Of a stretch of 64,000 nt of DNA, positions 1-64,000 are shown one piece after another; position 1 is the first letter of the stretch, and every line of letters starts with the position of its first letter. The DNA comes from Ceratothoa steindachneri (Eukaryota > Arthropoda > Malacostraca > Isopoda > Cymothoidae). The stretch covers positions 53,443,034 to 53,507,033 of the forward strand of contig OZ018330.1 of the NCBI GenBank assembly GCA_963969495.1, in the 5' to 3' direction. A program made the translations under genes and the position numbers. Under the pieces are notes generated by a model. That model searched no databases. It saw only the letters and a program-made list of their open reading frames with translations, and had not been told where the DNA came from.

Positions 1-1108
1 ACAAACTAACAAAACAAAATATTGACAAGTGCAAAATAAGAGAACGATCATTCGCTAAAGCAAGATTTGACAACGATGAAATTTAATACACTTAATATGA
101 TGTGTTGGTGTCTTTGTTTTCTATTACTTTGGCGTACTACGACCACAGAACTTCACTAGCTTCTTAAAAAATTTCTGGTGTTATTTTGTTCCATTCTTGC
201 TCAATTTTCGTTCATTAATCCGTCACAGTTTAAGGCTGCTATCCTCAAACTTTGTCTCTGATGATCTTCCTTGAGTTCCTCAATTGGATTCAGGTTCGAG
301 CTTTGAGCAGGCTACTTCATTACTTTGTTATCTTCTTTTTCGAAATTGAATTTAAATCCCTCATGCGAAGACATCCCCTATATCATGATGTTGCTACTTT
401 CATGCTTGGTAGAATTTTGAATACATTTAGCGTTAGATCTGTCACCTGCAGCGCGTCTAATAAAGCGTCTGCCACCAGATGGAACTAAATTAAATTTACT
501 TTTGTCGCTGAAATTAATTCAGTCCCAATCTTCATCCCTCCAAACAACACGAGCTTCAGCATATTCGATGCTCGCCTTCTGGATCTTCTTTCTGATGTTT
601 GGTTTGGTTTCTGAAGAAGGAGCTTTTAAAGCAGATGAATTGAGGTGACGGGACTCACGCCTCACTTTTTGCCAATATCGTTCTTAACTTTTCGAGAAAT
701 TCCTGCTGCATTCTCTAAGGGATCCTTCATAGAGAAGCGCCTAATAGTCTTGTCTTCTAGAACAGTGGTTATGTGGGGTCGACCGACTACTGTAGGAGAT
801 TTATAGGTTTTGTTTTCATTGTATAATCTTAGAACGCGTGAAATCACACCCTTGGATCTTCCTACCTCTTTTGAAATCTCACAAAGTGTCCTCCTCGAAT
901 TCTTCAAAAGAACAATTTTGTGACAGAGATCAGAGGTTACTTTTACATGTGGTGGAATCTTTTCAAAGTGAGTACGACAACAATGGCAGTTGTACAATTC
1001 TTACCCACTGAAAAAAATGTTGACAGATGATTTCAAGAAAATTTTCGAATGTCCCTGAAACAAAGTTTTCTTATTTTGCACGTGTCAATATTTTGATTTG
1101 TTAGTTTA
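1..1108 (-). mobile_element. Degenerate Tc1-like DNA transposon with terminal inverted repeats
   Basis: The first ~45 bases (ACAAACTAACAAAACAAAAT...) match the reverse complement of 1068-1108 with a few mismatches (both contain AATATTGACA and CAAAATAAG), so they are the two ends of one element. Its left tip may lie a few bases outside the window. A broken Tc1-type transposase lies between them on the minus strand. At about 1.1 kb it is shorter than a full Tc1 (1.3-1.7 kb), which fits an internal deletion seen in the gene. Confidence 0.75.
146..997 (-). pseudogene. Tc1-family transposase pseudogene
   Basis: The upstream part (997-662) is open and reads as the Tc1 DNA-binding region: a helix-turn-helix with ISKEVGRSKGVISRVL, then a linker ending in GRPHITTVLEDKTIRRF and AAGISRKVKN. 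The downstream part (about 490-146) carries fragments of the catalytic half, including SSNLNPIEEL, which corresponds to the DLNPIE box holding the last acidic residue of the DDE triad. The middle of the catalytic domain is missing, and stops and frameshifts separate the pieces. It lies inside matching inverted repeats, so the whole is one dead element. Confidence 0.75.
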
Positions 1109-1376
1109 TTTAGTATAGTTTCTTGAATATACTGTTGTATCATATGAAATCTTCACAAAATATATTAAATACATGCCTTTATGTACCATGGAAATCTCAT
1201 TTACTTACTCGTCATATTCTTGAAAATCTTTTAAAGGAAAATCGTTCTTTTATTTTGGTTGGTAGTGTATATTTCAATTTGCTTACTACGCCACTTTATT
1301 TCAAGAATGTAACAAAAGCCTTCTGGTGCATATTTTTTCCAAATAATCTCATTGAATATATAACGAATAATTGTAT

Positions 1377-1920
1377 TTATAATGTGAGATAAGCATCTAC
1401 GCCTGTTATAATTCGCAACGCTTTGACCAATAAGTCATCCTCAAAGCTGAGCTTTGCAGATCTTTTTGTTATTTCCTTTTTAATGTTTTCGCCAGTTTTA
1501 CGTTCCTCATGAAACCTGAACGTAAATATATATTTTTTTACTAGTGTCCAATCATCATCAATATAATGAACATTTATTGAAATATACGAAATCTTTTTAT
1601 AATCATCTGTCCACAAGTCTGTTGTAGCTGCACAGCATGAATTATTCATAACTTCTTTGATCTTTGGGTAAACCTTCTGACGCAGAGTTACTGCAGTTTC
1701 AGCTGCATGCTTAGAAATAGTGGTAGGGTGTGAATTTACGTCAATATTACCATATGACGCGCCAACTGCAGTAAATCTTTGTGCAAGTTTAGGAAGACTG
1801 CGCCTTTAAAATTTCATATGGTCTTATGTCTTTAGCACAAAAGTTAACAAATGCATCTAGCATTACTTGTTTGGTCTTCATTGTCACTTGTACTTTTAAA
1901 AAAAAATTAAGCCATGCTTT
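1377..1920 (-). pseudogene. hAT transposase fragment
   Basis: The minus-strand reading gives FCAKDIRPYEILK near 1840-1800, then LAQRFTAVGASYGNID, then ATTDLWTDDYKKISYISI and KTGENIKKEI between 1649 and 1377. These are typical of the N-terminal half of hAT transposases; the TDLWTDD aspartate region is the start of the RNase-H-like catalytic fold. The fragment is broken by a frameshift near 1790, and no C-terminal dimerisation domain or ends are visible. On its right side it abuts a truncated gypsy RT, so it either inserted into or recombined with that element. Confidence 0.7.
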
Positions 1921-2009
1921 GTGATTGTGAAGCGCTTGTGCCACATTCGTAACGAGAGAAATGGGAAGGGTCTCCTTTATAACTAAGGAGGGTGAATTCC
2001 AAGCCATGA

Positions 2010-2461
2010 AAAAAAATGTCCATATGGCGTTGAAATGAATAGCTTGCATATTTATCACCAAGGGCAATCTCAAAAATTCCCAGAGGCTAAATGGAGTTGA
2101 CACGACAGTTTTCTCTATATCCACTTGATTCATTGGAATCTGGTGATATGCCCGAACCAATCTACTCGCGAGAAAACTATTTTACCATGGATATGATTAG
2201 CCATGCTCTGAATTCATGGCAGAGGATAACAGTCTGGTTTTGTTATTGCGTTCAGGGAGCAAAAATCACTAACAACTCTACATATATTCGCTTGAGGTCT
2301 TCTTTTGCACCATATGAATGGGTCGAAGCCCATGGTGACTTTGATGGACGCACTACACCTTCTTTCAATAGAGCTTCAAATCTTGCCTCGGCAATTTGTA
2401 ACTTCTCCATTGAAAGTGGCTTTGGGCGGGCGAAAGTTGATAGAGCGCTACCAGTCGGCAA
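2010..2461 (-). pseudogene. Ty3/gypsy reverse transcriptase fragment
   Basis: The minus strand starts with STFARPKPLSMEKLQ, followed by GVVRPSKSPWAST and, in another frame, MVRAYHQIPMNQVDIEKTVV. These are the N-terminal RT blocks of gypsy elements: the ARPRPL lead-in, the SPWASP block and the DLVRAYHQIPM block. Frameshifts fall at about 2250 and 2160. The YXDD box is absent because the sequence switches to hAT-like DNA near 2010. This is probably the same element as the protease at 4976-5240 and the gag at 5440-7122, separated by the hAT at about 2452-4976. Confidence 0.75.
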
Positions 2462-4976
2462 TGATACGGCCCGTGAGCCAAAATTGTTCGGCCCGCAGTC
2501 CCCAAACGAAATATAGTATCTACCCCGCCATTCGTGTCTAGAAATAAAATTCTAAACTTTAGATTTTTATTTCTAGACTTTTATATTCTAAAAGTAATTT
2601 GTATGTACGTAGACTCGTAGAATGTTGATAGGTATTCTCGAATATTCGAGAACAATCAGTTATCAAGAATTTACGCGAGAGATTAAAATAGTCAATTTGT
2701 TATGTCATGACATAATAAATGAATTACTAAATCCTACGAATCTACATAGTTAACTTTAAAGTGACTTAAACGAAGGTTAGTAACTCGCGAACGTTGTTAA
2801 TAAATTGTAAAATAAATTTTTATTCAAGTTAATAAATGGCTTTAAAAGATTTAATTAAATTATCAAACATCTATTTCTTTAGTAAAATTACTTAACAAAT
2901 AGTTTCCCATGTAATTTACAAAAGCCATTGAAAATCAAATTTTTTTATAACTAACTATGATATGTATGCATTTTATCATTTAAATAACGTTTATCCCATA
3001 AAAAGGAGGAATTTGGTTCTGAAATATATTGATTTTGGTGGGATAGTTATAAGGAATGATTGCGCATCCAATAGGGGCCCCTACATAACCCCACCCCTAA
3101 CAAAAATGAATCCATTATTTTTTCTGAAATTTACATATCAACTAAGAAGGTGTTAATGACTGTTTTTTATAGTTTTGTGACATTGGAACTAACTGGCAAC
3201 TTGTTTTTTTTTAGGAAACCCCCTAATGGCAACAAAACGCAGGAAGGTTGATGCGGAGTATCTAGTTTTTCAAGACACACGGGTAGAAAAGTACTTTTTT
3301 ATTCAACGCTTCCGTAATCCCATTTGCCTTATTTGTCATGGAAGTATTGTGGTAAATAAGGAGTTCAACATCGAGAGGCACTATGAGACTAAACACCCCA
3401 AGTTCAAGTAATTTATTAGGCAAACGAGGAAGGACAAACTTCATAAACTTAAAGTGAGTTTAGAAAAACAAAGTTCGATACTCCCTAAACGAAACATGGA
3501 ATCAGAAAAAAGTACACGTGCAAGCTACGAAGTGTCGAAATTGCTAGCAGAAAACATGAAACCTATCACTGACGGGGAATTCTTGAAAAATATACTTTCT
3601 TGGTGTAGTAGAAATTTTATGTCCCGAGACAAAAACTTTATTTTGGAATGTCTGTCTCTGCAAGAACAACTACACGACGAATAGAAGAAATATGAGCGGA
3701 TCTGAAAATTAATTTAAAAATCATTGCAACAATTTAAAGTTCTTCTCAATAGCAATTGATGAGAACACCGATTCTACCGACACGGCACAACTTGCAGTGT
3801 TGATACGGGGAGTAAGCAAAACCTTTGACATTTTTGAAGAATTTGTTCAACTGGTACCAATAAAAGGCAATACTACAGGAGCAGACATTCTTAAAGCACT
3901 GCTACAGTGTAATACAAACATAAATCTGGACCTATTAAAGCTAGTATGCTAGGATCAAGGGAATTAAACCACCGTCAGTTTCGACAACTTTTAACGGAAG
4001 CAGAGAATCAATATAAGGATTTGGTTTAGTTCTGCGACGTTCGCTGGCTCAGTCGAGGCGCTATGCTGGAAAGAGTATCATCTGCACTGCGGGAAGATAT
4101 AGCTGGATTCCTTGAGAGCAAAAACATGAATGCCACAGAATTTCGCGAGCCCAAATGGCTTTAAAGACTGGCATTTCTAGTAGATTTAACATACATTTAA
4201 ACCGCTTGAATTTGCAGCCTTAGGGAAAAATCAATTTATACATGACATATGGGGACATTTAAATGATTTGAAACAAAACTACGATTTTGGTAATGTCAGC
4301 TGGAGAAATCAAATTATAATTTCCCTACACTCCAGAAAACTGTAATACGTGATTTAAGAACGGATTTTCCCTTTCGGTTCGCTGTCATGCGATCACACAC
4401 AATCCATTTCAAACAGTTTGCTAGTCCCTTTGGTGTGGAAGTTGACAACGTACCAGAACAATTTCAAAATGGATCTCAGTGACATGCAATGCGATGAAGT
4501 ATTAAAATCAAAATTTCACGCAAAGGATGTATTTCTATTGGATTTTTATAAGAAATATCTTTTGGAACGCCGGCTGTATAGCAACTTGACTGGTCACACC
4601 ATGAAAATGGCATCAGTGTTCGGCAGCACATATACGTGTGAGCAATTATTTTCCAAAGTCAAATACACCAAAAGCAAGCTAAGGACATGAATCATGGATG
4701 ACCATTTAGAAAACGTACTGCTTTTGGCCTTAACCTTCCTTATAAATATCATCAGTTCAATGTAAAATTTATAATATATATGAACTAAAATAAACAATCT
4801 ATTATAATTTATAGTTTCATGTTTTACTATTATTATCTTCATTTATTTATTATTTCGTACAGAACATAACATCTATAATTATAAGTTTAAATTAAATAAT
4901 GTAAATTATGAATTTGGCCCTCCATCACTTCATAGACTTCTGTCCCGTAAGCTAAAAAAGGTTGCCGACCCCTAAT
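2452..4976 (+). mobile_element. ZBED/GTF2IRD2-type hAT transposon inserted in a gypsy element
   Basis: The right end reads GGTTGCCGACCCCTA near 4961-4975, the typical hAT terminus. The left end near 2452 contains CAGTCGGCAA followed by GGCCCGTGAGCC and CGGCCCGCAG, so both ends share GTCGGCAA in inverted orientation. Gypsy RT lies just left of it and gypsy protease just right of it, on the same strand and in the expected order, which supports insertion into that element. I could not find a clean 8-bp target duplication, so the ends are approximate. Confidence 0.55.
3226..4740 (+). pseudogene. BED-finger hAT transposase (ZBED/GTF2IRD2-like), broken
   Basis: The frame from 3226 begins MATKRRKVDAEYLVFQD and contains a BED-like zinc finger: CLICHGSIVV followed by HYETKHPKF. 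RASYEVSKLLAENMKPITDG follows (about 3520-3590), then ISLQ/LSLQEQ-type sequence and a degenerate catalytic core. Near the end, TMKMASVFGSTYTCEQLFSKVKYTKSKLR (4600-4690; first 20 residues diagnostic) is the hATC dimerisation motif. At least five stops or frameshifts occur between 3410 and 4420. Active relatives cut and paste DNA in the nucleus; this copy cannot make a full protein. Confidence 0.8.
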
Positions 4977-5240
4977 CTAAATGAACGACGGAAACTAGGG
5001 ATAACTATATCTAATTGCACTTCATCGTGTACATTTATTTTAGCTCCATTAGCAGTTGAAATATTTACACTTGAGTGACGTATTTTACAAAATTGCACAA
5101 GATATGGTGGGATTATGGATACGCTTGCACCTGTATCGATTAAAATTTCGCATTTATTATTAATTAGTCTTGTAGCGACGGTAAGTAAAGTTAGCACACG
5201 GGTTGTCGCATTTACTGCGGCCTGTCGTTTTAGTTTTCCG
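4976..5240 (-). pseudogene. Gypsy retropepsin fragment
   Basis: The minus strand contains LTLLTVATRLINNKCEILID directly followed by TGASVSIIPP. DTGASVSIIPP is the active-site motif of Ty3/gypsy aspartic proteases, which cleave the Gag-Pol polyprotein. The second half is cut off near 4976, where the hAT end begins. No glycine-rich second flap is seen. It lies in order after gag (further right on this strand) and before the RT fragment at 2010-2461. Confidence 0.75.
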
Positions 5241-5439
5241 AAGTGGCCGGAGAAGATGGTCTAGATGATGGTTGGATTTGTACGTTTTTATCTCGTTTTG
5301 GCCACCTGCACCCTGATTTACAATAATTAGATTAGATCCGAAATACAAATGTGCACAACACAATACTGGCCTTTGATTACTAATTATTAGGCACAAAATT
5401 TGATCGATTCCCACCAGGGTATACACTGATAGGCACTAA

Positions 5440-5644
5440 ATGCGTACTTTTCGTATATTGCACATTATTTATCTGACTATTAGACATATCATTAACACTG
5501 AGAACACATATTGGGAAACGATGTGGCACTACTTTCGTGTGTATCACTGTTCTTTACACTAAAACACTGTGCCTTATAAAATGGCATTAGTTCATCTGCC
5601 GGTTTTCATAATTGGGCTAGAGTCAAATCCTTATGCGTAGCGAT
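5440..5644 (-). pseudogene. Gypsy Gag C-terminal part
   Basis: In one minus-strand frame the sequence reads ATHKDLTLAQL, a stop, then KPADELMPFYKAQCFSV. This resembles the ALAQLADKIM region near the end of gypsy Gag. It continues the Gag frame found at 6650-7122, from which it is separated by about 1 kb of unrelated DNA. There is no intact zinc knuckle. The call rests on position and short similarity only. Confidence 0.4.
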
Positions 5645-6640
5645 GATTGTGAGGGAACCCCACGTGGACTCTCTTGAGCAGAACGGAGCTTCCATGCGCT
5701 GCCGAAGGCCCGGTTAGGCCTAAATCGGTAAGCCTAACCCCTCCCTTCCACAAGCGGTAGCCTCAAACCGTGTCCACCACGATTCACTTTTACACGGGCA
5801 GAATAGCCTCTGCAAGAAGATTCGAGGCAATTCGAAAGTAGAGCTGTTTCCCGCTTACCGCCCCCAACCCCGGTGAGAGCTTCAGACATAAATAGCGCTC
5901 GACTTCCATGAAGAGACACAGAGTTGAGAAGTCTCGCCCGGACCCCAGAAGATTTCCCATAGTTCCAAGTCAGTTGCTAACAACAAAGCAAAGTGATAGC
6001 TGAACTATTTTGTGCATTTGGAATTAGCCCCAGCCAGTGAGGTAATTCCACGTAACAATCGCCACCGAGTGATTTTCCGAACTTCTCTCATCAACTCCTG
6101 TCGAAGCCCTCCTTCGTTCGCCCCTCGTTTCGGGTAGCCGAAATACTCTTCCCTGGACCGGAAGTTACCCCCCCCCCTTGTTTTTGGAGAACCGTCATAA
6201 CTTTAACATCCCGCTCAGAATTCCGAGCGGCCTCACCTCACGTGCAGAAGACATCCGTAAGCTAACCTCTCTCCCCCCCTTCAGTAACCCAATTGAGTTA
6301 AATCCCCCTCCTTGTTGAATATTTTCCTCCTGTAATACCTTAAGTTCTAACTTCATAGTCTCCTTTATAATTACAATCCCCCCCCTTCGTTACTGATGTG
6401 ATTTTGCCCGTTAATTCTCTGAGGTAATTTTACCCATCAATTCTCTCATTATTTTTGTGTAAATAAAATTATATTTTTGTACATGCCTCTTTAAATAACC
6501 TTGAGCTTTGCCATTGCCCATTTGTTACCTGACCTCGTTGCACTCTCATCTCGCATTTCAGCCCGTCTAAACTAGCGGTGTTCCTTCTCTTCGTCGGTTC
6601 ACCTGTAAGTTATCGGTCCCTCCCCCATAGATATAATATG
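5645..6640 (+). mobile_element. Insertion within gag, possible solo LTR
   Basis: This ~1-kb segment separates two parts of a gypsy gag. It has C-rich runs and no coding frame. A TATA-like ATAAATAGC lies at about 5888, and an AATAAA polyadenylation signal at about 6462 is followed by a T-rich stretch. That order (TATA, then poly(A) signal, then a short tail) is what an LTR shows. The edges resemble TGTGAGGG...CCCTCCCCCA, but I see no matching 5-bp flanks. It could equally be another repeat. Confidence 0.3.
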
Positions 6641-6649
6641 GTAGTGATG

Positions 6650-7122
6650 TAATATAATGTCATACCACGACAATGATGAACGCGATGTTCGGGGGTAAGA
6701 ACTGGATAAATTTGTGCGTCACAAGGTCTTCACTAACCCTTAGCTTGCAGTGCAGTCCTTCGTAGCTCTTCGAGATTGACTGATAGACTTTGGTTAAATG
6801 TGGAAGATACGATAAATTTCGCGAAGATTTCTGGTTTTGTTTTCTCAAAAAGTACAATCACCTTCGTCCTTAGAAAAGGGTAGACCTCCGATGAAAGGAC
6901 ATAAGCAGGAAGACGATCGACTGTCTCGGGAAGTAAAGCAGCCATAATATGAAAAAACTTTGTGTATTCCCGACTTATTCTCGAAATTTGGAATTGTGCT
7001 TCCGCGATTTTAAACCATCCCGTCACAGCTACTCCATTTAAGACGGGAGGCTTAATGGTGATCGAATTGGCAAGTTCCACTTTTTGGTGCGTATAGTAGG
7101 CAGCTTGTTGCTCTCTGGGCAA
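6650..7122 (-). pseudogene. Gypsy Gag N-terminal/capsid part
   Basis: The minus strand from 7122 is open for 129 codons. It reads KPPVLNGVAVTGWFKIAEAQ, then FQISRISREYTKFFHIMAALLPE and a capsid-like segment ending in SVNLEELRRTAL. An overlapping frame adds LRVSEDLVTHKFIQFLPPNI, so there is one frameshift near 6740. The W-F--E-QF pattern and the later LPP-I are hallmarks of gypsy Gag capsids, which assemble the retrotransposon particle. The upstream LTR and primer-binding site are not seen; a mariner begins at 7292. Confidence 0.7.
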
Positions 7123-7291
7123 ATCTATTTCTGTTTGATCACTATTATTGCTCGACTTAAGAGGGTCACCAGTTATAGAGGGTAAGCCGTTTGGCTCTTT
7201 TGTGTGTTTCTAATTACCAAGGGTGATTTGTCACCGAGGTTTGGTACCAGTCCTGGGTAGCCCAATAGGTTTCTTGGTACGGCTTGAAATA

Positions 7292-8689
7292 TTAGGTTGA
7301 AGAATAAGTTCTTGCGTTTTTTTTAATGTTGTGTTGTTTTAAGTTTTGTTGACGAGATTTGTGCACATATTAAGAAACAATAATAAATAATGAGAGCAAA
7401 ATTTGCAAAGGTTAGGCTACGTCTCTTAACAGCGTAGACTATTAGGCTTTTGCTTAGGCTACGTCTTGAAGTTGAGTAATAAGTCATTATGGTTTATTTA
7501 AAAGTTGTATTAATTTAACTTTTGTTCTGTACCCTCAAAATAAAATGTCAAGTTGAAAGAAAGGCGCATTTTCGACACTTGTTATTCATTTTCAATCGAG
7601 ACGGGAACAATGCAAACGCAGCCAAAGCTCGTCGCGATATTTGTGCTGTGTACGGAGAAAATGCTTTATTAGAAAGGAAAGCTCAATGGTGGTTTTCACG
7701 TTTCAAAAACGGTCATTTCAATCTTAATGACGAAGAACGTTCTGGTCGCCCCTTTAAGTTGGATGAAGATCGATTGAACGACCTTCTTCATGAAAATCCT
7801 CCTCAATCGACTAGAGAATTGGCTGTACAATTAGCATGTGATAAAAAACTGTAGTGAATCACCTTCATTCGATGGGGAAAGTTCAAAACCTCAGTGCATG
7901 TGTTCTGCACGCTTTGAGCGAAAGCAACAAACTTCAACACTCCACGATTGCCGCAGGTTTGCGTGCTCGTCACAAGGCTACTCGTGGATATAAGGGCAGA
8001 TTTCTTCACTGCATCATCACTGGTGACGAAAAGTGGTGTGTTTATGTCAACATGAACCATCGAAAACAATGGCTTAGCCCCAATAAAAAAAACTTCGGCG
8101 ATTAAAGCAAGGACTTCATCCGCGAGAGACGATGCTGTGTGTGTGGTGGGATTGTGAAGGCATCATTCTTTATGAGCTCCTTGCGAACAACGAGATTGTT
8201 AATGCAGAACTCTACGTTCAACAAATGTATCGACTCGCCGAAGCTATTCGTGAAAAGCGACCTCATCGACGTTATGGAGTCCTTCTGCAACACGACAATG
8301 CTCGTCCTCACATTGCCAATATGACAAAAGACGCCATCCAAATGCTTAATTGGGAAATCCTGCCGCATCCTCCATATTCGCCTAGACTTGGCTCCATTGG
8401 ATTTCCATCTGTTCCGATCGCTCTCCAACAATTTGCGCGGCGTTTCGTTCAATACTGATGCGGAATTAAGAACCTGGTTAGACGAATTTTTCGAGTCAAT
8501 ATCCAGAGATTTTTATTGCAGAGGCATCGAAAAACTAGTTGAACATTGGGAAGAAGTCGTAAATAACAACAGAGAATACATTATTAAATAAATTGCATAT
8601 TGTTATCAATTAAAAATGAAGTTTTTCTAAAATTGTTAATGGTAATGAATAAATTTGATAAAACCACAAGAACTTATTCCTCAACCCAA
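7292..8689 (+). mobile_element. Nearly complete mariner element, irritans-like
   Basis: Terminal inverted repeats are TTAGGTTGAAGAATAAGTTC at 7292 and TTGGGTTGAGGAATAAGTTC reading inward from 8689, each flanked by the TA target duplication (7290-7291 and 8690-8691). The 1,398-bp length fits a full mariner. The single transposase gene inside is complete except for three one-base frameshifts. Confidence 0.93.
7522..8591 (+). pseudogene. mariner transposase, three single-base frameshifts
   Basis: Four overlapping frames give a whole mariner transposase: the N-terminal HTH region (NAAKARRDICAVYGENAL, WFSRFKNGHFNLNDEERSGR), the linker (QSTRELAVQLACD, VNHLHSMGKV), and the catalytic domain with TGDEKW at about 8018 (first D) and LQHDNARPH at about 8285 (second D). 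The third D block, normally SPDLAP, is disrupted near 8383 by one extra A. The other frameshifts are in A-runs near 7848 and 8086. The C-terminus ends naturally at GIEKLVEHWEEVVNNN. DD34D mariner transposases act at TA sites in the nucleus. The low number of lesions indicates a young copy, or base-call errors. Confidence 0.93.
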
Positions 8690-8691
8690 TA

Positions 8692-9174
8692 GTTATTTTC
8701 TTTCTTGTTTGCCCGCTGGGTAAAGCTGATCAGGGATTATAATGTTGACAGTATTTACTATTATAAAATTAACTAATTATTTTGGGGAGCAGAGCTTTGA
8801 CTTTCAGGAAAACGATGTTTCTTAGTTTCAGAGCTTTCACTCCTAAGTAACCTAGCATGAGTTTCTCATCATTTCTTAAGGGGTCTAGCGATATCTTTTA
8901 GACGTTCGTTATTAATTTTGTAGTTTTTTATTAATTAATTGTAGTATTGAATTGCTTGCAAAAGTCACACCAGTTTAGGAAAAAACCCCGGTCATTTGAC
9001 CACTGTCTTTTCGGACTTTTCTAAAATGAGAGGTAATACTATATGGAAACAGTGCTCTGTTTAGAGCACTAATACAGGGTGCGGAAGAACCGATTGAGCA
9101 GTTTTAAGGAGTTATAAAAAAGTAAGGGGCGGTATATAGAGAAGAAATGTTATTATATTCGAGATTAGCAGTAC
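8692..9174. other. Non-coding spacer
   Basis: This is AT-rich sequence with no supported gene or RNA. It separates the mariner from the transposase remnant to the right. Nothing structured was seen. Confidence 0.5.
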
Positions 9175-9420
9175 ATACCATTTATAATCCCTAGGTTCCG
9201 ATAATAATGCCATGAAGATGGCGGCCGTTAACAGCAACACACTGTTGAAGTCGATCTCGAAAGTTTCTACAAGACGTTCGCACATACTGCGGGGTATGGC
9301 GTTAACTTCTTCAATAATCCGTTCCCTTCAATAAACCGTCGCCGAAAAGCTCTTTGCGTCGCAATCACAGATTGATTGTTCTTAAAATACGCGGCGCACT
9401 GCAAAGCCGCGATACACTCC
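9175..9420 (-). pseudogene. Internally deleted transposase remnant (DUF4817-type N-terminus)
   Basis: On the minus strand, AALQCAAYFKNNQSVIATQR followed by AFRRRF matches the start of DUF4817/HTH-bearing arthropod transposases. It is followed almost at once by ERIIEEVNAIPRSMCERLVE, which resembles the extreme C-terminus of the same proteins (IP--MCR-V---F--RL--C). The catalytic middle is missing, as in an internally deleted, non-autonomous copy. Inverted repeats were not identified. Confidence 0.5.
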
Positions 9421-9794
9421 CATCCACACCATGTTTGCTACTGAAATGGGGATGTCTACGGAGCAAAGCAAAACCACGCGCAATTGAAAAGCGTTTGTCG
9501 TACTGTATGCACCAATTACATACAAATGGTCAAGCCATCACAGACAAATCGATTTGAAACATTATTTCACAAAAGGATAGGCCAGACTGCCAGATGCTTA
9601 TTTATGGTTAAACTTTGCCTCTGTGGCATGTATGATGGAATATTTACTAAAATTAGGCAAAGTTTGGGGCTTTGTTTATCTATTAATTTGTAGGGCTAAA
9701 GACAAAAACACAGAGTTAAATTTAACCATTTTTATTGAAAATTCAACAAGTAAAATATAAAAACAAGTAAAAAATGTTAGAAGCGAACGATTCT

Positions 9795-10280
9795 TCATGA
9801 CTTTTCCTTTTTTCAGGTTCAAACCCCCAAATGTAGTCTCTCATCATGTTTTCATTGTATACTCCTTGGTATCTATGTTCAAAGTTCAATATATTTTGAT
9901 GGAAGCGTTCCCCTTAATCCTCTTTGTATGCCCCCATATTCTCATACACCTCGTTGGCCATAGCCTTTTCACTAAGTTCTCAACCAGTTCCACATAATTG
10001 TCAGCCTTGTGGTTGCCCAAAAGCACTGCCACAGAAACAAAACTCTTTCAGGCTTCTTTTTTCTTTTTAGTAAGCTTTTCAGGCAATCCAGAAGACTATG
10101 ATTTTCCTGATTTGTGGACCAACGAAAAACAAAGACACCAGATTTCACCTTTGCTTCAGAGTTTGGGAAAGAAATTTTGAAGGTTCTTGAACGCTGAAGA
10201 CTATTGGTTAAGAGCTCAACAAACTGATTATTGATGCCTAGTTTTAAATGCAATGGAAAGAACAACACCTTTTAGGGGTA
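9795..10280 (-). pseudogene. C-terminal part of an arthropod transposon-associated protein
   Basis: The minus strand reads VLFFPLHLKLGINNQFVELL, then FPNSEAKVKSGVFV, then ENMGAYKED, a stop, and GERFHQNILNFEHRYQG followed by NENMMRDYIWGFE. This PLHIKLG / SEAK-KEG-F / GERFHQD / RYQG / MM-DY-W series is a repeat-borne protein family that I recognise from arthropod genomes but whose biochemical function I do not know. The N-terminal part lies at 14101-14290, on the other side of a hAT insertion. Stops and a large internal deletion make it dead. Confidence 0.55.
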
Positions 10281-10297
10281 TATCAATTGCCCATGCT

Positions 10298-13200
10298 CAG
10301 TGCCGTATTTAGTGTGCTAGTCGCCCATAGGCTATATAAATTTTACCGCCCCCTCTTCAAGCCCATATTATTTGTTAAAACTTATGGTCTAGAAGGAAGC
10401 AAAAGCATGATTTGACATAGACGCGGTGATTTATTTATACAGTACATCAAAGAATTCGTGATGGGCAATGTCATTGGCACATAGTTCAGTTATTCACTAC
10501 AATGAGAATATCCATAATTAAACATTGTTACAAAGTTTAGAGAGTTTTCAAGTGTGACTTTTGCTCAGCAAACAGGTTAATGACATTATCATAATCCAGG
10601 AATTTGTTGAGATCACACTCAATTGCAAGTGTGGCAAGACTGTTTAAATTTTCATGACATAATGTCGACCTCAGATAGTTTTATCCTTCTTAAACAAGAA
10701 GACGACCGTTCTGCACTACAGTGGCTTGCCAGTGTATCTAAATGGTAACATTTAGATAAACCGCTCCAAGATTATTTGTGAAGATAAATTCTGCCAAGCC
10801 ACTTATTGTGTTGATGAGTGTTTCAATTTGCAGTGGGTGTGCACGCAGGTGAATGACTTCATTGACAATGCTTTGTTCGATGTCACAGTCATAATGCTGC
10901 ATGAGATTCAGTGCTTGACTCCTCAGGTCCTCTTTTGAACTGCATTAATTTTTCAAAGAAAGAGAAGTAGTCGAAGAATGACCTATAAGCTACTGCTCTC
11001 TTTTCGATTTCAGATTTCAGACTATCAATTATGACAAAGAAACAATTAATGCAAAATTCTTCCCTTGTACTGAGTATGGGTTGGTCTGCTTGTTTTTCAT
11101 CAAATGGAAGTTTCATTTTCATTTTTCTAGAAGTAGGCTGATCATATTCATCCTTCATCCTATCCTGAGGATATTTATCAAAATCCTCTCTGCATTCGTC
11201 TACAAATGTAATGAGACTTCTAGAAAGGAACCACACTGCCCATATCCACTCTATCACTCTCAAGCATGCACTGACTGCTTTAAATCTATCCAGAATTGGG
11301 TTTCACATTGTGACCATAATAGCAGTTTCAAGCTTGTCTATATAGTTTGCCAGTGATGAAGCCTTACTTCGCGTGACTGGTTTGTATGATATATCATCTT
11401 CTATGGCTACCAGAGCTTGGATGATTTCTTTCCATGAATTTCTTAAACATGTAACAACCTCTTCCCAAGCAGACCATCTTGTAGTTGATAAAGTTTTCAC
11501 AACTGTTCTCTTCTTTAGGTATGAAAGCAGAACTCCCCATCTATGGGTGAAGGCAGAGAAGAAGTTGTACAATGTTTGGATGGTACCAAAGAAGAAGACA
11601 ACTTCTGTACAGCTCTCAGCTGCACATGTTCCTACAAGATTCAGAGAATGAGCAGAGCATGGAATGTAAACTGCTAACTTATTAACATCTTTAATTCGAG
11701 ACTGCAGCCTTGAATAATGGCCTGACATATTCGAGGCATTATCATAGGAATGTCCCCTACAATTCTGGATACCAATATCATTTATTCAGGCATTTAAGTC
11801 ACAGTATTATACAACTCCTCTGCTTTATGGTCAGGGTTCTTGATGAAGCCAAGAAATCTCTCTGTTGGATGACCATCATGGTGTACATATCTAATGATGA
11901 ATGACAGCTGATCTAGGCGTGAAGTGTCTGGTGTAGAATCTACAAAAATTTAGTAATACTTTTCAGTCCTCACTTCGTTAAAAATAACCTTGATCATTTC
12001 TTTTGCCATGATATCTATGAACTCATTGCTAGTTGCCTTTGACAAGTAACTAACTTTCCCTGAACCATTATCGCCATATCGTTTGATGTGTTCAGCAAGG
12101 AAGGGATTAATTTCAGAAATGAGCTCTAACACAATTAAATAATTCACATTAAAAGGTAAATTAGGTCATCAAAAATGTTCACTGGTGCCTCTGAACGCTA
12201 ATCCCCTGGAAAAGAGAGCTTCCATAACAGCAACTACACTCTTCAAATCTTCTCTCCAATATTGCTTCTTTTTTTGTTGCTCATCAATCAGTTGTTTATA
12301 AATTTTGTTCCCTGAGGCAAATCTTTTTCTAAGCAACAAAACATTATCCTTAAGAACTTGTGAATCTTCGTGTTCTTTTAAACGTTTCTGTGCGTTTTTC
12401 CAGTCACAGAATCCTGAACATGAAGAAAGCTGACATGTACCACCAAACAGGCGACAAGGTGTTCAAAACACTGCTCCAGTTTTCTTTGAATATGTCAGCC
12501 AGATCCTGTGACTGACTTCACCATTCTTCAGTTTCTGATAGAAAAATGATTTGGACATATATCTTGTCTAATCATAATACTTTCGTGCTGATAGTGCAAA
12601 ATATGCTACAGAATTCCGAGGAATTCCGTTGGAAGCAATATGATCTATTAATTCATTGTTTATTTCCCATTCAGCTTGATCATCAGATGTTAGACTTTTT
12701 TAAGGGATACCTCTTTCACCTCTTTCTCACTGTTTTGCTCGGCACCAAATTCATCAGATTCAAATTCATCTTTTATTTCTAGTATATCTTCTGAATCTAC
12801 ATCATTGATGGGTTTATACTGATTAGCAGTGGACTGACAAGGAGTGAAGAAAGTATCTAACTTTGGTGTACTGGCCAATTGTTCTTCCAAACGCCTTTCT
12901 TCTTTCTTGGTAAGTTCTCTGTAGGCGTCCACTGAGTTTTTTTTTCTTTTTTGCGACATCTTTAATCTGCGAAGAAAAACAAAAACACAAACCACAAGGA
13001 AATAACATGAAATAACTGTCAAAAAAGTGCTAATGGCGCCACCAAAACCGGGAAAGTTGAAAATAACAAAATACTATATAGTTTATGGTTTTAAAACAAC
13101 AGTTTACATAAACTCATAATTTTATAAGAAATAAAAAAAAAAATTATTTAATAAATGTAGAAAAAATTGATATAGTTATTGGATTGAAATAATGATGACC

Positions 13201-14100
13201 TTGAACTTGAATTGGCAAAAGTAAGTCAAGGATAAATGTATACGATTATGTTATAGCAACTGACTATACAAAAGAAAGAGTAAGAATTTAAGTGGCAACC
13301 TATATAATTACCTTTTATGAATATAGCAAAGTTAGGGAATAATAAAAATAAAATACAAAAATAATGTATTCTGAAAACAATGTGGCAAAACCTTTGGTTT
13401 AATATTATTTAAAGCAACTTTGATTTAATTGCTTAAATAAATAAACTATATAAAGTTTGCCAAATCGTTTAGAATACTAAAAAATAAAATTTCATTCATA
13501 AAAGAATAAAAAACCACAAAATATTACAAAATACTGATGGCCATCTGACTTGTAAAAAAAAGTATTGCGTCCACCAAATTCGAGAATATTAGGTTGGTTC
13601 GTTTTCGGACATTTGTACCGCTACAACCAAATTATGTCACAATTTTCATAAACTGCCGCCCTATGCTCTAGACTAGAAAGCCTATGGATTTGGTAGCCCG
13701 GGGGCATTATCTCCTTTTGGGGCCCCGAACATACGAATGTTTGATATCATGAATGACATGAAAACAACTACTCCTGCTATATTCTTATGCACTCTGGTAT
13801 GTCTGATAGTGTGTCGAATATAACACTAAATATATGGAAGAAACTTTAATCGGGAATACTTATCGATGATTAAAAAAATAAGTTACAAAATGTGAAACCG
13901 AGATTTTGCATTTTATCAGATATATGTCAAAATTTACATTGATGAATGATTAACACAGTTTAGTTCAGAATTTAACCATTTTATTAACTGTTTTGTCATT
14001 CAAAAAAGGGATGTGACACTCGTTTGGGGTCCCCCTTCAATGGGTGCCCGGGTTAACTTTTAAATTTGTGCCCCCTTGCCCTCCCTTAGCTACGCCACTG
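10298..14100 (-). mobile_element. ZMYM/TTF-type hAT transposon, 3.8 kb
   Basis: The left tip is CAGTGCCGTATTTAG (10298). The right tip, read inward from 14100, is CAGTGGCGTAGCTAAG; 12 of the first 15 bases match. Between them lies a minus-strand hAT transposase. The element splits a transposon gene whose N-terminal piece is at 14101-14290 and C-terminal piece at 9795-10280. The 8-bp flanks do not match well, and 13690-14100 might be a separate short hAT-like element next to the larger one. Confidence 0.55.
10540..12963 (-). pseudogene. ZMYM1-like/TTF hAT transposase, broken
   Basis: The start at 12963 gives MSQKRKKNSVDAYRELTKKE and a basic/acidic N-terminus. The order then continues with a cysteine-containing TTF-type stretch (CRLFGG, FCDWKNAQKRLKEHEDS; ~12450-12350), LVLELISEINPFLAEHIKRYG (first 20 residues diagnostic; ~12130), YLSKATSNEFIDIMAKEM, MSGHYSRLQSRIKDVNK with CSAHSLNLVGT (11728-11630), and HRWGVLLSYLKK with TTRWSAW. 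The C-terminal dimerisation region lies near 10700-10550, including NYLRST. This is the DUF4371-hATC architecture of ZMYM1-like transposases. Multiple stops and frameshifts occur, for example around 11940 and 11300. Confidence 0.8.
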
Positions 14101-14290
14101 CTTGGTCTCCAACTGGTATTCTAAAGTATGCTTTGTAAGCTTCACACATTCTCTTAGATGCTATCACACCGAACTTGTTTGCTCTTGTTTTGATGAACTG
14201 TCCGCAGATATAACAGAATGCATCTGGGGAATGATTGCGACCTCTTGATGCGTTCACTTTGGTAGTTAGAGCTGAAATGATAGCAGATAT
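14101..14290 (-). pseudogene. N-terminal part of the split arthropod transposon-associated protein
   Basis: The minus strand reads SRGRNHSPDAFCYICGQFIK, then a linker and SKRMCEAYKAYFRIPVGDQ. A Cys-x2-Cys pair (FCYICG) and AYF-I-VGDQ mark the N-terminus of the same repeat-borne family whose C-terminus is at 9795-10280. The hAT tip begins immediately after GDQ, so this is where the hAT entered. No function is assigned. Confidence 0.5.
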
Positions 14291-14304
14291 GTGAATCCCT
14301 GTAT

Positions 14305-14725
14305 CAGGCCTGGCCCAGGGCTTTTTAGGCCCCTAAGCAGAATTTCATTTGCACCTCCCCCCTCACACCAGCACAACCACACTAGACGCTTGATCATTTC
14401 ATAGGCTACACTGTCAGTGTAAGACATCCACTATTTGTAGTTGGTTTACATCATACTACCATTCTGACTATGGCCAGAATGGCACATGAATGCTGACTGC
14501 TGCACCGTGGCAGCAGGATTAACCTATTGTTGTACCAACTCTGCAAATGATATAAAAATGGATTTTTTCTGTAATACCTTTTCATTTATATTACTACTGA
14601 TTTTTTTTTATTTAAAAATGTTTTATCATGACGTCTTGACATTTCAAGCGCTCATGGAGGCCCCCTGTTGGCGGGGGGGCTAAGCGATCGCTTTTTCGCT
14701 TATGCCTCGGGCCGGTCCTGGCCTG
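14305..14725. mobile_element. Short non-autonomous element with CAGGCC ends
   Basis: The left end CAGGCCTGGCCCAGGGC faces the right end CAGGCCAGGACCGGCCC (read inward), giving imperfect inverted repeats of about 17 bp around 421 bp of non-coding DNA. Flanking 8-mers do not match. The ends resemble hAT-type termini. Confidence 0.45.
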
Positions 14726-15504
14726 AATAAAAATTTCTGAAGTAATATTCCAGAAGGTTTTAGAAGTTTGCAGGGGTGTGTTCTGGTAAGTTCTTGAAAT
14801 ATTCTTGAAACTTCTTAAAATTCTACTAAGTTCTAAAAAAAATTCATTAAATCTAGAATGTTTTGGAAGGTTTATTTAAAACCAATATTATTCTACAACA
14901 TTCCAGTTTTTTTAAAAATAAAATTTCAAATTTTCAACCTTTTATATATTCTCAATTTTTTCTTGAAATTAATAATACTCTAGCATTATTTTCCAAATGG
15001 GCGAATTTAGAAATTCAGTGCCCTAACTATAATAAGCAAAGTTGGAGATCAAAATACATTTTTTTTTCATTTACTTAAGTTTCGAACAACTGGGAAAATA
15101 ACACTTTTAACTCAGGAACAAGAAAAAGTGAAATTTTGTTACATATTGCTATTAGCATAGGTAATGTAATGTAATGTAGCTAACATGTAATCATAAGTTG
15201 CAGTGGTCGGCATCTTACACTATCTCATTTGTAAAACTGAAAGTTCCTCCACCAATATTATTTCTTCAAAATCATTATTACTATCAATTGTCTTTATTCC
15301 AAGATTCATTGTTATTATGGTAATTATTGAAATTGAGTCAGTATCGCTGGATGGGAAGACGGATTGGTTCCACTGCTCCACTTTCTGCCTTGCATATGCA
15401 ACATTGGATGAAAAAGGGAATAATGGGATACAGGAATTTTTTCATAATATTGTGCAAGATTTCGTTCTTTTTCAGCCAATTTTGAATGGTATTTTACCAT
15501 AGGT
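14726..15504. other. AT-rich non-coding DNA
   Basis: Contains poly(T) tracts and repeated TTCTAGAA / TTCTTGAA-like words (14738-14880). No frame has recognisable protein similarity. Confidence 0.5.
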
Positions 15505-15945
15505 GGGCGCGATAACGAAAACATGTATCATGATAACCGATAAATTGATAACGATAACCTATAATCGATAACTGGCGATAAATTAATCGCCCGGCAAGGT
15601 GATAACCGATAAATCCAAAATTATAATACAATATTGATTATTGACTATATATAGCGTTATTTGATAATACAATAGTAAGAATATTTAAGTACTGTTTCTT
15701 ATTTTCTTACATGGTGAGGCTCTCCTTCATCTCCTCATAGGATTTGAGGATCTTCCCCTCAGCTCGGACCTACTTATTTCTGCCTCCAAGGCACGCGCAG
15801 CTCACCCCTGTGCTAAACTTGAACCAAAAACGGAAATTATCGATTATCGCTAATTTGGAACCAAAACTATCGGCGATACCGATGAATCAATAACGAGGGA
15901 ATAAAATATCGCATAAGCGATAACCCGATATCGTTACAAACAAAG
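15505..15945. repeat. CGATAA-rich dispersed repeat
   Basis: GATAACCGATAA, ATCGATAA and related words recur at both ends of this ~440-bp block (15510-15620 and 15835-15935). They occur in both orientations, so the two halves partly pair. The middle is unique. This fits a fold-back or short DNA transposon derivative. Confidence 0.4.
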
Positions 15946-16136
15946 TTTCAATATTTTATGTAGTTAAATAAAATGTAAATGATTTTTTATAGGATTTTTC
16001 ATTATAATTATCTAGCCTATAAATACCTAATTTTCTTTGGTAAAAATAAAATATTAGCTGGCAACTTCCAATCCTTCATTCCTAGCCTAATCATTTTAAC
16101 TCTTTTTGGCACCAACTTTGCGTTGATAATACTGAC

Positions 16137-16484
16137 AGTCCCTTGCCTCTCTGCTTCACGCTCTTACATGACCTTGCAGCGAGAACGGGGAAGATGTTGA
16201 ATGTTCGGTGGTTGCTGATTACACTTTCAACCAATCAAGAGAGCTTGCACGAAGGCGCGGCTAATTTGAAGGCGGCTTTTCTACGCATGCTTTGGATCGC
16301 CCGTACTTGTAGTCCCTTGCCTCTCTGCTTCACGCTCTTACATGACCTTGCAGCGAGAACGGGGAAGATGTTGAATGTTCGGTGGTTGCTGATTACACTT
16401 TCAACCAATCAAGAGAGCTTGCACGAAGGCGCGGCTAATTTGAAGGCGGCTTTTCTACGCATGCTTTGGATCGCCCGTACTCGT
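16137..16484. repeat. Two tandem copies of a 174-bp unit
   Basis: AGTCCCTTGCCTCTCTGCTT starts at 16137 and again at 16311. The two 174-bp copies are almost identical. Because 174 is divisible by three, a plus-strand frame runs through both copies, but I recognise no protein in it. It abuts the 38-bp minisatellite. Confidence 0.92.
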
Positions 16485-16611
16485 GCAGGTCTCTATCCTC
16501 TACCCTCTTCAGCCGTTTATTTACAGATGAACGTCATCTACCGTTTCGAACTGTTCATTAACAGATAAAAGTCCTCTACCCTCTTTAGCTGTTCATTAAC
16601 AGATAAACGTC
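16485..16611. repeat. 38-bp minisatellite, left block
   Basis: About three units of the pattern CTCTACCCTCTTCAGCTGTT + CATTTACAGATGAACGTC. The block ends in AACGTC, the 6-bp target duplicated by the Polinton that begins at 16612. The array resumes at 31041. Confidence 0.85.
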
Positions 16612-16887
16612 AGTAGTATTGTAGGTGAAAGATCGAGTACACACAAACTCGGCCTCCTATGAGTGTATCCATATACGTACACACGCACATGGACTCGCAC
16701 TCAAGTTTCATAGCATTTGGTTACTGTCAGCCTTGGTGACATGCAGGTGTCCCCTCCCCCCCATTACTTTGATCAGTGACCTTTTATTTAAAGGATTCAG
16801 AATCTACACACTCACATACACACACACACACACACACACACTGCCCAGACACTGACTGCACATCGCTTCACAATTATTTAGATGTTA

Positions 16888-17410
16888 TTACATACATATT
16901 TTTTCGCTCTCAAACGCTTTCCATAATTCCTTTTCGATATTGTTTACTTGGTTGTGTATCCATCCTCTATTAAAAGTATTTTTTACAACGATTTCTTCAT
17001 TTCTTTGATCATTATATAAACCGAATTGCTCAATAAAAGATGGATATGATTTACCGTTTCTCATCTGCTGAATGGAATAGACACAAAACAAGCCACATGA
17101 GTTTGAAAAGTAAGTTTGAACTCTGAATGGATTGACGATAATAATTTTATTCATTTTTACTAAGTTTTTAAGAATATAAACATCATTCTAGAACCCTAGA
17201 GATGGGCTGTCGAAATAATACAAACATTTTGTTAATAAACAAAGCGATTCAATGCGAACAGGTCTATGGCTGCTGTCCTGATTAATTATATAAGCTGCTG
17301 GCAGTTTGAAAGTTAAACATAGATCAGTTTCTCTCGCAAAACATCCATGTAAACTCGTTTTGTAGTTTTATCTTGATACAATAGTTCTTTTATTTCTACT
17401 GTATTCATTT
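16888..17410 (-). pseudogene. Adenain-like cysteine protease, left-arm copy
   Basis: Reads leftward from an ATG at 17410 (MNTVEIKELLYQDKTTK). The His region (SH, then a stop where the right copy has Trp, then IALFI) lies near 17240. The catalytic Cys block NSCGLFCVYSI is intact near 17095. The C-terminus continues as GKSYPSFIEQFGLYND and ends at 16888. Adenain-type proteases process capsid proteins in adenoviruses and are standard Polinton genes. This copy has a 23-bp insertion and several stops in its first half, but it keeps the catalytic Cys that the right-arm copy has lost. Confidence 0.8.
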
Positions 17411-17411
17411 T

Positions 17412-17670
17412 ATTAAGAATAAACTAATACGTTTCTAGACTTATCTATCTCAATAACAGACTGAAACTCTGCATATATAACAAGGAAGACCGGTTCTATT
17501 AATGGAGATTTAAACGGTAACTGTACTGATAATGTTCCGTGTTGTATAGGATTGGAGCATTCTCCAAGACAAGTAGCACCCTTGTCCTGATTTAGGTTAA
17601 TACAATAAATATTTTTACTTTTTATAAATTGTTCATACGTAAGTCCAATACTCTGCCTACCTCCAATACA
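17412..17670 (-). pseudogene. Duplicate C-terminal end of the major capsid gene in the left arm
   Basis: The minus-strand reading closely matches the last ~85 residues of the capsid gene at 28340-29626: GGRQSIGLTYEQFIKSKNIY, CINLNQDKG, ECSNPIQHGTLSVQL, and the end DKSRNVLVYS. The rest of the gene is absent here. The capsid tail and protease are thus carried in both inverted arms, and only the right arm joins a full-length capsid gene. Confidence 0.85.
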
Positions 17671-18046
17671 CCCTTGTTATTTCGATTTCTCTCATGGTAC
17701 TCGTATTCCCATCAGCTCACCGATTCGATGAAAACCAAGATTGAAGACGCAAGGATGAAAGAATTACCCTTCTCACAAGGTCAAGAAAATGTGATTAGTT
17801 ATTTTTTATACAAAATAAAACATTGGTAGCATAACGCGTATTATTTCATCTCTATTTTATTCATATAAATCAGAGAATATTATTATTAATTTAAAAAATA
17901 TATATGCACATAAAGAAAGAGCTAATAATAGCTGGCAGGTATTCAATGGACTTTCTTTTTTAAATATCTTGTAAGATCGCTTTGAAACCGAAATATATTG
18001 TTCGATAACTCCCTAGGAGCTCAACACGTTTCCAAAACGTCTTCCT
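17671..18046. other. Spacer between left arm and polymerase gene
   Basis: AT-rich DNA lying downstream of PolB on the minus strand. No further gene is supported. Confidence 0.5.
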
Positions 18047-21000
18047 CTAAACCTTTTCCCCTCTCACCTCTTTCACTTCACCGTGTTCCTCGGCTCTGAA
18101 ACCCATAAATGGTACAAGGATATGACTATCATCATTCTCTCTATCATAATCGGCTCCAACTATGCATTTCATATTATCGTAGGTTATTATATCCTTCGTG
18201 TGAGTGTTAATGGTTAATCCTTTCGCACGAAGTATATACTTCACCCCACTCGGCGTTTGGATACGTATCGAATAGGATTTGGGACCCGTAGAGCAGAATG
18301 AATCTCCATACGCATCAGCACCGTACACATCCTCGATCTCATCGGTGAGATCATCCAGAAATTCTCCGAGTTGAGGTTGTGGATCATCTTTCCTAGCAAT
18401 GAAGATGGCACTGTCTGCGTCACAGTACAAAAACCTTTCACCTAACGAGTCTAAGACGCCCTAGAGCTTGATTAGAGCACAGGCGGTTGTGAATGCTGCA
18501 ATTGGAAGATTCGTTACGTGGGAGTCAACTTCTACATGTTCAGCATTCTCCACTTTCGCAACGTATGGATTGCCAACTACATCCAACGAGTTCACAATGT
18601 AATCGTCGTTTTTGATCATATCGATTACATCATGGTCCGAACCACAGATGACCGTTTGCATTTCGCGAATCCTCTGAGCGAATTTTCCCCAGAGACTGTA
18701 AAAGAAATAAATATGATCAGGATTAATGGGATGATTTTTGATTTATTATTATAGTAGTATTATCAACTTTAAGTTTAGAAATTATTAACTTTTTATTAGA
18801 TGTACAAGTTCTTAACATTTCTAAATCACATCTTGAAAGTAATATATCAACATAGAAAAAAAATCTAATCGAGGAAGAAATTCTTACCTATTTAGGCAGA
18901 GCTTTCCTCTTAAACGCTTTCCAGGATTCCTTTCGACGCTGTTTATTTGGATTTTTATCCCCTCAACATGATTGACCATCTTCACGTATTTTATTTTTTC
19001 ATTCTCACCAATTACTCCTTGTGGGAAGCCAGAAGCTTCTATTTTTTCTTCTAGAAAAGTTTGTATATACTCTGCGAACAAACCATCTCTCTTCTCAAAC
19101 TCCAGTGTAAATTTCAGTTCAGGGATTGTGTACACTCCGAAAAACATACGTTGCTTTTCAGAGTGATTGCATTCGTGTGAGTTTTGCCGAGTGCATGTGG
19201 TGCAGAGTGTGAAACTAAGTTTACTATCTACGGATTGAGGGAGAACTGGAATATGAAGATCATTAAGAGGGAGAACATCAACTTTCATGACACCGAAATA
19301 TGCCTCATTCACACCCAGAGTGAATTCTTGAATATTCAAGACGGAATTTCTCGCACAGATACGCAACGTCTAGGTGATCCTACGGGATAGGGATTGTTTT
19401 TCATACAGTACGGATATAAGGAGCAAAAATCGACATAATGGATTTTCACACCTTCGGTTGGTTGGTAGTATAATATAAATGGGTTACATCTGTCACCAAA
19501 AAGTGCACCCCTCACATCCAATAAACCATTGTTTACATCGGTAGATATTCTATTAACCGCCTCACGTCGCCCTAGAATGGTTTGCATCATGGTTTCAAAT
19601 TCAAACCCTCAAAGAATGATAACCTTGTATTTACTACTACGATTCGATCACTCTCTACTGTCTGATATCGGTCCAACGACCCACGTCCACCAATGGAAAC
19701 ATTCTATTTTAGATCATAGTTTTCTTTCTGGCACCCATGCCAATAACATTCATGAAAGAGAAACACAGTTCCTCCTCCTGATGGTGAAAACCTGTCAGGA
19801 AAAATAATCTTCCAACAAACAGAAAGGCTTCGCTCACCACCGTTTCTTGCATGAAAAATTGGGATTCCTCTAACATGCTCTTCAAACATAAACCAACGTA
19901 TAGCCTTATAAGAAAAAGTTTTGTATTTCTTCCTGTCGATGAGTGCAATAGAATTTTCTGGTAAGAAGAAATATTTATAAACCTTGTAACACAATGAGGC
20001 TATTGTGATACAAGACTGCATAGGATCAATGTTAAATCTTCTGATGAACGAACACCTAAACTTATCAAAACACAGGCGAAGGATAGAAACATCTTGAATG
20101 AAATACTTAATAGATTTTGTACGATATTATATACTTCTTTCTGGAAATTCGAATAAAAATTACTGTCAAAGTGTAATTTGTTTTCGCTCTTTATTTTTTC
20201 ATAGTTAAAATACCTTTTTTCGGGAACGGGTCCAGTATAATTCATAGTTTCCTCTGAAAGAAAATCTTGAGAAAAATAACCTTTTTCTATTTGGGGGACT
20301 TCCATTGTTTTGGGCAGTTTTTTTCAGCGAAGAAGGCATGAATAGGAGTGTGTCCTTAAAACTATGTCTTAAATGAGCTCTATCTTAAAAATCTTTCGTC
20401 CGCTCTTCATTGGATGCGAAGTAAAGAGATTAGGATTAAAATGTTGGAGCAGTTCGTCATAGATAAATATGGCATCGAATTTGGCATTGTTATGTGCCAT
20501 CACATATGTTTTCACATTTTCTCTCGATCCTCTTATTCGTATTAGCTCTTCTATAAAGGGTTTACAAGGGGAGTTTTCACCATCTCTTTGAAAAATCTTT
20601 GTTCGTGGACCACAGTTCTTACATTTGTCATATGTTTCATTCTCATTATCAAAACAGAGTTCACAGATTATTTGCATAACCAATATATAAGGAAACAAGT
20701 ATAAATGATCCCACTTCTTTATAGGTTTCAATATCATAATGTACGGCGTTCCATTTCTTAAGCATCGACTTCTTCGATCTCTTTATCTAACACGTATGCT
20801 ATTCTCCATCCGCTTTATAGTATGTATAACATTTAGAGCAGAACAACTTCTCGCACTCGTGCCGTCTCATGCTGTTTACACCCTGCATGATTATATGGTT
20901 ACATCTAAGACACATGCTAATTTTCACACAAGTATGAAGCTTTTTGTGCGTATCAAAACATGATTGGCTGTAGAATGAGCGATTACATTCATTACATAAA

Positions 21001-21502
21001 ATCCCTCGAATTCTTTCTCCTTCACAACGCCCAAGACACTGACAGCATACCCCTTCACAATCTTTTAGATGAACTGTTACGTTGTCATGGAACGTATAGC
21101 AGGAAAAACCTATCCCGTGATTAAAAGGAAGTTTCTTGTTTTTAACATATGTATCACTAATGCTTCGAATTGGATAGTAAGATTCACCTTCAAGACCAAT
21201 GAATAGGAGTGGGGCTGTTTTTGCAGGATATGTTGGTCAATGGAGTAATTTGAATTTACGTTCATCACCTGTAGCCGTAAATATGAGGATCCTGAATCTC
21301 TGAATCGTTCTATTAAGGAAAACTGATCTACAGTGACAGAATTTTCATACACAAGATTACATTTTCTTGTCAACTCTTGAGACTCTTTTATTATTGTTGG
21401 AAACTAAATGTTTTTTGCGCGAACATTCTCTTCTATTTTTTTCGCGAGGACTGAGGAAACAAATGCGCAGCCTGTAGAATAGTCTATAAAGAAAGAAAAC
21501 AT
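18047..21502 (-). pseudogene. Protein-primed family B DNA polymerase of the Polinton, broken, with one probable intron
   Basis: Likely start near 21502. In order: a cysteine-rich region with C-x2-C pairs (~21050-20830); ExoI YDIET (~20733); ExoII AHNNAKFDAIF (~20480); a linker with GYFSQDF and YTGPVPEKRYF (~20270-20200); ExoIII with QDVSILRLC (~20090); FHECYWHGC (~19725); motif A DFCSLYP (~19420); DVLPLNDLHIPVLP (~19270); motif B split by an intron (18696-18887); KSYSIRI; and motif C YCDADS (~18425), where the usual YxDTDS Thr is Ala. Lesions include an in-frame TAG at 18461-18463 and frameshifts near 20690, 20080, 19700 and 19375. In active Polintons this enzyme copies the element by protein priming. 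Confidence 0.9.
18696..18887 (-). other. Probable spliceosomal intron in the polymerase gene
   Basis: On the minus strand a GTAAGA donor begins at 18887 and a pyrimidine-rich TTTCTTTTACAG acceptor ends at 18696. The 192 bases are AT-rich and contain stops. The upstream exon ends within the start of motif B and the downstream exon begins SLWGKFAQR, in the phase that keeps motif B in frame. Inferred from sequence only. Confidence 0.75.
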
Positions 21503-21651
21503 TTTGTATATAGTTTCCTGAAAGATGTTGGCTCATTTATTATACAAAAGGAAAGCATGAGTGAAGGAGGTATGAAAAAACTTTTTTTAGAGAGGCTTTT
21601 GTTTATAGTTATCCGAAAGAAGCTGTTTCATTCATTGTACATAAGAAAAAT
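21503..21651. promoter_or_regulatory. Divergent intergenic region with a duplicated ATPase start
   Basis: This 149-bp AT-rich region lies between the leftward polymerase and the rightward ATPase, so both promoters should be here. A ~95-bp segment is repeated imperfectly: ATGAGTGAAGGAGG at 21557 matches ATGAGTGAAGTAAG at 21652, with similar upstream sequence. The first copy has no usable frame beyond it. Confidence 0.45.
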
Positions 21652-22229
21652 ATGAGTGAAGTAAGTGTGAAAAAATTTAAATTTATATCCCCATGTACTT
21701 CATGGATCAATGGGCCGACGTCTAGCGGAAAAAAACACCCCTCATATATCGTATACTCCGGAATAGAGATAAGAAGTTTACTCAACGTGTTGATTGAATC
21801 ATATGGTGTTTTACTATGTAGCAGAAAGATTATGAATAATTTAAAAACGAATTGATGTTTCATGAAGGTTTGTACGATGTTTTATCTCTAGATGGAAAAA
21901 ATCATACACTCCTTATTTTAGATGACCTAATGCAGAAGATAGATGCAAATATATCAGAGATATTTACAGTTACGTTCCACCATAAGAATATCTCCATATT
22001 CCTAGTGGCTCAAAATCTCTTTTATTAAAATTATTATATGCGTGATATAGCCTTAAATTGTCACAATCTAGTTTTATATAGCCAGAGGAGAGACATCTCC
22101 CAGATAATTATATTTGCTGGACAAATAATGCCTGGTGAACGTAAGAGCTTCATGAAGATATATAAAGAATCAGTCTCAAAACCTTATGGCTACTTGCTCT
22201 GCGACTTCAGTCCGAGAAACACTGTATGA
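21652..22229 (+). pseudogene. Polinton genome-packaging ATPase (FtsK/HerA superfamily), frameshifted
   Basis: Starts MSEVSVKKFKFISPCTSWIN, followed directly by GPTSSGK, the Walker A P-loop. After a frameshift near 21850, NHTLLILDDLM (~21900-21930) is Walker B, followed by FHHKNISIFLVAQNLF, DIALNCHNLVLYSQRRDISQ and a C-terminus ending FSPRNTV. Walker A, Walker B and the later hydrophobic strand match the A32-like packaging ATPases of Polintons and their viral relatives, which drive DNA into the capsid. The gene is broken by a frameshift near 21850 and a stop near 22028. Confidence 0.85.
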
Positions 22230-22284
22230 TTTACCTTACGGACAGGTATATTTCCAAACGAAATCGAAAACGTATATCTTTAGA

Positions 22285-22590
22285 ATGAACTATAAAATGA
22301 AAAGATACGCCTATCACTATCGATAAAAAGCAAGGATAGTAATTTTGTCAAATGTGTTAGTGAAATGTGTCTTAATCTAATAAAAAGTAATGTTCCGATG
22401 ACGAACATCACAGAAACTAAATATATCACCATTCAAATGGTTGATACGTATGCTAACTCGGAAGCCAGGTCATATACGTCTAAAGAAAAATATAATAAAT
22501 CAGCGTGGAGGATCCTTTCTACCAATCTTATTCTCTGTTCTAACACCTCTTCTCTCCAACCTTCTAAGATGAAAAAGATATTGTTTATCC
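22285..22590 (+). pseudogene. Small Polinton protein with hydrophobic C-terminus, broken
   Basis: Begins MNYKMKRYAYHYR directly after the ATPase. Overlapping frames give VKCVSEMCLNLIKSNVPMTN and RLKKNIINQRGGSFLPILFS followed by VLTPLLSNL. A Gly-rich then hydrophobic C-terminus at this place is common in Polintons and adintoviruses, but the role is not known to me; a membrane-active virion protein is possible. Three frames are needed to read it, so it is a pseudogene. The next gene's start (MKKILFIPKE, ~22568) runs into a GA tract. Confidence 0.5.
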
Positions 22591-22591
22591 C

Positions 22592-22592
<1 letters not shown>

Positions 22593-22634
<42 letters not shown>
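22593..22634. repeat. (GA)n microsatellite, left of the LINE
   Basis: About 21 uninterrupted GA units. A matching tract flanks the other side of the LINE (23985-24027). The tract falls in the coding part of a Polinton gene. Confidence 0.97.
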
Positions 22635-22636
<2 letters not shown>

Positions 22637-23983
22637 ACAAGGAGTAACAAGGAAAGTAAGTACCCTAGGAGACCTTACGGTCCATTCAAAGAGGGTACCT
22701 TTGGACTAGCAATTGAGCGGGCACATGGCTGCTCAATTGTTTTGCGTCCATAAACGGCCACTTTTCAAGACTTTGTCTAGTCTTGACTTGAACTGGTCAA
22801 CAGATTCACTGTTGACAACTTCCACTGGAAGTGCGTTCCACTTACCGCAGATACTGTAGGTGAAAAAGTTTCCACACAGATTGCGGTTGTAACGCTTCAG
22901 TTCAAGTTTGAAGCCGTGATTGCGCGTTCTGTTCTCACTCAGTGTGAAAATATCCCGGTAGTCAACATTGTCGAACCCTCGAAGTATTTTGAAGACTTCG
23001 ATGAGCTGACCACGCAGTCTACGGGTTTCCAGCGAGAACATATCTAACTCCCTTAGTCTATCCTCATAACTTTTATGTCGGATAGAGGGAATCAGCTTGG
23101 TTGCCCTGGCTTGTACGCGTTCCAATCTCGCGATGTCCTTTCGCAATGAAGGACTCCAAAATTGTACGGCATACTCCAGGTGCGGTCGGACAAGTGAGTT
23201 GTACAGGCACAGTACAATCTCCTGGTTCCGATAACCAAACTGGCGCTTAATATAGCCTAGCATCCTTTGGGCCTTTTTCTCCGCCTCAATGCACTGTTTC
23301 GAGAACTTGAGGTCACTAGTGATTGTTACACCCAAGTCCTTCTCAGTGTCACTCGATTCAAGAGCAGTGCCCTTAAGGATATACTGAGATTGGGGGTTTC
23401 TGTGGCCGATATGCATCACTTTGCATTTGCCCACGTTAAAAGGCATTTGCCACGTGTCCGACCACTCCCCAATCTTCCCAAGATCTTCCTGCAGGCGGGC
23501 AGTATTTCCATCCTTTGCAACGTTCATACCAAGCTTGGTATCGTCGGCAAATTTGGAAATCTTGGCAACCATGTCACCGTCCATGTCGTTGATGTAGATG
23601 ATGAATAGTAGTGGTCCCAGGACAGAACCTTGAGGCACCCCGCTAGTAACGGGCACCCACTCAGAAGACTGTCCATTCACCACCACCCGTTGCCGTCTGC
23701 CACTTAGCCAGTTCTCGATCCAGCCGGCTACCTTTCCGTCTATGCCAAGCGCTCGCACTTTCCGGAGAAGGCGGCGGTGTGGTACCTTATCAAAGGCTTT
23801 CTGAAAGTCTAGGTAGACCACATCCACCGCCTTGTCCCGATCGTGCTCGCTGAAAACGAAGTGGAAGAATTCTACAAGGTTCGTCAGGCATGACCGTTGC
23901 CTTCGGAAGCCGTGCTGGGAACTCCTCAGTAGCAGGTTTGACTCTAAATACGACGTCACTTTGTCCACCATGATGCTTTCCAT

Positions 23984-23984
<1 letters not shown>
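22635..23984 (-). mobile_element. 5'-truncated CR1-like LINE inside the Polinton
   Basis: The minus-strand copy carries the RT domain and a ~95-bp 3' untranslated region that ends with ACTCCTTGTTACT next to the GA tract. The 5' end starts abruptly at the other GA tract. Polinton coding sequence lies on both sides (MKKILFIPKE to the left; the ERELITILNN frame to the right), so it interrupts a gene. Confidence 0.85.
22733..23983 (-). CDS. CR1-like reverse transcriptase, intact frame, N-terminally truncated
   Basis: A 416-codon open frame from MESIMVDKVTSYLES to a stop at 22733. RT motifs in order: SSQHGFRRQRSCLTNLVEF; VVYLDFQKAFDKVPHRRLL (RT catalytic Asp region); VTSGVPQGSVLGPLLFIIYI; FADDTKLGMNV (the YADD-type catalytic box as FADD); then VRPHLEYAVQFWSP and RLERVQARATKLIP, and an end with GKWNALP. 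This is the RT and C-terminal part of a CR1-clade ORF2; the endonuclease is missing. No stop or frameshift is present, so the insertion looks young. The frame continues open into the TC tract upstream, which is not real coding sequence. Confidence 0.9.
   Translation of the reverse strand: MESIMVDKVTSYLESNLLLRSSQHGFRRQRSCLTNLVEFFHFVFSEHDRDKAVDVVYLDFQKAFDKVPHRRLLRKVRALGIDGKVAGWIENWLSGRRQRVVVNGQSSEWVPVTSGVPQGSVLGPLLFIIYINDMDGDMVAKISKFADDTKLGMNVAKDGNTARLQEDLGKIGEWSDTWQMPFNVGKCKVMHIGHRNPQSQYILKGTALESSDTEKDLGVTITSDLKFSKQCIEAEKKAQRMLGYIKRQFGYRNQEIVLCLYNSLVRPHLEYAVQFWSPSLRKDIARLERVQARATKLIPSIRHKSYEDRLRELDMFSLETRRLRGQLIEVFKILRGFDNVDYRDIFTLSENRTRNHGFKLELKRYNRNLCGNFFTYSICGKWNALPVEVVNSESVDQFKSRLDKVLKSGRLWTQNN

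Positions 23985-24027
<43 letters not shown>
23985..24027. repeat. (GA)n microsatellite, right of the LINE
   Basis: About 21 GA units with one GG. Together with the tract at 22593-22634 it brackets the LINE. This suggests insertion into a GA array, or that the LINE end primed or captured one. Confidence 0.95.
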
Positions 24028-24031
<4 letters not shown>

Positions 24032-24542
24032 CGCTACGCTCAAACTTAATACCATCTCAAGAAAGACTTATCTTTGGAGAGAGAATTGATTACTATACTC
24101 AATAATTCACACATGCCACCAGATAAACGTATTATACTTGATCAGAACACGTTGGAACAATATTTAAAACAGTATGATAAGGTTGTAAACTCACCTCCCG
24201 CTAATGTCAACCAGAATGATAGGGATCAAATAAACGAATATGTAGATGAAGTATTAGGAGCACTGGAGCCTAATGTTCGTGAAAGGAGTAGATTAATTTC
24301 TCAGACATTAAAAAATACAGGATTCAGTTGGGAAAATAATGGGGATGATTACAATCCGCGGTAAAAGACTCCCACAATCTAACATTATCGACCTCATAAA
24401 AAATTCGCAACGCCGGAAAGAATTAGAAAATATTACTCATGCATTAACTTCTTCCAATTTAATTTCAATGGTTTGCGCAAACACACGTCGTATTTCTCAC
24501 TATCGCCAACAACCCAAAATAGGGAACTGGTTGAACTATTAA
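24028..24542 (+). pseudogene. Polinton conserved protein of unknown function, split by the LINE
   Basis: Right part of a gene whose N-terminus (MKKILFIPKE) lies before the LINE. A frame from 24074 reads ERELITILNNSHMPPDKRII, then LEQYLKQYDKVV and a C-terminal continuation in a second frame (RGKRLPQSNIIDLIKNSQRR) to 24542. The series MKK-L-IP--, then ILNN----DK--L------YL, then RGK--P-SNI-DL is a recurring Polinton gene of unknown role; I give no function. There is one frameshift near 24350 besides the LINE. Confidence 0.5.
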
Positions 24543-24733
24543 TCAATTTCACTGATGGAAATGGCAACTAGATGGTCCAATCAAATAATTGTAAAAGGCT
24601 AAGTGGCAACTCCACTGTTATGTTAATACAAGAAAAAACCTGAAAATTCAAACCGCGTCAGAGAAATCCTATCCTAATGGCTTTTGTCTCACTGTCTGTC
24701 TAAATTCACACGAATACTCACGCGTAAGAAGCT

Positions 24734-25342
24734 ATGGCTCGATTCCAGGTGAAGCAAATTATACAACAAGAATATAAAGTTAATATATTTAGCCTTTTGA
24801 AGATTACTAGAACAAAATTCGGTTATGTTAGAGTGATCTTTGAAAATACCTATGGAAGAATCCGTTATAACAATAAACTATTCCTTAGTGAGGATGAGTT
24901 TTGGCTTGTGTTTGCTGCAATACACAGGTTAAAACAGAAAAATTTCCCCTATGTTGATCCTTTGTTGAAGGACTACGGTGTAAAGCAGTTAAAGTGTGTA
25001 GTGAAGGCCAACCCTAACAGTCTATTTCCAAATATCCATTTCGTTATTTACTGGAAAAGGGATGAAGATTTCATGCCTACACAATTTAAAAATGCGCTGT
25101 ACAATGAGTATGAAGTCAACACTTTTCTAAAACTTGAAGAAAAATTTAATCAAAATTTTCATCAAATGAAATGCTTACAGAATGCGGTTGATGTCTGTTA
25201 TCTTACATTCAACGATGGACTTGATGAATGGCGTAAACTTAAACCCACCATCACAGAAGTTGAGTATATAAAAAATATCTTGTTTGATGAGTTCCACTGT
25301 TTTCTCAACAAGAGGGGGAACAGTATCGAACTTGTGAAATAA
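24734..25342 (+). CDS. Intact Polinton protein of unknown function, 202 residues
   Basis: An uninterrupted frame from MARFQVKQIIQQEYKVNIFS to a stop after GNSIELVK. It is rich in aromatic and basic residues and has no signal peptide, membrane segment or motif I recognise. The pattern KITRTKFGYVRVIFEN and LSEDEFWLVFAAIHRL suggests a compact globular domain. It sits between the split gene and the integrase on the same strand. Its openness, in an element where most genes are broken, argues that it is a real gene. It might be a nucleic-acid-binding protein, but that is only a guess. Confidence 0.6.
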   Translation: MARFQVKQIIQQEYKVNIFSLLKITRTKFGYVRVIFENTYGRIRYNNKLFLSEDEFWLVFAAIHRLKQKNFPYVDPLLKDYGVKQLKCVVKANPNSLFPNIHFVIYWKRDEDFMPTQFKNALYNEYEVNTFLKLEEKFNQNFHQMKCLQNAVDVCYLTFNDGLDEWRKLKPTITEVEYIKNILFDEFHCFLNKRGNSIELVK

Positions 25343-25590
25343 TTTGTCCTCAGTGATCTTTACGACTACGTCACCATTACGTGTAAAGAAATTTAATAGA
25401 ATATCTATTTATCAACCAGTCTCACCATGAAAGTCATGAGGGTGGAATGTCACCAGCCTGGGTCATCAAGACTTGCAAGAAGAAAGTTTAAGTTTACCTA
25501 CCCAAGATAGAAATTATATTTTATCAGGGCACGATTCTTTAACAAATATGTTTATTCAAATACTGGATCATATAAAAAAAACCTTCTGAT

Positions 25591-25791
25591 ATGAATTTAA
25601 AAAAATATAAGGTTGAATTAAAAATAAACATTGATAATTTTTACCCGTTACATATCGAATACCGATTTACCGATTCGATTAATCCAGCTCTTTTGGTTCA
25701 CAAAATCAGTAAATGTGTACAAAGTAATAAGGTTGCGAACATCCATGAAATTCTAATTGAAATTATGTATTTTAATCTAGATGTAAAATAA
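25591..25791 (+). CDS. Small Polinton protein of unknown function, 66 residues
   Basis: Open frame MNLKKYKVELKINIDNFYPL to FNLDVK and stop, just before the integrase and on the same strand. The alternating pattern suggests beta strands and a helix. Coding by chance is possible at this length. No homologue is recognised. Confidence 0.35.
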   Translation: MNLKKYKVELKINIDNFYPLHIEYRFTDSINPALLVHKISKCVQSNKVANIHEILIEIMYFNLDVK

Positions 25792-25868
25792 AATTGGATT
25801 TTAAGATAAGTTGTCTTTTCATTGAATAGTTATATAAGATTGTAAGCTAGTCAGATATTCAGTTAGAA

Positions 25869-26906
25869 ATGAACCGTCGATTGTTACGCTTATATACATC
25901 CCCGAGTCTACCAACATCTTTTGGTGGGGTAAATCGACTACACCAATCTGTAATAAGGATCGCCAAAAGATGTAATGCGGAAAGCTTTCTCTCGGGTTTG
26001 GATAGCTATACATTACATAAACCCGTTCGAAAAAGATTCAAGACCAAACACGTAAAAGCGCGAGGCTCTAACGAGATCTGGCAACTAGATTTAACTGTGA
26101 TGTCCAAATATGAAAGTTTTAATTAGGGTGTACACTACATACTCTTTGTAAATGACGTATATTCTAGATATCTCTGGTTAATTCCTTTAAAGCAGAAGAC
26201 GGATTAGGTAGTGTCAAATGTTGTAAGAAATCTCATAGAAGAATCCGGATGGATTCCAGGTTATATATGTTTTGATGATGGAGGAGAGTTTAAGGAAATA
26301 AGATGAAACGTTTATAAAGCGAATTTAATATCGGCATTTATCATGTCAACTCCCTAAACAAAGATAGTTTTGTAGAGCGTGTACAAAGAACAATAAAAGA
26401 AAGACTTCAGATGCTTTACTTTTAATAATACCTGTAAATATATCGACGTGTTAGATGATTTTGCAAAGGCTTATAATAATTCTAGACATAGAATGATTGG
26501 GAACACACCGTTTAAAGTTATACACGACGTTGCTATACCGAAGCAGAGAGCTGAAGGTAAAAAAAAGAGGTTTCTATATAAGATCGGTGATTATGTTCGA
26601 ATCTCACGTGTTTCCAGTAAATTTAAAAAAAGGTACGAAATAGGGTGGAGTGAGGAAATCTACAAGATATATAAAATTTCAAATGTATTAGCCCTGTATT
26701 ATATTGAAGATTTAAATGGAGAACATATCGAAGGTGGGGTTTATGAAGAACTACAGAAAGTAAAATTTGACTCCCGTAAGAAATATGTAGTGGAGAAGAT
26801 AGTTAAAGCGAAAGGGCATGGAAAAAACAAGCTATATTTAGTAAAATGGTGAGGGTATCCAGAATCGTTTAACTCATATATCACAAGACATGTGATATTG
26901 CCCTAA
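25869..26906 (+). pseudogene. Polinton retrovirus-type integrase with chromodomain, broken
   Basis: Starts MNRRLLRLYTSPSLPTSFGG. The zinc-binding N-terminus is partial. The rve core has WQLDLTVM (first Asp, ~26090), CFDDGGEF (second Asp, ~26270-26290) and FVERVQRTIKERL (Glu, ~26370-26405). The C-terminal part reads FAKAYNNSRHRMIGNTPFKV, GDYVRISRVSSKFKK and a chromodomain-like tail (VEKIVKAKGHGKNKLYLVKW, stop, GYPESFNSYI). In Polintons this enzyme joins element ends to a staggered 6-bp target, as seen at this element's flanks. At least five stops or frameshifts fall between 26120 and 26425, plus the TGA in the chromodomain. Confidence 0.9.
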
Positions 26907-26972
26907 AATCTTGAGCAAATACATTGATAAAATTATATAAAGGTTGGAAATGTAGAAGGTTTTATATCAGTT

Positions 26973-27749
26973 GTGAAGATGGAACCAGGGAGTTTTTATG
27001 TAATCCTTCCTTCTTCGTCCTCCCTGGATGTTTACCCTCAAAATACCATATCTGACTATAGAATCGAGTTGCACAAATCCATAATAAAAAATCACAGGGA
27101 ATATGAAGTAGGTCTTTGTGAGTTTCAATTTACAGGAAATATCTATAATGTTACTAAGTCTACACATGCATTCACAGTCTTTTGGAAAATCGCGGAAGTA
27201 AACAACTATGCATCAAATATTATATTCGCAAGAGGAAAGGTAACAAAAATAAAAGAAATTAACTATGCTTATGATGAGATATGGATAGACGCTGGATATT
27301 ACAAAAATGAAAAAGCACTCATAGAGAAAATGAACCTGAAAATGAAACAGAAATTATCATCTCAAGATTTAATGTTTCAATCTGACAGAGAGCAACGGAA
27401 AATGCCTACTGATTATATATTAATGCTCACTTCAGGTTCATTGCTCAACGTGAAAAGGAAAGAAAATCTATTAATTCATCTGTCAAAAGGATTTTCCACT
27501 ATAATGAAAAGATCTATCAGAGATGATATCCCCAAATTAAATAATTGTATAGCGTTCAATATAGATTTTACTGCTCTTATATCTCATCCGAGATCATGTT
27601 ACATTTACTCTAACCTTGTAGATTATCATTTAGTAGGCGGGACACAGTCGAGGCTGATGAGAATTATTCACTTTCATTTCAGTGATGGTTCATTCAGTGT
27701 AACTTTTGATAATCCACACTATCTGAATCTAAGCTCTGTGGACTTATGA
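26973..27749 (+). CDS. Polinton penton-like minor capsid protein, intact, 258 residues
   Basis: Starts MKMEPGSFYVILPSSSSLDV. The opening FYV-LPS-SS-D-YP-NT---Y with EYEVGLCEFQF (~27100-27130) is the signature of the Polinton minor capsid protein, predicted to be a single jelly roll equivalent to a penton. Later parts include DYILMLTSGSLL and RIIHFHFSDGSFSVTFDNP. No break is seen in 258 codons, close to the family's usual size, though a short C-terminal tail may be lost beyond 27749. It sits just before the small core-like gene and the major capsid gene, forming the structural block. Confidence 0.8.
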   Translation: MKMEPGSFYVILPSSSSLDVYPQNTISDYRIELHKSIIKNHREYEVGLCEFQFTGNIYNVTKSTHAFTVFWKIAEVNNYASNIIFARGKVTKIKEINYAYDEIWIDAGYYKNEKALIEKMNLKMKQKLSSQDLMFQSDREQRKMPTDYILMLTSGSLLNVKRKENLLIHLSKGFSTIMKRSIRDDIPKLNNCIAFNIDFTALISHPRSCYIYSNLVDYHLVGGTQSRLMRIIHFHFSDGSFSVTFDNPHYLNLSSVDL

Positions 27750-27861
27750 TCAATTTATATCTATATAAGAACGGTTGAAGGAGAAAAATGTCCATTCTTT
27801 GTTGTTGGTCATTTGATGATAAAACTACACATTAAGAGTAAACATTAAACGATAATTAAAA

Positions 27862-28269
27862 ATGTTGAATGGATCATGCGTGTTTAAAGGGTTAAGAGCC
27901 CAGAGTGGACATGTTCTCGGATCCCTCTTCCCTTCCCTATACAGAAATGCAGCACTATATCCAAGGAGTGGTGCTAGTTATCTAGGAAAGAAGGCTATTT
28001 CAGCCGGTTTCGATACTGTTCAGGATATTGTGCATGGAAAGAGTGCGAAGCAAGCTCTGAGAGACCAGCTCGGAAGGGTAAAAAATAATATCACTAAAGA
28101 TATTAGACAGTATATTAGAAGAAAGTTAAAATCTGAGAGGGATAATGAGAGGAAATCAGAAAAAATAGTTATAATAAATAAGCGAAAATGGATGAATAAG
28201 AAGTTAAAGAATAGAAGAAAGTTAAAAATAGATGATGATGATGAGGCTGGGGATGTGTTTTTCTCATAA
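27862..28269 (+). CDS. Small basic Polinton virion-type protein, 135 residues
   Basis: Open frame starting MLNGSCVFKGLRAQSGHVLG. A segment SLFPSLYRNAALYPRSGASY then LGKKAISAGFDTVQDIVHG is an amphipathic stretch like that of the pX/pVI-like proteins next to Polinton capsid genes. The C-terminal half is very basic (RRKLKSERDNERKSEKIV, NKRKWMNKKLKNRRKLK), then acidic DDDDE. The charge suggests DNA condensation or capsid lining. Position between penton-like and major capsid genes supports a virion role. The function is inferred. Confidence 0.65.
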   Translation: MLNGSCVFKGLRAQSGHVLGSLFPSLYRNAALYPRSGASYLGKKAISAGFDTVQDIVHGKSAKQALRDQLGRVKNNITKDIRQYIRRKLKSERDNERKSEKIVIINKRKWMNKKLKNRRKLKIDDDDEAGDVFFS

Positions 28270-28339
28270 TATAAACCATCAGACATTTCATAGATGTTCT
28301 CATAAAGATATCAACGGCTCTAAATCTTACACTTGTAAA

Positions 28340-29626
28340 ATGAATGCTCTTCATCCAATAAGTGATATCTGTTCAAAGACAGAATTCGATTTGCTTACTG
28401 TTCCACCAACCTAAACTTCCATCGTTGAAAGCAATTATCAGTCTTACTCTCCCCTCGGCAATATCTCTTCCAACCTCACACCGGTTGAATATTATGTATC
28501 TGGTACCGGACAGTATTATGTAGACCCTAGTGAGGTTTATCTTTATATTAAAGCAAGAATTGTGAAGTCAAACGGAGGCCAACTTATAGATGGGGAGAAT
28601 GTTTTTCCTGAAAATAATATTATTCACACTTTGTTCAGCAATGTTGATATATATTTAAATGAAGCATCTGCAAATTTGATTGGAAATAATTACCCCTATC
28701 GTGCATATTTAGAAACCCCGTTGAACTATACTGAAGAAGAAAAATCTACTTTTCTTCCCACTGCAAGATATTACTCTAGTAAAGAACGTATAGAAAATAA
28801 ATATAGCAGATCTCAGAAAAAAACTAATTGATGTATATGGTAAACTACACGCTGATTTCTTCTCACAACATAAGCTGTTAATTAATGGAGTCTCAATAAA
28901 GATAAAGTTATCCAGAGCACCACATTCATTTACACTATTTAAAAGCCAGATCGGTTTAGAAGCTAAAATAGAATTATTAGAGAGTTTTCTTTACATTAGA
29001 AAAGTCCATCTTTCAGCATCAGCTTATCTAGAGATGGAAAATAGGTTTGCTTAAAATCAAACGCTAAGTACCCTATCACACAAGTTCGCATGCGAATTTT
29101 TACAATTGTGAGTGGAATATCAATGAAGAATGTGGATAATATCTTCATAGGGCGAATACCTACACGCAAGGTTATAGGAATGGTTGATCATTTTGCATTT
29201 TCTGGTAGTTTTGATGCATCAACGTTCGAATTTAAACCTTATAATGTGAATCGCCTCATTATCGATATAAACGGGAATGAAGTTGAAAGACCATTTGAAT
29301 TAGACTATTCGGACGATACAGATCCAGTTGCGTCAAGGGCTTTTTACTCGTTATATAACGGTATAGGGTGTATTGGGGGTGGGCAGAGTATTGGAATTAC
29401 GTATGAACAATTTATAAAAAGTAAAAATATTTATTGTATTAACCTAAATCAGGACAAGATTACTACTTGTCTTGGAGAATGCTCCAATCCTATACAACAG
29501 GGAACATTATCAGTACAATTAGCGTTTAAATCTCCATTAATAGAACCGGTCTCCCTTGTTATACATGCAGAGTTTCAGTCTTTTATTGAGATAGATAAGT
29601 CAAGGAACATAATAGTTTATTCTTAA
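28340..29626 (+). pseudogene. Polinton major capsid protein (double jelly roll), broken
   Basis: The ATG at 28340 gives MNALHPISDICSKTEFDLLT and VPPT before a TAA at 28412-28414. The frame then continues SPLGNISSNLTPVEYYVSG, YVDPSEVYLYIKARIVK and FSNVDIYLNEASANLI with NYPYRAYLETPLNYTEE (~28690-28740). A frameshift near 28795 moves the reading to LLINGVSIKIKLSRAPHSF and SFLYIRKVHLSASAYLEM. A second frameshift near 29055 restores the first frame for IFIGRIPTRKVIGMVDH and the C-terminus. These blocks are typical of Polinton/adintovirus major capsid proteins. The last ~85 residues lie within the terminal repeat and are duplicated at 17412-17670. Confidence 0.9.
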
Positions 29627-29631
29627 TTAAA

Positions 29632-29950
29632 ATGAATGCAGTAGAAATAGAAGAACTATTGTATCGAGATAAAACTACAAAAACGAGTTTTTCATGGCCG
29701 TTTTGCGAGAGACACTGATCTATGTTTAGCTTTAAAACTGCCAGCAGCCATAGACCTGGTTCGCATTGGATCGCTTTGTTTGTTAACAAAAAGTTGTATT
29801 ATTTCGACAGCCTATCTCTAGGGTTCCAGAATGATGTTTATTCAGCAGATGACAAACGGTAAATCATATCCATCTTTTATTGAGCAATTTGATTTATATA
29901 ATGATCAAAGAGTCGAAGAAATCGTTGTAAAGAATACTTTTAATACAATA
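29632..29950 (+). pseudogene. Adenain-like protease, right-arm copy, lacking the catalytic Cys segment
   Basis: Starts MNAVEIEELLYRDKTTKTSF six bases after the capsid stop. SHWIALFVNKKLYYFDS supplies the catalytic His and Asp region. A stop precedes it (after CERH). Relative to the left-arm copy, about 105 bp are deleted at ~29850, removing the NSCGLFC block with the active-site Cys, and the reading is then frameshifted. Processing activity is therefore impossible from this copy. Confidence 0.8.
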
Positions 29951-30696
29951 TAAAGAAAAAAAGATTGATCCTGTACACTCAATAAAATTAATTGTGTATC
30001 GTATTGACAAATTGTATATATATATATTATGTAATCTGGGTAGTATAAATTAAATAAATATTTATTTTCAATTTATTAATCTGGAGAAAATAAACGCATA
30101 TTTCTGTTTAAAAGTAAATAAAGTATTATATCAAGCTATACTTTTTAAAAAACCCATTTAAAAAAAGAGAAGAAAATCACTTACACTGTGAAAGGAGCTG
30201 TCAACTGACAAACGCTGAAATGTTCAAGAAAATCACAAATCTTCCCACAAGATTTCCACTCATCTTCTGTCAGGTCTTTCATTTTCTTACACTTAGTTAA
30301 AAAATTAAGAATACGGTACGAGGAAAAAAACTCTACAAATTGGGGGCAGGAGTGGGGTAAGGGTTGGAAAAGTAAGATTGGTCGATGATCCAGCTTAAAC
30401 AAAAGATAGCTATGTCTTTAATTCATTGTGACTTCTTTGAGAAAAAACAAATATGTTTATTCAAGTCGGATGACGGAGCGGGGTCAAAGTTGGAAAATAA
30501 GGTTTGATAGACGGTCCAGTTTAAACAAAAGATAGCTATCTCTTTACTTCATTTTGATCTCTTAGAGAAAAAAGAAGCAATATTGGTCACCTTATTTATC
30601 GATTGGAAAACATTTGGACCAATCAAAGATAACTATCTCTTTGCTTTATTAAATCTCGTGCCCTGAAAATCAAAAACAGAGGAGAGATAAACACCC
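29947..30696. mobile_element. Insertion in the right Polinton arm
   Basis: About 750 bp present only in this arm, AT-rich on the left. It contains a hAT transposase fragment (30181-30402) and, between 30355 and 30650, a degenerate ~110-bp direct repeat (GTTGGAAAA...AAAGATAGCTAT...TTCATT). Ends and target duplication were not resolved. Confidence 0.6.
30181..30402 (-). pseudogene. hAT transposase fragment
   Basis: The 73-codon minus frame contains KMKDLTEDEWKSCGKICDFL followed by EHFSVCQLTAPFTV. The L---EW------I---L--F---T pattern is the segment before the C-terminal dimerisation region of ZBED-like hAT transposases. It may be one exon. No other part of the element is visible. Confidence 0.45.
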
Positions 30697-31040
30697 AAAT
30701 AAACAATATCGAAAGGAATCGTGTAAAGCGTTTTAGAGCGAGAAAATATGTATGTGATAACATCTAAATAATTGTGAAGGGATATGCAGTCAGTGTCTTG
30801 GCAGTGTGTGTGTATGTGTGTGTGTATACTCTGAATCCTTCGAAAAAAGGTCACTGACCAAAGTATTGGAGAGAGGGGGAGAAAGCACTTGCATTTCACC
30901 AAGGCTGGCAGTGACCCAATGCTAAAGGGGGGGGGGGTAAAGGCGACTTGAGTGCGAGTCCATGTGCGTGTGTACGTATCTGGATACACTCATAGGAGGC
31001 CGAGTTTGTGTGAACTTGACCCTTCACCTACAATACTACT

Positions 31041-32250
31041 AACACCATCTACCCTTTTCAGCTGTTTATTTACAGATGAAAGTTCAATACCGTCTTGAAA
31101 TGATTATTAACAGATGAACGTCCTATACCCTCTTCAGCTGTTCATTAACAGATAAACCTCCTCTAAGCTATTCAGTTATTCAGCTGTTAATTTACAGATG
31201 AACGTCCTATACCCTCGAGCTGTTCATTTGTAGATGAACGTCATCTACGCTCTTCAGTTGTACATTTACAGATGAACGTCATATCCTATCTCCAGGTGTT
31301 CATTAACAGATGAACGACCTCAAGCCTTTTCAGCTGTTCATTTGCAGATGAACGTCCTCTACTCTCTTGAGCTGTTCATATGCAGATTAACGTCCTCTAA
31401 CTTCTTCAGCTATTCATTTACAGATTATATTTCCCTGCCTTCTACAGCTGTTCGTTTAAAGATGAACGCCCTCTACCCTCGAGGTATTCATTTGTAGATG
31501 AACTTCCCCATACCCTCTTTAGCTAATCATTTTCAGATGAACGACTTCTAGTGGCTAGCCTTTTCAGCTGTCCATTTGCAGATTAACGTCATCTAACCTC
31601 TTTAACTGTTCATTAACAGATGAACGTCCTATACTCTAATCCGTTATTCATTGCAAATGAACGTCCTCTACCCTCTTCAGCTGTTAATTTGAAAATGAAC
31701 GTCCTCTACCCTCTTCAACTGTTCATTTTCAATGAACTTTCTCTACTTTCTGGATCTGGTCATACGTAGATGAACGTCCTCTATCTTTTATTACTGTTTA
31801 TTTGCAAATGAACGTCCTCTATCTTTTTCAGGTGTTTATTTTCAGATGAACGGCCTCTACCTTTTCAGTTGTTTATTTGCAGATGAACGTCATCTAGCGT
31901 CTCGAATTGTTCGCTAACAGATTAACGTCCAGTACCTATTTCAGCTGTTTATTTGAAGATGAACGTCTTCTACCATCTTGAGCTGTTCGTTAGCAGATGA
32001 ACGTCGTATACCCTCTTCAGCTGTTTATTAACAGATAAACATCCTCTAACCTATTTCGTTATTAATTTCAGATGAACCTCCTCTCCGCTCTTCAGCTATT
32101 CATTTACAGATGAACGTCCTCTACCCCCTAGCTGTTCATTTACAGATGAACGTCCTCTACGCTCTTCAGCTGTTCATTAAAAGGCGAACGAGCTCTAACT
32201 TTTTCATCTTCCCATTTGCAGATGAACATCCTCTACTTTCTTGAGCTGTT
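31041..32250. repeat. 38-bp minisatellite, middle block
   Basis: About 32 degenerate units of the pattern TCAGCTGTTCATTTACAGAT + GAACGTCCTCTACCCTCT. Each unit holds a short near-palindrome, GTTCAT...ATGAAC. The left edge is the right target copy of the Polinton. The right edge ends in CTGTT, the 5-bp target duplicated by the LTR element at 32251. Confidence 0.93.
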
Positions 32251-33423
32251 TGTCTAAGTATGGGCAAGTGTATGATAATATGCGCACACAGGCTCTAAGG
32301 TAGGCCAAGCAAGGCGACAACTGTTATTGTTGTAAGAGTCCGATTTGAATAGATAGCGGCAGCTGCGTGACAAAGGAATATACCAAACACAACGATAAAA
32401 ATAGATTTTAATACACACTAAATAAAAGGCACAACAATAAATATGGATATACATATATGGGTACATGAATAAGACGGAATTAGGTTCCGAATACTAATTA
32501 GATAACCTGGGGTTTTAAATGGTTATAATGGGAGATTTAGGGTAGTGAGTGATTTAGTCCCTTTAAACCTCTAGAGTAAAGCGGAGCAAACTTGGAGGAG
32601 GTCTTGGTGGCCTTGATTATTCAAGGGGGGTACCCACAAACCAGCAGCGGGTGGGGCTACTTTCTCGAACTTGTGTTTTGCGAGATGCGGGCCTCTTTTC
32701 CTCAGCAGGTCACCGGATGAACTTCTAAGGGGTGGGGGGGGGGGGGTGACTTCTCCACACTCGGCTTGAGTGATCTAACGGGCCTCTTGTCCTCAAAAGG
32801 TCACTAGAAGAACTTTGGAGGACAGCTCTTCCAATCCTTGATCCGAAGGCGGTGGAGAAAGGCTGACGTTGCCTCACAAGACTCTTCTTCCTGACCCGAA
32901 GATACGGGTGTGATGTCCAGCTCTTCAGTGGCTTGCGCCCGGCACTCACACCTCTCGGGAGAGAACTTCGTTGAATTGAACTCCTTTCGGGGCAGTATCG
33001 TCTAACCAAATATGCCTGTAATCCTGGAGAGGGTGCATATAAACCCGGAGTTCTCTAGAACAGGGAGAGAGATGAGCCTTCTCAAACCCTCGTTATCTGG
33101 TGTGACAAACCGAGCGTCTCCTTGCGGGGAAGTGTCAACGACAGGGATCAGCGGGCCAGACTGACGACCTGCGGCTGGAGCCATAAAAGCTGTTCGCGGC
33201 GAACCTACAAAGTAATCTCCCGACCCGAGGGGGGGGGGATTGAGGTGGCGGTGAGGTAGCCTCAATTTCAGCATCATGCCTCGTGTGAATTTTGCGGAGA
33301 CCAGGCGGCAAGTCCAAAAAGGGTGAAGTCAGAGGGGGGAGGGGGAGTAACTGCTCGCTTTCTTTCCCGAAGTAATATCTTAGGAGGCGGGGAAATAATA
33401 TTATTCTAGGGGATACCTCTGCA
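32251..33423 (-). repeat. 3' LTR (left copy)
   Basis: 1,173 bp beginning TGTCTAAGTATGGGCAAGTG and ending GGATACCTCTGCA in plus orientation. It matches 38445-39556 along its length, with scattered substitutions and small indels. The purine-rich tract expected next to it on the minus strand is weak (GGATAGGTAGGAC). Confidence 0.92.
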
Positions 33424-33659
33424 GTCCTACCTATCCAAAGAACTTTGGAGCGAAAAAAATGTATACAATTTTTAAGTTTACCAATAGAGGAAAAGAAAAT
33501 ATAATACTATACGTGATTTACATATGTGTAACCCAGATAACTTAATCTATACATATGCACACACAACATCAACAAGGCAAAAAAAATAAGAAAAATAGTA
33601 TTTAAAAAAATGAATCAAACGCGAATTTTACTATACACTCAGGTTGTTGGGGGCTGGGG
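33424..33659. other. Untranslated region between RNase H and 3' LTR
   Basis: AT-rich, non-coding. It lies downstream of the pol gene on the minus strand. Confidence 0.5.
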
Positions 33660-34286
33660 GGTCTTCTAGTGGATGCCTACTCAAGCTATCAGCTAGGCAG
33701 TTGTCAGTGCCTTTGACATACAGGATCCGAAATTTGTACTCCATGAATAGTAGGGTCCAGTAGGTGTACAGCTTTTTAGGTACACCTTGGGTTTGTGATC
33801 ACTTTTGACAATAAATACTTTACCTATGAGATACATCCTAAACTTACGAATAGACCACACTATGGCTAACGCTTAAAGCTCTATAGTAGCATACGCCTTT
33901 TCGCTATGAGACAGCTTCCTGCTAGCATATCCTACAGGATTTCTCACTCCATCGTCATCATATTGGACGAGAGCACAACCTAGGCCATCCTTGGAGGCAT
34001 TGGTACGAACACCGAATGTTTTATTAGGATTCGCTAATCTTACGATAGGAGCAGAGATTAGCTTGTCCTTCAACTGGTGAAAGCAATCTTCCGCAGAAGG
34101 GGTTCAATTGACTTGATTGGGGGCCATTCTCTTAAGCATGTCGTTAAGGGGTGAAGCTATGGCAGCGGAATTCGGCACAAAACGACGATAGAATGACACG
34201 GATCCCAAAAAAGAACGAAGCTGTTTCTTCGTTCGAGGAAGTGGCATTTCCGAAATATCCTTAACCCTGTCGTCCTGGGGTAGCAT
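33660..34286 (-). pseudogene. RNase H and RT connection region of the LTR element
   Basis: PRTKKQLRSFLGSVSFYRRF (34240-34180) is the RT thumb/connection. KTFGVRTNASKDGLGCALVQ (~34035-33975) is the start of RNase H, where the first catalytic Asp (usually TDAS) is Asn. SHSEKAYATIEL is followed by a TAA in place of the catalytic Glu codon's neighbour, then ALAIVWSIRKFRMYL and VKSDHKPKVYL (third acidic residue). RNase H removes the RNA template during reverse transcription. The gene is disabled by the Asn and the stop. Confidence 0.85.
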
Positions 34287-34343
34287 TTGGTTTCTACCAA
34301 CCTGGAAGCCAAGGTAATTAATAGTGTCATAGGCGAAGTGACA

Positions 34344-35000
34344 CTATGTCGGACCTACCGTGAACCCGTGTACGCGTAACCGGGATAGAAGCGCGCACAA
34401 AGAATGTAAATGTTGATCCCAGGTACGAGTAGCGATGTACACGTTATCGAAGTAAAACATCACATTCGATAGGCCATCTAACAACCAACGCATGATCCTG
34501 TTAGAGCTTCCGCAAGCAGTTTCCAGTCCAAAAGAAAGGCGGGTAGACTGTAATAATCCCTTTTCAGTAGCTAAAGCGGTAAAGTGTTTTGATTGCTCTG
34601 CAAGCGGCACTTGGTGGTAGGCTTTACAGAGGTCGATCTCGTATATGAACTTTGCGTCTTCGAAGGCATGAAGACTTTGGTCGATTAGGGGTATCAGTTC
34701 CGCGTCAAACTAGGTAACCGCGTTTAATTTTCAAAAATCAACGCACATCCTAAACGACTTGTCAGGCTTCCTAACCATGATAATGGGGGAGCAGAATTCG
34801 GACGACGAGGGTTCTATTATGCCTAATTTTAATAAGTTCTCTATCTCTGCATCGAAAGTTGACGGTAAATAGACGGGTATGGGATAAGGCTTGGTCCTTA
34901 TCGCATCTTGGGTAGCGAGAACAATCTCATGCGTTAATTGGGTTGAGCAACCCGGGAATTCTGAAATGACGTCGATAAAACCTTCCGATAAGGCAAACAA
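34344..35000 (-). pseudogene. Reverse transcriptase core of the LTR element
   Basis: The RT starts in the long frame shared with integrase: LTHEIVLATQDAIRTKPYPI, LGIIEPSSSEFCSPIIMVRK and SFRMCVDF end near 34731. A stop near 34710 follows, then FIYEIDLCKAYHQVPLAEQS (first catalytic Asp) and a frame with LSFGLETACGSSNRIM. VMFYFDNVYIATRTWDQHL holds the catalytic box, where YFDD has become YFDN. The RT makes cDNA from element RNA; this copy cannot. Confidence 0.9.
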
Positions 35001-35483
35001 TTGAGCCCGCTCATTAGGGGAGAGATTGGGGTTCACGTCCAAGTCGGAGTGAGACTCCGCTTGGGGGAAAGGAAGAGACGGCAGGGGATACTCATCGTCT
35101 GCTTCTACGTACAGCGTTTGGACCAGAAACAAAGATTCAACGGGATAGGCGGCTTCGAGGACGGGTTCTTCGTCTAGGGCGACTATGTTATTAAGGCAAG
35201 CCCGGTGGTGGTATTTGTTTAGGAGGTTGATGTAGAAAATCTTATTACCGAAGGGGGTTTCGATTAGGTAATCCACCGGGCCACGGGGCTCTAAAACGGA
35301 GAAAGGTCCTTTCCAGTAGGAGAGGAGCTTATTCACTTCGGAGGGAAGCAAGAGCAGTACTTTTATCCCTGGTTTGAATAAACGCCCTTTTGATTTTAGG
35401 TCAATGTAGGTGCGATATTTCTCCAGGTTTACATTGGTGTTCCGGAGAGCGATGTCCGCACATTTTTCTAAACGTGTATGCAA
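34731..35483 (-). pseudogene. Continuous integrase C-terminus to RT frame
   Basis: A 250-codon open stretch. The first ~80 codons hold the integrase C-terminal module (LLLPSEVNKLLSYWKGPFSV, GPVDYLIETPFGNKIFYINL). A ~60-codon acidic linker follows (VEADDEYPLPSLPFPQAESH), and then the RT N-terminus. In most Ty3/gypsy elements the integrase C-terminus is the end of pol; here RT follows directly. This frame is the strongest evidence for the unusual gene order. It lies within a gene that is broken elsewhere. Confidence 0.92.
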
Positions 35484-36364
35484 GTCTAAAACGTACGCCT
35501 AAGAGGATTTAATTTCCTAATCCATTCTAGGATTGGACCACAATTCTTTTAAAATGCTCATTGGTCCTCTGAAGTTACGTCTATATAACAGCTCAAAGGG
35601 AGCGAACCCCAAAGTCCTATGGGGGACTTCGTGACAAGCAAATAACGCTACGGGGAGATAGCGGTGCCACTCTTAGGGCTGATCGTGGCACACCTTCTTG
35701 AGTACCATTTTGAGGGTGCCGTTTTCCTTTTCGCACATCCCGTTAGCGGAAGGGTGCCGGGCGTCGTGGAGAGAGGCTTGATGAGAAGGAGTTTACCGAC
35801 ATACTCCATCAATTCAGAGGTGAATTGACGTCCTCTGCCGGATAAGATCTCCTTCGGGATCCCTAATCGGTAAAAGATTGAGATTAAAGCTTCTGCACAA
35901 GAAATGCTGTTAATCTTCTTCATGGGGATAGCCTCTGGAAAACGGGTGGCACAATCAACGAGTGTTAAAATATAGGAGTGTCCCTTACTCGACGGAGAAC
36001 GAATGGGGCCTATTAGGTCGATTGAGACCAGGGCAATGTGCTCGGCCACTCACGGGGTCTTTTGAAGGGGGCCAGGGGCTACACGCCCTTTAGAGGTGAC
36101 CTTCTGACAAAGAACACAGGACTTACAGAAGTCGATAATTTCTTTGGCCGCTCCTGGCCAAAACAAATATTTTAAAACTCGCTGTGCCGTTTTCTTATGG
36201 CCGAAATGTCCGGCCATTAGGCCATCATGAGCTATCTCTAGAACGGGTTCAATATAAGTTCTGGGAAGACACAACGTGTTGGTTGGGGGGCTCTCTGGTT
36301 CAACAGAAGAACGATATAATAACTTATCCTTTACGGTGTATTCGATCTTGCGGTTGCCTCGCAC
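35484..36364 (-). pseudogene. Integrase zinc-binding and catalytic domains of the LTR element
   Basis: H2C2 finger: AHDGLMAGHFGHKKTAQRVL followed by FCKSCVLCQK (36240-36100). Catalytic core: LVSIDLIGPI (first Asp, ~36020), GIPKEILSGRGRQFTSELM, where the usual second Asp position is Gly (~35840), and, in another frame, GMCEKENGTLKMVLKK (Glu, ~35720). EVPHRTLGFAPFELLYRR follows. Stops occur near 35675, 35520 and 35500, with a frameshift near 35780. The enzyme would insert cDNA with a 5-bp stagger, matching the flanking CTGTT. Confidence 0.9.
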
Positions 36365-36394
36365 CGTTTCAGTCTCCTTTTTCCTTGCTTTTTC

Positions 36395-36790
36395 TCACAG
36401 GGGTTGTAATGTGGGGCATTTCTTCTGTGCCTCAGCAAATTGGACATTGGTGGTGAGGTCAATGTCTGGGGACGATAGGGGTACCGGAAGCGATACATCA
36501 TTCTCGGCCTGGGCCTTTGTAACGACTGGCTGAGAAATTGTGTTTGGAGAGAGCTGTGCGCTCTGTCCGATAAGGATGGAGCAGAATTTTATCGGGGCCG
36601 CGACTACATCAGTCCATCCGGTGAAATACTGGCACTGTATATGGTTACCGTGCCACTGGGAATCTGGTGGCACGACCTTAAAAGTCATGCACCAACCCGA
36701 ACTTATTATGCTGGGGACATACGGGCGGGTAGTAGTTTGTCGGAAACTACTATACAGGTGAAACTTGTATCTCTAACCAGGGTTAGCACT
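36395..36790 (-). pseudogene. Protease region of the LTR element
   Basis: VNGCQVLTLVRDTSFTCIVV (~36800-36740) aligns with the retropepsin start, where the D-T-G motif reads D-T-S. It is followed by a stop, and then a frame with HIQCQYFTGWTDVVAAPIKF and CSILIGQSAQLSP gives the C-terminal half. The RDTG-T--V pattern and AP-KF--LIG fit proteases of Gmr1-like elements. Retropepsin would process Gag and Pol. Confidence 0.65.
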
Positions 36791-38113
36791 TGGCAACCAT
36801 TTACTGCGCCATTTTCAAACTGGAGCCCACCGGGAGAACTCTTGTTGAACAGGAAATTTACCTGTTGATCCGGGGGAGGGGGAGCAGGGGCTGCTGACGA
36901 TGCGGCTGGCGGATTAGGCGAGAGGGCAGCAGAGATTTGGTGGACCTGGTGACTCGACGAGGTCCTCAGTTGAGAATTTTGGGGGCAATTGTAACTCAAT
37001 TGCCCAGGTGTGCCACACGTAAAGCATACAATTGGTCTCCGGGGGTAGTTGCTAGGCGTGGAGGGGAGTAACGGGGACTTCACGTCCTTTTGTTCTCTCA
37101 GCGATTGAGGCCTGTACTTGTTCGGCGCCGGTACTTGTACGAAGCCGTTGTTGCCCTTGGGTTTGGTTCGGTTAAACCCAAACTTGTGTTTGGGGGAGGG
37201 GGTCGTTCTTGTTGACCCCCTTGGGGTAGAAGTCGTGACTGGAAGCGTGAAGGTCGGCTTCTTCCACACACTCCTTGAAAGTATGCGCTCTTCTGTCCGC
37301 TATGAAGTCCCTTAGTTCGCGAAGGAGGGTCGATATCAGTTGATCCCTTAAAATGAAGTCAACTGACGACTCATAATCATTTGATACTTTGGCGGAATCC
37401 AGCCAGAATTGGAAATTACGTCGTAGCGTGAATCCAAATTGCCTGTAGGTTTGGCCTGGCTGTATTCACGTGGAGCGGAATCTAACCCTATAAAATTCTG
37501 GATCCATTTTAATAGCAGAAAGAAGTTCTGCCTTTAGGGTTGAATAATCAAGGGTGGCTTACGAAGAGAGCGAAATGAATATGCCGCGAAGACGAGGATT
37601 CAAGAGTAAAAGTATTCGGGTGATACCATCTGATTCTAAGTCCTAATTGTTGACTTAGAAGATCTTCTCGAAGTGCGTTAAATAAGAGCAAAAATCTTCT
37701 CTATCTTTGTATGCGGGGAGTTTTAGTGAGGGCACTTGAACCTGTTCATTTCGAGATCCTACGGAGTTTATCTCGACTTGGTCACGGCTTATCTCTTTTT
37801 CATGCTGCCTAATTCTTTCATTCTCTTCTGCTTCTCTCTTTGCTTTTCTTCCTTTGACTCCTGCTTCTCTCTGTGCTTTTCTTTCTTCGACTTCTGCTTC
37901 TAACTGTGCTTTTCTTTTTTCGTTTTCTCTCTGCCCTTTTCTTTCCGCACGTTCTTTACTTTCCTCTTCCTGGACGTAAGTGATTAAATCCTTCCCAGAT
38001 AAGCCTAAGGGTCTGCCCTTGCTTAGGAAAGCGATAGAATAATACATCCCTGATATGCTACTTCCGGCATTTGCACACAAAAAAGCTACCAGAGTGATTG
38101 AAGCTTTACCCAA
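36706..38113 (-). pseudogene. Gag of the LTR element
   Basis: The N-terminal frame (38113-37655) includes LSGKDLITYVQEEESKERAE and a long Lys/Glu/Arg-rich coiled coil (ERKAQREAGVKGRKAKREAE), then VPSLKLPAYKDREDFCSYLT. The middle (37640-37270) has YSTLKAELLSAI, QTYRQFGFTLRRNFQFWLDS and LRDFIADRRAHTFKECVEEA, a SCAN-like capsid end. The last part (37269-36706) is Pro/Ser-rich with CFTCGTPGQLSYNC, a CX2CX4HX4C knuckle whose His is Gln. At least two stops break it. Confidence 0.88.
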
Positions 38114-38444
38114 AGGAAAATATAAATTCCACTAACGACAAAAATTCTTAAAATTTCTAGTAAAAATCGGGCAAGCTCACACAAAAAAGTTAATAAATAA
38201 CTAACGGGTTAATCTGACTGACGACACAAAAAAAGGGCGGCTACTATTACCGCTTAGCTAGTATCCTCTTATAAGGAACTAGAAAAACTGTGGACACACC
38301 ACACAAGGATGGGTTTAAAAATTAGTTCTTACCCGTTAATACGAAAATGCAGCTGCTATCAATTGAACTTAGTGCTTCAAAATCAGGTGGGGAAGACCCA
38401 AAGCCTGACGCCAAATTATATATATAATATATGTATTATCTTTA

Positions 38445-39556
38445 TGTCGAAGTATAGCCAAGTGTACGGGAATATGCGCACACAGGCTCTAAGGTAGGCC
38501 AAGCAAGGCGACAACTGTTATTGTTCTAAGAGTCCGATTTGAATAGATAGCGGCAGCTGCGTAACCAAGGAATATACCAAACACAACGATAAAAATAGAT
38601 TTTAATACACACTAAATAAAAGGCACAACAATAAATATGGATATATATGGGTACATGAATAAGATGGAATTAGGTTCCGAATACTAATTAGATAACCTGG
38701 GTTTTTAAATGGTTATAATTGGAGATTTAGGGTAGTGAGTGATTTATTTTTTTTGAACCTCGAGAGTAAAGTGGGGCAAACTCGGGGAAGGTCTTGGTGA
38801 CCTGGATTACTCATGGGGGGTAGCCTCTTGCCCTGAGCAGATCACCGGGCGAACTTCGAAGGGGTGGGGGGATGACTTTTCCACACTCGGCTTGAGCGAG
38901 ATAACGGGTCTCTTGCCCTCAAAAGGTCACCAGAAGAACTTCGGAGGACGGCTCCTCCAATCCTTGATCCGAAGGCGGTGGAGAAAGGCTGACGTTGCCT
39001 CACGAGACTCTTCCCTCTGACCCGAAGATACGGGTGTAGTGTCCAGCTCTTCCATGGCTTGCGACTATCGCTCACACTTCTCGGGAAAGGGCTTCGTTGA
39101 ATTGAACTCATTTCGGGGCAGTGTCGTCTAACTAAATGTGCCTGTAATCCTGGAGAGGGTACATATATACCCGGAGTTCTCCAAAACTGGGAGAGAGAGA
39201 GGCCTTCTCAAACCCTCGTTATCAGGTGTGACAAACCGACCGTCTCTTTGCGAGGAAGGGTTAAGGGTAGGGATCAGTGGGCCAGACGGACGACCAGCGG
39301 CTGGAGGCATAAAAGCTGTTGGCGGCGAACCTACAAAGTAATCTCCTCACCCGAGTGGGATGGAAGGGAAGATTGAGACGGCAGGAAGGTAGTCTCAATT
39401 TCACCGTCATGCCTCGTGTGAATTTTGTAAGGACGTGGCGACAATTTTAAAAAGGGTGAAGTCGGAGGGGGGGGGGGAAGTAACGGCTTGCCTTTTCTCC
39501 CGAAGTAATATCTTAGGAGGTGGGTAAATAATATTATTCTAGGGGATACCTCTACA
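38445..39556 (-). repeat. 5' LTR (right copy)
   Basis: 1,112 bp beginning TGTCGAAGTATAGCCAAGTG and ending GGATACCTCTACA (plus orientation). It should contain the promoter, read leftward. The AT-rich stretch between the LTR and TTTGGCGTCAGGC (38405-38417) separates the LTR from the best candidate primer-binding site, so the primer tRNA cannot be named. Confidence 0.92.
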
Positions 39557-40424
39557 CTGTTCATATGCAGATAAACGTCCTCTACCTTCTACAGCTCTTT
39601 ATTTACATATAAACGTCTTCCAACCTCTTTAGGTGTAAATTTACAGATGAAATTCATCTGCCCTCGCCGCCGTTCATTTACAAATGAACGTCCTCTACCT
39701 TCGAGCTTTTCAATAGCAGATGAACGTCCTCTACCCTCTTCAGCTGTTTATTAACAGACTAACAACCTCTAGCCTTTTCAGCTGTCCATTTGCAGATGAA
39801 CGTTATCTAACATCTTGAGCTGTTCATTATCAGATGAAAGTCTTCTACTCTATTCATCTCTTCATTGCAGATAAACGTCCTCTACCCTCTTCATTGTTCA
39901 TTTGCAAATGAAATTCCTCTACTCTCTCCAGTTGTTCATTTCCAGAGGAACGTAATCTACCGTCTCGAACTGTTCTTTAATAGATTAACGTCTAGTACCT
40001 TCTTCAGCTGTTTATTTGCAGATGAACGTCCTCTACCGTCTTGAGCTGTTCATTAACAGTTGAACGTCATATACCCTCTTCAGCTGTTTATTAACAGATA
40101 AACGTCCTCTACCCTATTCAGTTGTCCATTGCAGATGAACGTCCTCTAGGCTCTTCAGTTGTTCATTTATAGATGAACATCCTCTAACCTGGAGCTGTTC
40201 ATTAATATATGAACATCTTCTACCCATTTCAGCATTTCATTAACAGATGCACGCCATCTACTTTCTTCAGCTGTTCATATAAAGATGAACGTCCTCTAAT
40301 CTCCAGCTATTTATTTGCAGATAAACCTCCTCTACTCTCTTCAGCTGTTTATATGCAGATGAACGTCCTTTTAGCTAGCCCCTTGAGCTGTTCATTAGCA
40401 GATGAACTTCCTTTACCCTCTTGA
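39557..40424. repeat. 38-bp minisatellite, right block
   Basis: About 23 units of the same pattern as 31041-32250, resuming exactly at CTGTTCATATGCAG after the LTR element. The units degenerate and stop near 40424. Confidence 0.92.
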
Positions 40425-41523
40425 TCTTTGAGGCTCATATCTCCACTAGGAAAATGTTGCAACCACCGCTCCATTGTACTCGTAGTATCTGTAGTGTTTG
40501 CTTCCCCTCATACCAGTCAATCCTGGAACCAATTTGAAACGCATCTCGACCAGGTTTTGAATATATACAGCATTGTAATTACAAGACTGCCTTTTTCCTT
40601 CTTAATTTTAAGGCTCTGTCACACTTAAATGTTAACTTTGATAACAAAATGAAAGAATTTCTAAAAGGAATACATTTTAGTTAAAATGAGTTTTTTATAT
40701 TGGTGAAATAACATGACTGAATGTTGCCATTGTTTTTCGACTCTGTTAGTATAAGTGAACCACTTTTAGGTCCGAGTCTAAAGTCCTTTGCTAAGGCTCA
40801 ACGCCATATTGTACATACTTTGAGAATTACAATTTAGATTGCGTTATCTATTTAGTTACTAAATAAATTCTGTTAAGTTGAAATGACAGTTAAGGCAATT
40901 AAAATGGAAATGCTTAAATAAAATGTAAATTTTTCAAAACCCTTTATATAGATGGTTTACCTCAACTCCTTTTTTCTATAAGCTTCTATCTACAATTCAA
41001 GCAGTTTCGTGTATAACGTTTCGCATCAGAGGTTGATGTTAAAATTGGAGTTATATGTGATCTCAGACTCAATATTAGATTAAGTAGATGTGAAACAGGA
41101 AATAACTAATAAAAATGTAGTTACGCCACCTGCTTAGCGGCGCACAGCCGTGCCTCAACCGCTCCATCATTGGTGATGTGGCCAGATTTGCGGTGGCTAG
41201 GCAAGGTGTTTTTGTTCGTACTCTCGCTGGTGGCACCATCACATATTTTAATGGAACCTAACGAAGTTATTCACACGAGATGTGACTTTCATTGAAGCCA
41301 TGATGAGAATAAGCTTTGTTCGTTGTTACTGTTAGCCGAAAAGGGTGACGCTACCATAAAGAAGTTGTGTGAACGCGCCCTAAATGGTCAAAAATCAGTA
41401 TAAGCCCACTATCAGCGGAGTCCCACTATGATCTGTTTTGGAGTTACCATTATTTGTTCTATTAAGTCATTGATTTAAATAGTGATCTGAAAGCTAAAGT
41501 ATTAGTTTACAGATGATATTAAG
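40425..41523. other. Non-coding DNA
   Basis: No gene, RNA or repeat was recognised. Several short frames exist without protein similarity. Confidence 0.45.
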
Positions 41524-42050
41524 CAGAGGCGGATTTAGGTATGGGAAATATGGGCATCTGCCCAGGACGTCATCTTGCTAGGGACAGCATGGATTCCCGA
41601 GGATAAATGAAGTTCTCTTGTAAATATAAAGTAAAGTTTGCTAGTTTCAATCGTCCTATCAGCTTAAAAAAGCGATTACCAGGCAAGGGTGCTAACCACT
41701 ATACTAGGTGGGAGGCTAGTATTCCATATTTAAAGTGAAGGTGTACAATTTAGCACATTGAGCACTATTTACTTTAAATTTATATACTTTTTATATCTAT
41801 CTTCCTTTATTTTTGCTATTTATTGTAATTATTGTATATAGTTTGTGTAATAATTTACAATTTATGAATAGTTTTGTTTTTATACTTATAAACAATGATA
41901 ATTTATGTGTTATTGTTCCAAATAGATGAATAATAGTAATAATAAAAATTATAGTTGCTCTAAACTGTTTTGGGGAGGACGAAACAGTTTAAAGGCGGTA
42001 TCAAAGGGGGTGGGTCGCGAAGGGCGCCGTATTTGCCAGAACCACCTCTG
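41524..42050. mobile_element. Non-autonomous hAT-like element with CAGAGG ends
   Basis: Left tip CAGAGGCGGATTTAGG and right tip (inward) CAGAGGTGGTTCTGGC enclose ~527 bp of AT-rich non-coding DNA. Flanking 8-mers do not match clearly. Such CAG-type ends with a GGATTTAGG-like start are common in hAT derivatives. Confidence 0.5.
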
Positions 42051-42545
42051 ATAATTTGTTTGCTTTTTTTGTTGATAGCTAAGTGAAATATCAGCGTGGC
42101 ATCAAAGTGACCGGATGAAGATCGATTTTGTAAAATGGAAATTAATAGATGTACAGTAGTGATCAAATTATTATGGATTTCTTGAAAATTCGTAAATTTT
42201 ATGGTAAAAGGTAAATTAAAACTCTTTAATGAGTCAATAATGAAATTATTTTATCATATTAGTATGATATAACTATTATAAATTTTTGAAGACTAAATAT
42301 TAAATTGTTTTGCTTCAAACTCGTTGAAATAAATTAATGCAACACCGATTCGGTTTTGCCAGCTGCGGAAATTGTTACTCTTGTGCCTCAATTCCAATTC
42401 AGACTTCGCAAGGTGAGGGTGGGTGAGCTATTCTCTTTTGCTGTTACTCACCCAGTAATTCAACTAGTGTGTAATTTGCTTGCTTATGGATAATAGTAAC
42501 CGTTTTTTCTTGCAGCGTAATAGATAAAAAAGAAAGTGAACAGCT

Positions 42546-43680
42546 ATGGGTAAAGTCAGTGGCTTGATTTTTCGGAAAATTGGACAAATCAAAGTTTTAT
42601 TAAGTGATAGTGCACTAAAACATAAATCTATTGCCAAGAAATTGGGAGACTGTTCTCACACAGTAAGCAATATAAAAAAAAAATATGAAAACGGTCTTAA
42701 TTTAGATTTAGCAAGGGCTGAGAAATGTGGTCGCAAGATGAAAATAGCACTAAGAACAGACAAAAAAATAAAACAAATGGCTATTGAGGACAAAAGCAAA
42801 TCTAGTAGGAAGATTGCAAGCGAAGTGTTAACAGATGATATTAGTCTTTCTCGAATAACAGTAAAAAGGAGGTTACTGGGCAGTGAATTACGACCCTACC
42901 GTCCAAGAAAGAAGCATTGGCTTACCAAAACCAGGATACAGGCACGTCAAATCTGGGCTAATGCTCATGTTGATTGGACTTCTAAGCAATGGGAACTGGT
43001 AAGAGTGGTACATTTACCAGTTATTTTCTTTATTAAGCGTAAGTGAACATACTGTACCTAATGTAGTAGGTACATTGTGATTTACCTACTAGCTACGCGT
43101 TCATGCTGAATGAAATAATTTCAAGTCATAGTTTGTCTGGCTGTTTAACTGCTGCCACTAACATCACAGATGGTTTCAGTACTGCTATAATGCTTTATAT
43201 TGTTGCAGGTTGTGTTTTCGGACGAATCAACTAGTGTAGTACTTGGTGACTGTTTGCAGACAGTAAGGAGGCGATCAAGTGAGAAGTTTATGCCAGAGTG
43301 TCTTAAAAAGACTAAAACATTCACAGAAAATCATGGTATGGGGAGCAATTTCTGTACATGGGACAAGTTGCTTGAATATTGCTGAAGGTATAATGAATCA
43401 GTATAAGTATATTGAAGTACTAAAGAACCGTTTGGTACCTCAGATGATGGAATAGTTCGGTGACAGATCATACATATTTCAGCAATACTCGGCTCCTTGT
43501 CACACGGCGCGATCAGCGAAGACATGGTGTGCACAAATGGCATTGAACTGCTATCATGGCCTAGAAATTCCCTAGACATGAACCCTATTGAGATACACGA
43601 AGTTCCCATAACAACCAAAGCAAAGCTCATAGAACGTCTTATCTACGTTTAGCTTTAATCTGACAGAATCGAGCAATTAT
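42546..43680 (+). pseudogene. Tc1-like (DD34E) transposase with intron-like insert
   Basis: MGKVSGLIFRKIGQIKVLLS opens a 150-codon DNA-binding part with two helix-turn-helix regions (HKSIAKKLGDCSHTVSNIKK, then SSRKIASEVLTDD, ITVKRRLLG, YRPRKKHWLTK). The next segment after the insert begins VVFSDEST (first catalytic Asp). The second block reads QQYSAPCHTARSA, where the usual Asp is Tyr, and the last, MNPIE, holds the Glu. Frameshifts near 43350-43560 and the Tyr disable it. Confidence 0.88.
42999..43209 (+). other. Probable spliceosomal intron in the Tc1-like transposase
   Basis: A GTAAGA donor at 42999 and TTGTTGCAG acceptor ending 43209 enclose 211 bp with stops in the reading frame. Joining the flanks keeps the frame through the conserved WE-V-FSDES region. 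Tc1 elements usually lack introns, so an insertion that happens to end in GT...AG is the alternative. Confidence 0.65.
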
Positions 43681-43929
43681 GCAGAACTTTAATCACTCGC
43701 AGGCCAGAGCGTGTTAAGGCATTTAGAGGGGTCAAAGGAGGTCAAACCAAGTATTACTCAATATGAAAAAGGGTATTTTGGCCATATGTATGAAAATAAA
43801 TTGATTACTTGTCAATAAAATAACTTTATATAACCTTTTCCCAGAAAAATTACGAATTTTCAAGAAATCCATCATAATTCGATCACTACTGTAGGTAAAG
43901 AACGCGAATTTGGGGGTACGAAAGAGAAG

Positions 43930-44130
43930 GGTTTAAGTTGGATTAGATAGAAAGAGACTTAAGATAGGTCACAATCATTATTTCAAAAGTTTAGTGAATT
44001 ATTTTGAAGTGAGGAATAAGGCTGATAAGATGCTTAGGATTCTAAAATAATAATGTTAATTATAAAAGTAAAAAGGTTATTTATTACCAGACTATACAAT
44101 TCCTGTGTTAGACCTTTAAAGTGTAATATA
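43930..44130 (+). pseudogene. CR1-like RT fragment, plus strand
   Basis: Frames give RNKADKMLRIL and VKRLFITRLYNSCVRPLKC, which resemble the A-KAN--LG-I and LYN-LVRPHLEY blocks near the end of CR1 RTs. It is truncated and broken. It faces the minus-strand LINE at 44480-46393, tail to tail. Confidence 0.45.
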
Positions 44131-44199
44131 AAGCCATGGCTGTTGTTTAAAGCTCTCTGGGAGGATATGGCATCTCTGCTCCTCCCAATGCATGGGAGA

Positions 44200-44440
44200 T
44201 TAAGGGAAAAAGCTTTATTCCCACAACATGCAACAGCCTCACTAAAATCTAGCCTGATCCTTCAGGAAATTCTGATAGAAAACGCGGCCCCACTTAATTG
44301 GGATAACTTTGGCCAAAGTTACCACAATTAAGTGGGGCTGCGTTTTCTATCAGACTGCCCTAAGGAACCAGGTAGCATTGTAGGGAGGCTGTTGCATGCG
44401 CTGGGAATTTTATAGCATCGCCCTGCGCTAGGGATCCATG
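44200..44440. repeat. Inverted repeat with near-perfect 42-bp palindrome core
   Basis: Core 44271-44354 is centred between 44312 and 44313 on AACTTTGGCCAAAGTT. The 42-bp arms (each TCTGATAGAAAACGCGGCCC at the outside) differ at three positions. Weaker pairing continues outward, e.g. CATGCAACAGCCTC at 44227 against GAGGCTGTTGCATG at 44385. It lies between two LINE tails in opposite orientation. Confidence 0.85.
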
Positions 44441-44479
44441 CAACAGCTAGGAAGTGAAAGTTCTATTGCAACTTAACCT

Positions 44480-46393
44480 CACGCGGAATAAGAAGAGAAG
44501 GAGGCTGCAAAAAGCTAGTCAATAGCCTATACAAGGCAGCTCCTGCCCCCACCACCCCCTTTAGTCCCACCTCCCAACATCCTTATCCATAAATCTATCC
44601 AATCTATTCTTAAAACTTCGCAGAGAGAACCTCTTCTATCACATGACTAGTGAGCCTATTCCATTAATCTACGACTCGATTTGTAAGCTATTTTCTACCT
44701 ATCTCTTTCCTAAAACTAAACTTGTCTAGCTTCCACCCATTCTTACGTGTTCTAACATGTTCACTAGAATTAAGAACCTTACCTTTGTCTCCTCTATTAT
44801 TATAACCTCTTACCAACTTGAAGAGTTTAATCAAGTCCCCTCGGACTCTCTTTTCCTTTCTAACGTATCTAGTTCTAGTCTCTTAAGCTTTACATGATAA
44901 GGTCAGCTCCTCAATCCGTGAATCATCGTAGTCATCCTTCTTTGGACAGTCTCAAGCAAAACAATATCCATCCATCCTATAATAAAGTGACCAAGATGAG
45001 GCTTAAATAATGCCAGGTACAGTTTCAGAGTGACATAAACCTTACTCCCAATAAACTTCAATACCTTATTCGCTCAATTCCTAGCACTTATGCATTGCTT
45101 TCTAGGCCGGAAGGCTGAACTTACCCGGACACCTAGGTCTCTTTCGCATTGTGACCTTCCAAAATCTCTCATTCAGTTTATAATTATTCAGTAGATTAAA
45201 CCTACCTATAATAAGTACACTACACTTGCTTATGTTAAATTCCATTTCCCATTTCTCTGCCCATTGGGATAGTATGGTCAATTCATCTTGTAATACCTCA
45301 GCATCAGAGTCAGACCTGATAATCCTACCTAACTTAGTATCATCGTCAAACTTCCTCAGGTCGCTATTTATACCCAAGTCAAGATCATTAATATAAATCA
45401 AGAATAACAACGGTCACAACACTGACCCCTGAGGAACCCCACTGGTAACATTCTCCCACTCATATTTAATGCCGTCTATAGTAATTCTTTGCTGTCTATC
45501 TCTAAGCCACGACTGAAGCCACCTAAAAATACTTCCATAGATCCCAAGCGCTTCCAAGCAATTAACTGCTTAATCATTGTCTCATATTCCTGATCTACAC
45601 TATTCCTCTCTACTCGATGGTTATTTTTCCCTTCGACTGTTCTCATTGACATCACATTTCCTGACCTGAACTCACTCGTTAGTCCCCAAACAACCGTCTT
45701 CAGGTACTTCTTCAGACTACTATAATCTGCTTTTCTAAAGTCTGTGATTTTAACCTTATATATTCTACTGGGCGCCATTTTCCATTTTAACTTAATTCTA
45801 ATTTCGCAATGGTCGCTATTTTCGAAACTTCACCCAATCTCAGTATCGCTAGTACCTTCTATTTTATTTGTTGGAACAAAATCCAATATATCATCACCTC
45901 TAGTGGGTTGATTTATAACCTGTCTAGAAAATTATCCTGCACCATATTAAAAAATTCATCAGTCTCCTGATCACCTACAAGAGCTTCCTAGTATCTATTT
46001 TTGTAATTAAAATTTCCCATTATACACACGTGTGTACTGGTTCATGCACATTCTATCTCTTATCACAGAAGACACGAAGCTTCCTATCTGAGATTTGGTG
46101 GTCTCTATATTAATCCTATGACAAGTTTATCCTTTCCCTCCTTAACATCTAACCCTATCTCTATGAACTATATTATAACCATCAATCTGAGCTTCAGGTA
46201 TAAAGTTCTTTCCTGCCAAATCAAGGGACGCTTCTGTTATTGCAATAACATCGAAATTCTCTACACTCACTCTTCCGCTTAACAAATTCATCTTATTCCT
46301 TATGTTCCAACTATTTGTGTAGTCTATTTTCACTTTATTGTTCTTTATAGTCTTATCATTACTACACTCTACCTTCTTTTGTCCTCTGTTCAT
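44480..46393 (-). pseudogene. CR1-like LINE, decayed endonuclease and RT
   Basis: The endonuclease region begins near 46330 (YTNSWNIRNKMNLLSGRVSV, FDVIAITEASLDLAGKNFIP). The RT part runs from about 45780 (SMEVFLGGF and, in a second frame, WLQSWLRDRQQRITIDGI and NVTSGVPQGSVL, stop, PLLFLIYINDLDLG) to FDDDTKLGRI, the catalytic box, at about 45340. RLERV-like and NRVVDQWNRLTSHV blocks follow at 44950-44650. Stops and a gap between 45990 and 45780 disable it. It is a different subfamily from the LINE at 22635-23984. Confidence 0.8.
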
Positions 46394-46613
46394 TCCCCTC
46401 CCTGCTGCTCTTCAGATTCATCTGAATGCTTCACCCACACTTACCTCATCCTACTTACCCTAACAGCCTATACCTGGATACATCCAAGTGTGGTGGTCCC
46501 ACTCGGGAAGGGTAGTGGTGCCATATCCACTTAGAAATGACGTGAACACTCTACAACTCTTTTTATCTCGCTCTACAGAGTGGCTAGAGTCTTAACAACA
46601 TCTTCTGACCAAA

Positions 46614-46855
46614 GTCGCGTTCCCTCATTGATTCTGATTTATGACGTTACGACCTTCAAACTTTCACTAATTCCAGGTTTAACCTTGGGAGGGCCTTAGT
46701 AATTATATCATTCGAAAGAGGGTGTTAAACAACATAAAGGCTTTCAAATTTCGTTAGAGTGAGCTGAATAGTTACAATGTTATTACTAAAACAAAAAAAA
46801 AAGAACCGGAAACCGACAGATCGACCGACTTAGTGACATAAGAGTCGCATGCGAC
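46614..46855 (-). mobile_element. GTCGCG-ended short repeat, inverted copy
   Basis: Reverse complement of the repeat at 46994-47270, about 240 bp. It shares GTCGGTCG, GTAATAACATTGTAACTATT, GAAATTTGAAA and a GTCGCG/CGCGAC terminal pairing. Together with the next copy it forms a head-to-head pair. Confidence 0.7.
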
Positions 46856-46993
46856 TCAAAAACATAGCCTTGCCTGCTGGGCGCCTGGTCTTCTCATTAT
46901 TGTGAAAATGTATGCTTGCTGTATGGGGTCGAAAGAAGAGCTACAGGATTAATCCCTTGGATATCTGTTCAACTGTGGTTGGATAGGCTTATA

Positions 46994-47270
46994 GTCGCGT
47001 GGACGCGAATCTATAAGTTACTATGTCGATCCGTAGGTCGGTCGGTCGGATGGTAACCATTTTACTGTTCAATGTTTATTTGGTAATAACATGGTAACTA
47101 TTGGGCCGATTGTGACGAAATTTGAAACCCTTACATTGTTTTACATTCTCTTTCGGATGATATAATTGCCAAGGTCCTCTTAAGGTTAGTCCTAAATTAT
47201 TGAAAGTTTTGAAGGTCGTAAGGTCATATGGTTATATGGTAATAAGTCAGAATAATTGAGAGCACGCGAC
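46994..47270 (+). mobile_element. GTCGCG-ended short repeat, copy 2
   Basis: 277 bp from GTCGCGTGGACGCG to AGCACGCGAC. Closely similar to 51948-52226. Short inverted ends (GTCGCGTG/CACGCGAC) and no coding capacity suggest a miniature DNA transposon. Confidence 0.75.
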
Positions 47271-47436
47271 GAAGGTCTGTTGACCTCGTCCAGTTAAGAA
47301 TTATCTGCTTACGCCAGTCTTGATTTACGTCTTTAAAATATAGTCAGGCCCAGATGACGTTATCGCTTATGTTTTTTGAAAGATCGCGGGTTTGTTAATC
47401 ATAGATCTCGGATTAAAATTAAAAGTTTATAAATGG

Positions 47437-47565
47437 CGCTTCTATGCGGATCTAGAGGGGTGCCTAGGGGGCTAAAGCCCTCCCTCAAATTTCAGACCCG
47501 TTTATATTTCATTTTTTAAGCCATACTTTTATCCTGCTATTCATAAAGAGTTATGTAATAAAATA

Positions 47566-47609
<44 letters not shown>

Positions 47610-47930
47610 GTTTTTTTTTAACCGTTGAGATCGAATGTATCTTATATGATACACATCTAAAATACAGGTAAATCTCAAAAAATAATTAGTAAATTCAGTA
47701 TTATACTTTAGCTGACGTCTAAAAATTACAATAAACCACAATTCATAATTTTCTGTGCGGAAAAGGATCGGATCTGAGAGAGTCAGTGTTCACTCCTGTG
47801 TGAAATACGTTATTAATTATCAATGCTGTCTAAGGTAACCATTATTGATCATCGATTTCCTTTTCTCAGACTACTCAGAGGGAGGAATTCAGGCCCCCTT
47901 CCGCTAATTTTTATCTTGGATCAGCCACTG
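47437..47930. mobile_element. Non-autonomous element containing a (TA)n tract
   Basis: The right end, read inward, CAGTGGCTGATCCAAGATAA, and the left region GCGGATCTAGAGGGGTGCCT have the hAT-like CAG-GGCGGATC form. The middle holds (TA)n at 47566-47604. The left tip is eroded, so the start is approximate. Confidence 0.4.
47566..47604. repeat. (TA)n microsatellite
   Basis: About 19 TA units without interruption. Confidence 0.95.
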
Positions 47931-49499
47931 GTCCCTACTCCACAATTGTAGTAACACGATTTTTTTTTTTGCGTTAATCTGTACAATTACCAAAATTGTA
48001 CATATTGTTTGTTGAGTCTAGGCAGCAGACAGAATTGCAGTTTTCTTTGTACCTACAAATAACTTTGAGGCTGTTTCCAGTTTTTCGCCAATTTGAAAAT
48101 GTTTTCCGTCCAATAGTACAGATTGCTCGTTATTACCAAACGTTGTTATCTAAATATATTGAATACTGTTCTGGCGACAACCTAGAATATTGGGGGGCAT
48201 TGGGAGCCTGTTGAAGTTGTAAAATTGTACTCATTATTAAAATATTAAATCTGTAAATAAAATATGTTTAGAATTAATTATGAATACGAACATAGACTAT
48301 ATTTTATGCCTATAGTATATTATACGTGAACATACTCTTGTTTGCTATCGTATGTTTATTGTTTGCAAACAATAGACATGTTTATTTGTAATCTTTATCA
48401 TGTTGGTGAAAGAAAAATCTACGACTTCGGGTATGTGACATCATCACTTGTTCAAATACGAACCTTATGCACACTTGTTGCAGAAAACATAAACAGTCGG
48501 TGTTGAACAAAGTTGCAACCAGATGTCGCTTGGCCTAAAACAAATGACATTCCCATAGCGACATATTTTAAAATCTGAAATTAAAAGTAATTTTGAGGAC
48601 TTGTTTGTTATTATTACTTAGTATTTATTATAAAGTGAGTTCGACTATCAAATTATTAAACCTCCATGAAAGGGTCCATACAATAGCGAAAGTCGAATAT
48701 ACGAAATTTGTAACCCAATCTTTAGGAAGCCATAACAAAACGTTCTGATAAACATTTTTATTGCTCATAATTATACACATCCCGAAACTCAATTATTACA
48801 ACGACTGCCACACCTGGTTTTCCATGAAACGATCAATAACGACCTCTTGCATCAAAATCATTGATTTCTTTCCGTGTGTGAGAGGGTGAATTGAGCAAAG
48901 GAGTGTGAGGAAATTCAGACACTCCACCTTCTATTTAACACCAGCCGGCGGAAGGCACCGATCATATAATCGATGAGAAGGGGTTTGAAACCAGGTTGCC
49001 ACTGAACTCATTCACTCCACGTGCAGGTGCTCCCCCCCCCCACCACCACACGCAGAAGAATCATGGGGTTATACGCATTTCCCTAACCAAATTTCCGTAA
49101 CCATGGAGACCTCATAATTACGAGACCATTTATTTGCCGGACAAAAAACTTTGTATACAATCTCTACTTTTTACTGTGGAGTGTAGCATGGCCAACCATG
49201 CTGCAGAGGACATCTGAAGGCCTCTATGCCCTTGTACCCTAACGCAATTTGCCCTCCCGTCCCTAATGCCTGTATAGGGATCTGCGGTTATATACTACAC
49301 ATTTTTACTTCCTCTAACGTCACCACTTTTTCTTAACAAATATCACCCGAATTAATATTTGCTTTAAATCCCCGGGAGGGATCGAGGGGAGGCTACTGGT
49401 CAGAGTTGAGATAAAAACATCACCTTAGTCAGTGAAGGAAAATACCCCCCCTCCCCTAAAAAAAACTGAGTGAAGACGTTTCAGTTTGCAGCCACGGTC
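47931..49499. other. Non-coding DNA
   Basis: No recognisable gene or RNA. An open stretch at 47996-48214 has no protein similarity. A C-run (49031-49041) and an A-run near 49460 are present. The right part may include the 3' untranslated end of the LINE to the right. Confidence 0.4.
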
Positions 49500-51350
49500 T
49501 AGAATAAAGTTCTTGCGTGCCTTCCTGTCCTTAAGCCCGCAAAGAGGTCAGCATTGATTCTGGAGATTGGACAAGTTATGAAGGTTCCCCCACACTCCTT
49601 CCAGGTTCTAGCCTGTTTTATAAACTACTCAGGGTTTATATCTTCCATACAATTTCACTTCCTCTAAGTTTACCAAATTCTTTTCCAACCTCTTCATACA
49701 AGTTGTATACGTCGGTCAGGTCGCTCAGTCCGGGTAGATAATCTGGTGCCTTAGTGAGCGCACTCATTTCCCGTAATCCCTACATATGCAGGAACCCAAC
49801 ATAAGCCAATTTCCACATCCACCCTGCAAGCAGAAGCCATGGAATCACGAAAAATGCGAAAAGGGGAATGCGGAAATTGCAATGCCTCAAGGGTACTTAG
49901 CACACTCTATGAGTCGCTATGAATTACAAATCGCTTTCCGAACAGGCCATGGCACGCAATCACAGCTATCGACGTGTGTATTGCAACTAACTCGTGGGTG
50001 AAGCCGGGTGCAGAACCCGAAAGGGCTTCGCAGACTTTAAACGGCCATATACATAATGAAAGCCAACTTTTCCTTCAAATATGGAACCATCTACGTGCAA
50101 TGCACCATGAAATACGAACGATTCCTCCCGATGATGTAGAAGCTTTGCGAACAGAAGCGTGTCACAAATATTCAAAGGCTGTAGCCTCAGGGTGGCCTCT
50201 TGAGCAGGAACATCGTCATCACTGGCCCGAGAGTTACACCAAGGCGTTTCTTAATCTTTAACTAAAAAGACATGGTATGATTGGCGTCTCCCAACGGTAT
50301 ACATATACACCGTTAGAGAGTGGCCGAGGACGAAATAAGGGCAGTTGGCGACTGGATAAGACGCAGGACCCCCTTGTACAATTGCACTGTGCACGAAGTT
50401 ACGCAAGAGGCATCTTCCCCACATCGACAAGGAAACTCTCTTATAGGGTCTTTTGGAAGGCCCCACTTACCAAGCGAAGACCAATGTGGAAGATCGAAGC
50501 CTACTTATGCAATAGACTTACGAGAGCGGAGGAAAAAACCTCGACCCCGTAGTTTAGCTTTGAGCGTACAAATGATCAGTAGAACAGTAAGACGGTAGCC
50601 GTATTAGTATCCCACTTGCTAATGGCACAAAGTAAAAAATTTGCACGGGACAGGTAAAAGAGACCCTAAGGCTACGAATGTACGCTTCCCAGGTGAGACG
50701 ATGGTCAAAAACAGCCAAGAAAACCGCCATCAAAACGGTAAGAATCCATCTCTTCCGGGCTAGACCCATTTAGGAACAGGTCCGAATCGAAATGATGTCT
50801 ATATCGGCGACAGAATTGCACCAACTAGGCATTGACCAAAGAAAAATTAAACCTGTGTGCGTCGGCATATCGAGATACGGGGTTCCGAGACTGTTAGACT
50901 CGACGCTCCAGTGTAATAATCTGAACCATACCATAAGGGATCGAAATAATATCTACGTAGAGCGTAGATAAAACATCTACTGCTATCACTAAAGTGTTAC
51001 CGTTGATTCATATTGCGAAGAGAGTGACACTGAGCACACTCCTGGCGCTGCACCCTCTTCTTACCCAACAGGTCGAGAGAGAATTCCCCCACCCTTAAAA
51101 GGAAACGACGATCTCGTAGGAACTTAGAAAGGTTAAAAGGCTTTCTTTCGTTTCCATAAAATGGACTCTCCATGATACAGTGTCGAAACTGTATCAAAAT
51201 TAAGAAAAACCCTGGCAAAAATTTTTCCACGAAAGAAGTCTTCACAGATAGCACTCTCTATCAGGCGCAGAGCCCACCAATATCTCTATCAACTTGCACC
51301 CGCAGGATGTTAGAAAATTGGGCAAAAACTAGCCAGGGTGGAGTGATCTG
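49500..51350 (-). pseudogene. RNase-H LINE (I/R1-like): RT C-terminal half and RNase H
   Basis: From right to left on the minus strand: SKFLRDRRFLLRVGEFSLDL (~51120-51060, RT palm to the VPQGSVL region, damaged), VFDHRLTWEAYIRSLRVSF (~50720), LRSSTLVFAW with VGPSKRPYKRVSLSM (~50470), then RNase H: FHGALHVDGSIFEGKVGF (~50110), FVIHSDS (~49935) and IGLCWVPAYVGITGNECAH (~49800-49750). The VDGS, SDS and WVP-HVGI-GNE blocks are the RNase H of I- and R1-like LINEs. Many stops and frameshifts are present. It is probably the same element as 52870-55830. Confidence 0.75.
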
Positions 51351-51947
51351 CAGGGTGTAAAAACGAAGTTAAGATTAATTTTTACAAATTATTTAATAAG
51401 CTTACATACCATCATTTAATTACTTCCATGCAGGTTCTTTCAGGATTTATTGAATTTTGTGAATTAAAACGAAAATTCGTAAAAAAACAATACCTGTTTA
51501 CAAATATGACTGGAAAATGTGAAGAAATCGAGTACCTGTATAAAAGAGGCTAAGCTCCCGGCAATACGTTTCAAAATGTTGAACCCCACTAAGCAGATCT
51601 GATTTTAAGTGCTTCCAAACGGCTTTAAGAGACAAGCAATTGTCTTCTAAAAGTGAGGAACAACCCTCCCCGATCAGTTAGGGTCCCATCCCTCACCAAG
51701 AACATGATGAAGAAGATCAGGAAAAATCCAAGGAGAAGTGAAAGACAACTTGCTTTGGAGGCCAAAGTGAGCTCTATAGCCTTGCCAAAATTTCTGATGA
51801 TTTGAAAACTGCTCAATTCAAAATAGCTGCGGAAAATCTTCTTTCCACACCCACAAAAAAGAAGGAAGTCGAAAGAGCAAAGCTGCTCCTCCAAAGGCTC
51901 CTTGATGACTCGCAGCCCTCATTTTGTGTACAAAAAAGAAGTTGTTA

Positions 51948-52226
51948 GTCGCACGGACGTGACTCTATAGGTTACTATGTCGGTCGGTAGATCTGTCGGT
52001 CGGTAGATCTATCGGTCGGATGGTAACCATTTTCCTTTTCAATAAGTTCTTTGGCAATAACATCGTAACTATTCGTCCGATTCTAAGGAAACTTGAAACC
52101 CTTATGTTGTTTTACATTCTCTTTCGAACGATGTAATTGGCAAGGTCTCCCTAAGGTTATTCGCGGAATTATTGAAGGTTTTGAAGGTCGTAAGGTCATA
52201 ACTCAGAATAATTGAGAGCACGCGAC
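51948..52226 (+). mobile_element. GTCGCG-ended short repeat, copy 3
   Basis: 279 bp, collinear with 46994-47270 (GGTCGGATGGTAACCATTTT, TTACATTCTCTTTCG, GAAGGTCGTAAGGTCATA). TTA flanks each end (51945-51947 and 52227-52229), a possible 3-bp target duplication. It interrupts the mariner-like gene. Confidence 0.75.
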
Positions 52227-52386
52227 TTAAGTCTGTTGATCTTGTTTACCGTTCAAGACACAAAATAAGAATTAGATTCTGGTTGAACAGTAGACATCTT
52301 TCAGTAAACAGAAGCCTGCTTCATGGAGAACGTGGGATGCCATAACATCAACGGGCTAAAAAACACCTCTCTTCTTCATTGAAGAA

Positions 52387-52469
52387 GGGGTAAAGACCGA
52401 TCAACATGTTTATTTGGACATGTTAAAGGGGTAAAGATCGATCAACATTTTTATTTGGACATATTGAAG
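52387..52469. repeat. 41-bp tandem duplication
   Basis: GGGGTAAAGACCGATCAACA begins at 52387 and GGGGTAAAGATCGATCAACA at 52428. It lies within the mariner-like pseudogene and repeats its catalytic-domain segment. Confidence 0.85.
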
Positions 52470-52869
52470 GATAAAACCATCTCCTAGGAAACATCACATA
52501 GCAAAATAAAATAATCAAGAGTTTTTGGTTCAAAGGAACTTTCGCCTCTCAGTTCGCCAGCTTTGAATCCCATGAAGTTTTGAGTGTGGCAATGGTTTCA
52601 CAGAAGGCCTGTACCAAATCGCATCCAAATGTAGAATTTCTGAAGTGTGAACTGAAAAAATGCTGGAAGAAAATATCAGCTGAAACAGTTCGTGTCACTT
52701 GCATTCAGGTCATATCTAGCCTTCGTGGCATCAACGCAGAAGGCAGTAACATTGAATATTAGTTACTTCATATTCTACATATTATTTTTATTTCGTTTTA
52801 CTCTAAACAGTATGTAATATAACAGTGTGTTCTGAAAATAATTAAATAATTAACAGTCTACACCTCTTG

Positions 52870-54000
52870 TTTCAATCCTCTATTTACGTCCTACAAGATA
52901 CCCTTCGGCCAGATCCCTTTGTACATAGCTATTAAGTAGTGTCAAAGTAATTTTCAAAGCATGACATACAACACTTTCAGAACTGGGACGGCGGTATCCG
53001 CGCATGAAACTAGAAGGGAAGGCTACCTGTTCAGCGAAAGTAGGTTTCTTCGCTTTTGGAGGCGAGGTCCAGTTGGCTGCCTTCAGCGACGCAACGGGAT
53101 TCAACTACTGGTGGAGCAGTCTCCCGACTAGAGAATGCAGATAAAGGGGCCGCGAAGGACTCCCCCACAGATACAGTGTTTGATATCATGGTTATGCCTT
53201 CCTGAATGACGGGAATGGAATTCTGAGTGGACTAGACAACATTCATTTTGATACGCTTCCAAACCTTTGCTTCCTCCCATTAAATGAAGCCACAAATGCC
53301 TCCAAAGAAGAGTGGAGAGAGTGATACGTAGTACAATAGAATCTGGCCAACGTCCGCGATACTCACTTAGGGTGAGGGCCGTCTCATACTCGACCGATCC
53401 CTACGGAAGAATTTTAGTGTGCAAAACGGCCAGACTTTCAAGAAATAGAAGTCAAGACCACTGTGATAAAATTGCCGGATAAGAAATCAACATCCTCATC
53501 AACCGATCTAAACTACTCAAAAGATCAGTCCCTTCCTCGAAGGTTGACCATTGGACCCGATACACAAAGCAAAGATGCAGCCTCTTGAATGACTACAGGC
53601 AATCTCTCCAACGATATAAATGGGAAAATGATTGATTCCATGGAGGTTGTCGGTCACCTCTAACCCAAGGTCTGCTTGTGCATTGGGAGAGTGCAAGGAA
53701 CTACCCACACAGGAAAGTAAAGCCGTTTTAGCTCAGATGTGGAACTCTTTCATATTAAGGACTCCTATCTCTACCCCTCCGACTAGATCATATAGGATTC
53801 AGCCTCTGGGACTGACCGTCTAGTTTCCTTAAGGGGTTTTCAACATTCAAGTCCCCTAGCATGACATATGATCTTAACAACCGTGTTACGACGGAAAACA
53901 GCTTTGTCAAAGTCGGTTGATGATGGAATATACATGAAAAAAAAGACTCCCGCTTCTCCAGGTGCAGTTGAGCTGTGACCACTAAAGGGAGGTGTTAAGA
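52870..54000 (-). pseudogene. RNase-H LINE: endonuclease and RT N-terminal part
   Basis: The minus strand reads LEKRESFFSCIFHHQPTLTK then LLRSYVMLGDLNVENPLRKL (~53860-53810, the GDFNAH block of apurinic-type endonucleases). ADLGLEVTDNLHGINHFPI follows (~53680-53620, the SDH-P catalytic His block). Further left, NSIPVIQEGITMISNT and FAEQVAFPSSF resemble the region before RT, with VVCHALKITLTLLNSYVQR at the LL--LYN block (~52950). Frameshifts are frequent. The gene order continues at 51350. Confidence 0.65.
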
Positions 54001-55830
54001 GACGGAAAGAACAGAAATATCACATCGGGTGTAAAGTGTTCACTCGCCGGCTCAGCTTCATCCTGAGTAGGGAGATCGCGAAACTCTGATATCCATGGGG
54101 GTTGGAAACGGGGATCCCCCCATGTGATCTCCTGAAGGCAGCTATAGGTGAAAGGTAAAAGTTCGAGCTTCTGTATTTCTCCCGTTTAGTCAAATGTATA
54201 ATAGTAATTCAATTGAAGGACAATGCCATCCAGCTCTATTTAGACAGAGTTGCTCGGGTCCTTTTCAAAGCGAATACTCTCCCCGGCATAGACATAGGCT
54301 GTTTGGAAGCTAAGTTCCGAGGTCAATTGGCCACGGAGTGCGATTTTGCTCCTAATGCTTTCGAAAGATTACTGGAGGATGAAATCGGGCGGGGCGCACA
54401 CGCCTTTTCATCTCCTCCTCCCACCAATCTTTCGATTGACCTGGTGGTTTGGGGGCCGCTGTTTAATAGTCCTTTTGAGTAGGCAAATATTTAAAAGCGT
54501 CCCTGTCGGCTTCGAGATGGGTCGGTGAAGCCGAAGCTCTTATGTCGCTACCTTATTTTCAAGGGGTATACACTTTCATAAAAGCCATGGGTTGCGTAAC
54601 CACCCCCTTCCCGAGTTTTGCCTCTTGAAACTAGTGATTCTTTGGAGGGGCGCTGGCTCAGTTTACTGTTAACCGGTCTTGCAAAAAGAGGGGGGTCAGT
54701 TTTATACAGAGCAGGGTTTGAACTATTTGTGCTACCAATTGTATCGGAGTTATGACAGAAGGTGGTAAGACTCCACTGAAGGGTTCCTGATGTGTGCAGG
54801 GGCTACCGTGCTCTTTGACCAGGATGAGTCTGGGGTGGGATGAGCCTTTACATAAGAGGCGTAAAGGTTTCTGTTAACACAAAATGTGACATGGATCTCT
54901 CTTTAACCTCTTGTTATGTAATACAGTATACAGCCTGAACAACTAAGATCTAGTTTCCGAACAAATATTAATTGTATTTCTTAAAAGAATCAGGGTATGA
55001 TCCGCCATAATCCACGCACTTGGGTGTACATGAGATAACTTATGCATTTACAGCCGTAGAACAAGTAGGGAAAATTTGAAGTTGACACTTCATTGCATGG
55101 CGACACTTCTTATTTTTATTGCCGAAGTGGTATTTTTAGTAACACTTCTGTTGTAACGAATCCTTTCACGTGGTAGCGATACCATCCTGCACGCACCGAC
55201 TCAGGAAGACCGTCTCAGTCGAATGTGTTCAAGAGTGTAGGGGTGGATCTTTAGACCCCTACCCTGTTTCCTCACCATATGCTCGACCTAGACCACACCT
55301 GGTTGGCCAGTTTTTCTGTTCTGGATTTCTCTTGCATATATTACCCCTTGAGAATGATGTATGGTAGAGTGCAGTGTCACATACACAGGTGTGCAATCAA
55401 GAGTCCAAAGATCGCTCACTATGGCTCCATGGGCAGGATCAGCCACGTTAACCAGACGGTTCCTATTCGATAAAGAGAAAACCTTCGGTTCTCTAGCCAT
55501 AATTGAGAATGTGCCCGCCTGACAGCCGCCTGAATCAGGCACGACAATGATCAGAAAACGTCTCAAACCGTCGGAGTCGAAAACACCGGGTGGCATATGA
55601 TTGAGGGCCGCTGACTTCTCTGAGGTTCCATTCACCTTTTTACATTTCAAGGAGAAATTTAGAGATTTTGTACTTAACCTCCTCCCCTTCTCTCTCCGAG
55701 GGGTCTCCGAGGCAAGATATACAAGCCTCTGCCTGGTCACTTGCCGGCTCGGCGGTGGACACGCTCGTCACCGTAGATCTACCCCCACCCACCGCAGGAG
55801 GAAAGCTTGCACTCTTTTTGTATTCTTTCC
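54001..55830 (-). pseudogene. RNase-H LINE: ORF1 (Gag-like)
   Basis: An open 150-codon frame (55740-55288) includes RRFLIIVVPDSGGCQAGTFS, IVSDLWTLDCTPVYVTLHST and IHHSQGVIYAREIQ. The V-V--H-T-N-S-GVIYAR signature is typical of ORF1 of I/R1/jockey-like LINEs, an RNA-binding protein of the particle. Downstream (about 55150-54980) NKNKKCRHAMKC and PKCVDYGGSYPDSF are damaged CCHC knuckles. A Pro/Ser-rich stretch (IERLVGGGDEKACAPRPISS) near 54400 leads toward the endonuclease. Stops are common after 55288. Confidence 0.55.
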
Positions 55831-57555
55831 TTTTCTATAGGTCAGATGAACGGTTTTCACCCTTTAATCCCCTCCCACGATGTGGCCCTAAAGCGGAACG
55901 GGCCTGCCTTGAAATAGTATGTCGCCGTAATGACGAAGGATCAGTCCACGCTCGTGAACTAGCCCCTCCGGAAAGAGAAACCATCCTCCGCATTTCGGTT
56001 TATGCCAATCTCGTTTTAGTAGCGTTGCTTTCAAGCTTGGTACTACCCACTTGGATTTGACCCGTCAAGCCACATCCACACACACCCTCGTCATGGTCCC
56101 GCTGTCTGGCAAGAAGGTACTTTGACCTCCATAATAGGGATGGCGCACGCCTCAAGGGTAAGGAATCATGTTGGTCATAGCCCAAGCGGGTTCCTGTAAT
56201 CTCTTCACCAACCAATGGTGAAGGTCTTCTTCTCGCTTCCATCCTCCGGCACCAAGGTGCGACGAGGCTTCATGTATAGGTGGCACTTCATCTATTATCT
56301 CTGTGATACTTCCTCTAGTTGTGGCCATCATGCAGTTTTAAAATAGAAGCTCTTATGTAAAAAAGATAATATGACCTCACAATGCTTTGGGGGCTATAAA
56401 AAAATCCCCACAAGATCAGAAACATCCAATTTCAAAAATGATCACGAGCTCATACTAGCCCTCGGATCTGAGCTAGGATAGAGCTTATCAACGCGAACAA
56501 ATTTATCTTCAAATTTTGTCTCATAAAGAAATGGGCGGGCATAGTCAATCTGAAGATCCCTATTTTATACATTCTACGGTTATTGTAATTTAGATCTCCT
56601 CATCGTGTAGAGACGTCGCGGTGTATCGCACCACTGAACTGGTTCCAAATACAAGGCTGGAAGGGAACTCAACTACCAGAACGTCTAAATAACAAAAGTA
56701 TAAGTTGGGAGTATAGAGTAGGGTAGATAATAAGGAAGATTAAGGATAGCCTGGTCCAGTAAAAAGTAGGGTGGAGGATAAACTTCCTACGTAGGGGAAA
56801 TGTGAAGGGAAAGTGGGAATTTTTAAGGCGGTATAGATTAAGACCCGGGTGATAGTACCAGTATCTATTGGCAAAGAGTTTACTGCTACAGCTACCGCGA
56901 CCGTCTAACATTTTACGAGTGGTGGGGCTGGGAGGGCACAGGATCCTCCAAATGTCAGCTCTGCTATCGCTGCCCCCCTCTCCATCACCCAGAAATCAGC
57001 GTGGATGAAAATACAAGTGTCGTCTTTAAAGTGGTGCAGGTGAGAACTCGATAGAAAGCCGTATTTCTCTGGGAAGTGACTCTAATGGTACAGTCACTAC
57101 CACCATCTTTCACTTTGCTTACGGGGGAGGGGGTTGGAAGATCACAAGGTACTCAGGTGCATAGGGGCTGGGGGGGGGTGTGCTGATATCCCAGAACCAT
57201 GCGTCTACATGGAGGGTCTGAATGAGTAAATGAGTAATCCATTTATCAGTCTATTCCCTCGTACCCCCCTCCTCTCTCTATTATTTTCAGTCTCTTTCTT
57301 TTATCCCACTGACCCAACAACGGGCTGTCAAGTGAGGCATGGGCAGCTGCTGCAGTTGGCATCTGAACCATTGCATATCCTCCCGGCCTCAATGCCCGTA
57401 GGAGGATCAGCGACTATATACCAGGTATTGCAAAAGTCCTGTTACACTCGTTACCACGCTGTCAACAAAGGCCTTAATGATAGTTTTGATGCAGTTAGAC
57501 ACGTTTTATAATTTTACCATATAAATATGTGTTTAACTTGTAATATTAATCAATG
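55831..57555. other. Non-coding DNA, probably including LINE 5' untranslated sequence
   Basis: Short frames at 56000-56242 and 56669-56911 show no recognisable similarity. C-rich and G-rich runs occur (57168-57178). TATTGCAAAAGTCCTGTTAC near 57427 might be the left inverted end of the mariner-like element to the right, because GTAAAAGTTCCGTCAAACA reads inward from about 58575, but the match is weak. Confidence 0.35.
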
Positions 57556-58480
57556 TGGCTGCCCTCGGCGGCGAGCAGACACTTAGGATGAATCCTGAAA
57601 GCCGTGCACACGTTGCAGATAAAGTCCTTCCTCATGCTAACTAAAACTCGTTGACGGAGGACTTCAGCCCATCGAAGTTGCTCTGGTGACCATAACAGGC
57701 CTTGCCTTCGACATGCGCCACACGCTTTAGTCGAGGAGATTGAGATCCGGAGAATTCGGCGGCCAAATTCCTTCGACCAGAGATTTATGTTCGATCCCAA
57801 CCTCTCTTGCGCGGTCTTGGCCGTGTTTGCCAGGGCACTGTCCTGCTGGAAGACATAGTTTGCCTTCTTCGTTATCTTTCTTACCTAGAACACGACTTTC
57901 GCGGCCAAAATGCCCCTGCAATTTGCCGCAGTGAGCCTCCTACCGGCCGTGAACCACATCGGCGGCATCTTCTCGCCATTCGTAGCCACGACGCAGAGCA
58001 TCATCCATCACGGAGGCTGGGTGCTTGGTCGTGGACACGTAGCAGGCCTCGAAAACGTGCTGGCCGAAGTTTACCAAGTTGTTGTTCTGTTTGTTAATGA
58101 CCGGATTGACCGTAAAGGTTTTTTAATCAATTCGATCGCCATGACTCTTCAAGTCGTTGAGAAGGCGACGACAGTGGTCCGGACGCTGTTCCCGCACAGC
58201 AAAGGCCTTTACACCTTGGCCGCCGAGATGTTCTTCTTCTTCGTGAGCGCAGAGTCACACTTTGAGTTTCGGAGCACTTTTGAAGGCCTTTCTCACAGCC
58301 AAAACGGTTGATATCTTGAAGTCTGCCTGAACGAAGTCGATCTTGGATATCTTCCCCGTTCTTGAGCCTCTCCGTGACTCTGTGGACGGTAATCAGTTTG
58401 ATGTTGAGCCACTTAGCTATGTCGGGCTTGTAGCGGCCCGCGCACAGGAGAGCAGAGATCTCGATTCTTTTCACTTCCAC
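57556..58480 (-). pseudogene. mariner-like transposase, decayed
   Basis: Starts at 58480 as MEVKRIEISALLCAGRYKPD, with IAKWLNIKLITVHRVTERLK and NGEDIQDRLRSGR, the HTH and linker. Other frames then give RRLLNDLKSHGDRI, KTFTVNPVINKQNN (the SDEK block is damaged), FGRESRVLGKK and IWPPNSPDLNLLD (57760-57730, third catalytic Asp block SPDLNP-D), and finally EEGLYLQRVHGFQDSS. It belongs to the mariner-like group with a long PPNSPDLNPLDFSVW block. Frameshifts occur at about six places. Confidence 0.8.
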
Positions 58481-58874
58481 ATCAACACACCTTCACACAA
58501 TGGAAAGACGTTTTAATGATACGTGCTTGAAAAGTAGAACTTTAAATTTGTTTGACGGAACTTTTACTATCACACACGTAAGCCTCTCGAAAGATTAAAA
58601 AAAACACAACTCCTTTATTGTCAACACTTTATTTACACAACCCTCCTTACACACTTCCTGGGGAAGATGCCCTCGTTGTTTTTCACTTTAAGTTAAAATA
58701 TATCTTCCCCCGTGGATCCGCTTAAGAGTGAAAGAGGACATGATACACCCTAAAAATCTTAAGCACAGAGCGCACCTGGCGATAGTATTAAAATATACAC
58801 AAATATAAATATAAAACTTACTTGCTAAAAGCAATTGTGCAAATGGGGTTTTCTCATTCTTTTCACACTTTCCT
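58481..58874. other. Spacer between mariner-like remnant and minisatellite
   Basis: No gene seen. The right part grades into the 30-bp minisatellite. Confidence 0.4.
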
Positions 58875-60310
58875 GTCACTGTATTATTCCTTTCACCGCC
58901 AGCAGGAGGGGGTCTCCTTTCGCCGCCAGCAGGAGAGGGTCTCCTTTCGCCGCCAGCTGAAGAGAGTTTCGTTTCACCACCAGCAGGTGAGGGTCCGTTC
59001 ACTGCAAGCAGGAAAGGGGTCTCCTTTCACCGCAATCAGGATAGGGTCTCCTTTCATCACCAGAAGGAGAGGGTTTCCTTTCTCTGCCAGGAGGAGAAGG
59101 TTTTCTTTCAACACTAAGATGTGAGGGTCTCCTTTCACCACCAGCAGGATACAGATTCCGTTTAGCCCCATCATGAGAGGGTCTCCTTTCACCACTAGAA
59201 GGAGAGGGTCTTCTTTCACCGACAAGAGGAAAGGGTCTCCTTTCACCGCCATCATGAGAGGGTTTCCCTTCACCACCAGCAGGTAAGGGTCTCCTTTCAC
59301 CGTCAGCAGAAGAGGGTCTTCTTTCTCCGCCATTGGGAGAGGGTTTCCTTTCACCGCAAGCAGGAGAAGGTCTCCTTTCACTACCAGCAAGAGAGAGTCT
59401 CCTTTCTCAGCCAAGAAGAGAGGGTCTCCTTTCACCGCCAGAATTAGAGGGTATCCTTTCCCCGCCAGCAGAAGAGGGTTTCCTTCCACCGCCAGCAGAA
59501 GAGGGTCTCCTTCCACCGCCAACAGGCGAGGGTCTCCTTTAACCGCCAGCAGAAGAGCATTTCCTTTGACCATCAGCAGGTGAGGGTTTCCTTTCTCCGC
59601 CAGCAGAAGAAGGTCTCCTTTCACCGCCGGCAGGAGAGGGTCACCTTTCACCGCCAGGAGGGGAGGGTCTCCTTGCATCGCCAGGATGAGAGGGTCTCCT
59701 TTAATCAACAGCAGGAGAGGGTCTTCTTTCACCGCCAATAAGAAAGCCTCTCCTTTCACTGTCACCAGGAGAGGGTTTCCTTTCACCGCCAGCAGGTAAG
59801 TGTCTTATTTCACTGCCAGCAGAATAGGGTTTATTTTCACCACCAGCAGGTGATGATCTCCTTTCACTGCCACTAGGAAAGGGTTTCCTCTCACCGCTAT
59901 CAGATGTCCCCTTTCAGTGCCAGCAGAAGAGGCTTTCTTTTCACCACCATCAGATGAGGGCCTCCTTTCACCGACAGCAGAAGATGGTTTCTTTTCACCA
60001 CCAGCAGGTAATGGACTCCTTCCACCGCTAGCAGGAGAGAATCTCCTTTCACTGCCAGCAGAAGAGCGTCTCCTATCACCGCCAGCAGAAGAGGGTTTCT
60101 TTCCACAACAAGCAGAAGATGGTCTTCTTCCACGCCAGCAGGTGAGGATTTCCTTTCACTACCATCAGATGAGGGTCTCCTTTCATCGCCAGCAGAAGAG
60201 GGTCTCCTTTCTCTGCCAGGAGGAGATTGTATCCTTTTACCACTATCAAGTGTGGGTCTCCTTTCACAGCCAGCAGAAGAGTGTCTCATTTCACCGCCAG
60301 CACGAGAAGG
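58875..60310. repeat. 30-bp minisatellite, open in several frames
   Basis: About 48 degenerate units of GAGGGTCTCCTTTCACCGCC + AGCAGGAGA. A period of 30 keeps any stop-free unit open. On the minus strand a 270-codon frame (59786-58974) repeats a KGDPLLLAV-like decapeptide, and other frames give AGGERRPSP or, on the plus strand, PPAEEGLLS-like repeats. No start context, signal or known family supports a real protein. It is annotated as a repeat rather than a gene. Confidence 0.92.
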
Positions 60311-62538
60311 TCTGCGGTAAGAAGACTTTTCCTATTCTTTCCTGCATTGTGAGGATACGCAGGCCTCTCCCTGACGTCGGAGCGCGCTTGCTCCTGCTTC
60401 TTGCTTCTTTTTCTGTTTGTTTATTTGCCTTTGTGTTTGTGTGGTTTGTCTTTTTAATCTCGCCTATAATCAAGCCATAAGATACTACGGCGACCTTTGT
60501 TCTCGTATGCATTCGCCGGATAGGTGCTAAAATATTGTGTAGGTGTATTTGTGACAGTACAATTGGATTAGATATCCATTAGATTCCCGCATGGATCATA
60601 ACGTGCACACATAGGTAAATGTGTATATGTACTCATACATGTGTACATTAGTAGTTTTCGACCTAATGAAGTAAACGTGTCATTTGAGGTACGTGGGCCC
60701 GGGTGTGCGTGCCATACGAATGGAGGGGAATAACAGACAAAAGAAACTAAATGAAACGAGGGAGCTAACATCGAAAATTAGATCCGTGGCACCCTATGAT
60801 TTCAGCGTATCATCTAAAGTTGTTTGTACAAAAGAGAAAAGTGTTGTACTACGAGTTGCGATTTGGAGGTACAACAAAAACAAACATAAGTTCCCTAAGG
60901 CAAACTACTTCACAACAAGAGAGAAAATAAGACAAAATCGAATAATCTACCAATACATCGATGTTAGAATACGAAATTGTGTCTTATCACAAGATGCTAT
61001 TCTAGCACCCCTCCTCACTATCACCACCATTCCTAACTGTATTGTTGGGAAAACAAAGGGAAGTCAGGCGTAATGTAACGTCGAAATACGACGGAATGTT
61101 ATGCGATGCAACACTACACCATTTATGTATAATAAAATAATTACCCATTTAGCTGAAAAAACGTTTAATTAGTCCCATCGCCCACAAAACCACCCCCCTA
61201 CGAAACTACGTCGACAGCTGCACATAATATTCATAATCTCGATGCATGACACGAATGAATCCAGCCGACCATTGTGAACGGTTACCACAGCAACGTACGG
61301 ATTGTAAATAAACATTACAGCGATTGCGAAAACATTAGTTTTGTCGTTCCACCGATAAAGGAAAGATCATCACAGCAGCTCCTCTGGATTGATACAGTGT
61401 TCTGCTAAAATTGTGGTCTTTTTCGAGTTTCTAAAATGAATGAAATGCTAGAATACTGAAATGGCCTCAGTCTAGCGAAAGTCGGTGGGCCTAGTGATTT
61501 TGAGATGATCTTTGCGAAAATGGCGAAATAAAGACCCAATTATCTATTAAATTAATGGAAAGATTAGGTTAAAGGTAAATGTATTTTTCATTCTATTACT
61601 GCAATATGCACCTGTAATATGCACAATAATTGGTTGTTGCAGGCTCAAGTAAAGATTGATATAGAATTTCTATTCATTTATCTGCTGTATATATTTGTTC
61701 GTCCGTTTCTTTCATTTTGTAGTCTTGGATCTTCCTCGGATTATTTTAACGTCTTAATAGACATAACTAAAAGGGAAAGAGGGTGTTAAACCGCTTCAGA
61801 ATGAAAGTACAAAAAAAGGGTTTCTAGAGCGTTGTCATGCACCTGTGTATGGCTTGAAGGTAGGAACTTCGCGCCTTGCCTTCACAACGGTTATTAGTAG
61901 TTTCCTCTGGAGAGAAATCGGGCTATTTGCCTTCCACAAGTTTTCATTCTACTTGCCTTATCACTTTTCACTTTCTTCTTCAAAAACTCTGGTGAAAATT
62001 CCCGTTGTTTTTTGCTTATTAATGTTAAACAATATTATTATTTTCTTAAACTAAAATAAAATCAGTCGGAAGTGAAAGTGTGCGAAAGCAAATATAACCC
62101 GATGAGTTTAAAGTAGAACTAAGTGGGGCGTTCTGGAGGGTGAAGTGGTAAAGAAAATATAATAAATGGATACATACACTGAGGAACAGAATCCTGCCTT
62201 TTAAATACAATACAAATAATCGTGAAGGATATTGAATTGCAAAGAAATAAAAGTCGGGTTTGAGACGGAATAAGACAAAAATATTCCGAAATAAATTTAT
62301 GGTCATGTTGATCGTTATGTTGGTTTCCTTACCCGATCGGTAGCGCTTCCTGGCTAAGAGATAGATGGCGTTAATACCTTCCAAATAAATGTATCTTACG
62401 AGGCTTCTCATGAACAGGTGCATCTCCAAGCATCTCCTGACAATGAAGAAGGTTAGGAAAGCATTGGGCTCGGTACGGAGCCTCACGAGGGGTCAAACCG
62501 ACAGAGACGGAAACCACGCTTCCTTTGCACTAACCTCC
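60311..62538. other. Largely non-coding DNA
   Basis: A 129-codon plus-strand frame (60684-61073, MRYVGPGVRAIRMEGNNRQK start) is basic and has no recognisable domain; it could be chance. A minus-strand frame at 62046-62486 is AT-rich and equally unsupported. CAG-rich and AT-rich stretches alternate. No RNA gene was seen. Confidence 0.35.
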
Positions 62539-63583
62539 TCTGCCTCTAGACCCGCCAGGTAAAGATGATGCATTTTAGTTATATCTTGTTGACAGAACAT
62601 TAAAGGGGTTAAGTTCCTTATATCGGGGTTATCTTTGCCGTTTCTGCCTCTAGATTCGCCAGCTAAAGATGATACGTCTTCAGTATATCTTCTTTACAGC
62701 ACATTAAAGGGGTCAGTTAAATCGTTTTATCGGGTTTATCTTTGCCTCTTATACCTATAGATTCGCCAGGTAAAGAGATGCGTCTTCGGTATATCTGGTT
62801 GACAACACATTAAAGGAGGTTAAGTTCGTTCTATCGGAGTTATCTTTGGCGCTTCTGCCTCTAGATTCGCCAGCTAAAGATGATGCGCCTCGGGTATATC
62901 ATGCTGACAGCACATTGATGGGTTAAGTTCGTTCTATCGGGGCCATCTTTGCCTCTTCTGTCTCTAGGTTCACGAGGTAAAGATGATGCGTCTTCTGTAT
63001 ATCTGGTTGACAGAACTTTAAAGGGGTTAGTAAATCGTTATATCGGGGTTATCTTTGCCTCCTCTGCTTCTAAATTTGCCAGGTAAGAAATGATGCGTCT
63101 TCGGTATTTCTTTTTTACAGCACATTAAAGGGGTTAGTTAAATCGTTATATCGGGGTTATCTTTGTCTCTTATGCCTGTAGATTCGCCAGATAAAGATGA
63201 TGAGTCTTCGGTATATCTGTTTGAGAGAACTTTAAAGTGGTTAAGTTTGTTTTATCGGAGTTAACTTTGCCTCCTCTGCCACTAAATTTGCCAGGTATAG
63301 ATGATGCGTCTTCGGTATATCTTGTTGACAGCACAATAAATGGGGTCAAGTTCGTCCTATCTGAGTTATTTTTGCCTCTTCTGCCTCTAGATTCGCGAGG
63401 TAAATGTGATGCTTCCTCGGTATATCTTCTTGACGGCACATTAAAGGGGTTAAGTTCGTTCTATCGGGGTTATCTTTGCCTCTTCTGTCTCTAGATTTAT
63501 CAGGTAAAGATGATGCATCTTCGGTATATCCTGCTGACAGCAGAATAAAGGGGTTAAGTTCATTCTATCGGGGTTATCTTTGT
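62539..63583. repeat. 105-bp tandem repeat, ten units
   Basis: Ten units of 103-107 bp. Each starts near GCCTCTAGATTCGCCAGGTA, followed by AAGATGATGCGTCTTCGGTA, TATCTTGTTGACAGCACATT, AAAGGGGTTAAGTTCGTTCT and ATCGGGGTTATCTTTGCCTC. The period is 35 codons. The minus strand gives a recurring RYTEDASSLPGESRGRRGK-like peptide, e.g. in 63439-63170, but length changes break the frame. Confidence 0.93.
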
Positions 63584-64000
63584 TCGAAGTTATTTACAGA
63601 AGTTTCTATAATGCTCCTAGGCATTTAGAATAGATGAGGATAGGCGATTCTGTATTGTTTTCGTTATCTCCGTATATTTAGCCTCCTTTATCCTTCATTG
63701 AACCCGCAATGAGATGTCAGGTCTTGCAATGTACAACCATGATGCTGGTGACGATTGGAAGAATGTGTGCCCTGCTGGCCCTAACGCGCACATTTGCTTG
63801 TCCCACCTCACTGCCAGTAGCAGGAATTTAGGTTATATATCTTACAAGCATTTTCACTTTCCCTAGCTTCACCTCTTTCCTTTAGATCTCCCTTCACAAG
63901 CTTTGTACGGGAGATGTCTTCGTTGCTATTTCGTTTTAAATTTGAAGAGGGAAATCATTCATTGAAAACTTTTATCATTTTAGTGAGCCCTTGTTAAAGT
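63584..64000. other. Non-coding DNA to the window edge
   Basis: No gene, RNA or repeat recognised. GATGTCTTCGTTGCTATTTC near 63915 loosely resembles GATGCCCTCGTTGTTTTTCA near 58668. Confidence 0.35.

What the first reader, a model, noticed from the sequence alone, without database searches (positions are those of the whole stretch)
32251..39556. Ty3/gypsy element with integrase upstream of reverse transcriptase
One open frame (35483-34731) runs from the integrase C-terminal module into RT, and the catalytic integrase domains lie upstream of it, so the pol order is protease-integrase-RT-RNase H. This Copia-like order within Ty3/gypsy is the mark of the Gmr1-like group, first recognised in deuterostomes. 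A copy with both LTRs and a perfect CTGTT duplication in what looks like an arthropod is notable.
Basis: partly seen in the sequence, partly recalled or inferred. Interest (0 to 1): 0.75.

Follow-up and report, generated by a model that had tools for sequence, protein, structure and literature searches.

The report
Integrase-first retrotransposon with altered RT site
This is a decayed copy of a large family of jumping genes whose enzymes sit in an unusual order, a kind already reported from crustaceans, but whose copying enzyme nearly always carries a changed amino acid at a catalytic position that is needed for jumping in yeast relatives.

Summary
On the minus strand, 32251-39556 is an LTR retrotransposon (LTRs 88.9% identical) inserted in a 38-bp minisatellite; removing one CTGTT restores the 38-bp register. 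The order is gag-PR-IN-RT-RNase H. It is not a rearranged copy: of 84 loci fetched from the window's own 3.93-Gb genome, all 59 with both IN and RT/RNase H matches have IN first, none after. Relatives' capsids match Pfam SCAN, an independent mark of Gmr1-like elements. Gmr1-like elements were reported from decapod crustaceans in 2013, so the order is not new. No tree with named Gmr1 sequences could be made, and an arthropod host was not confirmed.

The unexpected part is the RT catalytic box. Its last residue is Asn instead of Asp (F-x-D-N, not Y-x-D-D) in 28 of 31 integrase-first loci that cover it, this copy included. Other catalytic residues are mostly kept, and synonymous sites between subfamilies are saturated. 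In Ty3 and Ty1 this change leaves polymerase activity but abolishes transposition (passages). A large family that carries it and has spread is puzzling and testable.

The parts
32246..32250 (.). target site duplication CTGTT, left copy
   Evidence: in-register empty-site test
39557..39561 (.). target site duplication CTGTT, right copy
   Evidence: in-register empty-site test
32251..33423 (-). 3' LTR (element sense)
   Evidence: 88.9% identical to the other LTR, TG..CA ends
38445..39556 (-). 5' LTR (element sense)
   Evidence: 88.9% identical to the other LTR
38404..38413 (-). primer-binding-site-like TGGCGTCAGG, 31 nt inside the 5' LTR; primer tRNA not identified
   Evidence: read; L041 has TGGTGTCAGG and L042 TGGTATCAGG at the comparable place
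37658..38131 (-). gag, N-terminal piece (low-complexity, coiled)
   Evidence: tblastn to relatives L039-L042; no Pfam family over cut-off
37175..37465 (-). gag capsid piece, SCAN-like
   Evidence: SCAN 13.9 bits in this copy (cut-off 27); relatives at or over cut-off
36709..37299 (-). CCHC knuckle and protease start (DTS here; DTG in most relatives)
36053..36394 (-). integrase H2C2 zinc domain
   Evidence: PF17921 4.6e-17
35651..36049 (-). integrase catalytic core
   Evidence: PF00665 7.7e-10; PDB matches include PFV integrase
35199..35498 (-). integrase C-terminal domain, in the same frame as RT
   Evidence: PF24626 2.4e-4 (below cut-off); conserved in relatives
34107..34997 (-). reverse transcriptase, fingers to thumb, three stops inside
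   Evidence: PF00078 6.7e-13 on 34347-34709; Ty3 RT 3.1e-10; pieces
34443..34445 (-). codon AAC (Asn) at the second position of the RT catalytic pair: FYFDN instead of YxDD
33696..34103 (-). RNase H, one stop inside
   Evidence: PF17919 7.8e-21 and PF17917 1.3e-8 on the two pieces
31500..32245 (.). 38-bp minisatellite array into which the element inserted, left part
39562..40500 (.). 38-bp minisatellite array, right part

Best explanation
A decayed copy of a Gmr1-like Ty3/gypsy LTR retrotransposon with a SCAN-like gag and pol order PR-IN-RT-RNase H. It replicated as LTR retrotransposons do: RNA packed in Gag particles, reverse transcription from a tRNA primer, integration with a 5-bp target duplication (shown here for this copy). 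The family's RT works with a catalytic box F-x-D-N, the second Asp being replaced by Asn as an inherited, selected state rather than by decay (inferred). The enzyme probably uses the two remaining Asp residues for metal binding and is slower or less processive, as the Ty3 and Ty1 mutants are, with changes elsewhere making up for it (inferred).
For: Order and domains. Ty3 type: this copy's RT piece matches only the two Ty3 entries in the PDB at E<=0.01; L042's RT matches Ty3 best, 1e-54; the zinc domain is PF17921 and the RNase H PF17917/PF17919. SCAN at or over Pfam's cut-off in 4 of 8 capsid-region pieces scanned (L042 33.9, L017 32.4, L036 30.6, L030 27.0 against 27), lower in 2 (L038 22.7, this copy 13.9), none in 2 (L034, L037). 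Asn at the box in 28 of 31 integrase-first loci with a readable codon, 24 AAC and 4 AAT, in each of three subfamilies (tree of 26 such loci). Other catalytic residues kept: IN D 35/37, D 33/38, E 33/40; RNase H D 41/42, E 37/43, D 37/43, D 38/42; PR D 18/22; RT motif A D 49/51; first D of the box 25/31. Synonymous distance undefined (saturated) for the 15 between-subfamily pairs printed. L042 has a 1498-aa open frame and LTR stretches 98.4% identical over 799 bp; L041's LTRs are 95.8% over 1128 bp. Precedent: Ty3 D214N keeps polymerase activity in vitro (PMC5371799, passages), Ty1 D211N likewise, with partial suppressors in RNase H (PMC2148107, passages).
Against: In Ty3 and Ty1 the same change abolishes transposition. 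L040 has Asp (GAC), L039 Lys, and L064 is frameshifted there. Within one subfamily dN/dS for the RT core was 0.24 (L042-L056) but 0.98 (L042-L067), so selection is shown by divergence between subfamilies, not within. A second LTR stretch of L042, rich in tandem repeats, is only 91.4% identical. The 31 loci are related copies chosen for similarity, not independent events.
Confidence: 0.7

Rival explanations
1. The Asn copies are not autonomous: a smaller set of copies with Asp at the box supplies active RT, and the Asn copies are carried along.
For: L040 has Asp. A helper-dependent subfamily exists in this genome: L052, L057, L061, L062 and L069 share two deletions that remove integrase and RT motifs A to C. 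Asn abolishes transposition in Ty3 and Ty1.
Against: Asn is in 28 of 31 loci and in each subfamily while PR, IN, RNase H and RT motif A residues are kept, which passengers would not need. The Asp copy L040 is itself broken into several frames with LTRs 91.2% identical.
Confidence: 0.17
2. An ordinary gypsy element of another clade in which this single copy was rearranged.
For: This copy is heavily decayed.
Against: IN first in 59 of 59 loci with both domains; IN C-terminus and RT in one frame; LTRs and TSD intact.
Confidence: 0.01
3. An integrase-first lineage that arose independently of Gmr1 within Ty3/gypsy.
For: No named Gmr1 sequence was available; the RT lies on a long branch from Ty3 and from two DUF7041 gypsy loci of the same genome.
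Against: SCAN-like capsid in relatives, said in print to mark Gmr1-like gag (PMC4592553, passages); Gmr1-like elements known from decapods by RT/RNase H tree (PMC3587641, passages).
Confidence: 0.1
4. The residue is changed after transcription, by RNA editing, so that the enzyme made has Asp.
For: Would reconcile the conserved genomic codon with the mutant data; no direct evidence.
Against: No editing data here; the genomic state would have to be kept by selection on something else.
Confidence: 0.02

Closest known systems
Gmr1-like Ty3/gypsy elements (Goodwin and Poulter 2002, cited in PMC3587641; paper itself not seen)
   Same: Pol order PR-IN-RT-RNase H, Ty3-type domains, SCAN-like capsid in relatives
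   Different: RT box with Asn; whether named Gmr1 elements share this was not seen
GyRex4/5, Gychoro2, GyMaja1, GyLiva4 of decapod crustaceans (PMC3587641, passages)
   Same: Placed in the Gmr1 clade by RT/RNase H
   Different: According to the passages seen, GyRex4 and GyRex5 do not overlap, so the order was inferred by similarity; here a copy with LTRs and many more loci show it directly. Sequences not compared
Ty3 of yeast
   Same: Closest solved RT
   Different: Ty3 has YLDD at the box; its integrase lies after RNase H (recalled)
Ty1/copia elements
   Same: Pol order
   Different: RT, RNase H and the integrase zinc domain are of the gypsy families; no copia-type family matched the pieces at E<=0.1

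Membership tests
LTR retrotransposon | two LTRs with TG..CA ends and a target site duplication | tested here: met
Ty3/gypsy | gypsy-type RT, RNase H and H2C2 integrase | tested here: met
Gmr1-like | integrase upstream of RT | tested here: met
   this copy; 59 of 59 loci with both domains
Gmr1-like | SCAN-related capsid | tested here: met
   met for the family: 4 of 8 pieces at or over Pfam's cut-off; this copy itself only 13.9 bits against 27
Gmr1-like | groups with Gmr1 in RT and IN trees | not testable with these tools
   no named Gmr1 sequence found; tree holds Ty3, two DUF7041 loci and 26 family loci only
Canonical reverse transcriptase | YxDD catalytic box | tested here: not met
   FYFDN in this copy; Asn in 28 of 31 loci
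Ty1/copia | copia-type RT and integrase domains | tested here: not met
   no copia-type Pfam match at E<=0.1; PDB matches of this copy's RT piece are Ty3 only
Element of an arthropod genome | host is an arthropod | not tested
   the searches for an arthropod-type family did not complete

The most novel reading that the evidence does not exclude
A whole, multi-subfamily and recently spreading lineage of Gmr1-like retrotransposons uses a reverse transcriptase with only one of the two catalytic-box aspartates (F-x-D-N), the first natural lineage of LTR retrotransposons shown to do without it, and has evolved compensation that the Ty3 and Ty1 mutants lack.
Probability: 0.45. Interest if true: 0.75.

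Novelty: new variant of a known kind. Interest (0 to 1): 0.5.

Why it matters
The second aspartate of YxDD is treated as part of the universal RT triad (PMC2148107, passages). In Ty3 and Ty1 it can be lost for polymerization but not for transposition. A natural family that lost it and still spread would show what that residue is for and how its loss is compensated. The integrase-first order by itself adds a well-documented set of copies to a known group.

Tried and rejected
Protein searches of three pieces, scans of viral contigs with three single pieces and one alignment and of bacterial and archaeal contigs gave no confirmed relative, so no named Gmr1 sequence was available. A single-sequence fold of this copy's capsid piece had mean pLDDT 57.4 and was not used. 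The idea that the double-deleted loci are reverse-transcribed spliced RNA was dropped: the junctions are not GT..AG. Control for a conventional element: L074, L075 and L081 carry a DUF7041 gag with RT about 1.1-1.4 kb downstream, too near for an integrase between them; integrase itself lay beyond these loci, so conventional order is suggested, not shown. Their box is YMDD in L074 and L081; L075 has Gln there in a decayed stretch. Eight of the twelve DUF7041 loci gave no match. A divergent integrase-first group (for example L009, L029, L030) has its RT box beyond the locus ends, so whether it has Asp or Asn is unknown. Literature: searches for a natural Asn at the box (0 papers, 10 papers, off topic by title, 19 papers, 15 listed) showed no report; of the listed papers only PMC2148107 was opened, and the library lacks most subscription journals. 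Genome-wide counts of the Asn box were never obtained.

Full report
What is there. The element lies on the minus strand, 39556 to 32251. Its LTRs (38445-39556 and 32251-33423) are 88.9% identical. It sits in a 38-bp minisatellite; taking out one of the two CTGTT copies restores the 38-bp register exactly across the join, 82% match at shift 38 against 15-25% at five other shifts. This is better evidence than the pentamer, which is common in the array.

Domains and order. In element sense: gag, a SCAN-like capsid, a CCHC knuckle, protease (DTS here), integrase zinc domain, integrase core, integrase C-terminus, RT, RNase H. From 35498 down to 33696 one frame, with five stops, carries the integrase C-terminus, RT and RNase H. 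The RNase H piece ends 272 bp before the LTR. The copy is dead: stops in pol, gag in several frames, protease DTS where most relatives have DTG, RNase H TNAS where 41 of 42 loci keep the Asp.

Other copies. The window's genome is held as G000: 3,927,640,985 bases, 529 contigs. A search with the integrase-RT frame scored 149 matches (47,643 first-look candidates, so a lower bound). The window's own copy is one; the others are 57-82% identical, and each of the 149 spans from the integrase C-terminus into RT. I fetched 84 loci by four searches and one region call: 8 by this frame, 30 by PF17921, 30 by PF17919, 12 by DUF7041, 4 regions. Of these, 59 have both IN and RT/RNase H matches at E<=1e-3 and IN comes first in all 59 (12 of 12 found by the frame or fetched as regions, 24 of 30 by PF17921, 23 of 30 by PF17919); 17 have one kind only; 8 have none. 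The first two sets were chosen for likeness to this element, and the profile searches list only the best 150 each. No element with IN after RT was seen, but the conventional gypsy loci at hand were too short to show their integrase.

Gmr1-like or not. Reviews state that SCAN derives from Gmr1-like gag (PMC4592553, passages). SCAN was at or over Pfam's cut-off in 4 of 8 capsid-region pieces: L042, L036, L017 and, just at it, L030. It was lower in L038 and in this copy and absent at E<=0.01 in L034 and L037. A solved SCAN domain, ZNF24, was a weak PDB match (0.032). With the order this makes Gmr1-like membership likely; a tree with named sequences was not possible. Gmr1-like elements have been reported from decapods (PMC3587641, passages) and an annelid (PMC8220671, passages), so the order in a protostome is known.

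The RT box. The RT box of this copy is FYFDN. Among 31 integrase-first loci whose codon could be read, 28 have Asn (24 AAC, 4 AAT), this copy included; L040 has Asp, L039 Lys, L064 is frameshifted. A column count made slightly differently gives 27 of 31. Two DUF7041 gypsy loci in the same genome have YMDD and Ty3 has YLDD; a third DUF7041 locus, L075, has Gln in a decayed stretch. The other catalytic residues are mostly kept in the same loci. In a FastTree of RT motifs A to C the 26 family loci split from Ty3 and the DUF7041 loci (support 0.998); Asn is found in each of the three groups, whose supports are 0.987 (this copy's group), 1.000 and 0.999; L041's place is weak (0.505). Between groups synonymous distance is saturated; within the L042 group dN/dS was 0.24 and 0.98 for the two pairs computed. 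L042 has a 1498-aa open frame and LTR stretches 98.4% (799 bp) and 91.4% (752 bp, tandem repeats) identical; L041's LTRs are 95.8%, L040's 91.2%. So Asn looks inherited and kept, not decay.

Mechanism. In Ty3 RT, D214N keeps polymerase activity with lower processivity and is lethal to transposition (PMC5371799, passages). In Ty1, D211N keeps activity with a 223-fold lower kpol, loses transposition and is partly rescued by RNase H changes (PMC2148107, passages). I therefore think the family's RT works with two Asp residues and has compensating changes, location unknown. Shown: Asn in most loci, other residues kept, saturation between groups, younger copies with Asn. Inferred: that the enzyme works and that compensation exists. 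The main rival is that Asn copies are carried by rarer Asp copies.

Limits.

Noticed in passing
L052, L057, L061, L062, L069: A non-autonomous subfamily: five loci (two of them, L061 and L062, 5 kb apart) share the same two deletions relative to L042, removing integrase (3549-4680) and RT motifs A to C (4909-5473); L069 keeps a 513-aa frame.
   Followed up: partly
window 1789-7209 (-): Remains of another gypsy element with DUF7041 gag (PF23055 28.3 bits), a DTGA protease-like frame at 4952-5260 and RT-like frames at 1789-2551; frames at 3412-4690 on the other strand look like a DNA transposase insertion (by eye).
   Followed up: partly
window 18884-29626: May be a Polinton/Maverick-like element: weak DNA_pol_B_2 match at 18884-19369 (-) (19.5 bits, cut-off 25.8) and an integrase-tail-like frame with a weak chromo match at 26397-26852 (+). 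The naming is from memory.
   Followed up: no
window 22733-24067 (-): LINE-like RT frame of 444 aa, RVT_1 3.3e-29.
   Followed up: no
window 42540-43046 (+): Tc1/mariner-like transposase piece, PF01498 2.2e-11.
   Followed up: no
L042:2328-2465: The capsid region just before SCAN matched polyubiquitin chains in the PDB (best 2.2e-7) with no single stretch significant; probably a sum over repeats.
   Followed up: no
L009-L031 group: A second, divergent integrase-first group (about 31-50% identical in IN pieces) dominates the best PF17921 matches of this genome; L030 has SCAN at cut-off.
   Followed up: partly
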